A stretch of DNA of 64,000 nt. Origin: Phycisphaerae bacterium RAS2. GTDB lineage: Bacteria > Planctomycetota > Phycisphaerae > UBA1845 > UTPLA1. The position numbers were made by a program, and so were the translations under genes. Below are positions 1 to 64,000 of the stretch, piece by piece; positions within the stretch are counted from its first letter, which is position 1; each line of letters starts with the position of its first letter. The stretch lies in NCBI GenBank assembly GCA_007753915.1, contig CP036352.1, positions 3,349,306-3,413,305 of the forward strand, in the 5' to 3' direction. The notes under the pieces are model-generated. The model saw only the letters and a program-made list of their open reading frames with translations, was not told where the DNA came from and made no database searches.

Positions 1-122
1 ACCAGCTTTACCCAAACGCGTCTGCCTTGGTCGCTTACCGAGTGAATGCCGATGCGAGCCTTGATGAGATCCAGCGGACTACGATCCCATACACCTCCCC
101 GCAGGGAATGACGGGATACTGA
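1..122 (+). CDS. C-terminal end of an unidentified protein (5' end outside window)
   Basis: An open frame enters from the left edge (codons in phase with position 3) and encodes about 39 residues, ending ...TSPQGMTGY and a TGA at 120-122. The stop overlaps the first possible ATG of the next frame (TGATG at 120-124), an arrangement typical of translationally coupled genes. The visible tail has no recognisable domain, so function is unknown. It is probably co-transcribed with the cytochrome P460 gene downstream. Confidence 0.5.
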   Translation, partial: QLYPNASALVAYRVNADASLDEIQRTTIPYTSPQGMTGY

Positions 123-154
123 TGCGCCGATTCTGGCGTAAGGAGGCCCATTCC

Positions 155-874
155 GTGAAAAGCGCGATTCTTTTCTTGTCCGGCTCGTTTGTGCTCGGGT
201 CAATCTTTGCCCTACAGGTCCCTGGAAACGCGGCTGGACAATCCGCCGGACCAGCGCCGGTGCCCGCGGTATCTCCACCAGCGGTAGTCCCGCCCGGCAA
301 GTTCGCCGCTGTTGACGGTTCCATTCGACTTCCGAAGGACTACCGGTCGTGGACTCACCTCGGTACATGGTATGTCGCCGAAGGAAAAAATGGCGAGATC
401 AACTCACACCAGGTCTACGCCGAGCCGGAGGCCGTCGCCGAGTTTCGCGAAACGCAAAGGTTTCCTCATGGAGCCACGATAGTCAAGGAGGTACGCTCAA
501 CGAAGTCGGGTAAACTGACCACCGGGCCGGGCACCTGGGACGGGCCCGTACAGCTATGGTTCGTGATGGTGAAGGACACCAAGCGCACCTTCCCAGGAAA
601 CCCGATTTGGGGTCGGGGTTGGGGGTGGGGACTCTACCTAGCTGACGACCCCCAAAAAAACACATGTACCGATTACAAGATCGATTGCCTGGGCTGCCAC
701 ATCCCCGCGGAAAAGACAGACTGGGTATTCCAGTACGGCTATCCGGCGCTCGTCGAAACCGAGGGGCAGCACAAGCAATACATGGGGTCGATTTACACAA
801 ACGACGAGGCGATCGACACACCTGCGCCGGAACCCAAGAAACTCGAAAAGTCAATGGTTCCGAAGAAGCCCTGA
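155..874 (+). CDS. Cytochrome P460 family periplasmic haem protein
   Basis: Encodes 239 aa with an N-terminal signal sequence (KSAILFLSGSFVLGSIFAL) followed by a Pro/Ala-rich linker and a P460-like domain. The domain carries the conserved GTWYVAEGK and WGWGLYLADD stretches and a C-terminal CLGCH c-type haem motif (CxxCH). In the P460/cytochrome c' beta family the haem is additionally crosslinked to a lysine, and members oxidise hydroxylamine or bind NO; which activity this one has is not visible. The GTG at 155 is preferred because AAGGAGG lies 8 nt upstream; the ATG at 122 overlaps the previous stop but has no ribosome-binding site and would place charged residues ahead of the signal peptide. 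Confidence 0.85.
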   Translation: MKSAILFLSGSFVLGSIFALQVPGNAAGQSAGPAPVPAVSPPAVVPPGKFAAVDGSIRLPKDYRSWTHLGTWYVAEGKNGEINSHQVYAEPEAVAEFRETQRFPHGATIVKEVRSTKSGKLTTGPGTWDGPVQLWFVMVKDTKRTFPGNPIWGRGWGWGLYLADDPQKNTCTDYKIDCLGCHIPAEKTDWVFQYGYPALVETEGQHKQYMGSIYTNDEAIDTPAPEPKKLEKSMVPKKP

Positions 875-989
875 TAAGGGAGACGGTTCCCAACGAGCCA
901 TCGCCAAATCGGCGCAAGCCCCGCATCAAGCCAGCGGTCGTTCCAATCACCTAATCCGTTCATACCACCGCGATTCTTGAATGTCCGAC

Positions 990-1240
990 TGACCTTCCCC
1001 CCAGAAACTGATCCAGGTCCTGAGTTAGGATTGGGGCTTGGATCAAGGAGGAAGGGTCATGAGCAGGAAGCGATTCAAGGCGGAGGAGATCGTCAACAAG
1101 CTTCGTGAGGCGGATGTGGTGATTGCCCAAGGACGGATCGTCGTTCATGCGTGCAAACAGATCGGGGTTACGGAGTAAGCCTGCTTGCATCGGCTGTTAG
1201 AGCATGGCAGCGGCAGCCTTCGGACCGGCGGTCAATTCAG
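990..1240 (+). mobile_element. Decayed 5' fragment of an IS3-family element
   Basis: Starts with the same terminal inverted repeat (TGACCTTCCCCCCAGAAACT) and leader as the intact element at 33618-34908, including the RBS and the first 39 codons of orfA (MSRKRFKAEEIVNKLREADV, ATG 1059). The frame ends at a TAA at 1176-1178, where the intact copy reads EQTYYRWRKEY. The sequence then becomes unrelated to the intact IS but remains collinear with a second relic at 14833-15083. The fragment abuts and slightly overlaps the 3' end of the kinase gene on the other strand. No right inverted repeat is seen. Confidence 0.8.
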
Positions 1241-3697
1241 CGAGGTCGCGGCTTGGTCGATCAACGCTTGCGTTGTTTCGCCGGAGTCGATCCAAATGTA
1301 GCCGCCGTCTTCAACGAGAACGTGGTCGGGATGGGGCTGATTCTTGAAAAGTTCGTTGGCCCTCTGGAAGTCAGACCGGGCCTCTTGAAGCCGTCCGAGT
1401 CTTGCAAGGGCGGTGCTTCGGACGGCGTACACGATCGGGGATTGGTCGCCCAATTCAATCGCTGCGCTGGCGGCTTTTTCCGCGTCGGTCCATTGTTCAT
1501 TGGCCAGGCGACACTGGGCCAGAACGCGCTGCACGCGAGCCTTGTAAATGCCGGGGTCGTTGCGGCTGGCAGCAAACTTCGCGTCATCCAGCGCGCGTTC
1601 GACATTTCGGAGTTTCGGAACTTCGAGATACATTCGGGCACGAAGCAGCAGCTTGAACACGCCTTTCTTCGTGTCGTCCTTGACATGGGTCAGTGTGTCA
1701 TCAGTTTCGACCTTCTGTAGGTGAACTTGAATTGAAGCGAGATTAAGGTAGGGTTGTTCATTATTCTTTCCGCAAGACTGCTTTCCATCCTTTCCGGCAA
1801 AACAAAGCTCTAATGCCTTCATGGTGTTGAGTTCAGCCTTGTCAAAGCATCTTTCGAGGGCATCAATCGTCGCCAAGTTGACATATAAGGGCCAATTATA
1901 TGTGTCATTGTTTACAGCGATCCCTGCGCTGAATGCATCTCGCGATTCTCTAATCCTGTTCATGTTGCGAAGGGAGATTCCGAGGATATTCCAAGTTCCC
2001 TGGTGCGTCTCGCCTCGCTGAATCGCTTGTCTGCTCCAGTCAACTGCTTCCTCCAGCAGCTTCAAGTCCCTAGGACCGCTCACTTGATCCCATTCACTCT
2101 TTTTTGCGATCGCAAGATTTGCATACACTCTGAAATCTTCGGGACAAGACATTAGCACGTCATTAAGTTTGCTATAAACAATTCCCCAGTCACTGGTTCT
2201 CTTGATGAGCAAGTCCTTAACATCATTGAGGAGTTGCTCACACGTTTCAATGCGTTTCGCCTCCCTTTCCTTTGCGCGTTCACTCAAGAGACGCATAGTC
2301 AACGTGACCGCGAATACCAACAAGAGCACCGCAACCGCCGCCACCGACACCGCCTTGCGCCGGCGCACAAACTTCACCAGCCGTCCGACCGGCCCCGTCG
2401 GCTTTGCCACGATCGGCATGTTTTGAATGTATCGCCGCAGATCGTCAGCGAAGTCGCCGGCTGTCGCATAGCGCTTGTTCGGATCCTTCTCCAGCGCCTT
2501 AAGGCAGATCGTCTGCAACTCCGTCGGCACCGACGGCATGAGCTTGCGCGGCAGGGTCGGCTCGCGCTGGATGACGTGGCTCAAAATCTCCTTCTCATCC
2601 TTGCCGGGAAAGACCGGCTGCAGCGTCAGCAACTCGTACAGCGTCGCACCGAGCGAATAGACATCCGTGCGATGATCGATCGGAATGCGCTTGGCCATCG
2701 CCTGCTCGGGGCTCATGTAGCGCAGTGTGCCCATGAGTGAGCCGACGATGGTTTGCGTCCGCTGGGAATCGGTCTTCGCCAGGCCGAAGTCGAGAATCAT
2801 CAGTCGGCCGTCGTTCGAGAGAATCAGATTGGCCGGCTTGATGTCGCGGTGAATGATGCCGTGGGCGTGGGCATAATGCAGGGCGTCGGCCACGTCTGCG
2901 ATCCACTGCGCCGCCTGCCGAAAATAGTGCTTGCCGCGCGAGGTCGTATCGGCGATCGACCGGCTCGAGGGATCGCGCCACTTGCCGGCCCCCGAGCCGT
3001 CCCGGTTGGCGTGCGACTGACCGCCTCGAATGATGTCGGCGAGCGCGGCGGGGGAAACCGTCGGCGCCTGCTCCGTTGCGAAGCGGCGAATCAGCGCGGC
3101 CAGCGTCTGGCCCTCGATCAACTCCATCGCATAGTAATAGGTGTTGCCGATCTGCCCGAAGTCGTACACCGGCACGATGTGACTGTGGTGCAGCTTGCCG
3201 GCAGCGCTGGCCTCTCGGCGGAAGCGCTCGATGGCTTCGCGGCCGTCCGGCCCCGGCGAGCCGGGCAACACCTTGAGCGCGACGCAGCGCGTCAACTCCA
3301 GTTGAATCGCCTCATAGACGACGCCCATCCCGCCGCGCGCGATCTCGCGATTGATGCGATAGCCGGGGATTCGCAGACCGATGTCATGATTTTCGGATTG
3401 GCTCGCCGCGTCGGAGGGGGCAGCGGGCGCGTCGTGCTCTCTCGCCGCTTGCCGCGCCGGCGGCGGCGTGATCCGGGCGTGGTCGAGCCGCTCGGCGGCG
3501 GCCACGGTTGGTTGGCCTGCGTTGCTGATCCGGCGCAGATTGGCTGCGACGCGGTCATGGTCGGAGAGGATCGCCACCTTGCGGCTCTGGCAGCGGGAGC
3601 ACGTTTCGACGTGAGCGGTCCATCGCGCCGCGAGTTCCGCCGGCGCGTCGCCCGTAAGCAGGTCCAGCAGATCGGTTTCGGTGAGGCAGTCGTCCAT
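1232..3697 (-). CDS. Serine/threonine protein kinase with zinc-finger-like N-terminus and TPR C-terminus
   Basis: About 821 aa. An N-terminal segment has an HxxxCxxC signature (HVETCSRCQ), like zinc-binding anti-sigma domains. A Hanks-type kinase domain follows: glycine loop ARGGMGVVYEA, VALKVL lysine, catalytic HRDIKPANLIL and DFGLAKT, and a MSPEQA/DVYSLG activation and substrate-binding region. A single transmembrane helix (AAVAVLLLVFAVTLTM) separates it from a C-terminal region of TPR-like helical repeats, expected to face outside. This is a common planctomycete membrane sensor kinase layout. The start at MDDCLTETDLL is preferred over an upstream in-frame start at 3736. An insertion around VSPAALADIIRGGQ lies between kinase lobes, as in related planctomycete kinases. 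The stop codon falls inside the IS relic boundary. Confidence 0.9.
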   Translation of the reverse strand: MDDCLTETDLLDLLTGDAPAELAARWTAHVETCSRCQSRKVAILSDHDRVAANLRRISNAGQPTVAAAERLDHARITPPPARQAAREHDAPAAPSDAASQSENHDIGLRIPGYRINREIARGGMGVVYEAIQLELTRCVALKVLPGSPGPDGREAIERFRREASAAGKLHHSHIVPVYDFGQIGNTYYYAMELIEGQTLAALIRRFATEQAPTVSPAALADIIRGGQSHANRDGSGAGKWRDPSSRSIADTTSRGKHYFRQAAQWIADVADALHYAHAHGIIHRDIKPANLILSNDGRLMILDFGLAKTDSQRTQTIVGSLMGTLRYMSPEQAMAKRIPIDHRTDVYSLGATLYELLTLQPVFPGKDEKEILSHVIQREPTLPRKLMPSVPTELQTICLKALEKDPNKRYATAGDFADDLRRYIQNMPIVAKPTGPVGRLVKFVRRRKAVSVAAVAVLLLVFAVTLTMRLLSERAKEREAKRIETCEQLLNDVKDLLIKRTSDWGIVYSKLNDVLMSCPEDFRVYANLAIAKKSEWDQVSGPRDLKLLEEAVDWSRQAIQRGETHQGTWNILGISLRNMNRIRESRDAFSAGIAVNNDTYNWPLYVNLATIDALERCFDKAELNTMKALELCFAGKDGKQSCGKNNEQPYLNLASIQVHLQKVETDDTLTHVKDDTKKGVFKLLLRARMYLEVPKLRNVERALDDAKFAASRNDPGIYKARVQRVLAQCRLANEQWTDAEKAASAAIELGDQSPIVYAVRSTALARLGRLQEARSDFQRANELFKNQPHPDHVLVEDGGYIWIDSGETTQALIDQAATSLN

Positions 3698-3872
3698 ACG
3701 ATTCGCGCGGCGCTCGCGACCATGACCGCTGTGCAAAGCGAGCCGGCGCGAAGCGATTGGCCGTCATGATAACCGCGCAATCAGACGTTTGAAAGAATCG
3801 CGCTGGCGGCGTGGCCCGCAGGCGCGGGCGGAATTGAACGGCAACCGCGCCCGCTTGCCGCTCCACCACCAG

Positions 3873-6800
3873 TCAAATCCCGTTCAGCAACAAGGTGACG
3901 AATCCCTGGACATCCGCGAGATCCACCGTCTCGCTCTGGTTCAGGTCGGCGTGGTTAATCGGGCAATCGGGGTAGGCCGCTTCGTAACCGACCGGATCGG
4001 TGATCGCGAGGATGAAGGCCGCAATGTCCCCGCCGTTGACCTCGTTGTCGCAGGTCATGTCACCGATGAGCGCGCTGGTGAGTTCCGCGCCGCCCAGTAA
4101 GGTAATCGTCGCGCCATCGTCCGCGAGCCGCCGGTAGTACACGCTGCAGCCGTTCAGCACGATCGTGCTGCCGGCCCCCAGGAACAGGCTGTCCACATAC
4201 AACACTTCGCAGCCCGGGCCGGGGATGTTGTCAAACGCATTCACGAAATGCACCGTGCGGCCCGCCTCGATGCGCAGCTCGCCCATTGCGAAATTGTTGG
4301 TGAACCCGTTCGGGTCGCTGTCGCCGAAATCAAACCCGGCCAGTTCGAACGTCTGCACGCCGATCCCGTCCATCGACAGTCGGCCGCTCTCCCACCGGAA
4401 CGTCGCCGGGCTGGTCGCCAGGTTGTTGAAATGGCGGGCCAGTCGGACAAACGTGCTGCTGCCGATGTTTACGTCGACCGTACCCAGCAGGTTCAGATCG
4501 CCGCCGATGTCCAGCGTCGAGTCGCCGCCCATCACGAGAATCGGCGGGCTGCAGCCCAGCAAAGCGCCTTCGTTGCAGTCGAGCGTGACGTGGCCGATGA
4601 TGTCGAGCAGGGCCTCGCCCGACGCGCCGACTTGCCCGCCGCTGTGAACATTGACGCTGTTGCCGGTGACGGTCGTCGGGCCGTTGCCGGGGATTGAAAT
4701 CGTGCCGTCGGTCGCGACGTACGATCCCGCGCCGCCGATGGAGCGGTTGATCTGCAGCGTGCCGCTGTTGGATGCCTGGATGACGCCATCGCTGAAAGCT
4801 GAAAGCGAGCCGCTGATGTCGAGCGTCTGACTTGGCGAGTTGGCGTGAATGGTCGATTGATTGTTGAGCGCCGCGGTGATCTGGCCGTGGCCGGTGACGG
4901 GCGTCGTGAGCGTGATGACGTTGGCCGGGTCGTTCGAGGCGAGGCCTCCGGTGGCAAGCGTCACCGGCATCGTGCCGCCGATTTTCATCGGCGAGCCGGC
5001 GATGATTTCGAACCCGTTGGTGACATTGACGCTGCCGCCGTTGACGACGCCCACAGGCGTAACGAACGTGAGGCTGCCGGCGTCGACATTGACAGCCGCG
5101 CCGTTCTCGAGCGTGAGCGAGTTGATGGTCGGATTGATGTTGACGAGGACGCTGGACGTTGCCCCGGCGACGCGCACGTCATAGGTCTCGCAATTGACGT
5201 TGTCGGGCACTTCGGGGGGATTCCAGTTGGCCTCGACGTTCCAGAGACCGTTGCCGCCGTTCCAGTCGATGTTGGTGGTGGAAAAAGCGGCGAGGCCTTG
5301 ACGCGGCAGGCCGCCGATGGTGGTGAAAGATCCGCCAGCAATGACGATGTTCTTGGTTACAAGCAGCGCGTTCACCGCATCGTTTGCATCAGGGTTCCAC
5401 GGGAGTGCATTGTCTGTATCAGAATTGCGATCAATTGCAGCTAATCGGTTGCGAGCAGCTCCACCAATTGAATTATTCCCGCTAAAATCGCCACCGACAT
5501 AGACAATGTTTCCTGAAATTGCAACCGCTCGAACAATTGTATCGGCATTTGGATTCCAGCCTGTGGCCAAATTGTTCCCGGTGTTAATTGCAGCAATGTT
5601 ATTGCGGGTCTGCCCACCAATTGAATTGGCACCGTTAAATGCACCGCCAACGTAGACAACATTACCTACGGATTCAATCGCCAGCACCGTACTATTCGCA
5701 TTTGGATCCCAATTAGTAGATTGTCCATTGATCGTATTTAGCCCAGCAATTCGATTTCTCGAAGACCCGCCTATCTGAATAAAGCTACCGCCTGCATATA
5801 CGACACCGCTGTCAACTCGAAGCGCGACCACCCAGCTATCAGCATTCGGATTCCAAGCTGGGATTGCCAAACCTGAAGAAATATCAATTGCCGCGATCCG
5901 ATTTCGATTTTGCCCCCCAATGGAGTTACTTCCATTAAAAGTACCTCCCACATAAAGGATGGCCCCTTCTAGGGCAAGGGCATAAACGGATCCGTTTGCA
6001 TTGGGCATCCAATTAGTTGCCAAGCCATCGGACGCGTTAATTGCGGCGATCCGACTTCGCGGCAGCATGCCCACTTGACTAAAGTCACCCCCTGCGTAGA
6101 CCGTATCCTGCGAAGTGACGAGTGCGCGAACTACGCTATTCACATTCGGATTCCAACCAGTCGCTATGCCAGTTGCGATATCAATGGCAGCAAGGTTGTT
6201 GCGTCGAAGACGACCAATTGTGATGAAATCTCCCGCAGCGCATACTTGGGCTCCCGAAGTCGATATCGTATTGACTCGATCGTTCGCATCCGGGTTCCAT
6301 CCGGTCGCGTTATTAGTGTTTGTTTTTGCATCCAGCGCCGCGATTCGACTACGGGAAGCGCTGCCGATAGATGTGAAGTCCCCGCCAACATAGACCGTGT
6401 TTCCCGATGCGGCCAGGGAATAGATCGAGCCAGCCGGCGAAGGGTTTGGAAACCATTGAGTCGCGTTATTCACGTTCTGTGTCGCGTCAAGTGCTGCAAG
6501 TCCATTTCGTGTCTGTCCACCAATCACCGTGAAGGAGCCGCCCGCGTAGACAATGTTCCCCGCGACATCCAGCGCGCGGACAGAGCCGCTTGTCGCATTC
6601 GGGTCCCACGGCGTGACGTTGTTCGTATCTTGCAACGTGTCGACCGCCGCGATGCGGCGGCGGGTGGCCACCCCCATCGTCAAGAAGTCGCCCCCCACGT
6701 ACAGCGTTGTGCCCGCAAGCTTCATGGCTCGAACCGCACCGCCGGCGTTGGGATTCCATGGTTTGACATAGGTCCCCGCCGTGGTCGCGCCGGCGTTCAG

Positions 6801-7463
6801 TGCTGCGATGCGATTGCGCGATGCGCCGTCAACCATTTGAAACGTTCCGCCGATATAGATCGTCTGCAAATCTGCCGACACTTCGATGCAATACACAAAG
6901 CTTGCGGCCGACGACACATTCGGGTTCCAATCCAGCAGCGCGCCGCTTGCCTTGTCGATGGCCGCAAGGCGGTTGCGGCTTTGACCACCAATGTTCTGGA
7001 ACGCGCCGCCGACATAGACTCGATCGCCGGCGACTTTGATCGCTGTGACTTGCGCGTTGGGGTTGTGCATCCAAAGCGGGTCCACAGAATGATCGGCCCG
7101 CACGTGAACCAGCCTCGCATGCGCCGCGCCGTTCACGAGCGTGAAGTTGCCGCCGAGATACCAGCCTCCCTCGCCATCGGATGCGACGGCGTCGACGCTG
7201 CCAACTTCGAGGCGCGGGAACGGCAGTTGTGGCCGGCCGGTGTCCATGCTTAAGACCGCAGCGCCGCCGGTCGGCGGGCCGACGTAATTGAATGCGCCGC
7301 CGATGTAGAGCGTGCCGCAATGCTCGGCCAAAGCGTGCACCGGTCCGTCCGTGACCCAGAACTCCGGCCGCGGAGTGTTGGAGGGTTGGGCGAACACCGC
7401 CTGCGTTGAAACAAGCCAAAACGCAGCCAGAACAACCAATTGCCTCGCGGATTGCAGGGCCAT
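3873..7463 (-). CDS. Secreted delta-60-like beta-propeller protein with dockerin-like C-terminus
   Basis: About 1196 aa. Signal peptide MALQSARQLVVLAAFWLV...FAQ, then roughly 15 repeats of about 45-50 residues built on the pattern VYVGGxFxxIGGxxRNRIAAIDxxxGxxxxWNPNAN, resembling delta-60/PQQ-type propeller blades. A beta-helix-like region with residues such as VTLATGG and the C-terminal pair DMTCDNEVNGGDIAAFI / DLNQSETVDLADVQGFV follow; the latter resembles two dockerin/EF-hand Ca-binding repeats. Such proteins are exported and probably surface-attached or part of extracellular assemblies; no enzymatic motif is visible. The start at 7463 has GGAG just upstream and directly precedes the signal peptide. 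The central repeats (about 5340-6400) are visibly richer in A/T than the ends, suggesting repeat gain or recombination. Confidence 0.85.
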   Translation of the reverse strand: MALQSARQLVVLAAFWLVSTQAVFAQPSNTPRPEFWVTDGPVHALAEHCGTLYIGGAFNYVGPPTGGAAVLSMDTGRPQLPFPRLEVGSVDAVASDGEGGWYLGGNFTLVNGAAHARLVHVRADHSVDPLWMHNPNAQVTAIKVAGDRVYVGGAFQNIGGQSRNRLAAIDKASGALLDWNPNVSSAASFVYCIEVSADLQTIYIGGTFQMVDGASRNRIAALNAGATTAGTYVKPWNPNAGGAVRAMKLAGTTLYVGGDFLTMGVATRRRIAAVDTLQDTNNVTPWDPNATSGSVRALDVAGNIVYAGGSFTVIGGQTRNGLAALDATQNVNNATQWFPNPSPAGSIYSLAASGNTVYVGGDFTSIGSASRSRIAALDAKTNTNNATGWNPDANDRVNTISTSGAQVCAAGDFITIGRLRRNNLAAIDIATGIATGWNPNVNSVVRALVTSQDTVYAGGDFSQVGMLPRSRIAAINASDGLATNWMPNANGSVYALALEGAILYVGGTFNGSNSIGGQNRNRIAAIDISSGLAIPAWNPNADSWVVALRVDSGVVYAGGSFIQIGGSSRNRIAGLNTINGQSTNWDPNANSTVLAIESVGNVVYVGGAFNGANSIGGQTRNNIAAINTGNNLATGWNPNADTIVRAVAISGNIVYVGGDFSGNNSIGGAARNRLAAIDRNSDTDNALPWNPDANDAVNALLVTKNIVIAGGSFTTIGGLPRQGLAAFSTTNIDWNGGNGLWNVEANWNPPEVPDNVNCETYDVRVAGATSSVLVNINPTINSLTLENGAAVNVDAGSLTFVTPVGVVNGGSVNVTNGFEIIAGSPMKIGGTMPVTLATGGLASNDPANVITLTTPVTGHGQITAALNNQSTIHANSPSQTLDISGSLSAFSDGVIQASNSGTLQINRSIGGAGSYVATDGTISIPGNGPTTVTGNSVNVHSGGQVGASGEALLDIIGHVTLDCNEGALLGCSPPILVMGGDSTLDIGGDLNLLGTVDVNIGSSTFVRLARHFNNLATSPATFRWESGRLSMDGIGVQTFELAGFDFGDSDPNGFTNNFAMGELRIEAGRTVHFVNAFDNIPGPGCEVLYVDSLFLGAGSTIVLNGCSVYYRRLADDGATITLLGGAELTSALIGDMTCDNEVNGGDIAAFILAITDPVGYEAAYPDCPINHADLNQSETVDLADVQGFVTLLLNGI

Positions 7464-7510
7464 GCTCCAAATCTCCAGTTCGCTTCTCAACTACTTTTCC
7501 ATCACGCGGA

Positions 7511-9130
7511 CTACTTACAGGGCAGACAAGTATCTCCGGCCAAAAGGAGATCGACGACCGTTTGTAGGTCTTGCCCGTTAAACATCCCATCGTGATTGAA
7601 ATCGCCCAGGCACGGCAAGAGGACATCCAGCGTCGCAGCCGCGCTCGTGACGGTGCCGCAGGTGTTGCCGATGACACAATCATACGATCCCGAATGCGCG
7701 AATGCAGCCGGGCCGATGGTCAGTTGAGCCGTGTTGGCACCGGCGTAACCGTTGCCATCGGAAAGAGGGATGTTGTTCAGACGCCATTGATAGTTCTGGG
7801 CATTGGTGGCAGCAACCTTAAGTTGGCGGGATTGGCCGACCCAAGCGAGTTGGTTATTGGGTTGAAGTGTCATGATCGGCGAATTCTCGGATGCATTGAG
7901 CAGCACTGATACTGTTGTGTTTGTCGACCCGTTCGCGACAACAATATCCTTCTCTTGGTCGCCGTTCAGGTCCGCGACCACAATGGAAGTCGGCTCCAGA
8001 CCCACCATTGGCGCGCCTGCATTGACCAACGTGCCCGTTCCCGTTCCTCGAAGCAAGCGGACAGAACTACTTCCATTGTTGGCGACAAGAACATCTTGGG
8101 TTCCATTGCCATCCACATCAACGACAGCCAATGCGCTACTGTCCCAACCGGGAGCCGATCCTGCGAAATATGCTGCGGTCTCCTTCATCGATCCTCCGGC
8201 ATTCATCCAGACTCTGACGCTATTCCCATCGGTGTGCGAAAAGACCAAATCCGAGTATCCGTCGCCGTTCAAGTCCGAGGCAGCAATGGCTCCTGACCTA
8301 CCAGATGCAACGGATTGGCCTCCGGCGGAAGACAACCCTCCTAAGCCGGTGCCGAGGAGGATTGTGAAGCTCGTCGTCGGACTGCAACACGATTCGGGCG
8401 GAAGTGTCTGAAGGACAGCCAAGTCTGACTTGGAATCGTTATTGAAGTCTCCCACGCAAAGCGCATAGGCCTGGGGAATGAATGGCGATTGCACTTGAGG
8501 GCTGAAGAAAAGCGTCATTGGATTATCATTGTTGCCGATCAGTATTGATACTGTATTGTTATTCTGATTGGGGTTGCGATTGACAATGGCGAGATCGATT
8601 CGGCCGTCTTGATTGAAGTCGGCCTTGACGATGGAAGTCGACCCAAATGAGGTGGCGTATGGAATCGGAGCATCAAATGTGCCGTTTCCATTTCCAAGCA
8701 AAATAAATACACCCGTGGCGTTCATGCAGACAACCGCGATATCCAGGGCCCCATCGTTATCAAAGTCGTCAACGACCATGGAAATTGGATTGGTCGATCC
8801 GGCCCCGATTGGGTAAGTCGCCGCTGCATTAAAGCCTCCATTGTTGTTGCCTAGCAGGATGCTAACACTGTTGTTGCTGAAGCTCGCGGACGCGAGGTCT
8901 ATGACTCCATCACCATTGAAGTCGCCCGCAGCAAGTGCCCGGGGCCGATGTCCGGCAGCAGAATTGGGAGACGTTGACCAATTGAATTGGCATTGAGCGT
9001 GAACTGGGACCGGCCCTAGGGTAGTGGCGCTCAAGAGCGCGCTCAAAACAAACGCGATGCCTTCCCAAGGGAAGACTGTGTTGTCGGTGCTACCTATGTG
9101 TGATTTCGTTTGGAAGTGTTTCCGAGTCAT
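7511..9130 (-). CDS. Secreted VCBS/FG-GAP repeat protein with Ig-like domain and dockerin-like tail
   Basis: About 539 aa. After a signal region (IAFVLSALLSATTLGPVPVHAQ) there are seven or so FG-GAP/VCBS repeats, each with a Ca-binding loop such as GDFNGDGVIDLASAS, DDFDNDGALDIAVV, ADFNQDGRIDLAIV or DVDGNGTQDVLVA, forming an integrin-like propeller. An Ig-like segment (QSRQLKVAATNAQNYQWRLN ... GSYDCVIGNTCG) and a C-terminal single dockerin-like motif (LGDFNHDGMFNGQDLQTVVD) follow. It lies 47 bp upstream of the delta-60 propeller gene in the same direction, so the two may be one transcription unit. The ATG at 9130 is used; an upstream GTG/ATG extension to 9232 lacks signal-peptide character. 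Confidence 0.85.
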   Translation of the reverse strand: MTRKHFQTKSHIGSTDNTVFPWEGIAFVLSALLSATTLGPVPVHAQCQFNWSTSPNSAAGHRPRALAAGDFNGDGVIDLASASFSNNSVSILLGNNNGGFNAAATYPIGAGSTNPISMVVDDFDNDGALDIAVVCMNATGVFILLGNGNGTFDAPIPYATSFGSTSIVKADFNQDGRIDLAIVNRNPNQNNNTVSILIGNNDNPMTLFFSPQVQSPFIPQAYALCVGDFNNDSKSDLAVLQTLPPESCCSPTTSFTILLGTGLGGLSSAGGQSVASGRSGAIAASDLNGDGYSDLVFSHTDGNSVRVWMNAGGSMKETAAYFAGSAPGWDSSALAVVDVDGNGTQDVLVANNGSSSVRLLRGTGTGTLVNAGAPMVGLEPTSIVVADLNGDQEKDIVVANGSTNTTVSVLLNASENSPIMTLQPNNQLAWVGQSRQLKVAATNAQNYQWRLNNIPLSDGNGYAGANTAQLTIGPAAFAHSGSYDCVIGNTCGTVTSAAATLDVLLPCLGDFNHDGMFNGQDLQTVVDLLLAGDTCLPCK

Positions 9131-9873
9131 GCCGTTTTGCACTCCGAATTGGTTTGTATAGATTCTGTGTACACCCGTCCTTGCACGCGCAAGACCGCTG
9201 ATTGGCTCCCAACAACGGGGAATCACTCTCATGAAAACGCTACAATTGGGGATGCACTCCCCGCGCAGTCAATTGCAAAGTACCTCTTGGCGATGCTTGG
9301 AAGGGCAGCGACCATTGTATCAATTCCGGCCATTCTGTCAAGCCTGCCACCCCTACAACCAACGCAGAAACACCCGACGCATCCCCTCTCGTGCCATCCT
9401 GGAGTCGCATGACTCGTTTAGACAAGCCCTTACGCTCGCCGTCCGGCCAATCAGGCGGGCGGGACTCCGCCCTTCTGCACGAGGCCACGAACGTTCGCCG
9501 CCCCGATGGAGTGCACCGCCCGCCCTTAACTCCCGGCCCGGAGTCGCGGCTCTGTCAACTCCGTGCAGCGGCTCATCCATGCACGCCAGCGGCGTTCACC
9601 ATCGTTGGCCTCGCGCGGCTGGGTGACTGGTCTGCCGCTTACGCCAAGTATTAGGAAGATTTGGCAACGTCCTGACAGCCTCGCTCCGGAAATGCATCGA
9701 ACGGTGCTTCCAAGGCGCAGAGGTGATTCTTAAGAGGCGCGGCAAACATCCCCGCATCGCCGGAGATGTGACAGCTCCCCAGGCAGGTGAGGAAGGGTGT
9801 CCTAAAGGAAGGGGTTGCGATTTCTTGTCTGTTGCGATTCGCAATCGCTGCAATTCGCGCGATACACGAACCG
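9131..9873. other. Intergenic region without convincing gene
   Basis: About 740 bp between the VCBS protein and the next minus-strand gene. Short frames on both strands have no domain, no RBS and are mutually overlapping. A minus-strand frame around 9780 reads CLGSCH, superficially like a haem motif, but the spacing is CxxxCH and the rest is not protein-like. I see no repeats or RNA genes here. Confidence 0.5.
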
Positions 9874-10842
9874 TCAGGGCTCATGATCGGGCAAGCGCGA
9901 TTGGGGAATCAATCGGTCGGCTCGACGCGGCCGCCGCTCCCCGGATTCCGCCAGAAGCGACTGCAACTCTTCGTCAAGCGGCTGGGCGGCTTCCCACGCG
10001 GCGTGAAGCTGATCGACGAGCGCGTTGTATTCGAACTTTGCATTTGCATTTGGGTTTCGGCCGCCCGGCAGCCCTTTCTTCCTTCGATTGAAATACCGCA
10101 ATTGCTTGCGCAATTCCTGTGCCCGAGCGCGACCCTTGTCAAAGCCCTTGTTGAACCCCCGAATCGTCTTGCTAAGACCGTCAATTTGCCTGGAAAGCGC
10201 CTCTTCGGGCACGCCGGCGACTTTGATCTCGCGGGCAGTCTCAACAAGCTCGCGAGCGCTCGACGCCCGTGCCGCAAGCGATTGCCAGTCATTCTTCTGC
10301 ATTGCGGCGTCGCACTTTCTGAACTCCGCGTCAATCTCCCTGGCCACATCCTGCCCGACCGCGGCGAGCAGCGCGGCCCATGCCTCCGACGCCACAAGAT
10401 CCCCGCTCTGCTTCGGCGCGGTTGCCTTCGATGCCCTTTGCAGAATCTCAGCACGGCGCCCCAGTGAGCCTGCATCGCGCAGCGCCAGCACACCCTTCAG
10501 CACCGTATTGGACTGTGCCCGACGGCCGATGCGAAAGTACGTCATGGCCAACCCAAGCTTCAGCTCGGCGGATTCCGCTCCGACCGCGCGCTGGCATTCC
10601 TTCTCAAGATCCGCGAGAGACGATTCGCTGTCGCCATTGCGGATCCGACCCATGCATTCTTCGACTAGCGGATTTGCGAACTCAAGCCCTTCCGGGGAAG
10701 TGAGTTGGTTCGCCGCGCGCGGGCGCTGCCCCTCTTTCGACTTCTTGGGAACGCGAGGGCCTGCCTCGACGGGCGCGATGACGTTGAATGCGATCAGGAG
10801 GGCAAAGCTACATGACAAAAGTGCTTTCATGGCGGACCTCAT
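9874..10842 (-). CDS. Secreted helical (TPR-like) protein of unknown function
   Basis: About 322 aa with a signal peptide (MKALLSCSFALLIAFNVIAPVEA) and a long alpha-helical body rich in Ala, Glu, Lys and Arg. A stretch such as LKLGLAMTYFRIGRRAQSNTVLKGVLAL looks like a single TPR hairpin; the C-terminal half is coiled-coil-like and ends in basic residues (RRPRRADRLIPQSR). The start at 10842 has GGAGAG a few bases upstream; the ATG at 10830 is an alternative. It lies 23 bp downstream of the kinase stub and may be expressed from the ECF sigma factor operon. I do not recognise the family. Confidence 0.65.
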   Translation of the reverse strand: MRSAMKALLSCSFALLIAFNVIAPVEAGPRVPKKSKEGQRPRAANQLTSPEGLEFANPLVEECMGRIRNGDSESSLADLEKECQRAVGAESAELKLGLAMTYFRIGRRAQSNTVLKGVLALRDAGSLGRRAEILQRASKATAPKQSGDLVASEAWAALLAAVGQDVAREIDAEFRKCDAAMQKNDWQSLAARASSARELVETAREIKVAGVPEEALSRQIDGLSKTIRGFNKGFDKGRARAQELRKQLRYFNRRKKGLPGGRNPNANAKFEYNALVDQLHAAWEAAQPLDEELQSLLAESGERRPRRADRLIPQSRLPDHEP

Positions 10843-10865
10843 CGTGTCTCTCCGGGAGCAATCCA

Positions 10866-11102
10866 TCATTCCGAATCCTCAATCGAGATGAATGGCACGC
10901 TACGCATAGTATTTAATCGCTTGCCCGGCGTCGCTCCGAGTGGCGAACTCCCAAGCTCGCTATCGAGCAGCGCTTCCACATCCGCACGGAGGTCGGCATC
11001 GCCGGCGCAGGCGAGTGCGAGATACGCCTCGCGCTCGGCGCCCTGCCGACCGGCGGCCCCGGCGAACACCTCCTTAATCTTTTTCCAGCGATCGTCGTTC
11101 AT
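10866..11102 (-). pseudogene. Truncated N-terminal stub of a serine/threonine kinase
   Basis: Only 78 aa: MNDDRWKKIKEVFAGAAGRQ followed by EREAYLALACAGDADLRADVEALLD. This is the conserved pre-kinase segment found in many planctomycete and acidobacterial Ser/Thr kinases (pattern ...RWxxIKExFxxAxxxxxxERxAYLxxACxGDxxLRxEVExLL). The catalytic domain that should follow is absent; the frame ends shortly after at ISIEDSE. It sits downstream of an ECF sigma gene, where full-length kinases are often found. It could be a relic after deletion or a short functional regulator; the former seems more likely. Confidence 0.6.
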
Positions 11103-11286
11103 GATGATGCTGCCCAACGCGCTTCGATGATCTTGTGCGCCTGTCATCCCCTCATAGGGTGCCGGCCGGATTGACTGACACGTGCTTTGCAGGCGACCCG
11201 GATAAGTAGCGGCCCAACCAGTGCCGATTGCGGATCATTCACCGCGCCCCGGAATCAATTCCCAGTCGCTGACCAACGAACACTAC

Positions 11287-11349
11287 CCACTGACCACTGC
11301 CCGCTGGCAACTGTCCACTGCTCACTGCCTACTGACCACTGGCCCCTGC
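11287..11349. repeat. Degenerate tandem heptamer repeat (CCACTGN)
   Basis: Nine consecutive 7-bp units in perfect phase: CCACTGA, CCACTGC, CCGCTGG, CAACTGT, CCACTGC, TCACTGC, CTACTGA, CCACTGG, CCCCTGC. The tract ends 5 bp from the stop codon of the ECF sigma gene on the minus strand. It resembles the short tandemly repeated heptamer sequences known from cyanobacteria and other bacteria. A second heptamer tract with another unit lies at 54381-54415. Confidence 0.8.
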
Positions 11350-11354
11350 CCTCC

Positions 11355-11966
11355 CTACTCGCTCTCCTCGAACTCATGCATCACCTCGCGCAGCGCCTTG
11401 ATGATCCGATGCCGCGCCTGGTGCACGCTGTCAACCGATAGCCCCAACTCCAACGCGACCTGTTCGGCCGGCTGCTCCTGCAGAACATACATCTCAAACG
11501 CGCGGTACGTCCTCACGCGCGACTCGTCCGCCAGGCATCGCTCGCGGACGATCTCTTTGGCGCGCTGGAGCTTTTCGGTCTCCCACACATCGTTCCACGC
11601 CGCCTCCACCGCGTGGTCCGCCGGATCGATCGCGTCGAGTGGTCGGCCGTTAAGCTGCATAGTTTTGCCGAATCGGTCGCGCAGCGCGCGCCACGTGCAC
11701 GTCTTGAGATACCCGCGGAAGCGGCCCTTGGACGGGTCGTAGCAGAAGCGCGGCTGCGCGGCGTAGAAGCCGAGCAAGACATCCTGCACGAGATCGCCGA
11801 CATCGTGCGGCCGCGCGCCCATCTTGCGGGCGAATCCGGCGATCATCGGTGCGTAGCGATGCTCGAACTCACTCCACGCCATCTCGCGGGCGGAGGCGTC
11901 GGACTTAAGCCGCATCAACAGCGACGCGCGGGTGGCGTGCGACTCGTGCAAAAAAGTCGGATCCAT
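11355..11966 (-). CDS. ECF-type RNA polymerase sigma factor
   Basis: 203 aa. Region 2 is recognisable in FEHRYAPMIAGFARKMGARP and DVGDLVQDVLLGFYAAQPRF with the following FRGYLKTCTWRALRDR. Region 4 appears in YRAFEMYVLQEQPAEQVALELGLSVDSVHQARHRII, a helix-turn-helix that binds the -35 element. Long linker and composition fit the planctomycete-expanded ECF groups that are co-encoded with Ser/Thr kinases rather than classical anti-sigma factors. The next gene downstream is a kinase stub, so its cognate signalling partner may be lost or located elsewhere. The ATG at 11966 starts the family-typical N-terminus. Confidence 0.85.
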   Translation of the reverse strand: MDPTFLHESHATRASLLMRLKSDASAREMAWSEFEHRYAPMIAGFARKMGARPHDVGDLVQDVLLGFYAAQPRFCYDPSKGRFRGYLKTCTWRALRDRFGKTMQLNGRPLDAIDPADHAVEAAWNDVWETEKLQRAKEIVRERCLADESRVRTYRAFEMYVLQEQPAEQVALELGLSVDSVHQARHRIIKALREVMHEFEESE

Positions 11967-12075
11967 GCTTCACCGTCGGGTCAGAGATCAGCCCGAGCCT
12001 TTGGACTTCGCCAAGTGTATCAGAGTTGTCCGGCCGTTGAAATGGGCGGGGACACGGTTCTGGCATGTCGGTGGA

Positions 12076-12936
12076 TCATTCGCGCTGGCCCGCCGTGGTT
12101 CGTCGGCGGCGAAGCGACCGGCCCGCGATGAACTGCGCCCCCATCCCTGCCGGAAGGACGGCCGCGATGTTCCCGCCGAACGCGCCACAAAACCGCGTGC
12201 CCATGCCGCCGCAGTCGATGTGACTGGAAGTGTCGCAGTTGAAGCTGGGCATGATGCCGGGGCCGTCACCACCGTTGGTGATCGTCGTCGAGGCCGTTTG
12301 AGCCGCGCCGGGCGAAGCCGCCGTGATGACTCGAATGTTATCCGCGCAGCAGGTGACGCGAAGTGTGACCGAGACGGTGCGGCGGTCAGCGCTCAACGTG
12401 ACGCTGCTGCCATCGCCTAACTCGGTGGATTGATGATCCTGCCCCGGCGGATAAGCGGTTGACGGCAGACCGATCAGTGCATTTGTGCCGAGCAGCCCCG
12501 CGCCGCCGATGATCAAGCCGAGGATCTCTTCGTCGAACGTGATCGAGCCGGTGGCGCTTCGCGCCTGGCCTGTGCCGATCTTGTCATAGTGAATGTAGTA
12601 AGTATTGATCTGTGTACCGGCCGGGATGGTCGCCGGCGAGAGATTGCGGCCCGACGGACCGGGGGAGGTGCCGGGCTGCGAGATGCTGACGTTGACAATT
12701 TGGGGGAGCGTGAAACCTGATCGCTCCGCGAAGACAAAAATGCTCGCGTCGCTTTCCAGCTCTCCCGTGACCACGCTTCCCGGTGCGGCGATCTGCTGCA
12801 TCCCACCGCTGACGCCGATGATGCCGGCGCGGGCCGAGGCGGCGGCGCTCAAGATGGTTCCAATCGCGATCGCGGAGATTGCGAGACGGAATGGCGAGAA
12901 CGAGGAATGACGTTTCAGTCCATTAGCGGCATGCAT
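12076..12936 (-). CDS. Secreted protein of unknown function
   Basis: About 286 aa. The ATG at 12936 is chosen because GGGAG lies 7 nt upstream; it gives a clear signal peptide (FRLAISAIAIGTILSAAASARA) after a basic N-region. The mature part starts IIGVSGGMQQIAAPGSVV and contains a segment (TYYIHYDKIGTGQARSATGS) that reads like a planctomycete secreted-protein motif, usually seen in PEP-CTERM proteins. The C-terminus ends in a basic run (RSLRRRR) but lacks the PEP motif and transmembrane helix. Two Cys-rich spots (VTCCADN and FNCDTSSHIDCGG) suggest disulfides. Its role is not deducible. Confidence 0.65.
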   Translation of the reverse strand: MHAANGLKRHSSFSPFRLAISAIAIGTILSAAASARAGIIGVSGGMQQIAAPGSVVTGELESDASIFVFAERSGFTLPQIVNVSISQPGTSPGPSGRNLSPATIPAGTQINTYYIHYDKIGTGQARSATGSITFDEEILGLIIGGAGLLGTNALIGLPSTAYPPGQDHQSTELGDGSSVTLSADRRTVSVTLRVTCCADNIRVITAASPGAAQTASTTITNGGDGPGIMPSFNCDTSSHIDCGGMGTRFCGAFGGNIAAVLPAGMGAQFIAGRSLRRRRTTAGQRE

Positions 12937-13205
12937 GTGCAAACTCCCAGATGCAATCGGCATGGCCGGAGAAGCCGCCCCGTGCAGGACTTCTTTGGCC
13001 AGGCGCTCCCTTTCCGGCCGCAGTCCGAATCCGCAGCCGTTCAGATTTCAAATAGGATGGATCGCTATCCGGCTGACAGCAGAATTTGGATAATTCTTAG
13101 CCCCCATCAGGGACGTCCTAAGCCGAGATGCGGCAGAGCATTAGGCTTGGCTCCATTCAAGCCACGGTCCTTTCCGGAATGAGATTCGGTGCAAGCTGCA
13201 GGAGT

Positions 13206-14816
13206 ACGCCCGCCATGTGTCTGGTGTTGCTGCCCAAGGGACGGCTGCACCAGCAGGACGCGCCCCTGGTACGATTCCTGAAGAAGGTATACCGAAACAT
13301 CCTTCCCCGAATTGTGATTCACCCGCGTCGCGCGGTCGGAGCGTTACTGATCATGTTTGTGCTTGCCGCGTGCGCCATTCCCTTCCTCGCTGAGGAATTC
13401 CTGCCGTCATTCAAAGAAACCGATTTCCTTATGCACTGGGTCGAGAAACCCGGTACGTCACTCGATGCAATGCAGCGAATCACCGTACAGGCCAGTAGGG
13501 AATTGCGATCCATCCCCGGTGTCCGCAATTTCGGCGCGCACATCGGTCGGGCCGAAGTGGCGGATGAAGTGGTCGGCCCTAATTTCACGGAGCTTTGGAT
13601 CAGCATCGACCCCGAAGTTAACTACGACGGCACCATCGCACACATCCAGGAAGTGGTCGACGGCTACCCGGGCCTGTATCGCGATGTGCTCACCTATCTC
13701 AAAGAGCGAATCAAGGAAGTGCTGACCGGAGCCAGCGCGAGCATCGTTGTGCGTGTGTTTGGCCCCGACCTCGACACGTTGCGCGGCAAGGCGCAAGAGA
13801 TAGGCGCCGCGATCAAAGACATCAAGGGTGTCGCCGATCTCAAAGTCGAGCCTCAAGTTCTTGTGCCGCAGATTTTTGTGGCGGTTCGCCCGGAAGCGGC
13901 GGCGCAGTTCGGCTTGACCGCGGGGGCGATTCGCCGCGCTGCGACAGCCGTCGTGAAGGGCGTGAAAGTCGGTGAGGTCTACGATCAGCAAGTGGTATTT
14001 GATGTCGCGGTCTGGGGGGCTCCGAAGGTTCGAAGCGAACTGGCGGCAATTCGCGACTTGTTGATCGATACTCCCGGCGGCGGCCACGTTCCCCTGAAGG
14101 ATGTCGCAGACGTATCGATTGAGGCGACGCCGAACGAAATTAAGCGGGAAGGCGCGTCCCGCCGCATCGACGTCACCTGCAACGTCCGCGATAGAGACTT
14201 GGGCAGCGTCGCCAAGGAGATCGAGAATCGTGTCCGCAAGCTCACGTTTGAACGCGGCTATCACCCCGAATTCCTTGGTGAATATGCTGCACGCGTCGAA
14301 TCCAGGAACAACCTGTTGATGCTCTCCGCCTTCGCCCTTTTAGGGATCTTTCTCCTGTTGCACATGGACTTCCAATCCGCCCGCCTTGCAGGTCTGGTTT
14401 TTGTCACGCTTCCCTTCGCCTTGATTGGCGGCGTCGCTGGCGCACTGCTTAGTGGCGGCGTTCTCTCGCTTGGTTCGCTCGTCGGCTTTGTAACCGTGCT
14501 GGGAATCGCGGCGCGCAACGGCATCATGCTGGTGAGCCATTATCGTCACTTGCAGGAAGAGGGCATGCCGTTCGGGCTTAAGTTGATCATGCAGGGAGCC
14601 GAAGAGCGGCTTTCGCCGATCTTGATGACCGCATTGTGTGCAGGCTTGGGTTTGCTTCCGCTGGTCGTCGCAGGCAGCCGTCCAGGGCACGAAATCGAGC
14701 ATCCGATGGCCATCGTCATTCTCGGCGGCCTTTTCACTTCCACGATTCTGAACCTGGTCTTGCTGCCGGCACTTTATTGGTCAGCGTTTCGTTCGACGGC
14801 ATCAATCGAAGACTAG
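13206..14816 (+). pseudogene. CzcA/CusA-type heavy-metal efflux RND pump, missing N-terminal half
   Basis: About 537 codons of an inner-membrane RND transporter, normally about 1040 aa. Similarity begins at [13 protein letters not shown], the end of transmembrane helix 6, and continues through the second periplasmic porter region ([38 protein letters not shown]), ending with the helices around [23 protein letters not shown] and [20 protein letters not shown]. The first half, including the helix-4 proton-relay acidic residues, is absent, and the upstream frame (13128-13205) is not transporter-like. A frame start at ATG 13215 is possible but the product would not pump. A neighbouring IS relic begins 17 bp after the stop, consistent with IS-mediated rearrangement. 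Confidence 0.85.
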
Positions 14817-14832
14817 CGAAGTCCATAGTAGA

Positions 14833-15083
14833 TGACCATCCTCCCAGAAACCGGTCCGGGCCCTGGGGTAGGATTGCGGCTTGGGTTTTTGAGGAGAGGT
14901 CATGAGCGGGAAGCAGCCTAGGGCGGAAGAGAAGGTGGACAAATTGATTGAGGCGGATGTGTTGATTAAACCAGGACGGACGGTCGTCGATGCATGGATG
15001 CAGATCGGCGTGTCGGAGCAGACCTACTACCGTTGGCGGAAGGAGTACAGCGACGTTCGGCATCGTATTGGCGGTCAGTTCAG
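14833..15083 (+). mobile_element. Second decayed 5' IS3-family fragment
   Basis: The left end (TGACCATCCTCCCAGAAACC) and leader are diverged versions of those at 990 and 33618. An orfA remnant starts at ATG 14902 (MSGKQPRAEEKVDKLIEADV) and reaches QTYYRWRKEY, then diverges from the intact IS and stops after GGQFS at 15087. The segment is exactly as long as the relic at 990-1240 (251 bp) and shares its non-IS tail (GGCGGTCARTTCAG). A sequence CGGGGGTAAGGTCG near 15189-15202 loosely resembles a right inverted repeat. Confidence 0.75.
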
Positions 15084-15786
15084 TTAAGTAGCGGCTACGT
15101 TGATCATCTCGGACCAGTCCGCCAAGGCAGGTCCAAAGAATCCTAGGGCTTCGCACTCTGCTTCGGGGAGACATGCTGGTTGATGAGTTCGGGGGTAAGG
15201 TCGGGCAGCCGCTAACAAAATGAAGGCGAGATTGAGGAGGAGCACTTCCTCAGAAAAATGCTGCGCCGTGTTTCCTTGCCCACGGTTTTCTTGCCCAGCG
15301 AGTCACCTTCGCATCGTATACATTTATGCCCGCGAGACACCTGACAGCCGCATAGAATGCGGGCGCGACATCGCCAAATATCCCACCGACATCGGACTTG
15401 TTCTGCCGTTTTGAACGAACAAACGCGATGCCGAAAAGCGCGCTGTTTGCCGCTACGGGCCGCTCGTCGATCAGAACGGCAGCACGGGCATGGTGGATAT
15501 GCAGGGCCGGTAGGAGCTTGGCCGGCAGTTTCTTTGGTAGCCCGACGTGGGCGTTGTGGAAGGAGTTGTTGTGCTACAAATTCTCGGATCCCAGTCTCCG
15601 AGATAGGTCCGACCAGTCAGAACCCAGAATTCAATCCAAAACATATTGGGACGCGGCGACAGAACACTCGAAAGGCCGACTCAAAACGCCCCAACCTGCC
15701 CCCTGAGTGCAATTGACTCGGCGCAACTTTATCTTGGCAATAGAAGCGGAAATGAGCCGTTTGTCCGAATATTGGAGATTGCTTTC
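15084..15786. other. Long intergenic stretch, no gene recognised
   Basis: About 700 bp between the IS relic and the BNR-propeller gene. Frames on both strands are short, overlapping and without domain character. The first about 120 bp may still belong to the decayed element (see the right-end-like sequence near 15190). The rest probably holds the promoter of the downstream secreted protein; no confident -35/-10 pair was picked. Confidence 0.45.
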
Positions 15787-17889
15787 ATGCGAGTTTTGCG
15801 TCCCGACAGACAATTCCCGGCGGCGAAATACCAGCAATGGATCGCGTCAGTGATCGCGATTCAAGTTCTAGGGCCGGCGGTGAAGGCCGACAATTTCTGG
15901 CACCCCCTGAATGGACCAACGGGCGGGAGTATCTACGCACTCGTGCAAGACGCAACCACGGGCAATCTCTTTGCAGGCACGGGATATCAGCACGGGTACA
16001 ACAGAAACGCCGGAAGCGTGTTTCGCTCATCCGACAATGGCGCGCACTGGTCGTACGTCAGCGCCGACTTTTTTGATGTGGCCAATCCGATCAATACGAG
16101 AGTCCGCGGGCTGGCCGTGTCCAACACCGGCATCATCTTTGCTGGCCTCGAAGGCGCGGGCGTCTTTCGATCAACCAATGGTGGAACGAGTTGGTCGCCA
16201 TTCAACACTGCCCTGGGTGATCTATCAGTTCGCGCCGTCGCCGTTTCTCCGTTGGACGAGGTCTATGCGGCCACGGCAACCGGAGGCGTGTTTCGACTGG
16301 TCGGCGCCAACTGGTCGGCTGACAACATTGGCCTGACGAATCTCGCCGCACGGGCCTTTGCATTCGGGCCTGGCTACCTGATCGTCGGCACAGCCGGGGG
16401 TGGTGTTTTCAAGCGCATCACGGGAGGGAACTGGATCAATGCAAACAGCGGGTTGACCGACTTCACCATCAACGGCTTGTACGCCTCGCCCGGCGGAACG
16501 CGCCTTCTTGCGTGCACGAATGCGGGGCTGTTCGAATCGAACGATCATGCCGCGACGTGGCATGCCCTCGTCGGGCCGTTCACGGGCACTACGGTCTGGT
16601 CGGCGGTGGAAATCGGAACCAGTATTCTGCTCGGCACAGCTACCGGTATGTTTGTCTCCGATTCGACGGGATCTCAATGGACCACTGCTACAAACGGCTA
16701 CACGGGGACAGTCTGCCGCACTCTACTGAATGACGGCCTTGGAAATGTGTTCTCGGGCTCGTTTCATGAGGGCGTGTTCCGATCGACGGACGGCGCACAG
16801 AGCTGGACCCAGCAGAATGACGGTCTTTACGGGCGAACAGTTCTGCGGCTCGTCGTTTCGAGCCGCGGATACGTCTTGGCAGGAACCAATTCTCAAGGCG
16901 TCTTTCGTTCCGACGTATTGGGCGCGACGTGGAGCGGCCCCAACCTGCCAACCCGAAGCATTTTTGCGTTGAATGAAAGTCCGTGGGGCGACCTTTTCGC
17001 CGGAAACTACACCATTCTGCCGAGTGGCGTGCCCGACGGCCATGCCTGGCGATCCTCGGACGACGGTGAGAACTGGGCCCCGCTCGACAATGGTCCAATT
17101 CCATCCATGGTCAGCGGATTTGCCTTTCCATCACCGCAGCAGGTGATCTGCTCGACCGCATGGGGCGTCAACAGCGTCCGGACCTCGACGAACAACGGCG
17201 ATCAATGGACGCAACTTTCGCCGGGGCCTGGGAATGAGGCATATTGCTTGACGAGAAACTCCGCGGGCGATCTGTTCATCGGCTCAGAAGGTCACGGCGT
17301 GCTTCGCTACAACGCGGCCGCCCAAACGTGGACGAACCTGGGACTGGCAACGCTGTCGCAGCAGTTCTCAATTGCCATCAATTCGCAAGGCCACGTATTC
17401 GTCGGTAATGATGGCAACATCAAGGGCGTCTACAAATCCACGAACAATGGCGATGCCCTCTCTCCCCTTGGCTCCTTTCCTAGCAACTATGGCTACGTCA
17501 TCGTCTGCCTTCCAAACGATGACCTCTACGTCGGAACACGCGACGTGGGCATTCAGCATTCCAACGACGGCGGGGCTTCCTGGTCCACCGTAAACAGCGG
17601 CCTCCCCGTGAAGTCGTGTCAGGCAATGACGCTTGGGCCGGATGGCCATTTGTATGCAGGTGTGGCCGGCTTTGGCGTGTATCGATCGGCGTTGCCCCTG
17701 GTTTCGCAAACCGCCGGTGATATCGACGGCGATGGCGATGTTGATGAATTGGATATCGCGATCTTTGTCAATGTGCTGCTTGCCATCGACACCGTACCGA
17801 TACATGTTTTGCGCTCGGACGTAAGCCGGGATGGGATGGCCGACGGAGGCGACGTGGCCGGCTTCGTCGCCGCATGCCTCGGCTCGTGA
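15787..17889 (+). CDS. Secreted BNR/Asp-box propeller protein with dockerin-like C-terminus
   Basis: About 700 aa. The ATG at 15787 follows GGAG and gives a signal-like N-terminus (YQQWIASVIAIQVLGPAVKA). The body is a chain of about 12-14 blades with the Asp-box/BNR pattern SxDxGxxW, for example FRSSDNGAHWSYV, FRSTNGGTSWSPF, FRSTDGAQSWTQQ and HSNDGGASWSTV, as in sialidase-like and sortilin-type propellers. The C-terminus carries two dockerin-like loops (GDIDGDGDVDELDIAIFVNV and DVSRDGMADGGDVAGFVAAC). No sialidase catalytic arginine triad or tyrosine was recognised, so a binding or structural role is more likely. The next gene starts 26 bp downstream and has the same type of tail. Confidence 0.85.
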   Translation: MRVLRPDRQFPAAKYQQWIASVIAIQVLGPAVKADNFWHPLNGPTGGSIYALVQDATTGNLFAGTGYQHGYNRNAGSVFRSSDNGAHWSYVSADFFDVANPINTRVRGLAVSNTGIIFAGLEGAGVFRSTNGGTSWSPFNTALGDLSVRAVAVSPLDEVYAATATGGVFRLVGANWSADNIGLTNLAARAFAFGPGYLIVGTAGGGVFKRITGGNWINANSGLTDFTINGLYASPGGTRLLACTNAGLFESNDHAATWHALVGPFTGTTVWSAVEIGTSILLGTATGMFVSDSTGSQWTTATNGYTGTVCRTLLNDGLGNVFSGSFHEGVFRSTDGAQSWTQQNDGLYGRTVLRLVVSSRGYVLAGTNSQGVFRSDVLGATWSGPNLPTRSIFALNESPWGDLFAGNYTILPSGVPDGHAWRSSDDGENWAPLDNGPIPSMVSGFAFPSPQQVICSTAWGVNSVRTSTNNGDQWTQLSPGPGNEAYCLTRNSAGDLFIGSEGHGVLRYNAAAQTWTNLGLATLSQQFSIAINSQGHVFVGNDGNIKGVYKSTNNGDALSPLGSFPSNYGYVIVCLPNDDLYVGTRDVGIQHSNDGGASWSTVNSGLPVKSCQAMTLGPDGHLYAGVAGFGVYRSALPLVSQTAGDIDGDGDVDELDIAIFVNVLLAIDTVPIHVLRSDVSRDGMADGGDVAGFVAACLGS

Positions 17890-17915
17890 GGCGCGCCGCC
17901 CCAAGGAGTGCAATC

Positions 17916-19124
17916 ATGAAAATGGGAATTGCGGCGATTGTCACTTTGTTCGCGCATTCCGCCGCCTTCGCGCAACCCTGTGACCAGAACGCGCCCCAGG
18001 TGTCGTTGTACGATTTGGGTGCCGGATCCTATAAGACGTTTCAAGGGGGGCTCTATCCGGGCGGGAGCAACGCCCGCCCCGATGCGCACGAAGCCGCCGG
18101 ACGGCAGATTGCAGCCGCCATTCAACCGCTTGACCTCAACGGTGCGTTCAACCCAAACGGTCGCGTTGTGCTGATCAGCATCGGGATCAGCAACATGACA
18201 CTAGAATGGCGCGTCGGAGCAAACAACGACCCAGCCAGCGCGGCCCTGGCGTTCACGGCCAAAGTCACGCCCTTGCAAATGATTGGTGTCGTCAACCCGG
18301 CTGTCCTTGTCGTAGACGGAGCTAAAGGCGCCATGGGTGCGGATGTCTGGGGCGCGGAGCCGCCGAACCTTTCCCAGGATCCGTGGCTGACTGCCTTGAA
18401 TCGGCTGACATTCAGCGGATCAAGCCGTCACCAGGTTCAGGTCGCTTGCGTCAAGGCTGCGCACATGGGCCCCACGACTTGCATCGCCAGCGACGGAAGC
18501 ACACTTGGAGACGCCGGGTTATTGGCACAGGACTTTGCCGGTATCGCGCGCAATCTGAAGGTCGTGTTCCCAAATATCAAGCTCGCCTACTATGTAAGCC
18601 GCAGCTATGGCGGTTACGCGTCATCCGGCAATCGCGAGCCGTTTGCGTATGAACAGGGATTCGCAACGAAGTGGACGATTGAATCTCAAATCACGGCAAA
18701 TGGAGCGTTTGGCAGTCTTGAATTCAATGGGCCAAGCCCGGTCGCCCCATGGATTGCCTGGGGAGCCTATCTTTGGGCCAACGGAAGCACGCCAAGCGGC
18801 CTTGGAATGACCTGGGACGTTGGCGATTTCGTAGCCGATCATATCCACCCATCGGCGAGCGGCGTGGACAAGGCCTCGACCGCATTCTTGAATTTCTTTC
18901 TCGCCGATCCGACTTCCCGCCCGTGGTTCGGATGGCAATGTCTTCACGGTGATGTTGACGGGAATGGGCAGATTGACGCAAATGACATTCCTCATTTCGT
19001 GGCTACGCTGCTCGTGCCTCAGAACGCCCTTGTGGCCATGCAGTGCCGAGCCGATGTGAACAACGACGGGCTCGTAACAGAGGCCGACACGCCGGAATTC
19101 GTATCGCTACTTCTTGGATCGTAG
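17916..19124 (+). CDS. Secreted SGNH-hydrolase-like protein with dockerin-like C-terminus
   Basis: About 402 aa starting at an ATG 10 nt after AAGGAG. Signal peptide KMGIAAIVTLFAHSAAFAQ, then a domain with VVLISIGISNMTLEW near the nucleophile region and DHIHPSASGVDKAS near the C-terminus, the latter fitting the catalytic DxxH of SGNH hydrolases. LYDLG and KLAYYVSRSYGGYASSG also match a family common in Planctomycetota and Verrucomicrobiota. The tail has two dockerin-like loops (GDVDGNGQIDANDIPHFVAT and ADVNNDGLVTEADTPEFVSL). Substrate is unknown; esterase or carbohydrate acetylesterase activity would be inference. Probably co-transcribed with the preceding propeller gene. Confidence 0.75.
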   Translation: MKMGIAAIVTLFAHSAAFAQPCDQNAPQVSLYDLGAGSYKTFQGGLYPGGSNARPDAHEAAGRQIAAAIQPLDLNGAFNPNGRVVLISIGISNMTLEWRVGANNDPASAALAFTAKVTPLQMIGVVNPAVLVVDGAKGAMGADVWGAEPPNLSQDPWLTALNRLTFSGSSRHQVQVACVKAAHMGPTTCIASDGSTLGDAGLLAQDFAGIARNLKVVFPNIKLAYYVSRSYGGYASSGNREPFAYEQGFATKWTIESQITANGAFGSLEFNGPSPVAPWIAWGAYLWANGSTPSGLGMTWDVGDFVADHIHPSASGVDKASTAFLNFFLADPTSRPWFGWQCLHGDVDGNGQIDANDIPHFVATLLVPQNALVAMQCRADVNNDGLVTEADTPEFVSLLLGS

Positions 19125-19154
19125 TTTGAACAGCGGGGGCGGCGGCGAGTCTTA

Positions 19155-19240
19155 TGACCCTTCCCCACGATTTGGTCCAGTTGCAGTGCTAGTCCTTTAC
19201 CGCACAGGGGCACGCCGTGTGCGGGCACATTGGAGTGAGG
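19155..19240 (-). mobile_element. Solo right-end relic of the IS3-family element, inverted
   Basis: TGACCCTTCCCCACGATTTG at 19155 matches the right inverted repeat of the intact IS (34908 reading leftwards: TGACCTTCCCCCACGGTTTA) at 23 of 29 positions. The similarity continues inwards (TAGTCC, ACCG, GCACGCCGTGTGCGGGC versus GCACACGCTGTGGGCGGGC). No transposase frame remains. The remaining intergenic DNA up to 19582 shows nothing else I can name. Confidence 0.6.
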
Positions 19241-19582
19241 TTCAGTTTACAGGTTGGGGATGTGAATCCTAATCAGCGGCTTTGACCTCAACACACGGAC
19301 ATGAAATCCGTTGATCTAGTTGCCTAAGCCGGTTCGGCGACTACTGTTCGGAATGGCAAGAAATCTGCCTTGCGATTCGTTTGGCGAATTGCTTGCAGCG
19401 ACATTGTTCCTGCGGGGCGATGCCGCTGCGGCCTCGCTTCCGGAGGCTGTCCGAGCCGGGATCGTCGGCATGGTCCGGGCGTTCACCGGGCCGGACGGTA
19501 AAGGGGACGCACTTGCTCCATCAAGACCCCGCGTGCCCAATTTGGTCGAGTCGAGCGCTGGGGTTATTCTATCCGTGTAACC

Positions 19583-20323
19583 ATGTGCGGTCGCTACACA
19601 TTGCTGGCAGAAGCGAATGAACTCGCGGAGGAGTTCCAAGTCAGTGATGTTGCGCCGCTGGAGCCGCGGTACAACATCGCGCCAACCCAGGACGTGCCGG
19701 TCGTGCGCCTGGAAGGCGGGCCTGCCTTGCACGGCGTTTCCGCGCCGTCAAGCATGGCGGTAGTGCGGCAATCAGAGACCGGCGGTGCGCGGCGGGTGGA
19801 TATTCTTCGCTGGGGTTTGATTCCGCATTGGGCCAAAGATACATCCTTCGCTTATCGCACGATCAATGCGCGTGCCGAGACGGTGGCGACACAGCCTTCG
19901 TTTCGCGATGCCTTTCGCAAACGGCGGTGCATCGTTCCCGCGAGTGGATTCTTCGAGTGGCAGAAGCTGATAAAGGGCGGAAAAGAGATCAAGCAACCGC
20001 ACTACATACGCCGACGTGACGGCCGCCCCTTAGGACTGGCGGGTTTGTGGGACCGATGGGAAGGACCAGACGGCACCGTGATTGAGTCGTTCACGATCAT
20101 CACGACCGAGGCGAACGAGACGGTGCAGGCGTTGCATAACCGAATGCCAGTGATCCTTGACCCGCAGAACTATGACGTATGGCTGAATCCTGCAACAAAG
20201 GCTGAACGTCTTCAGTCGCTTCTTTCGCCCTGCCCGTCGGACTGGCTCGTAACATCCCCCGTCAGCAGGCAAGTGAACAATCCCCGCAACGACTATCCAG
20301 GCTGCCTCGACGAGTTGCCCTAA
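19583..20323 (+). CDS. yedK: SRAP-domain protein YedK/HMCES (abasic-site protection)
   Basis: 246 aa. Begins MCGRYTL, so Cys2 becomes the N-terminal catalytic residue that forms a thiazolidine crosslink with abasic sites in single-stranded DNA. Other family signatures are EPRYNIAPTQ, RWGLIPHWAKD, INARAETV, the catalytic ASGFFEWQK glutamate, and LHNRMPVIL with the histidine. Length is normal. It lies directly upstream of imuA-imuB-dnaE2 on the same strand, 111 bp away, which fits the frequent association of SRAP genes with SOS-type operons. A GC-rich inverted repeat in the gap may partly separate the transcripts. I found no convincing LexA box. Confidence 0.95.
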   Translation: MCGRYTLLAEANELAEEFQVSDVAPLEPRYNIAPTQDVPVVRLEGGPALHGVSAPSSMAVVRQSETGGARRVDILRWGLIPHWAKDTSFAYRTINARAETVATQPSFRDAFRKRRCIVPASGFFEWQKLIKGGKEIKQPHYIRRRDGRPLGLAGLWDRWEGPDGTVIESFTIITTEANETVQALHNRMPVILDPQNYDVWLNPATKAERLQSLLSPCPSDWLVTSPVSRQVNNPRNDYPGCLDELP

Positions 20324-20340
20324 CCCCCGCGTTGACAAGG

Positions 20341-20368
20341 GCCTGCCCTCGATACGCGATGGGCGGGC
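20341..20368 (+). terminator. Possible weak terminator or attenuator hairpin
   Basis: GCCTGCCC (20341-20348) can pair with GGGCGGGC (20361-20368), one G-U pair, followed by GTTTGTG rather than a clean T-run. It lies between yedK and imuA. A role is inferred from position only. Confidence 0.35.
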
Positions 20369-20434
20369 GTTTGTGCGCTTGCAATTCCCCGGAGGATTAC
20401 CCTAACATGTACCGAACTATTGGGAGCCGTGGCA

Positions 20435-21262
20435 ATGGGAATCGGCGGGCATGTCGATCTGCGCGAGTTGGCAGAGCGAATTCGAGCCATTGAACATCGT
20501 CACGATGTCGGCGTATCGCCGTGCTTTGTCGATGAGCCGGCGGCGGATCGCATTGCGACGAGCTGGGCGGAAATCGACGCGGAACTGGGCGGAGGGTTGC
20601 CCGCCGACGGTTTGCACGAATGGTTCGGGATGGAGGAAGCCGCCGGCCGACGATGGCTTCCGCCGCTATGCATTCTGACGCACCTGGCGTGGCAGGCGCT
20701 GGACCACCGTTCGTTGTCACCGTGGACGGTATGGATCGGAAAGAGTTGCCACCCGTATCCGCGCATTCTGATCCGTGGCGACGACCGTCGCTTGCTGGAG
20801 CGGTCGCTGTTCGTCGCGCCGCGCGATGTGACGACGCGGCTGTGGGCGATTGATCTGGCGCTGCGTTCGCCGCCGGTCGGATGCGTCATCGCGGACGGCA
20901 GCGCGTTGGATCGCGCGGCCACCCAGCGAATTCAACTGTTGGCCCGCAAGCAAACCAAGGCCGTGTTTGCCGCGCGTCCGACGAAGGAAATCAGCGAACT
21001 CTCTGCCGCGCAGACACGTTGGCGAGTGTGCATCGCACCCGCCGAGAAGGGAAAAGCAGCGGGCAGCGTAACGCCGCGATGGAAGGTTGAACTTCTGCGC
21101 TGCAAGGGAATGCGGCCCGTGAAAGTGCCTCGTGAATGGCGCTTGGAGTGGAATCGTGCCGAAGGCGCTGTCCATCTATCTGCCCGGCTGGCCGATCTGG
21201 CTGGCGCGCAGACACCGAGCCGACTCACCGGACCCGCACGTCGCCGACAGCAAACGGCCTGA
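20435..21262 (+). CDS. imuA: ImuA-type RecA-like mutasome accessory protein
   Basis: About 275 aa. The N-terminal part has a RecA-like context: AEIDAELGGGLPADGLHEWF resembles the segment before the ATPase fold, then LAWQALDHRS, TVWIGKSCHPYPRILI and RDVTTRLWAIDLALRSPPVG. ERSLFVAP and LLARKQTKAVFAARPTKE continue the RecA-like core, followed by WRVCIAP and WKVELLRCKG. Classical Walker A is degenerate, as is usual for ImuA. The protein partners ImuB and DnaE2 in error-prone translesion synthesis. The ATG at 20435 is preferred; a TTG at 20420 is an alternative. The 3' end overlaps imuB by 107 bp, implying coupling. Confidence 0.85.
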   Translation: MGIGGHVDLRELAERIRAIEHRHDVGVSPCFVDEPAADRIATSWAEIDAELGGGLPADGLHEWFGMEEAAGRRWLPPLCILTHLAWQALDHRSLSPWTVWIGKSCHPYPRILIRGDDRRLLERSLFVAPRDVTTRLWAIDLALRSPPVGCVIADGSALDRAATQRIQLLARKQTKAVFAARPTKEISELSAAQTRWRVCIAPAEKGKAAGSVTPRWKVELLRCKGMRPVKVPREWRLEWNRAEGAVHLSARLADLAGAQTPSRLTGPARRRQQTA

Positions 21263-22718
21263 TCGAGCCGCGTGGCTGCTGTGGACCGCGCAGCGCGGCG
21301 TGCGGCAGGTGGTTCACGGCTGCGAACAGGCGCGCGCGGCGGGCGTGCAACCGGGCATGTCGCTGGCTCATGCGAAAGCACTCTGCGCGGGGCTGCGCGT
21401 CCACGATCAGCTCGTAACACCCAACGAGGACAGCGCAGCGCTGAATCGGCTCGCACGTTGGCTGCTTCGATTCGCTCCGGTTGTTTCGCCGGATGAACCC
21501 GACGGGTTGATGCTCGACATCGCCGGTTGCGAGAGACTTTTCGGCGGCGAACGCGAGCATGTCCGGCAGATCGGCGAGGCCCTGCAACGCTGGGGGCTGC
21601 GTCCGAGCCTCGCGGTTGCGCCGACGTTTGCCTGTGCCTGGGCGGTGGCTCGTCACGGCGATTTGAAATTGAAATGGATCGCGGAGAATGCGATGCACGA
21701 GGCCCTCTCGCCGCTGCCAGTCCGCGCGTTGCGCGTCGATCCTCGGACGGTCGATGCGCTGGCCGATGTGGGGATCGAGCGGATTGAACATCTGCTTGGA
21801 ATGCCTCGTGATGAACTGGCAGCGCGGTTCGGCGCTGAATTGCTGCGCCGACTCGACCTGGCGACCGGCGCGATCGACGAAACCATCCGGACCGTCCGGC
21901 CCGCGCGATTGTATCAAGCATCGCACGCCTTCGACGGCCCCGTGCGGCGTCTTGAGATCATCGAAGCCACGTCGCGCGAGCTTTTGTCCAGGCTGTTGCA
22001 ATCGTTGCGCACCACCCATCGCGGCATCCGTGAATTGACCGTCGAGCTGCGCCGCGCGGACTGCGAGCCGCAATCCGTGTCGGTGCGATTGACTTATCCC
22101 AATCGGGATGCGGCTCATCTGTGGGCGCTGTTGTGGCGACGGCTGGAGCGCGCCCATCTGGGCTTCGGTGTGACGGAGATTATTTTACAAGCCGCACAGA
22201 CGGAGCGGATGAAAAACGAACAGGCGGTTTTTCTGCGTGAGGCCGTTCGCGAAGCGCCTGATCCACTCGCGTCGCTCGGCGAACTGGTGGATCGCCTTGT
22301 GGAGCGGCTCGGCAGCGGTGCGGTGACGCGCGTGCAACCGGCCGAATCGTATGTCCCCGAGCAGGCTTTCACGCAAGCGACCGTGCATGGCGTTGCGAGG
22401 CCAATTTCGTCTCTCGTTCGCGCTGAAGCATGTTGCCTCAATCCGGCCCATCGCCCCTCGCGGCTGCTGGATCGCCCCGAACCAATCCGAGTGATGTCGC
22501 TGGTGCCGGACGGCCCGCCGGTCTGGCTGGAGTGGCGAGGCCAAGTCGGTGAGATCGTCGCCAGCATCGGTCCGGAGCGAATTGTTTCCCCGTGGTGGAC
22601 AGGCCGTGCCGCACCGCCTCGTGATTATTACGAAGCGGAGGACGCACACGGCCGACAATTGTGGGTTTATCGCGACGGTCACACGGGGCAGTGGTTTGTT
22701 CATGGTCAATGGATATAG
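21156..22718 (+). CDS. imuB: ImuB, Y-family polymerase-like mutasome hub
   Basis: About 520 aa from the GTG at 21156 (PKALSIYLPGWPIWLARRH). It has the Y-family fold signatures: GVQPGMSLAHAKALC, FAPVVSPDEPDGLMLDIAGC and LFGGEREHVRQI, the helix-hairpin-helix (LADVGIERIEHLLGMPRDEL) and the little-finger region. The catalytic SxDE motif of active Y-polymerases is not present, as expected for ImuB, which acts as a scaffold that binds the beta clamp and recruits DnaE2. The C-terminus ends in RDYYEAEDAHGRQLWVYRDG, the usual ImuB tail. It overlaps imuA and is followed 15 bp later by dnaE2. Confidence 0.9.
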   Translation: MPKALSIYLPGWPIWLARRHRADSPDPHVADSKRPDRAAWLLWTAQRGVRQVVHGCEQARAAGVQPGMSLAHAKALCAGLRVHDQLVTPNEDSAALNRLARWLLRFAPVVSPDEPDGLMLDIAGCERLFGGEREHVRQIGEALQRWGLRPSLAVAPTFACAWAVARHGDLKLKWIAENAMHEALSPLPVRALRVDPRTVDALADVGIERIEHLLGMPRDELAARFGAELLRRLDLATGAIDETIRTVRPARLYQASHAFDGPVRRLEIIEATSRELLSRLLQSLRTTHRGIRELTVELRRADCEPQSVSVRLTYPNRDAAHLWALLWRRLERAHLGFGVTEIILQAAQTERMKNEQAVFLREAVREAPDPLASLGELVDRLVERLGSGAVTRVQPAESYVPEQAFTQATVHGVARPISSLVRAEACCLNPAHRPSRLLDRPEPIRVMSLVPDGPPVWLEWRGQVGEIVASIGPERIVSPWWTGRAAPPRDYYEAEDAHGRQLWVYRDGHTGQWFVHGQWI

Positions 22719-22733
22719 CGAAGGTCAATCCGC

Positions 22734-25700
22734 ATGCCCGATCCGGCTGACCCGAAAGTCCACGCCCACCCCTTCAAGCGCGCCGCGCTGAACGGAGCCG
22801 GCGCGGACCGGTCTGCCTACACGCCCTCGCTCACGGCCTATGCCGAGCTGACGGCAGCGAGCAATTACACGTTCCTGACGGGGGCCAGCCATCCGGATGA
22901 ATTGATCGCTCAAGCCGCGGCGCTGGGGCATCGTGCGATCGCGCTGACGGATTGCAATTCGCTGGCGGGTATCGTTCGCGCCCATGTCGCGGCCAAGGAT
23001 TCGGGCATTCCGTTTGTCGTCGGCTGCCGACTGCGCTTCGTCGAACCCGCCAGACTATCGCTCTTTGTGTATCCCACAAATCGCGCGGCCTACGGTCGGT
23101 TGTGCCGACTGCTCACGGTCGGCAAGCGCCGCGCGCCGAAGGGGCAATGCCATCTGTGGCTGGATGATTTGAGCGCCCACGCCGAGGGATTGCTCGCCGT
23201 GGCCTGGTTCGCCTCGCCGACCGACGCCGACGTGCTGGGAACCCTCACGCTGTTGCAACATTTGTTTGACGACGACCGGTTGTCTCTGGCGCTGGCTCGG
23301 CTCCACACGTCGAACGATTCGCCGTTTCAGGAGGCTGCGGTTTTGCTGTCGCGCGAGACCGGCGTGCCGTTGGTCGCGGTCAACGACGTTCATTATCACG
23401 TCCCGCAGCGCCGCGCTCTGAACGACGTGCTGACCTGCATCCGCCACGGCTGCACGCTGGATGAGTCGGGCTTTCGCCTGTTCGCCAACGCCGAGCGGCA
23501 CTTGAAATCGCCCGAAGAGATGGCGCAACTCTTCGCGGCGCATCCCGCGGCGCTCGCGCGCAGCGCCGTCATCGCCCGCCGCGCGGGCGGCTTCTCGCTG
23601 GATGAACTGCGGTACGAGTATCCGGACGAAATTTGTCCACCGGGTCTAACGCCGATGGAGCATCTTCGAGGATTGACTTGGAAGTGTGCTGATGAACGCT
23701 ATCCGCAAGGCGTGCCCGACAAAGTGCGCCGACAAGTCGAGCATGAATTCACGCTCATTGAAGAACTCAATTACGCGCCATACTTCCTGACGGTTCATGA
23801 CCTGGTGCGCTTCGCGCGGTCGCGCGGGATTCTCTGTCAGGGGCGCGGAGCGGCCGCGAATTCAGCCGTGTGTTTCTGTCTCGGCGTCACGTCGGTGGAC
23901 CCCGACCGGATCAACGTGCTGTTCGAGCGGTTCGTGAGCCGGGAGCGGGACGAGCCACCGGACATCGACATTGACTTTGAACACGAACGCCGTGAGGAGG
24001 TCATTCAATACATCTATGGTAAATACGGGCGCGACCGGGCGGGGCTGACGGCCGAGGTCATCACCTATCGCAGCCGCAGCGCCGTGCGCGACGTGGGCAA
24101 GGCGCTGGGCCTGTCGCTCGACGCGGTGGACCGCATCGCCAAGCGCGTGCATGACTGGCATGAAGACGGATTCACCGAGGACAAGGTTTCGACGCTCGGC
24201 ATGGATGCCGGCGATCCGCTGCTGAAGCTGTTTGTGAGGCTGGTGGATCAGATCGTCGGCTTCCCGCGTCACTTGTCGCAGCACGTCGGCGGCTTTGTTA
24301 TTTCGCGCGGCCCGCTCTGCGAACTTGTCCCCATCGAGAATGCGGCGATGGAAAACCGCACCGTCATCGAATGGGACAAGGACGACATCGAAGCGCTGGG
24401 AATGCTCAAAGTGGACGTGCTGGCGCTGGGAATGCTGACGTGCATCCGCAAAGGGCTGGAATTGATTGAGCGTCATCACAGCCGACCGCTGACGCTCGCA
24501 TCAATCCCTTCGGAAGATTCCGCCGTGTACGACATGATCTGCAAAGCCGACACGCTCGGCGTGTTTCAAATCGAATCGCGCGCGCAGATGACCATGCTCC
24601 CGCGCCTCAAGCCGCAGAATTTCTACGACCTTGTGATTGAGGTCGCCATTGTGCGCCCCGGCCCCATCATCGGCGACATGGTGCATCCGTATCTGCGGCG
24701 GCGCAACGGCGAGGAGCCGGTGATCTATCCCGACGAGAAGGTGGAGCGCGTGCTGGGTCGAACGCTGGGCGTGCCGCTGTTTCAGGAGCAGGCGATGTCG
24801 CTGGCCATCGTCGCGGCGGGTTTCACGCCGGGCGAGGCGGAGCAGCTTCGCCGCACGATCAGCGCGTGGAAGCACCGTGGCAAGGACGCCATCCCTCGTT
24901 ATCGTCGCCGTTTCATCAACGGCATGCTGGCCAACGGATACGAACGCAAATTCGCTGAGCAATGTTTCGAGCGACTCAAGGGATTCAGCGAATACGGGTT
25001 TCCCGAATCGCACTCGGCGAGCTTCGCGCTGCTCGTCTATGCGTCGGCGTGGATCAAGTGTTACTACCCGGCGGTCTTCGCGGCCGCCCTGCTGAACAGC
25101 CAGCCGATGGGGTTTTATGCTCCCGCGCAGATCATCCGCGACGCGCGCGATCACGGCGTCGAGGTTCGCCCTGTGGACGTGAACCGCAGCGACTGGGATT
25201 GCACGCTGGAGGAGTCCGGCCACACGGTGCGGCTGGGAATGAGAATGGTTCGTGGCCTGCGCGAAGTTGACGCTCGCGCGATTGCAGAGATCGTGCGGGC
25301 GCGCGGGCCGTTTGCGTCGATTGTGGATTTGTGGCGGGCCGTGGAGATTCCGACCGCAGCTCTTCAGCGACTCGCGCAGGCCGATGCATTCGGCTCGATG
25401 CAATTGGACCGCCAACAGGCACTCTGGACGGTTCAATCGCTTCGCGGCCGACCGCTGCCGTTGTTTGACGCCCCCTGGCGCGCGAGTGAATCGCAGGAAT
25501 GCAACGATTCGCTGCCGCCCGCGTCGCCGCCGCAGGAAGTCGTGCGCGACTATCGCGCGGTGGGTCTGTCACTCAAAGCGCACCCGATTTCATTCATGCG
25601 CGAAGCGTTGAACCGGCGACGGATACTCACCGCCGCGCAGATTCGAGACGAGCATGGCTGTGCTCACGGTAAATGGGCGACTGTCGCGGGCATCGTCTTG

Positions 25701-25952
25701 TTTCGACAACGGCCCGGCACTGCCAAAGGGATTATGTTTGTAACTTTGGAAGACGAGACCGGCCGCGCCGATTTGATCGTTCGACCGCATGTCTATCAGC
25801 AATTCGCCAACGCTGCCTTGTACGGCCGCGCGATCATCGCACGAGGCCGAGTCGAGCGCGACGGCTGCGTGGTGCATGTCTTGGTGCGCCACATTGAAGA
25901 CCTGTCGGCAGACCTTCACTCGCTGCCATTGATGTCGCGGGATTTTCATTGA
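22734..25952 (+). CDS. dnaE2: Error-prone DNA polymerase III alpha subunit DnaE2
   Basis: 1072 aa, normal for DnaE2. N-terminal PHP domain (AELTAASNYTFLTGASHPDE, ALTDCNSLAGIVRAH), the polymerase core with GRGAAANSAVCFCLGVTSVD and the catalytic PDIDIDFEHERREEV aspartates, FQIESRAQMTMLPRL, the finger region GFPESHSASFALLVYASAW, and a C-terminal OB fold (WATVAGIVLFRQRPGTAKGI). The C-terminus lacks the tau-binding extension of replicative DnaE1. Together with imuA and imuB it forms the standard mutasome cassette for damage-induced mutagenesis. Translation probably continues from imuB (15 bp gap). Regulation by an SOS repressor is inferred from family knowledge; no operator was identified. Confidence 0.95.
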   Translation: MPDPADPKVHAHPFKRAALNGAGADRSAYTPSLTAYAELTAASNYTFLTGASHPDELIAQAAALGHRAIALTDCNSLAGIVRAHVAAKDSGIPFVVGCRLRFVEPARLSLFVYPTNRAAYGRLCRLLTVGKRRAPKGQCHLWLDDLSAHAEGLLAVAWFASPTDADVLGTLTLLQHLFDDDRLSLALARLHTSNDSPFQEAAVLLSRETGVPLVAVNDVHYHVPQRRALNDVLTCIRHGCTLDESGFRLFANAERHLKSPEEMAQLFAAHPAALARSAVIARRAGGFSLDELRYEYPDEICPPGLTPMEHLRGLTWKCADERYPQGVPDKVRRQVEHEFTLIEELNYAPYFLTVHDLVRFARSRGILCQGRGAAANSAVCFCLGVTSVDPDRINVLFERFVSRERDEPPDIDIDFEHERREEVIQYIYGKYGRDRAGLTAEVITYRSRSAVRDVGKALGLSLDAVDRIAKRVHDWHEDGFTEDKVSTLGMDAGDPLLKLFVRLVDQIVGFPRHLSQHVGGFVISRGPLCELVPIENAAMENRTVIEWDKDDIEALGMLKVDVLALGMLTCIRKGLELIERHHSRPLTLASIPSEDSAVYDMICKADTLGVFQIESRAQMTMLPRLKPQNFYDLVIEVAIVRPGPIIGDMVHPYLRRRNGEEPVIYPDEKVERVLGRTLGVPLFQEQAMSLAIVAAGFTPGEAEQLRRTISAWKHRGKDAIPRYRRRFINGMLANGYERKFAEQCFERLKGFSEYGFPESHSASFALLVYASAWIKCYYPAVFAAALLNSQPMGFYAPAQIIRDARDHGVEVRPVDVNRSDWDCTLEESGHTVRLGMRMVRGLREVDARAIAEIVRARGPFASIVDLWRAVEIPTAALQRLAQADAFGSMQLDRQQALWTVQSLRGRPLPLFDAPWRASESQECNDSLPPASPPQEVVRDYRAVGLSLKAHPISFMREALNRRRILTAAQIRDEHGCAHGKWATVAGIVLFRQRPGTAKGIMFVTLEDETGRADLIVRPHVYQQFANAALYGRAIIARGRVERDGCVVHVLVRHIEDLSADLHSLPLMSRDFH

Positions 25953-26428
25953 ATGTAAACGCAGAAGATAGCCAAATGCTCAAGATCGCCGGTTCGCTAG
26001 AAGCCGTAAGGCTTCGATGACGGCCGAGCAACCCCACGGGTTCAGAGCAATTCTTTTCTTAATGCGATGTCTGCCAGTCGCCGGGCTTGTGCCGCCCAGC
26101 CAGTGGCCACTCTTCCGCCACTAGGGGCTGCGGTGCAGTGTGCGCTTCCGTGCGCCGCAAGTCACAAAGAGACGTGTTTATACAACGGGGATAGGGGGCA
26201 AAAAGATGGCGCCGTCATGCGCAAGACCGTTGCCCAACGGCGCGCGCGCGTCCGCAAAAATAGGGAGGGGGGGGGCTACTTTTTTCTCGCAAATTGACAG
26301 ACTGTTGGCATACAATCCTCGCGGCGTGGATCGTGCTCTGCGTGGTAGGTTGAAATCGATGTCTTACCCGACACGTAACAGTCACGTCGTGAAGTATGGC
26401 GTTTGACACAACTCCAAGGATGGAGACC
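25953..26428. other. Intergenic region upstream of the phage-like operon
   Basis: About 475 bp without a gene. It contains a perfect 6-bp hairpin with GTAA loop (26000-26015), a G-run (about 26267-26275) followed by a T-run, and AT-richer DNA close to the next gene. It marks the change from the chromosomal dnaE2 cassette to phage-type genes and could hold the left end of the island, but no copy of the tRNA-Arg 3' end is present. A TTGACA at 26293 has no suitable -10. Confidence 0.45.
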
Positions 26429-26962
26429 ATGAAGATCAAGGACCGGATCACGGGACTGAAGCGCATCAAGGCCGCGGACCTGCGGCCGCATCCCCAGAAC
26501 TGGCGCATCCACACGCAGGCGCAGCGCGAGGCATTGCAGGGCATTCTCTGCGAGGTCGGCTACGCCGATGCATTGATCGCACGCCAATTGCCGGACAAGA
26601 GCTATCAACTGCTCGATGGCCATCTCCGCGCCGAGACGACGCCGAACACCCGCGTGCCGGTGCTGGTCGTGGACTTGAATGATGAGGAGGCTGCGAAGCT
26701 GCTGGCCTCGCTCGATTCACTGGCTTCAATGGCCGGCAGCGACCCGGCGCAGTTGGATGCGCTGCTTGCCGGGTTGAAGACCGACAGCGCGGCCCTGTCA
26801 GCGATGTGGGGAGGCATGACGTCGAAGGTGGCCGAGGCGATCGCTCCGGCGGAGTTCAAGGAAATCGATGATTCCCTTGAAACAGCTTACTGCTGCCCGA
26901 AGTGCGGGTATCGGTGGAGCGGATCGCCGGGCGGGGCGGGTGATTCGGATGGAGATGCGTGA
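26429..26962 (+). CDS. ParB-like nuclease-domain protein (phage type)
   Basis: About 177 aa. The N-terminal ParB/sulfiredoxin-like fold shows LRPHPQNWRIHTQAQREALQ, CEVGYADALIARQLPD and the key DGHLRAE loop. A Leu/Ala-rich helical region follows, and the C-terminus has a zinc-ribbon half (YCCPKCGYRWSG). The ATG at 26429 is chosen because AAGGATGGAG lies just upstream and the homologous proteins I know begin MKIKDRI; an ATG at 26396 is possible. In phages and integrative elements such proteins precede DNA methyltransferase and terminase genes. The stop overlaps the next start (ATGA). Confidence 0.8.
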   Translation: MKIKDRITGLKRIKAADLRPHPQNWRIHTQAQREALQGILCEVGYADALIARQLPDKSYQLLDGHLRAETTPNTRVPVLVVDLNDEEAAKLLASLDSLASMAGSDPAQLDALLAGLKTDSAALSAMWGGMTSKVAEAIAPAEFKEIDDSLETAYCCPKCGYRWSGSPGGAGDSDGDA

Positions 26963-28485
26963 TGGCTGCGCGAATGGGTCAGACCAAGAAGAAGGTGAGC
27001 GGGGGTCAGCGCAAGCCACGCGCGTCGAAGGATGGGACACTAGGCGCGAACGACATTGCGCCTGCGCCGCGAAAACACACTCGTCGTGCTGCGCCGTCGC
27101 GCTCTGGCGAGCCCGCGAGGCGTTCAATCTCCGCTCCGTCGGCCAAGCCGCCCTACCGTGTGCCGTCGATGGCCGAGATCGCGGCGGTGCCGGACAGCGG
27201 CTATCGGGCCATCTCGCTCTTCGCCGGCTGCGGCGGCAGTTGCCTCGGCTACCGTATGGCGGGCGTTCGCGTGATCTGGGCCAACGAGTTCATTCCCGCT
27301 GCGCGGGAGACCTACGCCGCCAACCATCCCGGCGCGGTGATCGATGCGCGCGACATTCGAACGATCAAGCCGGAGGATGTGCTCGATGCGATCCAAATGC
27401 GCGCGGGCGAGTTGGACCTGCTGGATGGCTCGCCGCCGTGCGCCTCGTTCAGCACGGCCGGCAACCGCGCCGAGGACTGGGGCAAGGTCAAGAAGTACAG
27501 CGACACCCAGCAGCGCACCGATGACCTCTTCCACGAATACGCGCGCGTGCTAAAGGGGATCCAACCAAAGGTCTTCGTCGCCGAGAACGTCAGCGGGTTG
27601 GTCAAGGGAGTCGCCAAGGGCTACTACCTCGAAGTGCTGGCAGCGCTCAAGGCTTGTGGCTACCGCGTGGCCTCGCGGTTACTCGATGCGCAATGGCTCG
27701 GTGTGCCGCAGGCGCGCCAGCGGCTGATCTTCATCGGCGTGCGGAATGACTTGGGAATGGATCCCGTGTTCCCCAAACCTCTGCCCTATCGCTACAGCGT
27801 GCGCGAAGCGCTGCCGTGGATTGTGCGTGGCAAGTACGGCGCGAACTGGCGATATGCCGATGCGCCCAGCCCGACCGTCTCGGCGTCGATGGCGCGGAAT
27901 CCGGCGAACAACACGCAAGGACTGGAACTGGTCGAGGCGCTGCCCATTCCTTCGCTGACAAACGATTTGCGCGGCGGCGACACGCGACTGATCCACGATA
28001 CGCGCGGCAACCGGCCTGCGAAGGACTTCACCGATGGGCCCTGCCCGACGATCACCGTCGGCGTCGATGGCTGCAATTCGTATCACTATCAGGTCGTCAC
28101 GCCGCGCGAGTCAGGCGAACTCACTGTGCCGCACGTCGAATCCGAGAGCAACATCACCGGTTACGCCATCGGTCGCGAATGGGATCGCCTCGGCGCGGGC
28201 CAGAAGGGCAAGTACCTCAACTTCATTAAGCCACGCATCGACCGCCCCTGTCCGACCGTCACGCAGACCGGCGGCATCACCGGCGCAGCGAGCGTGGTCC
28301 ATCCGACCGAGCGGCGGAAGTTCAGCATCGCCGAACTCAAGCGCCTCTGCGGCTTCCCGGATGACTTTCAACTGACCGGCAGCTACGCCCAGCAATGGGA
28401 GCGGCTCGGGCGGGCTGTGCCGCCGGTGATGATGTCCCACATTGCCCGAGCCGTCCGGGATGGAATCCTATGCAAACTGAAGTAA
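26962..28485 (+). CDS. C5-cytosine DNA methyltransferase
   Basis: About 507 aa. After a basic, low-complexity N-terminus the C5-MTase motifs appear in order: I SLFAGCGGSCLGYRMAG, IV LDGSPPCASFS with the catalytic cysteine, VI AENVSGLVKG, VIII VPQARQRLIFIGVR, and after a long target-recognition region IX/X FSIAELKRLCGFPDDF and VPPVMMSHIARAV. The recognition site cannot be read from sequence. No restriction endonuclease lies nearby, so it is an orphan, phage-type enzyme, possibly for protection from host restriction. The start overlaps the ParB-like stop (ATGA) and the stop overlaps the next gene by up to 16 bp. Confidence 0.93.
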   Translation: MAARMGQTKKKVSGGQRKPRASKDGTLGANDIAPAPRKHTRRAAPSRSGEPARRSISAPSAKPPYRVPSMAEIAAVPDSGYRAISLFAGCGGSCLGYRMAGVRVIWANEFIPAARETYAANHPGAVIDARDIRTIKPEDVLDAIQMRAGELDLLDGSPPCASFSTAGNRAEDWGKVKKYSDTQQRTDDLFHEYARVLKGIQPKVFVAENVSGLVKGVAKGYYLEVLAALKACGYRVASRLLDAQWLGVPQARQRLIFIGVRNDLGMDPVFPKPLPYRYSVREALPWIVRGKYGANWRYADAPSPTVSASMARNPANNTQGLELVEALPIPSLTNDLRGGDTRLIHDTRGNRPAKDFTDGPCPTITVGVDGCNSYHYQVVTPRESGELTVPHVESESNITGYAIGREWDRLGAGQKGKYLNFIKPRIDRPCPTVTQTGGITGAASVVHPTERRKFSIAELKRLCGFPDDFQLTGSYAQQWERLGRAVPPVMMSHIARAVRDGILCKLK

Positions 28486-29321
28486 TGCCTATCACACAAG
28501 CGCCGCCAACGACTCCGCGCGCGTTCAGCGACAGCAACTCGACCGCGGGCGCTTCAGTCGAGCCGGCACGTTCACCCGAAGCGCCGCAGCGCAGCGACGT
28601 CACTCTTCCGGAGGCCGTCGATCACGTGATGGCTGATGGCAAATGGTCGTTCAACGAAGAAGTCGCCCGGGTCTTCGATGACATGCTGGCCCGGTCGATC
28701 CCGCAGTACGACGTGATGCGCAAGGCCGTGTTCGATGTCGGCTGCCGGTATGTCCAACCCGGGACGGCCATCGTGGACCTAGGCTGTTCGCGGGGTGAAG
28801 CGCTCGCGCCGTTCATCGACCGGTTCGGGGCGCTGAACCGCTTCCTCGGCATCGAGGTCTCGGCCCCGATGCTGGCGGCCTGCCGCCACCGGTTCAAGGG
28901 CTACATCGACTGCGGGGTGGTGGACATCCGCGACTTGGACCTTCGCAAGAGTTATCCACCGGTCGCGGCGAGCCTGACCCTGTGCGTGCTGACGCTCCAG
29001 TTCATCCCGATCGAACATCGTGCGCGGGTGCTGCGTGACATGTATAACCGGACGGTCAAGGGTGGCGCGGTGATCATCGTCGAGAAGGTGCTCGGCTCGT
29101 CGGCCGGGGTCGATGGCCTGTTGACCGAGGAGTATTACCGTCTCAAGGCCGCACACGGCTATTCGTGTGAGGAGATCGAACGCAAGAAGGCAGCGTTGGA
29201 GGGCGTGCTGGTGCCGGTGGCTGCCAAGTGGAATGAAGACTTGCTCCACAGCGCGGGCTTCGGTCAGGTGGAGTGCTTCTGGCGGTGGATGAACTTCGCG
29301 GCGTGGGTGGCGGTGAAGTGA
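28470..29321 (+). CDS. SAM-dependent methyltransferase, CmoA-like
   Basis: About 283 aa. Rossmann SAM-binding motif I is VQPGTAIVDLGCSRGEALAP; motif II region FLGIEVSAPMLAACRHRFKG; post-II VVDIRDLDLRKSYPPVAASL and TLQFIPIEHRARVLRDMYNR, with VKGGAVIIVEKVLGSS. The overall pattern and C-terminal helices resemble CmoA (carboxy-SAM synthase) and related tRNA-linked methyltransferases. Its place between a phage DNA methyltransferase and a terminase subunit suggests a phage role instead, perhaps nucleic-acid modification; that is inference. Starts at 28470 or 28485 are both inside the end of the previous gene; neither has a strong RBS. Confidence 0.8.
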   Translation: MQTEVMPITQAPPTTPRAFSDSNSTAGASVEPARSPEAPQRSDVTLPEAVDHVMADGKWSFNEEVARVFDDMLARSIPQYDVMRKAVFDVGCRYVQPGTAIVDLGCSRGEALAPFIDRFGALNRFLGIEVSAPMLAACRHRFKGYIDCGVVDIRDLDLRKSYPPVAASLTLCVLTLQFIPIEHRARVLRDMYNRTVKGGAVIIVEKVLGSSAGVDGLLTEEYYRLKAAHGYSCEEIERKKAALEGVLVPVAAKWNEDLLHSAGFGQVECFWRWMNFAAWVAVK

Positions 29322-29437
29322 GCGGACGCATTCAAGTAACACGGCGCACTCAAGCGATTCTGCGCAGTGTCTTACCGATCCGCCGCGAGGGGACACACCG
29401 CTATCGCGGGGCGCTTTACGCGGCCGATGGAGCCTGA
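29318..29437 (+). CDS. Small 39-codon ORF bridging methyltransferase and terminase genes
   Basis: A GTG at 29318 overlaps the stop of the methyltransferase, and the TGA at 29435-29437 ends 2 bp before the terminase ATG. It would encode a basic peptide, VSGRIQVTRRTQAILRSVLP followed by a 19-residue tail. The fit into an otherwise fully packed operon is the only support; there is no homology I recognise. Confidence 0.4.
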   Translation: MSGRIQVTRRTQAILRSVLPIRREGTHRYRGALYAADGA

Positions 29438-29439
29438 CC

Positions 29440-29991
29440 ATGCGCGGCCGCAAACCCATCCCGACGGCGATCAAGCGGGCGCGCGGCAATCCCGGCAAGC
29501 GGCCGTTGAACGACAACGAGCCGCAACCCGAGAAACGAATTCCGCCATGCCCGTCGTTCATCGATGCAGAAGCCAAGCGGCTTTGGAGTCAACTCGGCAA
29601 GTTATTGCTGGCCAACGGCGTACTTAGTGAGATGGACGGCCTTTCATTGGCCACATTGTGCCAGGCATGGAGCCGTTGGAAATTCGCAGAGGAACACATA
29701 CAGAAGTTTGGCCCGATCATTCTCTCGCCTGACAAGAAGTTCCCCATCCAGAGTCCCTATCTGGCGGTGGCTAACAAGTGCATGGAACAAATCAATAAGA
29801 TTTTGATTGAGTTCGGCATGACGCCTTCGAGTCGAAGTCGCATTGAGACATTACTCGATCAAGGCCCAAGCGACTTTGATGAGTTCCTCGCGGAGGGCCG
29901 AAGGATCAGGGCGAGTGTCGAACTGAAATGCAAGGAAAGAATGGCAATGGCGAATGAATTCCGGCAGGAGCAGAGCACCCACGCGGGCTGA
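29440..29991 (+). CDS. P27-family phage terminase small subunit
   Basis: 183 aa. Family features are the N-terminal RGRKPIPTAIKRARGNPGKR, followed by helical LWSQLGKLLLANGVLSEMD and ALCQAWSRWKFAEEHIQKFG, and SPYLAVANKCMEQINKILIE FGMTPSSR. The subunit recognises phage DNA for packaging and recruits the large ATPase/nuclease. No large terminase gene follows; the next DNA is a hairpin and a broken HD-domain gene, so the packaging module is truncated. It is translationally linked to the small ORF upstream. Confidence 0.9.
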   Translation: MRGRKPIPTAIKRARGNPGKRPLNDNEPQPEKRIPPCPSFIDAEAKRLWSQLGKLLLANGVLSEMDGLSLATLCQAWSRWKFAEEHIQKFGPIILSPDKKFPIQSPYLAVANKCMEQINKILIEFGMTPSSRSRIETLLDQGPSDFDEFLAEGRRIRASVELKCKERMAMANEFRQEQSTHAG

Positions 29992-30122
29992 AGTCTTGCC
30001 CAGAGAAACTCGACAAATTAGTTCTCTTGCTCTATCCTGTGTTCGGTCGCCTGAGAGATGCACGAATTCAAGTCTCTACTCTCCGGCCCGAGTAGGGGCG
30101 GCCATCCTTTTTACCAAAATTG

Positions 30123-30157
30123 AAATGCCTCATTCGGCGCAGCTGAATGAGGCATTT
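30123..30157 (+). terminator. Perfect 13-bp hairpin after the terminase gene
   Basis: AAATGCCTCATTC (30123-30135) pairs with GAATGAGGCATTT (30145-30157), 9-nt loop, followed by TGA. It is a plausible Rho-independent or bidirectional terminator for the phage operon. It overlaps the apparent start of the HD-domain pseudogene. Confidence 0.6.
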
Positions 30158-30700
30158 TGATACGCACACCGGCTACACCGCGACCAGCAACGCAAAGCAA
30201 CAGATACACCCTACGTTCTCGCACCCGATAGCCGTGGCGGCACTCATCGCAGAACTTGGCGGCACCGAGGAACACGTCATCGCCGCGCTGCCCCACGATG
30301 CTGTCGAGGATCAGGGTGAGCAACCGCAGTGGGAAGAGATTCGAAGGATGTTCGGCGAGGGAGATCGTCGAGGGATGCACCGACTCCGATCCATCCAAGC
30401 GCCCGCCATGGCGAGAGCGGAAAGAGGTGTATCTGTCGCACCTGAAGCACGCGCCCGCGGACGTGCAACTTGATTCTGCGTGCGACAAGCTCCACAACGC
30501 ACGGTGCAACTTGGCCGGGGTGCGCGAACACGAGCCAAGTTACTTCGAGCGATTTAATGGTGGGTAGGCCGGGACGCTACGGTATTACCGTTCGTTGGTC
30601 GAGAAATATCCACCCCGGCAATTTGCCGACGGCATTGTTGGAAGAATTGTGCCGCGTGATAGAGGAGATGGGCTCGCTGACTGGAAGGGATAATCGATAA
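30147..30700 (+). pseudogene. Broken HD-domain (RelA/SpoT-like) hydrolase
   Basis: Three reading frames must be joined to recover one protein. Frame A (from 30147) has THTGYTATSNAKQQIHPTFS ... HPIAVAALIAELGGTEEHVI and ALPHDAVEDQGEQP, the HD metal-binding signature. The continuation REIVEGCTDSDPSKRPPWRE / RKEVYLSHLKHAPADVQLDS / ACDKLHNARCNLAGV lies in frame B from about 30340. Frame B meets an in-frame TAG at 30565 inside FNGG-AGTLRYYRSLVEKY, and the end NLPTALLEELCRVIEEMG lies in a third frame. So there are two frameshifts and one nonsense mutation. Intact relatives are small HD phosphohydrolases common on mobile elements. Confidence 0.8.
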
Positions 30701-30755
30701 AGCCGTTTAGATCGCCTGTTACATTTGCCACAACCTGACTTAGACAAGCGTACAG

Positions 30756-30905
30756 ATGCATGACCCGCGCATCTGGTGCCTGCGCGGCGATCCCGACCGC
30801 CTCGCGGCGATACTCGAATCTACCCGATCCATCGACGCGCCAACGGGGCAGTTGGCGCCCGCCGTGAATGCAATCCTGGCCGGCTTGGTCATAATTCGGC
30901 GTTAG
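30756..30905 (+). CDS. Short hypothetical ORF (49 aa)
   Basis: MHDPRIWCLRGDPDRLAAIL then a helix-like tail to IIRR. The composition is protein-like, but no RBS of note precedes it and the 3' end overlaps the convergent gene by 17 bp. It may be the rest of a larger decayed gene. Unknown function. Confidence 0.3.
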   Translation: MHDPRIWCLRGDPDRLAAILESTRSIDAPTGQLAPAVNAILAGLVIIRR

Positions 30906-31512
30906 GTGCTTCAGTTTGATTCACAGGCCCCTCCACATTGTTGTTATCGCCCATACCTTGGGCCTCGCGCCATACGAGTGGCACTTGGAGAGATGTGAAA
31001 ACGCGAATGTGCAGGTCTTGTAGCCTCACGGGGTCGAAGAGTATCGCTACAATCTCCTTTCTGCATCGACCCTCTTCCGCACAACACATTGCCCGTCCGC
31101 CGCAACGAATGGCTGCTGCCAGCCCCTTGTTGGTGACAACGTTGATAGTTGACTCTCTTGGCACTATCGATAGCGCTCGTTGGATTTCCGGCGAATCTTC
31201 AGCATAATTACGCGACGCTGCTTGTTCTCGCGCATCAACCCAGCATTCGAAGAACCGCAGGTCCGCCAAGAAGCGCTCCGCAATCCGTAGCTGAGACTCA
31301 GTTTCGGTACTCGAGAGGATAGCTTCGCCGAGGCTTTGCAAATAAGCGCGCGCGCCGCCGACACACAAATCATCCAATCCATACCTATTTCCGTTGTCAT
31401 TCATATGACTCGGTCGGGCAGAGGGTATTCCGGCAATTCGGTTGGAGCACTGGCGAGCTTTGCCGTTGGATCGACTCTTTTGGCCACGAAGATTAGCGAA
31501 TCTGTGCTTCAT
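30889..31512 (-). CDS. Hypothetical protein downstream of an ECF sigma factor
   Basis: About 207 aa. The ATG at 31512 follows a strong GGAGGGG; a longer frame to 31701 has no support. After a basic N-terminus (MKHRFANLRGQKSRSNGKAR) it contains GLDDLCVGGARAYLQSLGEA and a helical ETESQLRIAERFLADLRFFE. A Cys cluster follows (IRCGGRAMCCAEEGRC), which could bind a metal, and a C-terminal acidic Asn-rich tail. No transmembrane segment. Position 255 bp downstream of the ECF sigma gene on the same strand suggests a functional link such as a soluble zinc-containing regulator, but that is a guess. Confidence 0.5.
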   Translation of the reverse strand: MKHRFANLRGQKSRSNGKARQCSNRIAGIPSARPSHMNDNGNRYGLDDLCVGGARAYLQSLGEAILSSTETESQLRIAERFLADLRFFECWVDAREQAASRNYAEDSPEIQRALSIVPRESTINVVTNKGLAAAIRCGGRAMCCAEEGRCRKEIVAILFDPVRLQDLHIRVFTSLQVPLVWREAQGMGDNNNVEGPVNQTEAPNAEL

Positions 31513-31767
31513 GACTTGACCCCTCCCCAACCAGATTGAATGCTCGCGCCCTCGTGGCAACGGTACGATTTGCAGTGCTTCCGGGGCCTGTTGGTGATCA
31601 CCCACAATGCCCCTGATTGCGGCGAAAACTGCGCTAATGGTGCGCCGACTGCTCGACGAAGCATCTTGCGGCCAATGTCGCCGGGAGGCAACCCGGCACA
31701 CTCTAGACCAATCTGATGAACGGAATGCACTGTTGCTTGTCGATATTGCTGACTGGCGTTTGGCCGA

Positions 31768-32484
31768 TTATGGCGGAGGTGGCTGATCACCCGAGCAAGG
31801 CTTTTGGGGAGCGTTTCCTCGTATGTTGTACCGATTCGAAGTTCCGTCGAGAGCATCCTTGGCCCGATGCGTCGCTCGATGAAGTCGCACAATCGCGGTA
31901 TTGCGAGATATTCCAAGAATCTCGCCGATCTCTTCAAAAGCCAATTTCTCACAGAATCGCAGCCTAATGATTTCTTGATCGCTCTTGCTGAGTTTCTGCA
32001 AGGCAGGCCGAACTTCTTCCTCAAAACTCTCTTTGCCAAGGTGTAGTGAATGGCGTGTTTCGCGCTTGAGCTCTCCCCCCAAAGTGCGGAAGTACTCTCG
32101 CTCCACTTTAGCGCGCCTGACCAAATCAAGACAATGGTTGCGCGAGATACGATAGAGCCAATACCTGAAGCCAAGTTCGTCAATGATCTTACCCGAATCG
32201 ATCGACTGAATAGCCAGGGTGCACACATCCTGCACGGCGTCTTCAGCAGCAGCATGGTCACGTAGAATGCCGCGACAAAATCGAAAAAGGGCACCCCGAT
32301 TCTCTTCAAGGAATTCAGATAAGCGGGTTCTCCCGCTGTGTGGATCAGATACGGAGTTGTCGCCTCTGGCGGAATCGATCTTGATCCTACGATTACTGTG
32401 CTCCCGTTGGCGCTTCGCCCGAGACCGAACCTTGTCGGTCCGATGACTTTTGTCTTGATGGTTGTGTTCGTTGTCCGCGGCCAT
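31768..32484 (-). CDS. ECF-type RNA polymerase sigma factor (island-borne)
   Basis: About 238 aa. A basic, His-rich N-terminal extension of some 55 residues precedes region 2 (FLEENRGALFRFCRGILRDH / AAAEDAVQDVCTLAIQSIDS, with GFRYWLYRISRNHCLDLVRR). Region 4 is LSKSDQEIIRLRFCEKLAFE EIGEILGISRNTAIVRLHRA, the helix-turn-helix. A C-terminal tail of about 25 residues ends in prolines. It sits inside the island with AT-richer codons than the chromosomal sigma genes in this window. No obvious anti-sigma factor adjoins; the unknown Cys-containing protein downstream is the best candidate partner. Confidence 0.85.
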   Translation of the reverse strand: MAADNEHNHQDKSHRTDKVRSRAKRQREHSNRRIKIDSARGDNSVSDPHSGRTRLSEFLEENRGALFRFCRGILRDHAAAEDAVQDVCTLAIQSIDSGKIIDELGFRYWLYRISRNHCLDLVRRAKVEREYFRTLGGELKRETRHSLHLGKESFEEEVRPALQKLSKSDQEIIRLRFCEKLAFEEIGEILGISRNTAIVRLHRATHRAKDALDGTSNRYNIRGNAPQKPCSGDQPPPP

Positions 32485-32919
32485 GCCTCAAACTCCACCG
32501 GACGCCAATCCCCCAACTCGATACGGCTACAACATACCCACCTCGTAATCTGCGCCGCGCTGGTTGTTCTGAACCAGCGGTTCAGACAATCCTGCGCGGC
32601 ATTGCCCTCAATACAAAAATCAAGATCGCAACGAATGGAACAAAATGACCGCGTTCGGGCAGATTTGCCCGGCGATACCCCCGCGCCCCGGTTTGCCTGC
32701 ATCCTTGCGGCTCCGTCATGCAAAAGTATAGTTTCGCCTTTGGCCTCTTCCACAAGGCCGACGGCTCGGACCCGCAATTTGTCACAGTCGCGGAACCGGT
32801 ATTCGGAAACAGCAGCGCCCAGCAAGGCAGGATGCCGTTGCTGGGTGAGCCGCAGTTGATCCGTTCCGGGTTGCGAGGTAGTGACATGGGTCCGCCCACA
32901 CCAAAAGGGGGTTGGTACG
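32485..32919. other. Region upstream of the island sigma gene, no assigned gene
   Basis: About 435 bp. Frames are open on both strands (including a minus-strand frame that runs through the sigma gene) but none shows a domain, an RBS or consistent codon character. It probably includes the promoter of the sigma gene. Confidence 0.4.
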
Positions 32920-33582
32920 TTAATTGGACTCCGCCGCTTTCGAGTCGCCGCGGCTGTAACTCTCGACGGACGCGGGGGTTGCTTTGGCTTTGTCGCCACA
33001 CGAAGCCCGGCTGGGGCCGTGCACAATTGAGCCCCATAGGCCGTGCGCCCCCTTTCGGGCGATATGCGTGTGCTGTTGTTGTTGATTCTGATTCTCATTG
33101 TGACGCCCTTTCTCAGGGGCGATCGAGCTCTTAAGTTTCTTTCCGCTGCCGTTGATGTCTATTGAGCCGTGAAGTTGACTGTTTCCTTGAGTCCTGTCAT
33201 GGGAATCCTTATGAGCTCCACGATGATCGTGGCCGTGATCCCGAACTGGGTGCAACGCTCGGTGCATTTCGTGTGCCAGTTCGTGGAAAAAGTGCAATAA
33301 GCAGCCCGGTCCGTGGTGGGTCGATTTCATGTGCAGTACATGCTTGCCGTTGTGGTCATGCCGCTTATCGCCCGCTTCGGCGGTTGAACGGTTTGAAACC
33401 GAACCGTGTGTCATCGCAGCATTTTGGGCCTCGTCATTGCCGTTCTCATGGTGAACGCAATTCAACCAGCCACCGAGATTCAGAAGACTGATTTCGTGGT
33501 TCAGGTGCCCAGCGGTGTGGTTCAGGCCGCAGCAGTCGGGTGTTTGGCTGTGGCAATTTCCCCCATGGTCGTCATTCCGCAA
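32920..33582 (-). CDS. Possible His-rich hydrophilic protein, 5' end cut by the IS
   Basis: An open frame of 220 codons with about 30 histidines, for example HVLHMKSTHHGPG, HELAHEMHRALHP and DHGHDHRGAHKDSHD, plus many Asn, Asp and Gly and five cysteines. Such composition would suit metal binding. The frame stays open upstream (TTG at 33582 is only a nominal start) until the left end of the IS at 33618, so the element may have removed its start. Against a real gene: the exactly complementary plus-strand frame reads as hydrophobic peptides (for example from ATG 33064: RVLLLLLILILIV) broken by stops, so one of the two is a mirror image. The plus-strand frame has stops and this one does not. Confidence 0.3.
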   Translation of the reverse strand: MRNDDHGGNCHSQTPDCCGLNHTAGHLNHEISLLNLGGWLNCVHHENGNDEAQNAAMTHGSVSNRSTAEAGDKRHDHNGKHVLHMKSTHHGPGCLLHFFHELAHEMHRALHPVRDHGHDHRGAHKDSHDRTQGNSQLHGSIDINGSGKKLKSSIAPEKGRHNENQNQQQQHTHIARKGAHGLWGSIVHGPSRASCGDKAKATPASVESYSRGDSKAAESN

Positions 33583-33686
33583 TACTCCAGTTCCGTCGTG
33601 CTTTTCATTTGAAAGGTTGACCTTCCCCCCAGAAACTGATCCAGGTTCTGAGTTAGGATTGGGGCTTGGATCAAGGAGGAAGGGTC

Positions 33687-33965
33687 ATGAGCAGGAAGCG
33701 ATTCAAGGCGGAGGAGATCGTCAACAAGCTTCGTGAGGCGGATGTGTTGATTGCTCAGGGTCGATCGGTGGCGCAGGCGAGCAAGCAGATCGGCGTGGCA
33801 GAGCAGACGTATTACCGTTGGCGGAAGGAGTACGGCGGGTTGAAGGCTGACCAGGCGAAGCGGCTCAAGGAGCTGGAGCGAGAGAATGCCCGGCTGAAGC
33901 GGTTGGTGGCCGATGCGGAGTTGGACAAGGCGATCCTTCGGGAGGCGGCCCGCCCAAACTTCTAA
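33687..33965 (+). CDS. IS3-family transposase OrfA
   Basis: 92 aa. HTH segment MSRKRFKAEEIVNKLREADV followed by AQASKQIGVAEQTYYRWRKE, the DNA-binding region recognising the inverted repeats. The C-terminal half (AKRLKELERENARLKRLVAD AELDKAILREAA) is a leucine-zipper-like coiled coil for OrfA/OrfAB oligomerisation. ATG 33687 follows AAGGAGGAAGG. It ends NF-stop, just after the slippery heptamer. Confidence 0.93.
   Translation: MSRKRFKAEEIVNKLREADVLIAQGRSVAQASKQIGVAEQTYYRWRKEYGGLKADQAKRLKELERENARLKRLVADAELDKAILREAARPNF
33953..33959 (+). promoter_or_regulatory. Programmed -1 ribosomal frameshift site (C CCA AAC)
   Basis: The heptamer CCCAAAC lies in the phase C CCA AAC of orfA, two codons before its stop, matching X XXY YYZ. 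Slipping back one base continues as PKLLSPQRKRQVVEEVVEHL into orfB without a stop, giving the OrfAB transposase. Confidence 0.7.
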
Positions 33966-33985
33966 GCCCGCAGCGGAAGCGTCAG

Positions 33986-34879
33986 GTGGTCGAGGAGGTG
34001 GTGGAGCACCTGGGCATCTCCGAGCGGCGGGCGTGCAAGGCGCTGGGTCAGTCTCGCGCGACGCAGCGGTACTTACCGTTGGTTCATGAGGATGAGGACA
34101 AGTTGACGCAGCGGATCATCGAGCTGGCGGCGGTGTACGGTCGATACGGGACACCGCGGATCACCGGCTTGATCCGGAACGAAGGGATGCAGGTGAATCA
34201 CAAGCGGGTCGAGCGAATCTGGAAGGCCGCCGGGCTGAAGGTGCCGAAGAAGCAGCCGCGACGCGGTCGATTGTGGCTGAATGATGGTTCCTGCGTTCGG
34301 CTTCGGCCGGAGCACAAGGATCACGTCTGGGCGTATGACTTTGTGCAGGCGTGGACGCATGACGGCCGGCCGTTTCGGATGTTGACGCTGGTGGATGAGT
34401 ACACGCGGGAGTGCCTGGCGATTGACGTGGCGAGAAGGTTGCGATCGGATGATGTGCTGGAGCGGCTGGCGTGGTTGTTTGCGACGCGGGGTGTGCCGGG
34501 GCATCTGCGGAGCGACAATGGTCCGGAGTTCACGGCGAAGGTGGTTCGCGAGTGGCTGGCCCGAGTCGGCGTGAAGACGCTGTTCATCGAGCCGGGAAGC
34601 CCCTGGGAGAACGGCTACGTGGAGAGTTTTAACGGGAAGCTGAGCGATGAGTTGCTGAATGGCGAGATCTTCTACACGTTGAAAGAGGCGAAGGTCTTGA
34701 TTGAGCGCTGGCGGGTTCATTCCAACACGGTTCGGCCGCACAGTGCGTTGGGCTATCGGCCGCCGGCCCCTGAGGCCCGAATGAGCGCGCCGCTGTGGGC
34801 AGGCTCCGCTCCGTTCGCTCCGCTCACTGCGCTCCGCCCGCCCACAGCGTGTGCTGTGAACGGTGTTGGACTAACATAA
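33986..34879 (+). CDS. IS3-family transposase OrfB (rve integrase core)
   Basis: 297 aa from the nominal GTG at 33986; the true product is probably the OrfAB fusion, since the frame is open back to the slippery site. An HTH_21-type segment (YGRYGTPRITGLIRNEGMQV) precedes the integrase core: DFVQAWTHDGRPFRMLTLVD (first D), HLRSDNGPEFTAKVV (second D), PGSPWENGYVESFNGKLSDE (E). NTVRPHSALGYRPP is the usual C-terminal motif. The last 24 codons traverse a GC-rich inverted repeat (34791-34800 with 34840-34849) around CTCCGCT-like repeats and are likely a late extension. Confidence 0.93.
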   Translation: MVEEVVEHLGISERRACKALGQSRATQRYLPLVHEDEDKLTQRIIELAAVYGRYGTPRITGLIRNEGMQVNHKRVERIWKAAGLKVPKKQPRRGRLWLNDGSCVRLRPEHKDHVWAYDFVQAWTHDGRPFRMLTLVDEYTRECLAIDVARRLRSDDVLERLAWLFATRGVPGHLRSDNGPEFTAKVVREWLARVGVKTLFIEPGSPWENGYVESFNGKLSDELLNGEIFYTLKEAKVLIERWRVHSNTVRPHSALGYRPPAPEARMSAPLWAGSAPFAPLTALRPPTACAVNGVGLT

Positions 34880-34908
34880 CAGGTGGACTAAACCGTGGGG
34901 GAAGGTCA

Positions 34909-35226
34909 GCAGCTCGCCGTCGGCTCCCGACACTTCGCCGTCATTTACGCTGCGGGACTAATCTGATTCTGGCCTTGTTGAAACAACAGCCGCACTTGAA
35001 GCGGTGTAAGTGGCGCAGCTTCTTGTAACGCAGACGGGCGCTGTTGTGGGCGCGAGCGAAGCGAACGAAGATAGTGTCTCGTCACTTATTGCTTCGCATG
35101 AAGTGGCGGCCGAGCATATGAGCGTGAGTGAAGAGTGAAATGGGATAGCTGTCCTTCCCTGGTAGGCAGTGTTTAGAAATGGCGCCTGAGATACCCGAGC
35201 CAACCACTTTGTGAAATGAGGAATCG
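34909..35226. other. Region right of the IS with a possible decayed frame
   Basis: About 320 bp. On the plus strand a protein-like frame (LVETTAALEAV, then VAQLLVTQTGAVVGASEANE DSVSSLIASHEVAAEHMSVS) runs from about 34962 to a TGA at 35136-35138, but it has an in-frame TAA at 35007-35009. It may be the end of a gene cut by the IS. The last 90 bp hold the leader of the next gene. Confidence 0.35.
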
Positions 35227-35907
35227 ATGTCCCTCCAACCACTTTCGATGGTATTGCTCATTGATGTGCCCACGGGAAAGCCGGGGCACCCATTAGATGG
35301 TGATGTTGTATGGATTGGTCATGCATCAATCGCCGAAAAGATTTGTACTGGAATTAGGCGGGACCCAAGACTGACCACGGCTCTTCGGGAAGGTATGACT
35401 ATCGAATGTCGCGACGGCGATGGTCTTGGGAGTACGGATCCCGCCTCACTTCGCAAGTACATGAAAAAAATTCGAGATCGCCTCGATGCTTCGGCTCCCG
35501 ACCCGAGCAAACTCGACTATGGCGATCGATTGATCTATTTTGCGTCTGCAACAGCAGAACGCGTTGAGGTCTTAGACCGACAGACGGCCGAGAATCAATC
35601 CGCCATTGAGACTTCAAAACAGATTCAAGAACCGCCAGACGCTAGGCACTCCCCGGACTTTCGATCGGTAAATTGGTTCGGCAATGTGTTTAATTTCACA
35701 CCTACCCAGGCCGCATGCATCAAGATTTTGTGGGAGGCATGGGAGAATAAAACCCCGGCAGTAGGCGAAGCCACGTTATTGGAGTCCGCAGGAGTCGGGG
35801 CCAGGAGTAGGCTCGTTGACATATTCCGGAATCACGCTGCATGGAACACGATAGTTGTTAGTGGTGGAACAAAGGGCGCCTACAGGCTCCAGCCTCCCAC
35901 GTCTTGA
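35227..35907 (+). CDS. Hypothetical island protein with C-terminal winged-helix-like region
   Basis: 226 aa, ATG at 35227 after GAGG. No known domain in the N-terminal part (VVWIGHASIAEKICTGIRRD, YMKKIRDRLDASAPDPSKLD). The C-terminal stretch FNFTPTQAACIKILWEAWEN ... LLESAGVGARSRLVDIFRNH reads like a winged helix, similar in style to the DNA-binding regions of mobile-element regulators. Its AT-rich codons match the island rather than the chromosome. It lies upstream of an excisionase-like gene and the integrase, suggesting a regulatory or replication role, unproven. Confidence 0.6.
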   Translation: MSLQPLSMVLLIDVPTGKPGHPLDGDVVWIGHASIAEKICTGIRRDPRLTTALREGMTIECRDGDGLGSTDPASLRKYMKKIRDRLDASAPDPSKLDYGDRLIYFASATAERVEVLDRQTAENQSAIETSKQIQEPPDARHSPDFRSVNWFGNVFNFTPTQAACIKILWEAWENKTPAVGEATLLESAGVGARSRLVDIFRNHAAWNTIVVSGGTKGAYRLQPPTS

Positions 35908-35982
35908 TCCTGCAGGCAAATACAACGCAATTACAACTCTGCGTTCCACTGTGTAACAATTTGAGTGCCCTATTCTGAGGGC

Positions 35983-36168
35983 ATGGAAACGCAACAGCTT
36001 TTTTCAATTCACGGTCTTTCCCTCGCCCTTCAACTTCCACGCATTTGGCTCGCAAATGAAGCCGACGCCGGGCGGATTCCTTGTCTTCGGATAGGGCGAC
36101 GTCGGTTATTCAACCTAGAAGCGGTTCGCCGCGTCCTTGCAGAGCTACGACTCCCAGAACAACGATGA
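35983..36168 (+). CDS. Small excisionase/HTH-like protein
   Basis: 61 aa starting METQQLFSIHGLSLALQLPR. The pattern LPRIWLANEADAGRIPCLRIGRRRLFNLEAV is that of MerR/Xis-type helix-turn-helix proteins (DNA-binding domain, excisionase family): a recognition helix, then GRRRLFN and a helix. On elements with tyrosine recombinases such proteins direct excision or regulate integrase. The following gene begins inside its 3' end in another frame (TTG 36137). Confidence 0.65.
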   Translation: METQQLFSIHGLSLALQLPRIWLANEADAGRIPCLRIGRRRLFNLEAVRRVLAELRLPEQR

Positions 36169-36595
36169 CTGTCGACGGACGCTGAAGGCGTTCTCGCGTT
36201 TCGATGAAACGCCCCATGAAGCGGTCATTGAATTACGCGATGGCCAATACCGGCTCGTCGGGAGCAAGTCCGATGCCAAGCAAGGTGACCGGCTGGCCGT
36301 TCTACGGGAGATCATCGGGAGCAACAGCGCAGGCATGACTTCAGAGGATGTTCGCGAGGCGTGGCCGGAGTCGGGGACTGTCCCCAAGCCGAGCATCCGT
36401 ACGATCCGAGGAGACTTTGCCAAAGGAGTTGCGGCGGGCTGGTTCAAGTCGAGCGGCACCGGCCACAGAAATGATCCCCTTCGATACTTCAACAATTCAA
36501 TTCCGGCAAGCACGACCTCTATAGGTGCCGGAATCGAATCGGATGGGGAGTTGTACGGGGACAGCGGCTTCGAATCAGGGGGCGAGGCCGCGTGA
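36137..36595 (+). CDS. Hypothetical island protein, possible winged-helix end of a larger protein
   Basis: 152 codons. No ATG is available in frame early on; a TTG at 36137 overlaps the preceding gene. LAVLREIIGSNSAGMTSEDVREAW followed by IRTIRGDFAKGVAAGWFKSS looks like a winged-helix, as in the C-terminal parts of primase/helicase ATPases of integrative elements. The rest of such a protein is absent, so this could be a remnant or a small independent regulator. 145 bp separate it from the integrase. Confidence 0.5.
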   Translation: MQSYDSQNNDDCRRTLKAFSRFDETPHEAVIELRDGQYRLVGSKSDAKQGDRLAVLREIIGSNSAGMTSEDVREAWPESGTVPKPSIRTIRGDFAKGVAAGWFKSSGTGHRNDPLRYFNNSIPASTTSIGAGIESDGELYGDSGFESGGEAA

Positions 36596-36740
36596 AAAAG
36601 AGCCTGAAACACGGGGGCAAGGCGGCATGTGGCTTGACCCCGGCCCAACACCGTATCGTCGATCTAGACGACCGACAACGTCCGGCCAGCAAGAAGGGTA
36701 AGCTCGGGCCGGTTGGGAATGGCCGAATAAGAGGAGAATC

Positions 36741-38384
36741 ATGGCGCGAATCTTCAGGCAGAGTTGGTCCAAGCGAATGTCCGACGGCACAATCCGGCGG
36801 GGCAAAGCCGCCAAGTGGTACATCGAGTACCGCGATGGCGACGGCATCCTTCGCAAGGCTGTCGGCTTCAAGGACAAGACCGCAACGACTCAACTCGCTG
36901 CCGAGTTGGAACGCAGGGCCGATCGGCAACAATCCGGCCTGCGTGATCGCTTCGAGGATCACCGCAAGCGCCCGCTGGCCGAGCATCTTGAGGACTGGCA
37001 GAACGACATCCTCCATCGTGGCCGGACGCAGCGACATGCTGACCTACTCTATGTCCGCGCCAAGAAACTCCTCGACGGGTGCAAGTTCGCGTTCTGGCCG
37101 GACATCACTCCCAGCGCCGTGCAGACGCAAATCACCAAGCTCAAGGACCGCGACGGCATCGGCACGCGGACCGCGAACTTCCACATTCAGGCGGTCCGGC
37201 AGTTTTGTCGGTGGATGGTTCAGGATGGCAGAGCGCCGGACAGTCCGCTTGCCGGATTGCGGCCGCAGACCATCACCGAGGAGCGCGAGCGGCGAGCCTT
37301 TGAAGTCGATGAACTGAGGCGGCTGATCGACGCGGCTGAGCATGGTGAGCCATGGCGCGGTATCTCAGGCCCGGAGAGAGCAATCCTCTACAAGGTAGCC
37401 GTTCAAACCGGCTTGCGAGCGAGCGAGTTGCGGAGCCTGAAAGTCGCGAGTTTCGATCTTGAGAGCGATCCGCCAATCGTGACTGTTACTGCCGTAAACT
37501 CAAAGCGGCGGCGAGAAGACACTTTGCCGATTCCGCAACAGCTTGCAGCGGACCTTCGGCACCACTTCGCCTCAAAACTGCCGGCTGCTGCGGCCTTCGC
37601 GATTCCTGCGTCCTACGACACAGCGGACTTGCTGCGGTCCGACCTTGCAAAGGCCCGTGCGGTTTGGCTCGATGCCGCGGAGGATGAAGAGGAGCGTCAA
37701 ACGCGAACGAAGTCATATTTCCTTCTACCGACCGACGGCGAAGGCCGCGTGCTGGACTTCCACGCCCTGCGGCACACATTCATCACCAACCTCGCCCGTG
37801 GTGGCGTGCATCCCAAGCTCGCCCAGGACCTCGCCCGTCACAGCGACATCAACCTTACGCTCTCACGCTATTCGCATACCAAGATTGGCGACTTGTCCGA
37901 GGCACTCTCCGCCCTGCCGGATATCTCCGCCCCACCAGCGGAGAAAGTCAGCCAACGGGCAACCGGAACACATGGAGCCGGACGGCCAGAACACCCGAGC
38001 GCATCAGCGAAGCAGGCCGCGCCGCGCGGACATCGACAACGGTCTGCGCTTACCCCTTTTCTTACCGGAATGGGTGACGCAACAGGTCGCGACATGACGG
38101 TGGCATGCGCTGCGACCCCTGGTGGAGCCAAGAAAACGTGTGTTGAAACGCGCCCGAGAGGATTCGAACCTCCGACCTGCGGTTTAGGAAACCGCTGCTC
38201 TATCCTGCTGAGCTACGGGCGCAGGAACCAACTGATTTCAACTTGTCTTATCCGCCATACTCACCGTTTGAACACATCTTATCCGGGGCAGGCCGCGGCG
38301 GGCCAGCCGTCGTCCGAAAAATGCGAGCCATGCGTTTTCGCCGCGATCCCGCGTGAATTCAGACATGCCGTGTTTGGCTGCTGA
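36741..38384 (+). CDS. Tyrosine recombinase (phage-type integrase)
   Basis: The frame has 547 codons; the recombinase proper is about 400. N-terminal Arm/core-binding domain: KWYIEYRDGDGILRKAVGFK, QAVRQFCRWMVQDGRAPDSP. Catalytic residues: R in TGLRASELRSL, HxxR in LDFHALRHTFITNLARGG, H in ARHSDINLTLSRY, and the Tyr of RYSHT. ATG 36741 follows AGAGGAGAA. The C-terminal part (from about 37950) is non-homologous and continues through the opposite-strand tRNA-Arg gene (RGFEPPTCGLGNRCSILLSY is the translated tRNA) to 38384. So integration at the tRNA 3' end set the stop codon. Confidence 0.92.
   Translation: MARIFRQSWSKRMSDGTIRRGKAAKWYIEYRDGDGILRKAVGFKDKTATTQLAAELERRADRQQSGLRDRFEDHRKRPLAEHLEDWQNDILHRGRTQRHADLLYVRAKKLLDGCKFAFWPDITPSAVQTQITKLKDRDGIGTRTANFHIQAVRQFCRWMVQDGRAPDSPLAGLRPQTITEERERRAFEVDELRRLIDAAEHGEPWRGISGPERAILYKVAVQTGLRASELRSLKVASFDLESDPPIVTVTAVNSKRRREDTLPIPQQLAADLRHHFASKLPAAAAFAIPASYDTADLLRSDLAKARAVWLDAAEDEEERQTRTKSYFLLPTDGEGRVLDFHALRHTFITNLARGGVHPKLAQDLARHSDINLTLSRYSHTKIGDLSEALSALPDISAPPAEKVSQRATGTHGAGRPEHPSASAKQAAPRGHRQRSALTPFLTGMGDATGRDMTVACAATPGGAKKTCVETRPRGFEPPTCGLGNRCSILLSYGRRNQLISTCLIRHTHRLNTSYPGQAAAGQPSSEKCEPCVFAAIPREFRHAVFGC
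38150..38222 (-). tRNA. tRNA-Arg (anticodon CCT)
   Basis: 73-nt cloverleaf on the minus strand: acceptor GCGCCCG / CGGGCGC, D arm GCTC-AGCAGGATA-GAGC, anticodon arm GCGGT-TTCCTAA-ACCGC (anticodon CCT at 34-36), T arm GGAGG-TTCGAAT-CCTCT. CCA is not encoded. Its 3' end faces the integrase, the usual attachment orientation for tRNA-targeting elements. Confidence 0.95.
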
Positions 38385-38494
38385 ATTGTACGCTTTTCCC
38401 GCGAACGAAAAAATCAACCCGCCAATTCGGACCCTTGCCCCGTGCGGCCTGCTTTCGCGCGCCGGGCAACCGTCCCACGACAGGAGGCACCCCG

Positions 38495-38941
38495 ATGGAC
38501 CAACTCGTTGGCACACCCCAAATCAAGTCCCGCGCGACGAATGTGACATACGTCTTCGAACGCGAGATTCGCCGGTTCCTGGAAAGCACCCGACCGGGCA
38601 AGCCGATCCTGTACCGCGAGCGACGACAGGCCGTGCGGTTTCACCGCTCCGTGCCGATCTTTGTCGCCAACCTCGACACCCACACCGTCGAAGACCATCG
38701 CGTCACGCTCGACAACGTCTCGGCCACAGGCATCGGTTTCCTCGCCGAGACGGCCTACCCCGTCGGCTCGCTGCTGGCGGTGAAACTCTTCTGGGCCGAT
38801 CCGCATGCGGCGCGCGTGCCGGCGATTGTCCGGCACACCGAGATTCGTGCGCAGGGGTTCTTTGTCGGCGCGGAGTTCGTTCTGGATAATCCGGAGCTTT
38901 GCGAACGCGTCGCATCCGCCGTGGAATCATGGTACGGATAG
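38495..38941 (+). CDS. PilZ-domain protein
   Basis: 148 aa. The PilZ c-di-GMP-binding features are YRERRQAVRFHRSVPIFVAN (RxxxR-type) and VTLDNVSATGIGFLAETAYP ((D/N)xSxxG), followed by a beta-barrel. The N-terminal about 45 residues are a helical extension (TYVFEREIRRFLESTRPGKP). ATG 38495 follows CAGGAGG. A second PilZ gene is at 49389-49892. Likely binds cyclic di-GMP and regulates surface or motility functions; no effector domain is fused. Confidence 0.85.
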   Translation: MDQLVGTPQIKSRATNVTYVFEREIRRFLESTRPGKPILYRERRQAVRFHRSVPIFVANLDTHTVEDHRVTLDNVSATGIGFLAETAYPVGSLLAVKLFWADPHAARVPAIVRHTEIRAQGFFVGAEFVLDNPELCERVASAVESWYG

Positions 38942-38983
38942 CGGCTGAACCGGGCGGACGGCCGCTCGAGACGATCGCGGGAA

Positions 38984-40090
38984 TCAGGGCGTTGACGTTG
39001 TCTTCGCGGCGGGTGCGGCGTCGCGATTGGGCCGCACGACCATCGGGCCTTCGTAGCGCCCCTTGAAGACGACCGCGCCGTTCCACTTCACCAGCACGTC
39101 CTGGCCCACCTTGATCGGCTCCGATTTCGACAGGATGGCGAAGCTGGCAACGCCCTCGCTCTCGACGATCACTTCGCCGTCGTCCTTCACCGTCGCGCGA
39201 ATGTGCGCGGGCGACTTGCGATTTGGTTCGCTCTCGATCGCCAGCCACCAGACCTGGATCGCGCCGCTGGGAAACGTGTAGTCAATTGTCTTGGGGTGCG
39301 CCGTGCGACGCTGGGCAAGCATCCACTTGTATAACGCCGGCGTGTGATAAGCCGTGTCCCACGAATTATGCGCGATCTGCGGAAACTCCGTGTAATGCGG
39401 CGACCCGCCCAGCGACTTGAGCCGTGCCACGGCGTCGCGCGAGCCTTCCACCTTCACGTTGGAATCCTTCGCCCCGTGAAACACCCACACCGGCATGTTC
39501 ACGAGGTTGCCCAAGTAATCCATCGGTGCCGCTCCACAGATCGGCACCAGCGCCGCGAACAGATCCGGCCGGCGTATCCCCAGCTCCCACGTCCCGAAGC
39601 CGCCCATCGAGAAGCCCGTCAGGTAGATGCGCTCGCGATCCACGCGGTATTCCCTGCAGACGGCTTCGATGGTCTGGTAGATCGCGATTTCTTCCTTCCC
39701 CCGGTACCACATCGCGTGCGCCTGCGGAAACACCGCGATGAACGGAAACCGCTTGGGCCGGCCCGAAATGTACGGCCCCATCCCGACCTGGGTCGGCGAG
39801 ATGCCGTCCGCGCCGATCTCGCCGCTGCCGTGCAACACGACCAGCAGCGGCCACTGGTGATCCGCCTCGGTGAAGTACTGGGGGGGAATATAGACGGCGT
39901 ACTTGCGCGGGCCGTCTTCAGGAAGCTCCAGCGTGTGCTGAAAGAACCCGCGAGGCAGCGCCGTCGGCACGGTCGCCGCGGGCTGCGCCGAATCGTCGAC
40001 CAGCGATTGCCAGGCGCACGTGCGCGGCGCCAGCGTCACGAGACACATCCAGGCCAGCAGCGCGACCGTCAGCCGTCGTTCCGTCCGCAT
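38984..40090 (-). CDS. Secreted alpha/beta-hydrolase (esterase D/LpqC-like)
   Basis: About 368 aa; ATG 40090 is chosen because it precedes a signal peptide (RLTVALLAWMCLVTLAP) with AAGGA upstream. The hydrolase has WPLLVVLHGSGEIG (oxyanion region), the nucleophile GFSMGGFGTWELG (GxSxG), MPVWVFHGAKDSNV (acid) and IAHNSWDTAYH (histidine). This matches poly(hydroxyalkanoate)-depolymerase-like/feruloyl-esterase-like hydrolases. A C-terminal beta-rich extension (IQVWWLAIESEPNRKSPAHI ...) is typical of planctomycete versions. Substrate not known. Confidence 0.85.
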   Translation of the reverse strand: MRTERRLTVALLAWMCLVTLAPRTCAWQSLVDDSAQPAATVPTALPRGFFQHTLELPEDGPRKYAVYIPPQYFTEADHQWPLLVVLHGSGEIGADGISPTQVGMGPYISGRPKRFPFIAVFPQAHAMWYRGKEEIAIYQTIEAVCREYRVDRERIYLTGFSMGGFGTWELGIRRPDLFAALVPICGAAPMDYLGNLVNMPVWVFHGAKDSNVKVEGSRDAVARLKSLGGSPHYTEFPQIAHNSWDTAYHTPALYKWMLAQRRTAHPKTIDYTFPSGAIQVWWLAIESEPNRKSPAHIRATVKDDGEVIVESEGVASFAILSKSEPIKVGQDVLVKWNGAVVFKGRYEGPMVVRPNRDAAPAAKTTSTP

Positions 40091-40258
40091 TCGGGGCAAT
40101 CCTTGCCGTGCTCGTCGCGCCGCAGAAGCGGCATTTCGCGAAGTCAGCATCAGGGAGTGTATCGGCGTTTGAATGCACCGTCATCCCGTGAGGCCGGCGG
40201 GCCGGGTTTTCACCCGAGGACATCGGGCTTCCAGCGAAACCATAAGCAGCTTCAAGAC

Positions 40259-40360
40259 TCCCTCACCGTTCCAGGGAGAGGGTTGGGGCGAGTGTGAATC
40301 ACGCTCTTTGAGAAACGCCATTCCCCCTCACCCGACCTTTCGGTATTTAGTGGCTCTTGC
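40259..40360. repeat. Imperfect inverted repeat of the CCCTCACC/GGGAGAGGG type in a non-coding gap
   Basis: The sequence CCCTCACCGTTCCAGGGAGA GGGTTGGGG with a second CCCCCTCACCC downstream resembles interspersed palindromic elements seen in many bacterial intergenic regions. It lies in the 540-bp gap (40091-40633) between divergent genes. No coding potential was recognised in the gap. Confidence 0.5.
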
Positions 40361-40633
40361 TTACCGATCCGAGCCGCGACCGTCAGGTCGCAGACTCGCC
40401 GTGGCGAGGAGCGGATTTGGGTTGGCCACGTGCATAGAACCCGTTTGCTTACACGCGCAGCTCTTGCAAAGCGCTACCAGTACCCTTTTTTCCGGGCATT
40501 TGAACTATCCGCCCATCCCCTTATACAATCTATTAGACAGGAGCGACCCAGAATCGTTCCGCGCAACAAGCCGCCGTCATCGGTCCCTGCCGGGCCGACC
40601 CACGCCTTCGCCCGCGAAACTGGAGTGCTGCCC

Positions 40634-41497
40634 ATGTTTTCGTCCGTACACAATCGGTTTGGTTTCTCACGCTTCGCCACGTTGGCCGCACTCGGGTGTG
40701 CGCTCCTCATTTCGGCCGACGCATTCGGGCAACCCGGCGCGGGGCGTCGCGGCGGCGGACCACGCGGCGCCAGGCCGACCGGACCGCGCGCGCCCCAGTC
40801 CAACACGCCGCCGGCCAGCGCCGAGCTGGAAGGCACGCTCCCGGGTTTCATCCTGGGATTCACGCCCGCCAAGGAAGGCAGCGAAGAACTCATCGGCTAC
40901 CTTAAAGTCAAACCAATTGAGAAGAACGGCCGCACGCTGAAGCTCGCCGTCCACCGGGTCGAGGATTTGCAGTTGGCGCTCGGCAGCCGCGAGTTGAACC
41001 TCGACGAAGCGCAGGAATACTTCAAGAAGGGCCTGTATTGCTCGGTCGAATGGGGCGTCAACCGGGACGGCAAGGATAAATCGACCAAGCGCGAATTGCG
41101 GTCGCTCAAGTTCGACGCCATCGAAGTCGAAGGCAGCATCGAATCCATCGCCGACGATTTGATCATCCTCAAGGCCAAGCCCAAGGCCGGAGACTGGCCC
41201 GGCGTCGACAACACCAACACCACCAATCCCAGGCCCCCGGCCAACCGCAAACTCAAACTGCGCACCATCCCCGACGTCACTTCGTTCACCAATCCCAACG
41301 ACGAAGCACTGGATGTCGCGGACTTCGAGGCCGAGCAATCCGTCGATGCCACGATCATCTTCAATCGCTCGTCCGAAGGCATGATCGTGAACCTTCGCCG
41401 CCCCGGCCCGCGCACGGCCCCGCAAGCCGCCCAGACGCGGACGGCCCCGCCGCCCACTCAACAGGGCGGCCGCGGAAAAGCCCGCTCCGGCGGATGA
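40634..41497 (+). CDS. Secreted hypothetical protein
   Basis: 287 aa. ATG 40634 precedes a clear signal peptide (FSRFATLAALGCALLISADAFGQ). The next 45 residues are Gly/Arg/Pro-rich (GAGRRGGGPRGARPTGPRA), and the C-terminus is Pro/Thr-rich with a basic end. In between is a folded region: LPGFILGFTPAKEGSEELIG, YLKVKPIEKNGRTLKLAVHR and IEVEGSIESIADDLIILKAK, likely beta-rich. No family recognised. The in-frame upstream extension to 40430 is unlikely. Confidence 0.65.
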   Translation: MFSSVHNRFGFSRFATLAALGCALLISADAFGQPGAGRRGGGPRGARPTGPRAPQSNTPPASAELEGTLPGFILGFTPAKEGSEELIGYLKVKPIEKNGRTLKLAVHRVEDLQLALGSRELNLDEAQEYFKKGLYCSVEWGVNRDGKDKSTKRELRSLKFDAIEVEGSIESIADDLIILKAKPKAGDWPGVDNTNTTNPRPPANRKLKLRTIPDVTSFTNPNDEALDVADFEAEQSVDATIIFNRSSEGMIVNLRRPGPRTAPQAAQTRTAPPPTQQGGRGKARSGG

Positions 41498-41566
41498 CCT
41501 CGCCGCGAGACCTCTCTACAATTCGCCCAAATGCCGTCCAACCATCCTGACAAGAGGGTCCGCTGA

Positions 41567-42325
41567 ATGTCCGCACCCGCCACGCTCGATGTTCTCTTCA
41601 CCGCGCCCCATCCCGACGACCTCGAAATCGGTTGCGGCGGCACCATCGCCAAGCTCGTCAAACAGGGCCACCGCGTCGGAATGGTTCATCTCACCAATGG
41701 TGAGCCCACGCCGCACGGCTCACCGGAAATCCGTGACAAGGAGATGCGAGCCGCCGCCGACGCGCTCGGCGTGCAGGTGCTTGAAATGCTCGGTCTCACC
41801 AATCGCGTGCTGATGGATGGGCCGGAGCCGCGCTACGCCCTCGCGACGGTCATTCGCAAGTACAAGCCGCGCATCGTCGTCGGCATCGCCGGGCGCACCG
41901 TCGCCGCCTCGCCCGATCATTACCAGTCGCAATTGATTATCGAAGCCGCGCGGTTCTATTCGCAGCTCACCAAGTGGGACGAGCGCTTCGCCGGCACCAA
42001 GCCGCACGCCGTGGATCACCTGCTCTATCGCCCGATCCCGCGCTCCGCTGAGGGACATCACTACCCATCGCAGCTCGTTGTCGATATTACCGACACGATC
42101 GAACAGAAGATCGCGTCGGTCTCGTGCTACGCGTCGCAGTTCCCGCCGGGCCGGCTGGAGAACCTCGTCCACTACATCCGCTCGGTGGCGGGTTACGAAG
42201 GCGCGGCCTGCGGCTACAAATACGGCGAGCTGTTGGCCGTCCCGCGGCCCATCGGCGTGACGGATCTCGCGGCGCAATTCGGAAAGTGGCCCGTACCCTC
42301 GATTATTGACACGCCGAGGTTTTGA
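41567..42325 (+). CDS. PIG-L family deacetylase (BshB1-like)
   Basis: 252 aa. N-terminal FTAPHPDDLEIGCGGTIAKL has the metal-binding HPDD, with GMVHLTNGEPTPHGSPEIRD and SPDHYQSQLIIEAARFYSQL (third metal ligand). Such zinc enzymes deacetylate GlcNAc-type substrates, for example GlcNAc-malate in bacillithiol biosynthesis. The long insert (PRYALATVIRKYKPRIVVGI) and the C-terminus GAACGYKYGELLAVPRPIGV are typical of the BshB1 branch. No other bacillithiol gene is in the window, so substrate is uncertain. Confidence 0.85.
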   Translation: MSAPATLDVLFTAPHPDDLEIGCGGTIAKLVKQGHRVGMVHLTNGEPTPHGSPEIRDKEMRAAADALGVQVLEMLGLTNRVLMDGPEPRYALATVIRKYKPRIVVGIAGRTVAASPDHYQSQLIIEAARFYSQLTKWDERFAGTKPHAVDHLLYRPIPRSAEGHHYPSQLVVDITDTIEQKIASVSCYASQFPPGRLENLVHYIRSVAGYEGAACGYKYGELLAVPRPIGVTDLAAQFGKWPVPSIIDTPRF

Positions 42326-42429
42326 GTCCGGCACGATGCGCGGATCGGCATGGCAATGCCTGGCGCTCCGTTACGGTCGCTATTCGGACGGGTTCGTTAC
42401 CTGGAAATTGCTGCGAACCGGGTGACTGA

Positions 42430-42573
42430 TTAATACTTTGCGCGGATGTTGACCTTGCGGCCGATCTTTCGCTTGCGGGCGAGGGTCTTGCGGCCGCCGG
42501 GGGTTCGCATGCGGGCGCGGAAGCCGTGCTTGCGGGCGCGCTTTCGATAGCTCTTGCGATGGGGATAATGCAT
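42430..42573 (-). CDS. rpmH: 50S ribosomal protein L34
   Basis: A 47-aa frame: MHYPHRKSYRKRARKHGFRA, then MRTPGGRKTLARKRKIGRKV and NIRAKY. The GFRxRMxTxxGRxxLxxRRxKGR pattern identifies L34, here with the Gly-Arg-Lys core (TPGGRKTLARKRKIGR). It starts at ATG 42573 with GGGAG about 10 nt upstream. In most bacteria rpmH precedes rnpA and yidC near dnaA; here it stands alone between a PIG-L gene and an Hc1-like gene, as often happens in planctomycetes. Confidence 0.95.
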   Translation of the reverse strand: MHYPHRKSYRKRARKHGFRARMRTPGGRKTLARKRKIGRKVNIRAKY

Positions 42574-43000
42574 TTCAATACTCCCAAAGAAACGTATAGC
42601 CTTTGGCTATCAGCCCTTGGCCAGCCACTCCGACCCGCAAACTGCCCACAAAGGGCATCGCACTCCCGGAGCCTGACAAACCTCAAGCCCGGGGTCTCCC
42701 GACTCAAAAAGCCGAGCTACGGAGTGTAACCCGGGTCGCGGGCTGGATGCAAGGGCGCGGCCTCCCGTGCTTCGTAGCATGGTCTTGGACCAGACAGCCA
42801 TGTGGGATGAACAAACATGACATTTGATGTCTTAAACCGCGATTGGCGCTTTGAAATGCGGCCTTGGCGGCGATAGACTGCGGCGACCCGTTCAGGGGGC
42901 GGTAGAGCGGATAGGATTCGCCGAGCCAACGCGACTCGGATGCGACAGTACACATTGGCTCCGGCACGGCGGGGCCGGGCAACGACTGGGAGACCTGAAC
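42574..43000. other. Intergenic region between rpmH and the Hc1-like gene
   Basis: About 430 bp containing the divergent promoters and leaders of rpmH (minus) and the histone-like gene (plus). No additional gene or strong hairpin was recognised. Confidence 0.5.
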
Positions 43001-43183
43001 ATGCAAGAGTACGAGCAACTGAAGCAGATGGTGGAGTCCTGCGCCGACGACGTGGCGAAGGCCGAAGGCGGCAACAAGGCAGCCGGCACGCGCGTTCGCA
43101 AGGCCATGCAGGACATCAAGAACGCCGCGCAGACGGTGCGGAAGAAGATTCTCGAAGTCCGTTCGTCTGACACGCCCAGCTAA
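43001..43183 (+). CDS. Histone H1-like protein (Hc1 family)
   Basis: 60 aa: MQEYEQLKQMVESCADDVAK then KAAGTRVRKAMQDIKNAAQT and VRKKILEVRSSDTPS. The AGTRVRKAMQDIKxxAQxVRKxI core is that of the chlamydial/planctomycete Hc1-like family, here without the Lys/Ala-rich C-terminal tail of chlamydial Hc1. Expected to bind DNA and contribute to nucleoid compaction. ATG 43001 follows GGGAGACCTGAAC. A terminator follows 43 bp after the stop. Confidence 0.85.
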   Translation: MQEYEQLKQMVESCADDVAKAEGGNKAAGTRVRKAMQDIKNAAQTVRKKILEVRSSDTPS

Positions 43184-43225
43184 CCCGCCGATGCACGATT
43201 TCGGGCCGCGCGCTCGGTCCTGATC

Positions 43226-43253
43226 GGGCCGTCCTGCGCGGCCGGTTTTTTTT
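43226..43253 (+). terminator. Rho-independent terminator of the Hc1-like gene
   Basis: GGCCG (43227-43231) pairs with CGGCC (43239-43243), 7-nt loop, followed by a run of eight T (43246-43253). Confidence 0.75.
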
Positions 43254-43322
43254 ACGCGCCCGGCGCGCGAAGCGGCCCCGTGCCTCGCCGGACGAACAGG
43301 GCTAACCAGGAAGCCAACGTTC

Positions 43323-43805
43323 ATGCCCCCGCCACCGATTCTCGATCTCGCCACGCTGGACTGCGGCAAGGTTCTTCACAGCCGCGAGGAGATTTATTCG
43401 TTCCTCCCGCAGCGTTTCGAGATGTCGCAGCTCGACGGCATCATCCATGTCGATCACGACAACATGATCATGGCGGGTTTTCGCGATGTGCGCCCGGACG
43501 AATGGTGGTGTCGAGGCCACATGCCGGGCAGTCCGATTTTTCCCGGCGTGCTGATGATGGAGACCGCGGCGCAACTGGCCGCGTTCGCCCAGCACATCTT
43601 CGTGCCGATTCCCGGCGCGGTCATGGGCTTCGGCGGCATCGACGGAGCGAAGTTCCGCGGCGCGGTCATCCCCCCGGCGCGAATCATCCTCGTGAACAAG
43701 GCCGTCGATCCCCGTCAACGCAAGTTCAGCTGCGCCACGCAGGCGTACCTCAACGGAACGATGGTGTTCGAGGGGGTCATCGCGGGCATTCAGTTGAAGA
43801 TGTGA
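43323..43805 (+). CDS. FabZ-like 3-hydroxyacyl-[ACP] dehydratase (hotdog fold)
   Basis: 160 aa. Hotdog-fold core with the catalytic segment WWCRGHMPGSPIFPGVLMME TAAQLAAFAQ: His in RGHMPG and Glu in LMMETAAQ match the FabZ/FabA active site. Upstream LPQRFEMSQLDGIIHVDHDN replaces the usual FPHRxPFLLVDRI, so it may be a FabZ paralogue for a special lipid or a thioester-processing enzyme, not the main FabZ. IDGAKFRGAVIPPARIILVN matches the later family block. No other fab genes adjoin. Confidence 0.85.
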   Translation: MPPPPILDLATLDCGKVLHSREEIYSFLPQRFEMSQLDGIIHVDHDNMIMAGFRDVRPDEWWCRGHMPGSPIFPGVLMMETAAQLAAFAQHIFVPIPGAVMGFGGIDGAKFRGAVIPPARIILVNKAVDPRQRKFSCATQAYLNGTMVFEGVIAGIQLKM

Positions 43806-43840
43806 CACCGCGCGAAATCTGGACCGCTCCCCTCAAAATG

Positions 43841-43880
43841 CAAAGAAGCCGACGGATCGCTATCCGTCGACTTCTTTGTT
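43841..43880. terminator. Bidirectional terminator between fabZ-like gene and metK
   Basis: AAAGAAG-C-CGACGGAT (43842-43857) pairs with ATCCGTCG-A-CTTCTTT (43862-43877) with one C-A mismatch and a short CGCT loop, flanked by A and T runs. It sits between convergent genes. The stem resembles that of the hairpin at 63153-63184. Confidence 0.75.
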
Positions 43881-43927
43881 GAGCTTCGCATCCTCGCAAA
43901 CGTATCGCCGTTTCGCCTCTTCTCCAT

Positions 43928-45163
43928 TTACTTGATCCACTTCGCCGCGGCTTTCTTCAGCGCCGGGGCGATGTCCGTCTTCTCCCAGCTGAAGCCCGAG
44001 CGGCCGAAGTGACCGTGCGCCGCCGTTTCGCGATAGATCGGGCGCTTCAGCTTCAAGTGGCTGATGATGCCGCCCGGCGTCAGCGGGAAGTGATCGCGGA
44101 CGAGCTTCTCAATCACCTGCTCCGGAACGTGCGCCGTGCCCTCGGTATCGACCAGCACGCTGACCGGGTCCGCCACGCCGATCGCATAGGCCAACTGCAC
44201 TTCGCAGATGTCGGCCAGCCCCGCCGCGACGACGTTCTTCGCCACGTAGCGCGCCATGTACGTCGCCGAACGGTCAACCTTTGACGGGTCCTTGCCGCTG
44301 AAGGCGCCGCCGCCGTGCGCGCCGCGGCCGCCGTAGCTATCCACGATGATCTTGCGGCCGGTCAGCCCCGTGTCACCGTGCGGGCCGCCGATGACGAAAC
44401 GCCCCGTCGGGTTGACGTGGAACGTGATCTTGTTGTTCCACAGCTTCGGGCACTCGGCGAGGCAGACCGGCTTGATGACCTTGTCGATGATTGTCTTTTT
44501 GAACTTCTCATTCACGTTTCCGCTGCGGTCAAGCAGCTCGGGCCGATCCTGATGCTGCGTGGAGATGACGATCGTGCGCAGGCGGACAGGCGTGTTGCCT
44601 TTGTACTCGATCGTGACCTGGCTCTTCGAGTCGGGCCGCAGCCACGGAATCTCGCCCTTCTCGCGCGCCTGGGCCAGCCGCTCGACCAGTCTGTGCGACA
44701 GGTGAATGGGCAGCGGCATGAGGGCGCGGGTCTCGCGGCAGGCGAAGCCGAACATCAGCCCCTGGTCGCCGGCGCCCTGGGCCTTGCCCTTCTTCGCGGT
44801 GACGCCCTGGCTGATGTCGGCCGACTGGCTGTGGATCGTGCGGATGACGGCGCAGCTCTTGTGGTCGAACTGGCAGGCCGGGTCGGTGTAGCCGATGTCG
44901 CGGATCGTGTCGCGGATGTCGTTCTCGATGCTGTTCAGAGCCAGCTCGGCGGCCTTGTTGTGAACGGTGATCTCGCCCGCGACGACGACCAGCCCGGTCG
45001 TGACGAGTGTCTCACAGGCCACGCGCGCGTCGGGGTCCTTGGCAAGCAAGGCATCGAGGACGGTATCGGAGATCTGGTCAGCCACCTTGTCGGGATGACC
45101 CATGCTGACGGATTCGGAGGTGAAAACATGTTGGCCGTTGGCCGCTTTTCCATTCTTGCCCAC
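43928..45163 (-). CDS. metK: S-adenosylmethionine synthase
   Basis: 411 aa, near the usual length. Motifs: [64 protein letters not shown] (the [10 protein letters not shown] loop follows: [20 protein letters not shown]) and [20 protein letters not shown]. It makes SAM from methionine and ATP. The start is a GTG at 45163 after AGAGGAG. A promoter lies about 85-110 bp upstream; no SAM riboswitch was recognised in the leader. Confidence 0.95.
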
Positions 45164-45245
45164 GTACGCGCTCCTCTGGAGTTAACGGGTTGCCGCTCCG
45201 CCGGTTGTGAAACGGGAAGGGTCGGTTCGGTCAATCGAGCCGGGC

Positions 45246-45274
45246 ATTCTAATCGTGTGGGCGCGACGGAGCAA
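45246..45274 (-). promoter_or_regulatory. Predicted sigma-70 promoter of metK
   Basis: On the minus strand TTGCTC (45269-45274) and TAGAAT (45246-45251) are separated by exactly 17 bp, 83 bp upstream of the metK GTG. Confidence 0.6.
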
Positions 45275-45465
45275 GCGATTCGCGCGAGTCGTTTCGCGCA
45301 CATTGCATAGGAATCAAACGCGAAAAACCGCGGCCCAGGCTGCCCGGGGTCGTGCGCCCGAGCCGGCCGGAACCGCGGTTTTGCTCCGCCGTCCGCGCGC
45401 CCCTTGCAGGGCGCATTGACGGGGAAGGGTGGAGTGGAGCAGGTCAGGACCCGCCGCCCGTCGCC

Positions 45466-46887
45466 CTACTTCTGCGACTGGAGCGACTGGTATTTGTCGT
45501 ACAACTCCGGCCGCGCCGCCTTCAGCGCGTCGGCGTTTTCGTACACATCGACCAGTTCATCCTCGCCGGAGCGCAACGTCACTTTGACCTTGCCGTCGGG
45601 AAGGGTTTCGAAGCTGGTCTTGGCGCGCTGGACGATGACGCCGGCGTGCGCGCCCGGAACAAAGCCAAATGTGCCGCCGTTTTCGTGGAGCTTCTTCATG
45701 GCCTCTTCGGCGCGCTTCATGGCCTCGCCGTGGTGCTTCATGACGTCGCCGTCGATGCGCCATTCAAACTTGCTGCCGTCCACCGGCTTGCCGAAGAAAT
45801 GCACCGACGGGCCGTTCTGAAGCAGCTTGTGCGCCTCGGCATCACCCGCCTTCAGTTCGTCCTCGGTGGCATAAGTCTTGGTCGTGCTGTTCGTGTTGCC
45901 GTTCACCGTCTCGGTCGTCGTCACGGTGTAGGGGCCGTCGTTTTGCTTTTCGACACGAATCGATTTCCCCTGGCTCTTGCCGACATAGACCTGCTGCGTG
46001 CCGGGGCCCGGCACCGCGAGATTGAACTTGAAATCCATGTCATGCACGTCGGGGATCATCTTCATCACATCCGGCACGTCCGGCAGGTTGAACCCCTTGA
46101 ACGTCCAGTTGCCGGCCGGATCCTTCTGCAACATGCCGCCGCGGCCGAACACGTTCCCGCCGACCATCTCCTCGCCTTCCGACTCGTACTTGGCCTTGGG
46201 CATCTGATCCATCGCGGGGCGCGTGCCGATCGTGATGTTCGCCGCCACCGGCTGGCCGCCTCGGACCACCGAGAACGCGTGCGCCTCGCCGGGCTGGAAG
46301 ACTTTCACCTTCTCCAGAAACGCGCCGATGTCGTTCGTCAATTTCTGGCCGTCCACGGCCGTGATCACGTCGTACTGCTGGAGCCCGGCCGCGTCGGCGG
46401 GTGAGCCTTCGTACACGTTGCCGATCATCAGACCCACGCCGCTCTCGATCTTCAATTGCGACGCCAGCGGCTTGGGCAGCGGCGAGAATTGAACGCCCAG
46501 CCACGGACCGCCCGCCTTCAAACCCGAATCCTCACTGCCAAAAAACGTCAGGATCTTCGGCTGACTGTTCGGATCGTTCGGATCGCCCGCGACACGGATT
46601 TTCTGGACGACTTTGGTGCCGTCCCCGGGCTGCGTCGGGTCGCCCGCGCCGACAAACGCGAACGCGACCTGATCACCATCCTCGGTCACCCAGGCGCCGT
46701 CGCCATTGCCAAAAGCCTCGACGACGACCTCTTCGCAGTCGGCGTCGCCCGTCACGATTCGCATCTTTGCGAGGGCCTTGCACTCGACCTTCGCCGGCTC
46801 GGCAGCCGGGTCCTCAACCGCGGCCCGCGCCGAACTCGACGCCATGGCCGCACAACACAACACCGCCAGCCAACGAATGGATCGCAT
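45466..46887 (-). CDS. Secreted PDZ-domain protein
   Basis: About 473 aa. ATG 46887 with AAGGAG upstream; signal peptide RSIRWLAVLCCAAMASSSARA. A PDZ domain is visible in GGPWLGVQFSPLPKPLASQL, VGLMIGNVYEGSPADAAGLQ QYDVITAVDGQKL and the following VRGGQPVAANITIG. The rest (acidic N-terminal domain, C-terminal region with VTLRSGEDELVDVYENADAL) has no protease catalytic triad, so this is a PDZ adaptor rather than a DegP-type protease. It is the last gene of the ECF sigma/anti-sigma operon and may act in envelope stress sensing. Confidence 0.75.
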   Translation of the reverse strand: MRSIRWLAVLCCAAMASSSARAAVEDPAAEPAKVECKALAKMRIVTGDADCEEVVVEAFGNGDGAWVTEDGDQVAFAFVGAGDPTQPGDGTKVVQKIRVAGDPNDPNSQPKILTFFGSEDSGLKAGGPWLGVQFSPLPKPLASQLKIESGVGLMIGNVYEGSPADAAGLQQYDVITAVDGQKLTNDIGAFLEKVKVFQPGEAHAFSVVRGGQPVAANITIGTRPAMDQMPKAKYESEGEEMVGGNVFGRGGMLQKDPAGNWTFKGFNLPDVPDVMKMIPDVHDMDFKFNLAVPGPGTQQVYVGKSQGKSIRVEKQNDGPYTVTTTETVNGNTNSTTKTYATEDELKAGDAEAHKLLQNGPSVHFFGKPVDGSKFEWRIDGDVMKHHGEAMKRAEEAMKKLHENGGTFGFVPGAHAGVIVQRAKTSFETLPDGKVKVTLRSGEDELVDVYENADALKAARPELYDKYQSLQSQK

Positions 46888-47007
46888 GGGAAACACTCCT
46901 TTTTCGCAGTCCTCACGTCGCGAGCGCTTCGTGCGCCGCGCGTTTTGAATTCGGCTCGCTCTTTCGTGCATTCAATTCCATAGACGGGCGACGCGCCCGG
47001 CTGCCTG

Positions 47008-47622
47008 TCAAAAATCCGCCACGATCGGCTCGACCCGCGTCGCGCGCGTGTTCCGCTCAAACACGTAAATCACGTTCGGATCATCGCCGCGAACGCCGAT
47101 CACGTCGCGCATCACGTCGCGCTGACGCCGTTTCGGCAGGTAGTCATCATCTCGGTATTCCACGTACGCCGGCGCGCCGCCCTGCATTGGCGACGGGGCC
47201 AATTGGGCCGTACGCGGCTGAACCGATCGCGCCGCGCTGCGCGACCCGACATCGCCGCCGCGCCACAAGTCCGGCAGGAACGAGAAAACGACGACGGCAG
47301 CCGCGGTCGCCAGCATGCTGACGGTGGCGAGCCGAAAACCGCTGACATGCCGCGGCGCGGCCGCCGTCCTCGTGCCGGCAAAGTCGGCACGCAACGTGCG
47401 CTTCGCCAGGACGTCCAACATGCGATACTCGTTCAGCAGCTCGCGGGCCGCGGCGTCGGCCTGCAGGGCCGAGTCCAGTTCGCGCTGCTCCGCCGGGCTG
47501 ATTTCGCCGTCAAGGTGACGCACGATCAACCGCTCGACGCGCGCATCGACCGTCAGACCGACCTGCGAATCCGCCTCCAGCGCGTCATTCCAATCCTGGT
47601 TATCCGTCGTTCGCATGTCCAT
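47008..47622 (-). CDS. Anti-sigma-factor-like membrane protein
   Basis: 204 aa. The soluble N-terminus (RVERLIVRHLDGEISPAEQR ELDSALQADAAARELLNEYR) matches the helical N-terminal segments of planctomycete anti-sigma-like proteins, without zinc ligands. One transmembrane helix (FRLATVSMLATAAAVVVFSFL) is followed by a periplasmic domain ending VIYVFERNTRATRVEPIVAD. It begins 40 bp after the ECF sigma gene stop, and a PDZ protein follows, forming a sigma, anti-sigma, sensor operon. Confidence 0.75.
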   Translation of the reverse strand: MDMRTTDNQDWNDALEADSQVGLTVDARVERLIVRHLDGEISPAEQRELDSALQADAAARELLNEYRMLDVLAKRTLRADFAGTRTAAAPRHVSGFRLATVSMLATAAAVVVFSFLPDLWRGGDVGSRSAARSVQPRTAQLAPSPMQGGAPAYVEYRDDDYLPKRRQRDVMRDVIGVRGDDPNVIYVFERNTRATRVEPIVADF

Positions 47623-47662
47623 TCGACACCCACCTCGCCGAGTCAGAAACCTGCATCAGCGT

Positions 47663-48226
47663 TCACTGATTCCCCACGCCATTCAGGGCCGAGCGCAACA
47701 GCCGCCTCGCCCGTACCAGCCGTGTCTCCACCGTATCGACCGGCAGACCCAGAGCCTCGCCGATCTGCGCGTACGACCAATCTTCCAGATGCTTCAGCAC
47801 AAACGGCTCGCGATAAATCGCCGGCAACCCGTTGATCGCCGCCAGCATTCGGCTGTGTTCTTCGTTTCGCACGAGTCGCAGCGTCGGAGACTCGCTGCGG
47901 TCCGGCAGCGCCTGCTCGTCGACCGGAGCGCGCCGCCGTCGCTCTCGCGAGGATTTCTGCCCGGCGTCGATCGCGGCGTTTCGCGCGGTACGATATAGCC
48001 ACGCGCGCCAGGCGGACGGATCGACCAGCGTCCCGATCTGCTGCCAGACCGTCGTCCACACCTGCTGGGCCACGTCTTCGACGGCTGACGTGTTGCCCAG
48101 CGCGCGATACACAACATGGCGAACCCAGCGGTCATGACGGCGAATCAGCGCGTCCAGCGCCGAGCGCGAACCCTGCTGTGCCGCGACGATCAACGCATGG
48201 TCGTCGTCGTTCAAACCCACCGTCAT
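47663..48226 (-). CDS. ECF-type RNA polymerase sigma factor
   Basis: About 187 aa. Region 2: LIRRHDRWVRHVVYRALGNT, SAVEDVAQQVWTTVWQQIGT, WRAWLYRTARNAAIDAGQKS. Region 4: LPAIYREPFVLKHLEDWSYA QIGEALGLPVDTVETRLVRA. Length and linker are those of classical ECF sigma factors controlled by a membrane anti-sigma. ATG 48226 is preferred over a GTG at 48238. It heads an operon with the anti-sigma-like protein and the PDZ protein. Confidence 0.9.
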   Translation of the reverse strand: MTVGLNDDDHALIVAAQQGSRSALDALIRRHDRWVRHVVYRALGNTSAVEDVAQQVWTTVWQQIGTLVDPSAWRAWLYRTARNAAIDAGQKSSRERRRRAPVDEQALPDRSESPTLRLVRNEEHSRMLAAINGLPAIYREPFVLKHLEDWSYAQIGEALGLPVDTVETRLVRARRLLRSALNGVGNQ

Positions 48227-48369
48227 GATGGCGTCCACTCAACCTGATTCAGACGGGGAACAGACGGCCCCCCTGTCATGAATATGAACGGAATCGGGGC
48301 TCGGTTCGCTTGCGGGTTGGGCTCGTCGCGCCGGCAATTGTTCGTAACACTAGAAATGGCAGTCAGTTA

Positions 48370-49392
48370 TCAGCCGGATGGCCGGTCACCATGCACGGGT
48401 TGGGTCGCCGGGGGCATGCCAGGATATCGCAGGCGCGGCAGGTATTGCTCGGCCGCCGGTCCCAGGGCGATCAATCCAAGCGTCATGACCGTCCAGAGAA
48501 TGGCGGTGACAAGAAACGGGCGATCGTTGATCAGGACATCGGTCGGCCCGGTGCGATGGCCTTGTTCGATGACCGATGCATAACGAAAGATGGCGTAGAA
48601 GACGAGCGGCGTGGTGAAGACGAGCGACTTGGGCGAAGGCGTGTTGGGATCGAGGGTATAAAGCAGGAACGTCACGACGGCAATGCCGCCAGTGACCGAG
48701 AGCAGGTGTGCCAGCAGTTCGGGTGTGTAACCAACGAGCGACTTTCGATGGGCGTGCGCATCGCCCGTGCTCATGACGGCCAATTCGCAGCGCCGCTTGC
48801 CGAAGCCGAGAAATAGACAAAGTGTAAAAGTACAGACCACGAGCCACGCCGAGACTTCCACATCAATCGCCTGCGCCCCGGCCAGCGCCCGCAGCACGAA
48901 ACCGATGGCGATCAGAATCACGTCGAGCAATACGAAGTGCTTGGCCCAGAGTGAATAAAAAAGATTGAGCGCGACGTAGGTGCAGGCTGTAAGCGCGAAG
49001 CCGCGGGGCAATTGCAGCGCTGCCGCAACTCCGCCGGCCGCGAGAACAATCGCGAACAGTCCGGCTTCCACCGGCGACAACGCGCCGCTGGCGATCGGGC
49101 GAAAGCGTTTGGTTGGGTGCAGCGCGTCCTCGCGCCGATCCAGGAGGTCGTTCAGGGCATACACCGACGCGGCAAGCAGACAGAAAATTCCGAAAGCGGC
49201 ACAGGCCACGAGAATGGCCTGTGGATCGTCCCGGCGCGGCCCGAACACCAGCGCGCCGAATACGAATACGTTCTTGATCCACTGGGCCGGCCGCATCAGT
49301 TTTACGGCGGCTCCGATCTTTCTAATCAAGCCAGATTCTCCCGCGCCAGACCCTGCGGATGACACGGTACGCACGTCCCGCGCGGTCGTCAA
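48370..49392 (-). CDS. UbiA-family prenyltransferase, DPPR-synthase-like
   Basis: 340 aa polytopic membrane protein, about nine helices. The family motif YALNDLLDRREDALHPTKRF RPIASG (NDxxDxxxD...RPI) binds prenyl diphosphate through Mg. LKLMRPAQWIKNVFVFGALV-type N-terminus and the later GFGKRRCELAVMSTGDAHAH match decaprenyl-phosphate phosphoribosyltransferases (as in arabinan precursor synthesis in actinobacteria) rather than quinone UbiA. The start TTG overlaps the stop of the upstream PilZ gene (TTGA), implying coupling; a GTG farther in is an alternative. Likely involved in lipid-linked sugar synthesis for surface glycans. Confidence 0.85.
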   Translation of the reverse strand: MTTARDVRTVSSAGSGAGESGLIRKIGAAVKLMRPAQWIKNVFVFGALVFGPRRDDPQAILVACAAFGIFCLLAASVYALNDLLDRREDALHPTKRFRPIASGALSPVEAGLFAIVLAAGGVAAALQLPRGFALTACTYVALNLFYSLWAKHFVLLDVILIAIGFVLRALAGAQAIDVEVSAWLVVCTFTLCLFLGFGKRRCELAVMSTGDAHAHRKSLVGYTPELLAHLLSVTGGIAVVTFLLYTLDPNTPSPKSLVFTTPLVFYAIFRYASVIEQGHRTGPTDVLINDRPFLVTAILWTVMTLGLIALGPAAEQYLPRLRYPGMPPATQPVHGDRPSG

Positions 49393-49892
49393 TCGCCGAC
49401 CGGCGGCTTGAGCTTTCGCGACCGGATCCCTGGCGCCACTTCCCGACCCGGACCATGCCGCGCCGGTCTGGCCTCGTCGAATTGCAGGGGCCGGTCGAAT
49501 TGAAGTCCCAGCTCAACAAGTCCGTCTTCGCGCGGTCGGCACTGACGGACCGTCACGCCGCGGTGAACCGGCCGACCGCTGATGCTGCGGTATGCGATCG
49601 AAGCCGACGTACCGACGTTGACCTCCTGATCGAACACGATGGCCACGCCGGTCCTGGAGATGTTCAGCACAGGGCACTCGGCATTGTCGACGCGTCCGCT
49701 CGCCCGTTCGAGCGTGAAACAGATCATGGCCGACCCTTGCGTGCGGCGCACCTCGCGCCGGCGGCATCGGACGGACGTGGCGGCCTTTGACTCGGGCACG
49801 ATGATCGCGGAATGTTCGGGCGCGTCTTCGAGCGGGATGGGCGCGTTCAAATCGTCCGAGCCGTCCAGCGGAATGGAATCGTCAAACAACAT
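49389..49892 (-). CDS. PilZ-domain protein
   Basis: 167 aa. CRRREVRRTQGSAMICFTLE provides the RxxxR-type motif and NISRTGVAIVFDQEVNVGT the (D/N)xSxxG motif, with a beta-barrel ending LVELGLQFDRPLQF. The first 40 residues are acidic and probably disordered. It is coupled by a TTGA overlap to the UbiA-type gene, suggesting cyclic-di-GMP control over a glycan precursor enzyme; this is inference. Confidence 0.8.
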   Translation of the reverse strand: MLFDDSIPLDGSDDLNAPIPLEDAPEHSAIIVPESKAATSVRCRRREVRRTQGSAMICFTLERASGRVDNAECPVLNISRTGVAIVFDQEVNVGTSASIAYRSISGRPVHRGVTVRQCRPREDGLVELGLQFDRPLQFDEARPARHGPGREVAPGIRSRKLKPPVGD

Positions 49893-50113
49893 GGCACATC
49901 CCCCCTTGCCTGCGCGCGACCGCGCGGCGATGCCAGGGTCCTCCGCGCGAAGTGATCGAGCCTGCCAAAGTCCGCACGCAATGAGCGCGCGGACTTTGCT
50001 CCGACCGAATCGAATATCGGATTGAAATCACGCGGCTGCCACGTCTTTTCCACAACGCCAACGGAAGCAACCGGAGCGGATGGATTCGCGGACGCACCCG
50101 CGGCGCGACATTA

Positions 50114-50142
50114 TTGCCACTGACTTTGGGCGTTCTTACAAT
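50114..50142 (+). promoter_or_regulatory. Predicted sigma-70 promoter upstream of the ferritin-like/groES operon
   Basis: TTGCCA (50114-50119) and TACAAT (50137-50142) with a 17-bp spacer, 64 bp before the ATG at 50206. The rest of the 313-bp gap (49893-50205) shows no gene and no CIRCE-like element. Confidence 0.6.
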
Positions 50143-50205
50143 CCCAGCGAGCGCAATTCGATTCGACCGTTTGAAGGGTCGCACGCCAAGAAGGGAGCCA
50201 TCGCC

Positions 50206-50685
50206 ATGTCCAACCACGACATCATTGAGAAGCTGCAACTGGCCTACACCAAGGAGATGGAGACCGTCCTGAACTATGTCGCCAACAGCATCCACCTCGA
50301 CGGCGTCCGCGCCGAGAAAATCAAGGAAGCACTGAAAGCCGACATCACCGAGGAGCTGAACCACGGCACGCTGCTGGGCAACCGAATCAAGACCATCGGC
50401 GGAAAAATCCCCGGCTCGCTTGAATTGAAGTTCAAGCAGTCGTACATGCAGCCGCCGGCCGACACGACGGATGTCGTCAGCGTGATCAAGGGCGTGATCC
50501 AGGCGGAGAACGACGCCTGTAACCTGTACCTTGAAATCATCAAACTCTGCGAGGGGCGCGACTACGTCACACAGGACCTGGCGATTACCATCATGGGTGA
50601 CGAAGAGGAACACCGCCGGTCGTTTGAAGGCTTCCTGCGCGAGTACGCAAAGGGATCTGTCCGGGAGACGGCCTCAAGCCAGTGA
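50206..50685 (+). CDS. Ferritin-like/bacterioferritin-type protein
   Basis: 159 aa, four-helix-bundle pattern: YTKEMETVLNYVANSIHLDG, IKEALKADITEELNHGTLLG, VIKGVIQAENDACNLYLEII, ITIMGDEEEHRRSFEGFLRE. The metal-ligand style E...EEx(N)H repeated (EELNH, EEEH) fits a ferritin-like diiron site, although the usual ExxH spacing is only partly kept. Role could be iron storage or a diiron oxidase. It shares a transcript with GroES, whose ATG is 7 bp after the stop. Confidence 0.75.
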   Translation: MSNHDIIEKLQLAYTKEMETVLNYVANSIHLDGVRAEKIKEALKADITEELNHGTLLGNRIKTIGGKIPGSLELKFKQSYMQPPADTTDVVSVIKGVIQAENDACNLYLEIIKLCEGRDYVTQDLAITIMGDEEEHRRSFEGFLREYAKGSVRETASSQ

Positions 50686-50692
50686 GAAGAGC

Positions 50693-51019
50693 ATGAGTGA
50701 CGCCAAAGCCGCTTCACGCGTGAAACTCGAAACCGTCGAGCCGATGGGCAAGCGCGTGCTCATCCGCAAGGATGCCGACAAGAAGACGACCAAGGGCGGC
50801 ATCCAGTTGCCCGACAACATCGAGATTCCCACGCTCACCGGGCGCATCGTCGCCATCTCGGCGCAGGTCGCCGCCGACAGCGACTATCCCATCAAGCAAT
50901 ACGACAAAGTGCTGTTCAACCCCAAGCACGCGATCCCGGTTGATTTCGAGGGGGACAACCAGCTCTACGTCGTGCCGGTCGAAGACGTGGTCGCTGTCTT
51001 TCGCAAGGCGGGAAGCTAG
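50693..51019 (+). CDS. Co-chaperonin GroES family protein
   Basis: 108 aa. VKLETVEPMGKRVLIRKDAD KKTTKGGIQLPDN (mobile loop), GRIVAISAQVAADSDYPIKQ, YDKVLFNPKHAIPVDFEGDN and YVVPVEDVVAVF follow the GroES fold. No groEL follows; a nuclease-like gene comes next, so this is an orphan GroES or a paralogue. The mobile loop is shorter than in E. coli. Paired with the ferritin-like gene. Confidence 0.85.
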   Translation: MSDAKAASRVKLETVEPMGKRVLIRKDADKKTTKGGIQLPDNIEIPTLTGRIVAISAQVAADSDYPIKQYDKVLFNPKHAIPVDFEGDNQLYVVPVEDVVAVFRKAGS

Positions 51020-51098
51020 CCGTCGCGCCAAATGAGCCGATTGATTCCCCCGGCCGGCCCGTGATAGACTGGTGCGCGTGTCACCTCGCTGTCGCGCC

Positions 51099-52127
51099 AT
51101 GACTGGCCCTGTTCTCCTGATCCTGCTCGGGTCGCTCGGCCTGTCGCCGGTCGCCGCGCGGGCCGAAGGCAGCGCCTGCTACGGCTCGAAAGACAGCAAG
51201 GTCTACCACGCCGACGCGGCCTGCCCCTCCGGCAAGAAAATCATCGCCGAGAACCGCATCGCCTTTAAGTCCGTTGCCGACGCCGAAGAGCAGGGCCGCC
51301 GCCTGTGCAGGACATGCGAACGGCGCATGGCCTCGGGCAAAGCACGCGAAGACAAGGAGTCCGCTGCGCCACCGCCGCCGCCGCCGACCGATGACCCAGC
51401 CAAAGAGAAGCGTTCGGGCCGCGGCAAGAACGCCGCAAGTCAGCCGGCCAATTCCAAGCCGCCGGTCCCGCGGATCGATCCGGCGCGTGCGATGACCGTC
51501 AAGCGCGTCCTGCCCGGCGGTGCGATGCTGCTGGACAACGGCGACAAGGTGCGGCTGCTGGGGGTCTGCTGCCCGGAGGATCGGCAACCGCTGGCCGCGG
51601 AGGCCGTCGCGCACATTGAGAAACTTGTCAAATCCCGCAAGTGCGAACAGTCGTGGGACGGCCCCGCCAGCCGGCCCGAGCTTCGCAACGAGAACGGACA
51701 GCTGCTGCTCTTCGTTGCGGCCGGGATGAATCGCGTCGACCTCGGCGGCGAACTCATCGAACAGGGACTGGCGTGGGTTGATCGAGACCGGGCCTGCACA
51801 AAGACAGACGACTACCTCACGCGCGAACACCTCGCCTGGAGCGAAGGCCGCGGCATCTGGCGCCGGCTGGACGGCGTCGCGGGTCAGGCGCGCGTGCTGA
51901 CCGGTCAATACGCCCGGCATTATCATCCGACCGATTGCCCGCACGAAGTGCATCTGAACGAGCCGAGCGAAATCACCGTGAACGAGGCCAAGGCCCGGCG
52001 GCTCGCCCCGTGCTGCTTCTACCGCGCCGGGCCGTCCGTCGCGGCCGCGTCCCGCGAAGCCGAAGCCGCCGCCAAGGACCCCAAACCCCGCGAGCCCGCG
52101 AATCGCCATGCCAAGACAAAAGACTAA
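51099..52127 (+). CDS. Secreted Ada-Zn-like plus degenerate SNase-fold protein
   Basis: About 342 aa. Signal peptide MTGPVLLILLGSLGLSPVAARA, then a small Cys-containing module (VYHADAACPSGKK ... FKSVADAEEQGRRLCRTCER) resembling the metal-binding domain of Ada. A Pro/Lys-rich linker leads to an SNase-like barrel: MLLDNGDKVRLLGVCCPED and QLLLFVAAGMNRVDLGGELI EQGLAWVDRD. Active nucleases have RLxGIDxPE and an Arg before LLAYV; here Asp is replaced by Cys and the second Arg is missing, so it is probably catalytically inactive. The end (KARRLAPCCFYRAGPSVAA) repeats a Cys pair. It overlaps btpA by 20 bp. Confidence 0.7.
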   Translation: MTGPVLLILLGSLGLSPVAARAEGSACYGSKDSKVYHADAACPSGKKIIAENRIAFKSVADAEEQGRRLCRTCERRMASGKAREDKESAAPPPPPPTDDPAKEKRSGRGKNAASQPANSKPPVPRIDPARAMTVKRVLPGGAMLLDNGDKVRLLGVCCPEDRQPLAAEAVAHIEKLVKSRKCEQSWDGPASRPELRNENGQLLLFVAAGMNRVDLGGELIEQGLAWVDRDRACTKTDDYLTREHLAWSEGRGIWRRLDGVAGQARVLTGQYARHYHPTDCPHEVHLNEPSEITVNEAKARRLAPCCFYRAGPSVAAASREAEAAAKDPKPREPANRHAKTKD

Positions 52128-52938
52128 ATCCCACGCCGCCGCCCTGCACAAGTTGCGACGGATCGGCATGGTCCACCTGCCCCCGCTGCCGGGCTCCGCA
52201 GGATTCAGGAGCGATTCGCGCCACCTGGCGCGGCCGCTCGACGCGATCACCGGGCAAGCCGTCGCCGAGGCGACGCTGCTGGCCCGCGCCGGTTTCGACG
52301 CCGTCATCGTTGAAAACTTTGGCGATGCGCCGTTCGCAGCAACCGGGGTTCCGCCTGAAACGCTGGCCGCCATGAGCATCGTGATCGACCACGTCGCCCG
52401 CGCGGTGAAGATCCCCATCGGCGTCAACGTGCTGCGGAACGACGCGCTGGGCGCGCTGGCCGTCGCAGCCGTCACCGGCGCCGCCTTCATCCGGGTGAAC
52501 GTGTTGAGCGGGGCCTACGCGACCGATCAGGGCATCATCACCGGCAACGCGAACGAATTGCTCGCGCGCCGCGCGGCCGTCGCGCCGCACGTCGCCATCG
52601 CCGCCGACGTGCACGTGAAACACGCGACGCCGATCAGCCAGCCCGATCTCGCGCTCGCCATCGAGGAAACCGCCCAGCGCGCCGGGGCCGACGCGATTAT
52701 TTTGAGCGGCACGGGCACGGGTAAGCCGACCGACCTGGCGAAGCTTGGTGCCGTGCGCAGCGCCGCCCACGGCCTGCCGATTTGGATCGGCTCGGGCGTG
52801 ACGGCCGCCACCGTCCGCGAATCGCTTCGCGTCGCCGATGCGGTGATTGTCGGCACGGCGCTCAAGAAGGGCAGCCGCACGACGGCGCCGCTGGACCGGG
52901 CGCGCGTCGCGGCGTTCATTAAGGCCGCCGGGCGATAA
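52108..52938 (+). CDS. BtpA family protein
   Basis: 276 aa TIM-barrel. Signatures: IGMVHLPPLPGSAGFRSDSR, AEATLLARAGFDAVIVENFG DAPF, IPIGVNVLRNDALGALAVAA, FIRVNVLSGAYATDQGIITG and IILSGTGTGKPTDLAKLGAV. In cyanobacteria BtpA stabilises photosystem I; in other bacteria the family (also SgcQ) is thought to act in nucleoside or sugar metabolism. A photosynthetic role is excluded by context. Its start lies inside the preceding gene's end. Confidence 0.9.
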   Translation: MPRQKTKSHAAALHKLRRIGMVHLPPLPGSAGFRSDSRHLARPLDAITGQAVAEATLLARAGFDAVIVENFGDAPFAATGVPPETLAAMSIVIDHVARAVKIPIGVNVLRNDALGALAVAAVTGAAFIRVNVLSGAYATDQGIITGNANELLARRAAVAPHVAIAADVHVKHATPISQPDLALAIEETAQRAGADAIILSGTGTGKPTDLAKLGAVRSAAHGLPIWIGSGVTAATVRESLRVADAVIVGTALKKGSRTTAPLDRARVAAFIKAAGR

Positions 52939-53012
52939 TCGCTCATTTCAGCAGCATTGCGAATCTTCCGATACCATATCGCCGCCTCGCTCGCCCGATT
53001 GAATACGCACCC

Positions 53013-54371
53013 ATGCAAGCATCCCGCTCACGATCCTTCGTCACGTTGATTGTCGCAGCCGCGTGCCTCTCCTTCGCCGCCTGCGCCCCTGCGCCGCCGC
53101 CGGCCGTGCTGCCGCCGATGCCCGCCAGCCTTCGCGTGCCCGACATCGCCTACGGCGTCTCCACCGCCGCCTACCAGAACGAAGACCCCGCCTGCGAGCC
53201 GCTCGCCGCTAACTGCTTCCGCACCGACTGGGACCTCGCCTTCGAGGCCGGAAAGATTCCGCATGCCAAGGGCGACGCGGCCTATGCCTTCAGCGAGACA
53301 CAGCGCGACATCGACGCGTTGACCTGGCTGGGCGCGACGCACTACCGCTTCGGCATCGAGTGGGCGCGCGTCGAGCCGCGGCCCGGCGAGTTCAACCAGG
53401 CCGCCATCGACCACTACGCCGATTTCGCCCGCCGGCTGCGCGAGGCCGGCATCGAGCCGGTGCCGTGCTTATGGCACTGGACCTTCCCCGACTGGCTCAC
53501 CGATCTGGACCGGCCCGAGCGGCACGGCTGGCTGCACCCCGACGCCGCGACGCACTGGGTGGAGTACGTCTCGCGTCTGGCTGTCGCGCTCGCGCCGCAC
53601 TGCAACCTCTTCGCGCCGATGAACGAGCCGAACATCCAGTCGCTCGCGGGCTTTGTCGTCGGCGACTTTCCCCCCTTCGCCGAATGGCGATTCGATCTGA
53701 ACGACGCCAACCGCGCCGCCACCATCGACGGCTTTCTCGTCGCCGTGCAGATTCTCCGCACGATCCACGCGACCCACGCGGCGCCCGCCGCGCCGGCCGT
53801 GCGCATCATCAGCATCGACATCCGCACAGCCTGGCATCAAAGCCCGATCGATCCGCTGGGCCTGTTTGTGAACTTTCTCCGTGAAGGCAGCTACGCCCAT
53901 CTCGACGGCGTCGTTCACGAAGTCGACATCGTCGGCTTCACCTACTACGGTCGCCAGCAGGCCACCGTCGAAGGCGCCGCCAGCCGCGAGCCGGGCGAAA
54001 GCTCCGGGTACAGCGATCTGGGCATCGAGATTTATCCGCAAGGGCTCACCGAAGCGCTCGCCGAAATGTTCGCCCGCTACGGCAAGCCGATGGCCATCAT
54101 GGAGAACGGCATCGCCGACGACCGCGATGACCGGCGGCCGATTTATCTCGCGACGCATCTCGCGGCAGTGCAGGAAGCCATCGAGCAGGGCTATCCCGTG
54201 TTCGGCTATTTCTTCTGGAGCCTGTGCGACAACTACGAATGGATGGACGGCTATCGGCCGAAGTTCGGCCTGTTCGGCTTCGAGCCGGCCTCGCGCGGGT
54301 TGACGCCGAAGGCATCGGCCGACTTGTATCGCAGGCTGATCGAAGCCCGCGGCGGGGAGTTTGTGCCGTGA
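53013..54371 (+). CDS. Family 1 glycoside hydrolase lipoprotein (beta-glucosidase-like)
   Basis: 452 aa. A lipobox (LSFAAC, Cys about residue 24) anchors it to a membrane. GH1 features: THYRFGIEWARVEPRPGEFN, VPCLWHWTFPDWLTD, LFAPMNEPNIQSL with the acid/base Glu in NEP, HEVDIVGFTYYGRQQATV and IMENGIADDRDDRR with the nucleophile Glu in ENG. GYFFWSLCDNYEWMDGYRPK FGLF is the typical closing block. Likely hydrolyses beta-linked oligosaccharides in the periplasm. A heptamer repeat starts 10 bp after the stop. Confidence 0.93.
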   Translation: MQASRSRSFVTLIVAAACLSFAACAPAPPPAVLPPMPASLRVPDIAYGVSTAAYQNEDPACEPLAANCFRTDWDLAFEAGKIPHAKGDAAYAFSETQRDIDALTWLGATHYRFGIEWARVEPRPGEFNQAAIDHYADFARRLREAGIEPVPCLWHWTFPDWLTDLDRPERHGWLHPDAATHWVEYVSRLAVALAPHCNLFAPMNEPNIQSLAGFVVGDFPPFAEWRFDLNDANRAATIDGFLVAVQILRTIHATHAAPAAPAVRIISIDIRTAWHQSPIDPLGLFVNFLREGSYAHLDGVVHEVDIVGFTYYGRQQATVEGAASREPGESSGYSDLGIEIYPQGLTEALAEMFARYGKPMAIMENGIADDRDDRRPIYLATHLAAVQEAIEQGYPVFGYFFWSLCDNYEWMDGYRPKFGLFGFEPASRGLTPKASADLYRRLIEARGGEFVP

Positions 54372-54380
54372 GGCGTGTGA

Positions 54381-54415
54381 GCCATTAGCCGTTAGCTGTT
54401 AGCCATTGGCCATGC
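54381..54415. repeat. Degenerate tandem heptamer repeat (AGCCATT)
   Basis: Five units in phase: AGCCATT, AGCCGTT, AGCTGTT, AGCCATT, GGCCATG, beginning 10 bp after the GH1 stop codon. Compare the different heptamer tract at 11287-11349, which also lies just after a gene. The remainder of the gap to 54635 shows nothing else. Confidence 0.8.
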
Positions 54416-54635
54416 GATTCTGATGCGCTGTCTTGATGCGGTTCGGCGGGGAACAAACCTAGCCCCGAGCGCAAGCGAGCGGGCACCGGGTGCCTGCCCA
54501 ACAGAACCCGCTCCCTGACCCGCCGCGGCGGGTAAACTTACGCGGCTTGGATAGGAACGCACTTGTTACCAGTACCTGGTTTTCAACCGGTGCTGACACG
54601 GGTTAGACTGCCCTCGTACCCGCCCGGAGCCGCCC

Positions 54636-54983
54636 ATGCCTGACAAAACGACAACCGTCGCCGAGCTGCGCGATGCCCTTCGTCGATTCGTTGATGAGCG
54701 CGACTGGCAGCAGTTTCACACGCCCAAGAACCTCGCCATGTCCATCGCCATCGAGACCGCCGAACTGATGGAGCATTTTCAATGGCTCTCGCCCGCCGCC
54801 GCGCGCGACCTGCCCGAGGCCGACCTGCAGAACGTCCGCGAGGAACTGGCGGATATTTTCTGTTACGCACTTTCGTTTGCGAACGCGATGGGCATCGACG
54901 TGTCCGACGCCGTCCGCGAGAAGATGATCAAGAACGCCGCGAAGTATCCCGCCGACCGCGTGCGCGGAAAGCTGGGCGTCTAA
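54636..54983 (+). CDS. MazG-like nucleotide pyrophosphohydrolase
   Basis: 115 aa. All-alpha NTP-PPase pattern: FHTPKNLAMSIAIETAELME HFQW and LQNVREELADIFCYALSFAN AMGID, where the ExxE...ExxD residues bind Mg. KMIKNAAKYPADRVRGK is the common tail (KNxxKYP). The family cleaves dCTP or other non-canonical NTPs, so it is a nucleotide-pool housekeeper. The gene is monocistronic as far as visible. Confidence 0.9.
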   Translation: MPDKTTTVAELRDALRRFVDERDWQQFHTPKNLAMSIAIETAELMEHFQWLSPAAARDLPEADLQNVREELADIFCYALSFANAMGIDVSDAVREKMIKNAAKYPADRVRGKLGV

Positions 54984-55066
54984 CGTAGGGTGCGTCCTCG
55001 ACGCACCAAGAATGGAACCGTAGCAACACCAACCCACTCACCCACAAGAAAAAGGAGCAACACGCC

Positions 55067-55426
55067 ATGCCGTACGTCGATGGATTCGTCCTGCCGGTGC
55101 CGAAGAAGAACGTGAAGGCGTATGAGAAGATCGCCAAGCTGGCCTGCAAGGTCTGGAAGGATCACGGCGCGCTGGACTATTGCGAGTGCGTCGGCGAGGA
55201 CCTGAACGTGAAATGGGGCATTCCGTTCCCGAAGGTGATCAAGCCCAAGGCCGGCGAGACGATCTTCTTTTCGTGGATTGTCTATAAGTCGCGCAAGCAC
55301 CGCGATCAGGTGAACACGAAGGTGATGAAAGACCCGCGCCTGGCCAAGATGATGGACCCGAAGAAGATGCCGTTCGACTGCAAGCGCATGTCCTGCGGCG
55401 GGTTCGAGGTGCTGGTCAAGGCGTAA
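55067..55426 (+). CDS. DUF1428 family protein (YbaA-like)
   Basis: 119 aa: MPYVDGFVLPVPKKNVKAYE and CKVWKDHGALDYCECVGEDL, VIKPKAGETIFFSWIVYKSR KHRDQV and MPFDCKRMSCGGFEVLV are family signatures. The fold is a small ferredoxin-like dimeric alpha/beta barrel; biochemical role is unknown. ATG 55067 follows AAAAGGAGC. A strong terminator follows 20 bp after the stop. Confidence 0.93.
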   Translation: MPYVDGFVLPVPKKNVKAYEKIAKLACKVWKDHGALDYCECVGEDLNVKWGIPFPKVIKPKAGETIFFSWIVYKSRKHRDQVNTKVMKDPRLAKMMDPKKMPFDCKRMSCGGFEVLVKA

Positions 55427-55446
55427 GAGGCGACGCGGCATTCGCC

Positions 55447-55480
55447 AAAGCCCCCGGTCAGCCCGCCGGGGGCTTTTTTT
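55447..55480 (+). terminator. Rho-independent terminator
   Basis: AAAGCCCCCGG (55447-55457) pairs perfectly with CCGGGGGCTTT (55466-55476), 8-nt loop, and the T-run extends to 55480. Confidence 0.95.
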
Positions 55481-55590
55481 GTCGACCGCGGTGTCCGTTT
55501 GACACGCCTTTCGTGGTACAATTCAGACAGTTCGCCTCGCGGGTGGAGTGGACCTTCCGCGACCTTCGCACGACCCACAGGACCCCACCG

Positions 55591-58500
55591 ATGATGAATC
55601 GACCGGTCGCTTCGCGCCTTGTCCTCCTGCTTACCCTCGCCCCGGCCCTCCTCACCGGCTGCGCCGCCCTTCGCGCGCCGTCGGCCGATCCAAGCGGACC
55701 GGCGGCGGACGACGCCCGACTCGCCGCGGCTGATTCGGTCGCCCCGGCGAACCCCACCGGGCAGGCGCTGCCGCTGCGCATTCCGCGCGTGAAAAAGGTC
55801 GCCGGCGAGCGGCCCGATCACCCCGGCGAGGCGATGGCGTTCCGCTACCGCGAGCGGTTGAGCGAGAACGGCCGCATCCCGCCGAACGCCCTGCTCCGCG
55901 CAGTAGAAGACAAACGTCGCTCACTGGCCGGCGCGCCGCGCAACGCCGGCATCGACAGCATGAGCTGGACCGAGCTGGGCCCCGGCAACATCGGCGGGCG
56001 CATCCGCTCGATTCTCATCCACCCGACGACGCCCGCGACGATGTGGGTCGGCGGCGTGGCCGGCGGCGTGTGGAAGACGACCAACGCCGGCGCGCACTGG
56101 GATTTCATGGATGACTTTCTGCCGTCGCTGCCGATCGGCTGCATGGCGCTGGACCCGACCAATCCCGATGTGCTGTATGCCGGGACCGGCGAAGGCTTCG
56201 GCAACATCGACTCGCTGCCTGGCGCGGGCATTCTCAAATCCGTCGACGGCGGCGTCACCTGGGCACAGATTCCCAGCACCATCCCCACCGACCCCGACCC
56301 GACGCAGGACCCGTGGGGCTACGTCAATCGCATCGCCATCAGCCCGGCGAGCAATCAGATCATGCTCGTCGCCACGAAGCAGAGAATCTTCCGTACCACC
56401 AACGGCGGCACGAGCTGGACCGAGGTCTTTCCCGATCGCACCAACGACGTGCGCTTTCATCCGACCGACGGCAACCGCGCCGTCGCCGGAACGAACGCCG
56501 GCACGGCGATCTACTCCACCGACGGCGGCGTGACGTGGCAGACTGCCCAGGGGATCACGTCCGGCGGCGGCCGGGTCGAGGTTGCCTATGCGCGAAGCTC
56601 GCCGAGCACGATTTATGCCAGCGTCAACCGCAGCAGCGGCGAGGTCTGGCGATCCACCAACGGCGGGCAGAGTTACACGCTGCGCAACACCGGCACGAAT
56701 TATCTCGGCAACCAGGGCTGGTACGACAACGCCGTCTGGGTCGATCCGACCAATTCCAACATCATCGTGCTTGGAGGCGGGCCCGATGCCTGGCGCAGCA
56801 CGAACGGCGGCAGCAGCCTCACGCGCATCAGCCAATGGGCCAGCGCGCCGCTTTCCGCACACGCCGATCATCACGTCATCGTCGAGCATCCGGGCTTCAA
56901 CGGCACGTCCAACCGCACCGTCTATTTCGGAAACGACGGCGGCATCTATCGCACCGACAACGTCCACACCGTCGCAGGAACGACCGGCTGGATCGCCCTC
57001 AACAACAACCTCGCCATCACCCAGTTCTACGGCGGCGCGGTCAACAACAGCACCGGCGTCCTCGTCGGCGGCACGCAGGACAACGGCACACTCCGAACGG
57101 CCGGCTCCTTCAACTGGACCGCCATGTTCGGCGGCGACGGCGGCTATTGCGCGGCCGATCAGAACGACGCCAATTACTTCTACGGCGAATACGTGTATCT
57201 GCGCATCCACCGAAGCACGAACGCCGGGGTTTCGTCCAGCTCGATCTATGCAAGCGGGCCGAATCCGCTCACCGACGCCAGCAGCGGCGCGGCCAACTTC
57301 ATCGCGCCGTTTGTCCTCGACCCGAACAATTCGGATCGCCTGCTCGGCGGCGCGGCCAACCTCTGGCGGTCCAACAATGTGAAAAACTCCCCGCCCCACT
57401 GGTTCATCATCAAGCCGTCTATCAGCAGCAACGTCTCCGCGATCGCCATCGCCGCGGGCAATTCCGATCTTGTCTGGGTCGGGCACAACAACGGAAACGT
57501 CTACAAGACCACCAACGGAACCGACGCAAACCCCACCTGGACACGCGTCGATACGAACACGCCCAACCTGCCCAACCGCACCTGCAAGCGCATCGCCATC
57601 GACCCTTCGAACCACGACCGCGTCTACGTCGGCTTCTCCGGTTACGAGGCCGACAACCTGTGGAAGACGACCGACGGCGGCACGAACTGGACCAAAATCA
57701 CCGGCCCCGGCCAGCCCGGCGACCCGCAAACGCTTCCGCGCGCCCCGGTTGATACGGTTGTCCTGCATCCCGCCCTGCTCGGATGGCTCTACGTCGGCAC
57801 CGACATCGGCGTGTTCGCCTCCACCGATTACGGCGAGACCTGGTCCAGCTCCAACGACGGGCCGGCCAACGTCGCCGTCGACGAGCTGGTGTTCAAGGGA
57901 AGCAACACGCTCATTGCCATCACCCACGGCCGCGGCATGTTTTCCGCCACGATCGACCCCGCCGGCGTTGACTGCAACGGCAACATGGTGGAAGACATCA
58001 CCGAACTGGACGGCAACGACTGCAACGGCAACCAGTTGCTTGATGTTTGCGAACTGACCGCCAACCCCGCGCTCGACTGCAACGCCAACAACACGTTGGA
58101 CGCCTGCGAGCTGGCCGGCAACGACTGCAACAACAACTCCGTGCTCGACACCTGTGAGCTGATCGATCACCCCGAGCGCGACTGCAACAACAACAGCATC
58201 GTGGACACGTGCGAGCCGGGCGGCACGGATTGCAATGTCAACGGCGTGGTCGATCTCTGCGAGATCGCCGGGCAGGATTGCAACGCCAACAACGTCATCG
58301 ACTCGTGCGACCTGGCCGCCGGCGTCATCGCCGCCGAAGACTGCCCGCAGGCCATGCGCGTCCTGCCCGGTGTGACGTACACCGGATCGACGATCGGCGC
58401 TGCCAGCAATGGTGAGGACACCTGCAACCCGAAAGGGGCGACGCCGCCCGACCTCTGGTTCCGCTACGACCCCGCCTCCAACGGCGAAGCCACGATTTCG

Positions 58501-59487
58501 CTTTGCGGTAGTACCTACGACAGCATCATGTCCGTTCACGACGGCTGCCCCGGAACGACGGTGAACGAACTCGTGTGCGACGACGACTTCTGCGGCGGCG
58601 GCTCCGGGTCGCAGGTCACGCTGAACGTGTCGGCCGGTTCGACTTACTGGGTCCGCGTCACGGGCTGGAGCACGTCGGCCGGGGAGTTTGAGCTGCGCAT
58701 CACAGGCCCCAGTGCGTTCGGCGATCATGACTGCAACGCAAATGGCATCCTCGATGCGTGCGAACCGGAACTCGTCGGTCCCGCAATCACGCAGCAGCCG
58801 CAAGGCATCGCCGCATGCGAAGGAGACTCGGTCGAGTTCAGCGTGACGGCGATCGGCATGGCCCCGTTGTCTTACAAGTGGCGCAAGGGCGGCGTGAACA
58901 TTCCCGGCGAGCACGCTCCCACGCTTGCTCTCAACTCCGTGACCGCCGCCGACGCCGGTGACTACGACGTGGAGATCACCAACCCGTGCGGAAGTCTTAT
59001 CAGTGTGTCCGCGACGTTCGAATTGCTCACACCCGTGACCGTCGATGTTGCGCCGGATCAGTCGCTTGCATGCGCCGGCGCAAGTGTGCAACTCGTCGCC
59101 AGCGCGGCCGGCGACGGGCCACTCACACACCAATGGCGCCGCAATGGCCAATCGATTGAGAATGGCGGCAACATCTCCGGGGCCGATACCGACACCTTGA
59201 CCATCAATCCCGCAACAGCTGGTGATACGGCCGCCGATTACGAATGCGTCGTCACCGGAGCGTGCGGCGCAGTGACAAGCGCCGTCGTTCAAGTCTCCGT
59301 CTTCGCAACCGGCAGCGGTGACATCGATGGCGACAATTCGGTTACCGGATTGGACATCGCGGCGTTTGTGCAACTGCTATTGGGAGACGGTGAACCTGGC
59401 GTGGCATATTGTGCCGGCGATATGACCGGCGACGGACTGGTTACCGAGGCGGATATCCCGCTCTTCGTAGGCCTCTTGTTGCCCTAG
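55591..59487 (+). CDS. Large lipoprotein: BNR/sortilin-like propeller, DCNxN repeats, Ig-like domains, dockerin-like tail
   Basis: About 1298 aa. Lipobox LLTGC after SRLVLLLTLAPAL. The first about 780 residues form blades with WKTTNAGAHWDF, FRTTNGGTSWTEV, WRSTNGGQSYTLR and TDGGTNWTKITGPG, like the VPS10/BNR propellers. A run of seven DCNxNxxxDxCEL repeats (57970-58320) follows: these resemble a chain of short Ca-binding loops. Then a domain with VTYTGSTIGAASNGEDTCNP and DLWFRYDPASNGEATISLCG, two Ig-like domains (LSYKWRKGGVNIPGEHAPTL, LTHQWRRNGQSIENGGNISG) and a dockerin-like pair (GDIDGDNSVTGLDIAAFVQL / GDMTGDGLVTEADIPLFVGL). ATG 55591 follows the signal region; the frame upstream to 55513 is not used. 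Confidence 0.85.
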   Translation: MMNRPVASRLVLLLTLAPALLTGCAALRAPSADPSGPAADDARLAAADSVAPANPTGQALPLRIPRVKKVAGERPDHPGEAMAFRYRERLSENGRIPPNALLRAVEDKRRSLAGAPRNAGIDSMSWTELGPGNIGGRIRSILIHPTTPATMWVGGVAGGVWKTTNAGAHWDFMDDFLPSLPIGCMALDPTNPDVLYAGTGEGFGNIDSLPGAGILKSVDGGVTWAQIPSTIPTDPDPTQDPWGYVNRIAISPASNQIMLVATKQRIFRTTNGGTSWTEVFPDRTNDVRFHPTDGNRAVAGTNAGTAIYSTDGGVTWQTAQGITSGGGRVEVAYARSSPSTIYASVNRSSGEVWRSTNGGQSYTLRNTGTNYLGNQGWYDNAVWVDPTNSNIIVLGGGPDAWRSTNGGSSLTRISQWASAPLSAHADHHVIVEHPGFNGTSNRTVYFGNDGGIYRTDNVHTVAGTTGWIALNNNLAITQFYGGAVNNSTGVLVGGTQDNGTLRTAGSFNWTAMFGGDGGYCAADQNDANYFYGEYVYLRIHRSTNAGVSSSSIYASGPNPLTDASSGAANFIAPFVLDPNNSDRLLGGAANLWRSNNVKNSPPHWFIIKPSISSNVSAIAIAAGNSDLVWVGHNNGNVYKTTNGTDANPTWTRVDTNTPNLPNRTCKRIAIDPSNHDRVYVGFSGYEADNLWKTTDGGTNWTKITGPGQPGDPQTLPRAPVDTVVLHPALLGWLYVGTDIGVFASTDYGETWSSSNDGPANVAVDELVFKGSNTLIAITHGRGMFSATIDPAGVDCNGNMVEDITELDGNDCNGNQLLDVCELTANPALDCNANNTLDACELAGNDCNNNSVLDTCELIDHPERDCNNNSIVDTCEPGGTDCNVNGVVDLCEIAGQDCNANNVIDSCDLAAGVIAAEDCPQAMRVLPGVTYTGSTIGAASNGEDTCNPKGATPPDLWFRYDPASNGEATISLCGSTYDSIMSVHDGCPGTTVNELVCDDDFCGGGSGSQVTLNVSAGSTYWVRVTGWSTSAGEFELRITGPSAFGDHDCNANGILDACEPELVGPAITQQPQGIAACEGDSVEFSVTAIGMAPLSYKWRKGGVNIPGEHAPTLALNSVTAADAGDYDVEITNPCGSLISVSATFELLTPVTVDVAPDQSLACAGASVQLVASAAGDGPLTHQWRRNGQSIENGGNISGADTDTLTINPATAGDTAADYECVVTGACGAVTSAVVQVSVFATGSGDIDGDNSVTGLDIAAFVQLLLGDGEPGVAYCAGDMTGDGLVTEADIPLFVGLLLP

Positions 59488-59520
59488 CAAATCAAGCGGG
59501 CAACGCGTCGATCGCGCCAG

Positions 59521-59550
59521 GCCCTATATGCGGAACAGTCTGTATAGGGC
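59521..59550. other. Hairpin in the gap after the 1298-aa protein gene
   Basis: GCCCTATA (59521-59528) pairs with TATAGGGC (59543-59550), 14-nt loop, without a T-run. Possible terminator or regulatory element; the rest of the gap holds the next promoter. Confidence 0.4.
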
Positions 59551-59712
59551 AAAGCGGTGATAATGTGTGACAGGGCACTCGTCTGCGCGGGGTGTTCACT
59601 GGCATACACCGACATAGGTAATCTCCCCATCCCCTCTGTGTGACAGTACCCAACCACCCAAGCTTGTGCCGCAAATCCGTCTCGACTTGCCAAGAAACAT
59701 GGTTTGACTCGA

Positions 59713-59742
59713 TTGACAGCGATGTCCGAAATCAATTAAGAT
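59713..59742 (+). promoter_or_regulatory. Predicted sigma-70 promoter for the PEP-CTERM gene
   Basis: Consensus TTGACA (59713-59718) and TAAGAT (59737-59742) with an 18-bp spacer, about 105 bp before ATG 59847. Confidence 0.65.
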
Positions 59743-59846
59743 GGCTGGGTAAGTGGAGCGGAGAATTACACAGCGTGATCGGTCAGACTCAATGTCGCCG
59801 GTCAGCCGCACGGGAACTGGTTCTGACTTTGAGGGGTACATTGATA

Positions 59847-60515
59847 ATGCGTCTTCGCAACTGGGCAGCATCCGCCGTACTCGTCCTGGCAATGGCAATT
59901 GAGGCGAACGCCTCGTTGCTCGGGCTGACGTTCCTTCCGCCGCCGGACATCACGGTCGGTTTCATCGACGTGGACTACAACGCCGGCAGCCAGACGTTCT
60001 CGGCGCAGGGCTTCGCGCAGCAGATGGACGACGGCGTCTTGCCGAACAATGCCATCTCTGCTCCGGGCTACAACTTCATCCTGAACGCGTTAGTCGACAA
60101 CGCCGGCGTGCTGACACCGGGCGGATCGTTTTCGGTCACCGGCAACGTCACGCTTAGCGGCACGCCGTACGGCCTCGTGAACCCGCTGCTCACCGGCACG
60201 GTCGCGGCCTTCGGCTTCGGCGACACGCCCGCGAGCTACGACATTCTCGAAATCGTGATTCAACTGACCGGCGGCGATCTCGCCATCCCCGGTTACTACG
60301 GCGTGCCGGGCACGCTGATCGGTCTGGACTTCGACGCCAACTACGGCGGCGCGTTCAGCGGGTCGTTCGCCGCGAGTTTCGACAACACCGGCGGCTTCGG
60401 CCCCGGATTTGGCAACGGCCAATGCGACATTAAGCCGATTCCCGAGCCGACAGCGCTCGCCCTCTTCGGGCTGGCAGCGCTGGCTCTGGTTCGACGACGA
60501 TCTCCCGCGAACTGA
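59847..60515 (+). CDS. PEP-CTERM sorting-domain protein
   Basis: About 222 aa. Signal peptide RLRNWAASAVLVLAMAIEANA; a beta-sandwich-like middle (ITVGFIDVDYNAGSQTFSAQ, GNVTLSGTPYGLVNPLLTGT); and a C-terminal signal IPEPTALALFGLAALALVRRR: PEP motif, a transmembrane helix, then an Arg cluster. This is the exosortase-dependent anchor for export through the envelope, common in planctomycetes. No exosortase is in the window. ATG 59847 is chosen because the in-frame extension from 59640 lacks a signal peptide. Confidence 0.9.
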   Translation: MRLRNWAASAVLVLAMAIEANASLLGLTFLPPPDITVGFIDVDYNAGSQTFSAQGFAQQMDDGVLPNNAISAPGYNFILNALVDNAGVLTPGGSFSVTGNVTLSGTPYGLVNPLLTGTVAAFGFGDTPASYDILEIVIQLTGGDLAIPGYYGVPGTLIGLDFDANYGGAFSGSFAASFDNTGGFGPGFGNGQCDIKPIPEPTALALFGLAALALVRRRSPAN

Positions 60516-60688
60516 ACAGAGAGCTTGGAGTTGAACCCACCGCGGACCATGCACGCCGCGTCGGGCATCCGGCCGGAGACGACGGGCCTGGGCACACGTT
60601 GATTTGAGTCGAATCATCGGTACGGGGCTGCACCCCTGGGCGCGGTCGGTCCACCTCCACACTCAAACAAGACAAGGACAAAAAACAC

Positions 60689-62929
60689 ATGCGTATTCGA
60701 AAAAGCACGACGGTCGGTTCGGCGCTGCTCGGCGCCTTTTACACAAGTGCCTGTTTGGCGGCTCTGCTCGGCATCTCGCTGATCGGCTCGTTTCCTTCCC
60801 TGAACTACGTATCGACCGGGCCGACGTCGACCTCGTATTTCTCCGCCAGCCAGAACTTCCGCGTCGTCTCGACGCCCATCGCCATCCGCTTCTCGGCGTC
60901 CACTCCCCCGCGGCTGGTCAACCCCACCGGCGCGCCGCCGGTGGAGACGCTCTCGATCTCGATTCAGGTCGACAACCTCGGTGCGCTTGCCAGCGGCATT
61001 CCCGGCGATGATCTCATCGTTCAGGGTGAAGTTGACGCCGACGGAAACGGTTCCGTCGATTACGCCGGCATCCTGTTGACCGGCGAAGTCCTCGGCTTCG
61101 GCCACCAGGACACCGGCACGGCCGCCGATGAATTCGACTTCCGCTTCAAGGTCACCGGTGGCGTCCTTGCCCCGCTCTTTTTCGTCAACAAGGACATCGG
61201 TGTGACGCTCACCTCCGAGCAGTCCAACTTCGTCGGCTCCTTCGGACAGGACTTCAACGGCCAGGCCAAGGGCCTGCTCGCTCCGATTCCGCGGACGAAT
61301 CAGCCGCCCTTCTGCTCCGCCAACGGCCCCTACGATGTCGAATGCGCCGGCGGCGTCACGACCGTCCAGCTCGACGCGTCGCAGTCCGACGATCCCGACG
61401 CCGACCAACTGACCTACTCGTGGTCCACCGACTGCCCCAACGCTGTCATCAGCGACCCGACGGCCGTCAACCCGACGCTCACGATCACCACACAAAGCAC
61501 CTGCAACTTCTCGTGCACCGTTTTCCTCTCGGTGAGCGACGGCGTCTCGCCGCCCACGACCTGCGAAGCCCAGGTCACGGTGACCGACTCGAACGCTCCG
61601 ACGCTCGAGATCCCCGGAAACATCAATCTTGCTTGCGACGAGCCGACACTCCCGGCCCACACCGGCCAGGCGACGGCCCACGACGATTGCGACCCTGCTC
61701 CGAGCGTCACCTACGTCGATAACGAAATCGCGGGCGAATGCGCCGGCGATCGCGTGATCGAGCGAACCTGGACCGCCGCCGACGGCTGCGGCAACAGCGT
61801 CTCGAACATGCAGACCATCACCATCACCGATGAAGAAGCCCCGACGTTCCTCACCTGCCCGGGCCAGAAGGTTGTCAACTGCGGCCAGAGCACGGATCCG
61901 AGCGTCACCGGCATGCCGACCATCGCGGACAATTGCGATGCTGCGCCGGAACTGACCTACGACGACGAGCCGGCACAGGGCACTTGTCCAGCGCTGGCCA
62001 TGATCACTCGTACCTGGACCGCGACGGACGCCTGCGGCAACTACTCGGAATGCGAGCAGCTGATCGTCATCCTGAATGCCACGGCGCCGACGCTGACCTG
62101 TCCGCCGAACGTCACGCTCCAGTGCGGTCAATCCACCTCGCCCAACCATACGGGGCGGGCCACGGCCTACGATGCCTGTGACCCCAACCCGGCTGTGACG
62201 TACTGCGATTACGTGTCGGGCAATTGTCCGAAGGTGATCAACCGCGTCTGGCGGGCGACCGACAGTTGCGGCATGTCCACCACGTGTACGCAGCGCATCA
62301 CGATCGTGGACAACACACCCCCGACGATTACGTGCCCGCCGGACATCACCGTGACCTGCGGCCAAAGCACCAATCCGTGCGTCACGGGCTACGCGACAGA
62401 CAACGACAACTGTGACCCCTGCCCGACGCTGTCGTACTGCGACTCGTCGAACAGCTGCGGCTGCCCGCGGGTCATCACGCGAACCTGGAAGAGCCGCGAC
62501 CGCTGCGGAAATCAGGTCACCTGCACGCAGCGCATCACGGTCATTTCAGCCGGCCCCTGTCCGCGCACACCGGGCTACTGGAAGAACCATCTGAATGACT
62601 GGCCGGTCAATTCGTTGCAGGTCGGTTGCGTGACGTACAACAAGACGCAACTGAAGAACCTGCTGTCGAACAAGACGCCCAACGGCACGCAGGCCGCGAA
62701 CGACGCTTCGACCAACCTGGCGAAGTTCGTCATCGCGACGCAGTTCAACCTGCTGGACGGGTCGCAGCCGGGGAACATCGCTTCGGTGGTGGCGACTGCC
62801 AACCAGAAGCTTTGCCAGTATCCGCCGGGTTGCAACACGTCGGGGTCGATCAAGAACCAGTTGCTGGCTCTCAAGGATCAACTGGATGCCTACTGCAACA
62901 GCAACCCGCCGGGCTGCTACGGCGACTAG
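60689..62929 (+). CDS. Secreted HYR-like repeat protein with C-terminal TPGYWKNH domain
   Basis: 746 aa. Signal-anchor-like N-terminus (SALLGAFYTSACLAALLGIS). A jelly-roll-like first domain ends FLLVN..; then a repeat array of about 80-residue HYR-like modules: LTCPPNVTLQCGQSTSPNHT GRATAYDACDPNPAVTYCDY and ITCPPDITVTCGQSTNPCVT GYATDNDNCDPCPTLSYCDS are clearest, each with WRATDSCG or similar. At least four such modules are present. The C-terminus begins CPRTPGYWKNHLNDWPVNSL, a recognised secretion-associated TPGYWKNH motif, and ends CYGD. No dockerin or PEP tail. ATG 60689 follows ACAAGGACA. Confidence 0.8.
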   Translation: MRIRKSTTVGSALLGAFYTSACLAALLGISLIGSFPSLNYVSTGPTSTSYFSASQNFRVVSTPIAIRFSASTPPRLVNPTGAPPVETLSISIQVDNLGALASGIPGDDLIVQGEVDADGNGSVDYAGILLTGEVLGFGHQDTGTAADEFDFRFKVTGGVLAPLFFVNKDIGVTLTSEQSNFVGSFGQDFNGQAKGLLAPIPRTNQPPFCSANGPYDVECAGGVTTVQLDASQSDDPDADQLTYSWSTDCPNAVISDPTAVNPTLTITTQSTCNFSCTVFLSVSDGVSPPTTCEAQVTVTDSNAPTLEIPGNINLACDEPTLPAHTGQATAHDDCDPAPSVTYVDNEIAGECAGDRVIERTWTAADGCGNSVSNMQTITITDEEAPTFLTCPGQKVVNCGQSTDPSVTGMPTIADNCDAAPELTYDDEPAQGTCPALAMITRTWTATDACGNYSECEQLIVILNATAPTLTCPPNVTLQCGQSTSPNHTGRATAYDACDPNPAVTYCDYVSGNCPKVINRVWRATDSCGMSTTCTQRITIVDNTPPTITCPPDITVTCGQSTNPCVTGYATDNDNCDPCPTLSYCDSSNSCGCPRVITRTWKSRDRCGNQVTCTQRITVISAGPCPRTPGYWKNHLNDWPVNSLQVGCVTYNKTQLKNLLSNKTPNGTQAANDASTNLAKFVIATQFNLLDGSQPGNIASVVATANQKLCQYPPGCNTSGSIKNQLLALKDQLDAYCNSNPPGCYGD

Positions 62930-62976
62930 GCAACCTGCGGTGCCAACGCACCGGCACGACAACGTGACTTGAGCAT

Positions 62977-63020
62977 ACGGGGCGGCCGCCTAACCAGCGC
63001 GTCGCCCCGTCTCTTTTTTA
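62977..63020 (+). terminator. Rho-independent terminator
   Basis: ACGGGGCG (62977-62984) pairs with CGCCCCGT (63003-63010) and is followed by a CTCTTTTTT tract. The unit CCCGTCTCTTTTTTAC occurs again immediately downstream (about 63026-63040). Confidence 0.8.
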
Positions 63021-63092
63021 CCATCCCGTCTCTTTTTTACTGTCGAGGCTGTGCATGAAACCCCCTCTCCCCTTTGGGGCTTTGCACAAATA

Positions 63093-63184
63093 AGCCGTCC
63101 TGCACAAAAAGTCGGACGGCTGCACAAAAAGTCGATGGTTGCGTAAAAACGAAGAAGCCGTCGATGGCAGACTCGACGGCTTCT
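63093..63184. repeat. Cluster of hairpins and direct repeats in non-coding DNA
   Basis: Hairpin A: AGCCGTCC (63093-63100) with GGACGGCT (63114-63121). Hairpin B: AGAAGCCGTCGA (63153-63164) with TCGACGGCTTCT (63173-63184). Between them the segment TGCACAAAAAGTCG occurs twice (63101-63114, 63121-63134). Together they could form a transcription terminator or a larger RNA structure. Confidence 0.6.
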
Positions 63185-63235
63185 AAACCGCGCCCGCGCA
63201 AAGCCTGTGAATTGCACCTTAGCGCCAAAATAATA

Positions 63236-63263
63236 TTGTTCGTAAACTAATGAAGAGTATAAT
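63236..63263 (+). promoter_or_regulatory. Promoter with overlapping direct repeats, probable operator
   Basis: TTGTTC (63236-63241) and the consensus TATAAT (63258-63263) are 16 bp apart, about 105 bp before ATG 63368. Two similar sequences, AATAATATTGTTCGTAAAC (about 63229-63247) and TATAATATTATCGTTCACG (about 63258-63276), lie side by side over the promoter, as expected for a dimeric repressor. Confidence 0.55.
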
Positions 63264-63367
63264 ATTATCGTTCACGAGGAATATTTAATGGAATAAATCG
63301 GTTGCAAAACTCCAAGCCCGTGGTAATGTCTGGTGGCCATTGCAGCACAGTACAGAAGGAGATGTTC

Positions 63368-63967
63368 ATGCTCAGTACACCAGCGTTTCAACAGAGATGG
63401 CCGATTTTGGTTGCCGTGATCTTAAAGGCGTGGGCCGATTACCGCCACGAAGTTTCAGAGCGCGCCCGGAGATGGGTTCACGCACGGACACGCGCAGGCT
63501 TCGTTCGCGATGCTGCCGTTCATAGAATCCGAAAGAAGTGGGATCATGACAAGGGTATTAGGTTCATTGATCGCCGAGGAATGTTCCTGGTGGTGATTGA
63601 AAATGAAGCGCTGGTGAGACTGAAGAAGCTCGGCAAAAATCGCAGGCCGAGCGCAATCAAGACGGCCCAGCACTGGGAGTATTTTTCGGAATCACTCTTT
63701 GGATTCCCGCTTTACCTGACGAGATTGGTTGTGGGTTACGAGTTGAACCGCGAACAGACCGAAGTATTAAGAATCTGGGTTCAAGAGTACGAGGGTGAGA
63801 ATGTAGTTGAAGCAACTTGCATCTACGATAGAAATGCAGATGATTCCACTGGCGGCATGCTGACATCGCCCCCCAGTCCGTTTGGCGGACCTAACGAGCC
63901 CGGAACCCGCAAGACGGTGGTGCGGCCCAGAGATGGAAAGGCGGCAGAAGATGGAGATGCAGTTTAA
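63368..63967 (+). CDS. Small protein resembling partners of XRE/ImmA-type metallopeptidase genes
   Basis: About 199 aa; ATG 63368 is 6 nt after AAGGAG. RFIDRRGMFLVVIENEALVR LKKLGKNRRPSAIKTAQHWE and FPLYLTRLVVGYELNREQTE VLRIWVQEYEG follow a pattern I associate with proteins encoded immediately upstream of XRE-ImmA/IrrE peptidase genes, whose usual form is RFxxRRxxxxLVVxxxxxVRFKKL...YxxQxxLPxxP...LxxGYxLD. The C-terminal 45 residues are low complexity. The next gene overlaps its 3' end by 17 bp. AT-rich base use differs from the chromosomal genes nearby, suggesting transfer. Function is unproven. Confidence 0.55.
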   Translation: MLSTPAFQQRWPILVAVILKAWADYRHEVSERARRWVHARTRAGFVRDAAVHRIRKKWDHDKGIRFIDRRGMFLVVIENEALVRLKKLGKNRRPSAIKTAQHWEYFSESLFGFPLYLTRLVVGYELNREQTEVLRIWVQEYEGENVVEATCIYDRNADDSTGGMLTSPPSPFGGPNEPGTRKTVVRPRDGKAAEDGDAV

Positions 63968-64000
63968 TCCTGACATGCTGACGCTTGCGCGGGAGGCGCG
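63951..64000 (+). CDS. Start of an XRE-type (probable XRE-ImmA/IrrE) gene, truncated by window end
   Basis: MEMQFNPDMLTLAREAR before the edge. The pattern (M)xFNPxMLxLAREARG is how many XRE-ImmA fusions begin, right before the helix-turn-helix. It is in a different frame from the preceding gene and overlaps it by 17 bp. The metal-binding HExxH peptidase part would lie to the right of the window. Confidence 0.6.
   Translation, partial: MEMQFNPDMLTLAREA

Follow-up and report, generated by a model that had tools for sequence, protein, structure and literature searches.

The module at positions 26,429-29,991 of the window studied here probably forms the packaging and establishment end of islands that resemble satellites and are integrated at tRNA genes. 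This family would be a PICI-like lineage using the large terminase (TerL) and capsid of a helper phage, and we infer its packaging. The window is a 64,000-nt stretch of the genome of Phycisphaerae bacterium RAS2 (G000; GCA_007753915.1, CP036352.1, 3,349,306-3,413,305, forward strand); plain coordinates refer to it, and genome coordinates are labelled as such. The RAS2 genome has four copies of the module and a sister species of the same genus (G001) has one, each inside an island inserted at a tRNA gene. We designate the window copy W, the other RAS2 copies A, B and C, and the copy in the sister species D.

Gene content of the module

The four long ORFs of the window copy, all on the plus strand, lie where the preliminary description placed them, and its family assignments are supported. 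The first (26429-26962, with a possible alternative in-frame ATG at 26420) encodes a ParB-like (ParB/Srx-type) domain protein with a C-terminal CPKCG zinc-ribbon-like stretch, which matches phrog_498 (6.6e-12) and phrog_620 (3.9e-9), has no Pfam match at E<=0.01, and is 92-96% identical in islands A, B and C. It is followed by a C5 cytosine DNA methyltransferase (26959-28485; PF00145, 7e-56), whose motifs FAGCGG, PPC, AENV and QxRxR are present in all five copies, and by a CmoA-like, tRNA-type SAM methyltransferase (28470-29321; phrog_4752, 5e-72; PDB CmoA, 1.5e-34), with PDB matches 4gek, 4iwn and 1im8 at E<=8e-33. The CmoA-like gene resembles genes of large-genome phages (83 phage records, every one below 60% identity). 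Scans of genome contigs and viral contigs gave no confirmed relatives of this enzyme, and among 61 genomes searched, close orthologues were confined to the two genomes of the RAS2 genus, the matches in the other 14 genomes with hits being weak and of generic methyltransferase similarity. The last gene encodes a terminase small subunit (TerS) of the P27/PF05119 type (29440-29991; PF05119, 5e-23; phrog_83, 1e-44). Its best named matches in a viral fold library are phage TerS proteins, sequence and fold searches against the PDB gave nothing significant, and its structure model has a mean pLDDT of 75, with most of the first 29 residues below 50.

The gene overlaps described earlier are present (TGA 26960-26962 with ATG 26962; 28470-28485; GTG 29318 with TGA 29319-29321), and the TerS ATG is at 29440. 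The 39-codon ORF proposed between the last two genes (29318-29437, plus strand) is rejected as a gene because the CmoA-like/TerS spacer is one of the most poorly conserved stretches of the module, as seen in A, B, C and D. The unit does not stand alone: it is part of a 61-kb island, and RAS2 has three further copies of the module. The suggestion that the two methyltransferases form an epigenetic module is weak, because one enzyme is of the CmoA/tRNA type and the module is always found on islands that carry an integrase at their opposite end.

A family of tRNA-inserted islands

A search for this gene order in planctomycete genomes recovered it in all four other islands, all in one genus. The order is HNH - ParB-like - C5 methyltransferase - CmoA-like methyltransferase - TerS, at the end opposite the integrase, and the HNH gene is whole in A, B, C and D and reduced to a 25-residue fragment in W. 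The RAS2 islands occupy tRNA-Thr, Arg-tct, Asn and Arg-cct genes and D a tRNA-Thr gene. Their att repeats are 49 bp long in A, 64 bp in B (at 98%), 28 bp in C, 48 bp in W and, as an exact repeat, 32 bp in D. A tyrosine integrase adjoins the intact tRNA (PF00589 in A, B, W and C; the D integrase is 96% identical to that of A), and the islands thereby share with satellites site-specific integration, the integrase and att repeats marking a set position in the chromosome. A transposon-like module of ~4.8 kb, suggested by DNA repeats, was dropped once integrases and att repeats at tRNA genes turned up 33-61 kb from each other.

The four better-preserved islands measure 41.1, 38.2, 39.3 and 33.4 kb although their cargo is unrelated, against 60.9 kb for W; this similarity of length, seen in four islands, favours the satellite reading. 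Across the islands the cargo comprises defence, respiration or efflux genes. Island A carries an ArdC-type anti-restriction protein and B a nitrate-reductase-like cluster. In the subset of ORFs scanned the cargo families are non-phage; the subset of island proteins scanned with Pfam held no relaxase or conjugation genes. A candidate replication gene, AAA_25, is present in A, C and D (the D protein is 92% identical to that of A) and truncated in W; protein comparison and tblastn did not find it in B. D occupies the tRNA-Thr site of A, and the ends of the two islands are about 90-95% identical and their centres different. The sites of B and C are empty in G001; at the W site the tRNA-Arg was located and the left flank is unalignable.

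The same integrase family occurs in 71 of 114 genomes of the order (E<=1e-30), and many islands therefore use that integrase. TerS was found by blast in just one of 11 annotated integrase neighbourhoods (13-40 kb each), namely in a genome of the same family (G003), where a 7.4-kb tRNA-Ser island with TerS, DUF3987, HTH and integrase genes and without TerL has a small-satellite layout, a point in favour of the satellite reading. The wide occurrence of the integrase and the rarity of TerS near it would suit islands of an ordinary integrase type, spread by generalised transduction, conjugative mobilisation or natural uptake, in which the TerS module would be a leftover of a prophage, retained mainly because its genes protect DNA, and TerS a passenger or a packaging-disturbing decoy. 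The anti-restriction protein of island A also fits such islands, as does the ParB-like match on 14 of 38 viral TerS contigs, which makes this a phage gene order. We regard this alternative as unlikely, though deserving of consideration, in view of the selection on the module described below.

Selection and a conserved upstream element

Purifying selection on TerS is strong among A, B, C and D (dN/dS 0.02-0.06, the lowest of the module genes and unexpected for a passenger); over ten pairs, dN/dS is 0.09-0.26 for the ParB-like gene and 0.07-0.14 for the C5 methyltransferase. TerS pairs involving W have dN/dS of 0.21-0.24 at a near-saturated dS of 1.35-1.58. Between A and D, dS at the island ends is 0.14-0.43, mostly below the chromosomal dS of 0.29-0.82 (one gene 1.16). 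The module is preceded by a ~245-bp non-coding stretch that is conserved like the best coding windows, with 56-59 identical columns of 60 per window compared to 51-54 in most ParB windows and equal to some TerS and C5 coding windows (57-59 of 60). A search of both genomes found this element only in A, B, C and D. The HNH gene, the upstream element and TerS are retained together in these four islands, which again argues against a passenger TerS, and in W both TerS and the upstream element have diverged while the three genes between them have not. The element may be a promoter or operator only.

Decay of the window island

W begins 22.7 kb before the window, where attL lies at genome 3326567-3326614; attR, a perfect 48-bp repeat, is at 38147-38194. 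The target tRNA-Arg (cct) is at 38148-38223 on the minus strand, overlapped by the 3' end of the integrase gene (36777-38384, plus strand; PF00589, 3e-18), whose product is 96% identical to that of A and 63% to that of B; homology to A begins at 36741. Upstream on the plus strand are a truncated remnant (36137-36595; 152 residues aligned to A at 88%) of the AAA_25 (RepA-like) protein that A and D have in full, and an excisionase-like HTH protein (35965-36168), whose HTH_17 match (E 0.0022) is below the curated cut-off and was the only sign of a satellite regulator of the stl/alpA type. Also on the plus strand, an insertion sequence (33618-34908), presumably of the IS3 type, has a 99.5% copy at genome 874860-876150 and a 93.6% copy in island D. 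The plus-strand cargo at 19583-25952 encodes SRAP (PF02586), an ImuB-like Y-family polymerase (PF00817/PF11799) and a third polymerase ORF (22734-25952) that we take to be DnaE2-like. Before it lies a 67-70 bp repeat (19432-19501, plus strand) that belongs to the left-end region of the island, with a further copy beside attL at genome 3326779. A weak candidate for what divergence has left of the conserved non-coding element lies at 26225-26290 (plus strand); its alignment score was reached by 3 of 500 shuffles, and a whole-genome DNA search gave no match for it. W TerS is a diverged allele, identical to that of A at 29 of 30 residues and then at 59 of 105. With HNH and AAA_25 cut, an inserted IS, and TerS and the upstream element diverged, W is a degenerate copy, the least intact of the five, and probably a relic that has lost the ability to package the island. 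The preliminary guess of a prophage or satellite origin was right in kind, and W is the copy that it described.

Large terminase and the resident capsid cluster

That the unit lacks a large terminase was borne out, as neither of two TerL types matched anything in island W. Searches with the same two references found TerL in none of the five islands, and a local deletion in W relative to close relatives is rejected, a downstream TerL being found only in distant viral relatives: TerL lies directly 3' of a related TerS in 34 of 38 viral contigs, where it is of the PF03354/PF20441 type. The whole RAS2 genome has no PF03354 TerL. A complete absence of TerL from the genome was dropped as an explanation after a Terminase_6 TerL was found outside the islands, and phrog_2 is unspecific as a TerL probe, with matches in 13 of 14 control genomes. 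The two TerL, one portal, one protease and one capsid reference matched nothing on any of the five islands, so that the TerL, portal and capsid of a complete prophage were not seen on the element by these references and in the subset of island ORFs scanned. All four RAS2 islands and D carry their own TerS, as some satellites do, and the four RAS2 copies are the only PF05119 TerS genes in that genome.

The decay and 61-kb length of W could point to prophages in decay, each of which lost TerL and its structural genes on its own and which are no longer mobile, a reading to which we give scant credence: all five islands are without TerL, the reading frames of A, B, C and D are under purifying selection, the att repeats are exact or nearly so, cargo has been swapped at one site (A versus D), and the B and C sites are empty in the sister species.

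A resident cluster that encodes TerL, portal, protease and capsid proteins lies at genome 3315027-3323694, 2.9 kb outside island W. It is order-wide, vertically inherited and under purifying selection, as in a gene transfer agent, and none of its scanned proteins is a TerS, the PF05119 TerS genes of the genome all being on islands. It is improbable, though conceivable, that this gene-transfer-agent-like relic packs the islands, which would supply TerS. Its TerL is of the Terminase_6N/6C type as opposed to the PF03354/PF20441 type beside relatives of the island TerS, the islands occur, as far as known, in one genus and the cluster across the whole order, and the RAS2 cluster has no recognised tail genes. 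There is a similarly slim chance of a two-part system, in which the host-kept, domesticated, order-wide capsid/TerL cluster and tRNA islands with their own TerS and packaging site would ship whole 33-41 kb islands in preference to random DNA.

Proposed helper-dependent packaging and its implications

In the helper-dependent reading that we favour, an active helper phage would cause the island to excise, and the excised island would replicate where the AAA_25 gene is intact. TerS and the HNH nuclease would mark the DNA of the island, most likely within the conserved ~245-bp stretch that precedes the ParB-like gene, and the helper's TerL would pack the marked DNA into an unshrunken head of roughly 40 kb, the methyltransferases protecting or preparing the DNA for the next host. 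Against this reading stand the large size of the islands relative to known satellites, the confinement of the module to one genus and the failure to find AAA_25 in B. If true, TerS-bearing satellite-like islands extend to Planctomycetota, at full-capsid size and with metabolic cargo. Island B would place a nitrate-reductase-like cluster on a satellite-like element; narGH annotations are reported to be widespread in the order UBA1845 (PMC11266412), which is probably the order of this genome. As the divergence of TerS and that of the presumed site coincide in one copy only, the packaging question is testable.

Comparison with known systems

The island TerS is homologous to that of P27/HK97-type phage packaging modules (HNH - ParB/methyltransferase - TerS - TerL), and ParB-like and HNH-like matches occur on 14 and 4 of 38 viral contigs, respectively. 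These modules differ in having TerL downstream (34 of 38, versus none of five islands), and the islands carry an integrase and cargo, not head genes. Planctomycete TerS-TerL elements of another family (G494, G452 and G446) share an AAA_25-like protein and TerS, with a ParB-methyltransferase-like protein in three of four loci; blast found no capsid homologue in them (a subset of ORFs was family-scanned). They differ in a TerL-sized ORF right after TerS (PF20441/PF03354 in the one scanned). The I55-type islands of Pseudomonas, as far as the cited part of PMC12595487 describes them, have a tyrosine integrase, direct repeats and defence genes, range from <20 to >70 kb and lack recognised autonomous transfer genes, I55 itself being moved by jumbo phages. 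The RAS2-genus islands resemble them in tyrosine integrase, direct repeats and defence genes; those of Pseudomonas are at tmRNA and, in that part of the source, described without TerS, whereas the RAS2-genus islands are at tRNA genes with TerS, HNH and a strongly conserved upstream element. PICIs, in the cited part of PMC6092414, have an integrase at att, a replication gene, sometimes their own TerS, accessory or defence cargo, and no structural genes. The present islands, known from sequence alone, share with PICI/SaPI elements the integrase by att, TerS, the accessory or defence cargo and, as judged by the TerL, portal, protease and capsid references, the absence of structural genes; AAA_25 is a candidate for the replication gene in A, C and D. 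Known satellites measure 6-18 kb (PMC11389934), and at 33-61 kb (33.4-60.9 kb) the islands are larger than the about 12-15 kb of PICI/SaPI elements, from which they also differ in having HNH and methyltransferase genes with TerS and a large metabolic cargo.

Module copies lie within tRNA-inserted islands

The ParB-like, C5 methyltransferase, CmoA-like and terminase small subunit (TerS) genes lie with their overlaps where the preliminary description had placed them, and the families it assigned to these four long genes are borne out by family, PHROG and PDB searches. The 39-codon ORF that it added to this module finds no support, because the spacer it would occupy is poorly conserved, varying much among module copies. 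The Phycisphaerae bacterium RAS2 genome, of which the window spans 3349306-3413305, is a single contig of 4.32 Mb, and a DNA search of it recovers four copies of the module: A (33832-37164), B (679172-682520), C (2568194-2571632, minus strand) and W, the copy inside the window. Genome-wide there are exactly four PF05119 TerS genes, each inside a module copy. The neighbouring genes are not the same from one copy to another, since, as a tRNA scan and repeat search show, every copy sits in its own island occupying a tRNA gene. Island A (41149 bp) occupies tRNA-Thr and is bounded by an exact 49-bp repeat, B (38170 bp) occupies tRNA-Arg(tct) with a 64-bp repeat (98%), C (39300 bp) occupies tRNA-Asn with an exact 28-bp repeat and W (~60933 bp) occupies tRNA-Arg(cct) with an exact 48-bp repeat. 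A fifth island, D (33382 bp; exact 32-bp repeat), occupies the tRNA-Thr site of A in G001, a sister species of the same genus; the ends of D and A are ~90-95% alike and their centres differ. At the B and C sites G001 is contiguous, with no island; for the W site a tRNA-Arg is present there, and the left flank does not align. The module lies near one island end in A, B and C, and in W ~49 kb with cargo separates attL from it. A tyrosine integrase adjoins the intact tRNA at the end opposite the module, joined in A and C by a RepA-like AAA_25 protein. By tblastn, none of the five islands has a match to TerL, the large terminase subunit (two references), or to portal, protease or capsid (one each).

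Selection and exchange between species

Among A, B, C and D, TerS has the lowest dN/dS of the module (0.02-0.06); TerS pairs involving W give 0.21-0.24, with dS near saturation. The C5 methyltransferase remains at 0.07-0.14 across all ten pairs, and its four motifs, whose customary meaning we presume, are present in all five copies. Between A and D, dS is 0.14 for the integrase, 0.16 for AAA_25, 0.21 for the HNH nuclease gene beside the module, 0.23 for C5, 0.24 for TerS, 0.29 for ParB and 0.43 for the CmoA-like gene, compared with 0.29-0.82 (one at 1.16) for twelve chromosomal genes of the same two species. Most of the module therefore looks to have been exchanged once the two species had separated; only the CmoA-like gene bears no sign of this.

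A conserved element upstream of the module

In A-D, the ~245 bp 5' of the ParB-like gene have 56-59 of 60 columns invariant per window, compared with mostly 51-54 in ParB windows; a few C5 and TerS windows attain 57-59. Across both genomes, a 200-bp probe of this element hits A-D and nothing else. Such conservation is striking for non-coding DNA. Upstream of the W module there is at best a diverged element, its alignment score being reached by 3 of 500 shuffles. W TerS is diverged too, matching A at 29 of 30 residues and then at 59 of 105 (dS 1.35-1.58); the ParB, C5 and CmoA-like genes between element and TerS have a dS of 0.21-0.44. Joint change of TerS and its recognition site would look like this, but the element may instead be a promoter or operator.

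Island cargo

Island A carries defence genes (PLD-helicase, DUF1156-type methylase, DUF499-type ATPase and SIR2-like), a chromate transporter and ArdC; helicase and DUF499 proteins in D distantly resemble those of A. Island B encodes a molybdopterin oxidoreductase of 1170 aa, a 4Fe-4S subunit, cytochromes b and c, NnrS and a MoaA-like enzyme, together probably a nitrate-reductase-like set. In island C, five proteins with caspase-type matches, encoded at G000:C1:2540126-2564347 (L011, L012, L336), possibly constitute an unrecognised defence or signalling locus; one bears a sulfatase-modifying-factor domain. Island W has RND (ACR_tran) and outer-membrane efflux genes, presumably metal-specific, and, at window 19583-25952, SRAP, ImuB-like and DnaE2-like genes, the last of which we take to be DnaE2; this SOS mutagenesis set is carried by a mobile island. 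An IS element at window 33618-34908 recurs at genome 874860-876150 with 99.5% identity and within island D with 94%.

Large terminases in relatives and an order-wide capsid cluster

A P27-type TerL lies directly 3' of TerS in 34 of 38 viral contigs with related TerS. In the exceptions, TerL is ~2 kb (L084) or 4.1 kb (L099) further on, the contig ends 970 bases after TerS (L098), or no TerL was found (L079). In another planctomycete family (G494, G452, G446), all four loci read (L176-L179) combine AAA_25-like, TerS and a TerL-type ORF; a ParB-methyltransferase-like protein occurs in three (L177-L179) and in viral contig L074, and BLAST found no capsid homologue near the TerS/TerL elements of L176-L179 and L074. 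In L074 an integrase directly follows TerL. Eleven further integrase neighbourhoods were annotated in the order, which is probably UBA1845 in GTDB, and one, in the same-family genome G003, contains a 7.4-kb TerS island (L330:11867-19276; tRNA-Ser, 26-bp repeat) with PF05119 TerS, DUF3987, HTH and integrase, in which no TerL was found; this is a textbook small-satellite layout. Of 392 genomes sampled from the phylum, 29 encode a TerS that matches this profile (E<=0.001).

Outside island W by 2.9 kb, before the window, lies a cluster (genome 3315027-3323694; L037:5028-13695) ordered TerL, portal, protease, phrog_1731, major head protein, adaptor, phrog_490, phrog_1017 and QueD-like. Its synteny is kept in G001, and its head protein (dN/dS 0.04) is matched, mostly once per genome, in 90 of the order's 114 genomes and in 60 of the 65 that are of good quality. 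Identity is ~60-78%, or ~36-42% in one family, and additional, weaker or broken copies occur in some genomes. Among the 80 matches listed, the closest named relatives of the capsid gene (65-78%) are mostly Phycisphaerae, Phycisphaerales or Planctomycetota MAGs, with Proteobacteria among the more distant ones. The dS of the core genes resembles that of adjoining genes, phrog_1017 being an outlier (1.16). These comparisons indicate vertical inheritance across the order; the cluster looks domesticated or gene-transfer-agent-like, making it a candidate element of the latter kind in Phycisphaerae.

Proposed mechanism and comparison with known systems

The anatomy of the islands equals that of a satellite of the integrase-rep-cargo-TerS type. 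Most likely, excision and replication would be the island's own functions, and capsid, tail and TerL would come from a helper. Phage HNH proteins participate in terminase cutting; here the HNH protein whose gene adjoins the module would act with TerS in choosing island DNA. Packing would be into an unshrunken head, which fits the lengths of A-D, 33-41 kb despite their unrelated contents, where the damaged W measures 61 kb. The CmoA-like gene is similar to genes found in phages with large genomes.

For comparison we used PMC6092414 (PICI definitions), PMC11389934 (satellite sizes) and PMC12595487 (I55 islands). A partial literature search, covering mainly titles and abstract openings, found no description of planctomycete islands of this kind; the part of PMC7947584 available mentions a planctomycete prophage TerL and nothing beyond that. 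Because their size falls outside that defining PICIs, and their dependence on a helper is a prediction, we describe the islands as satellite-like rather than as PICIs.
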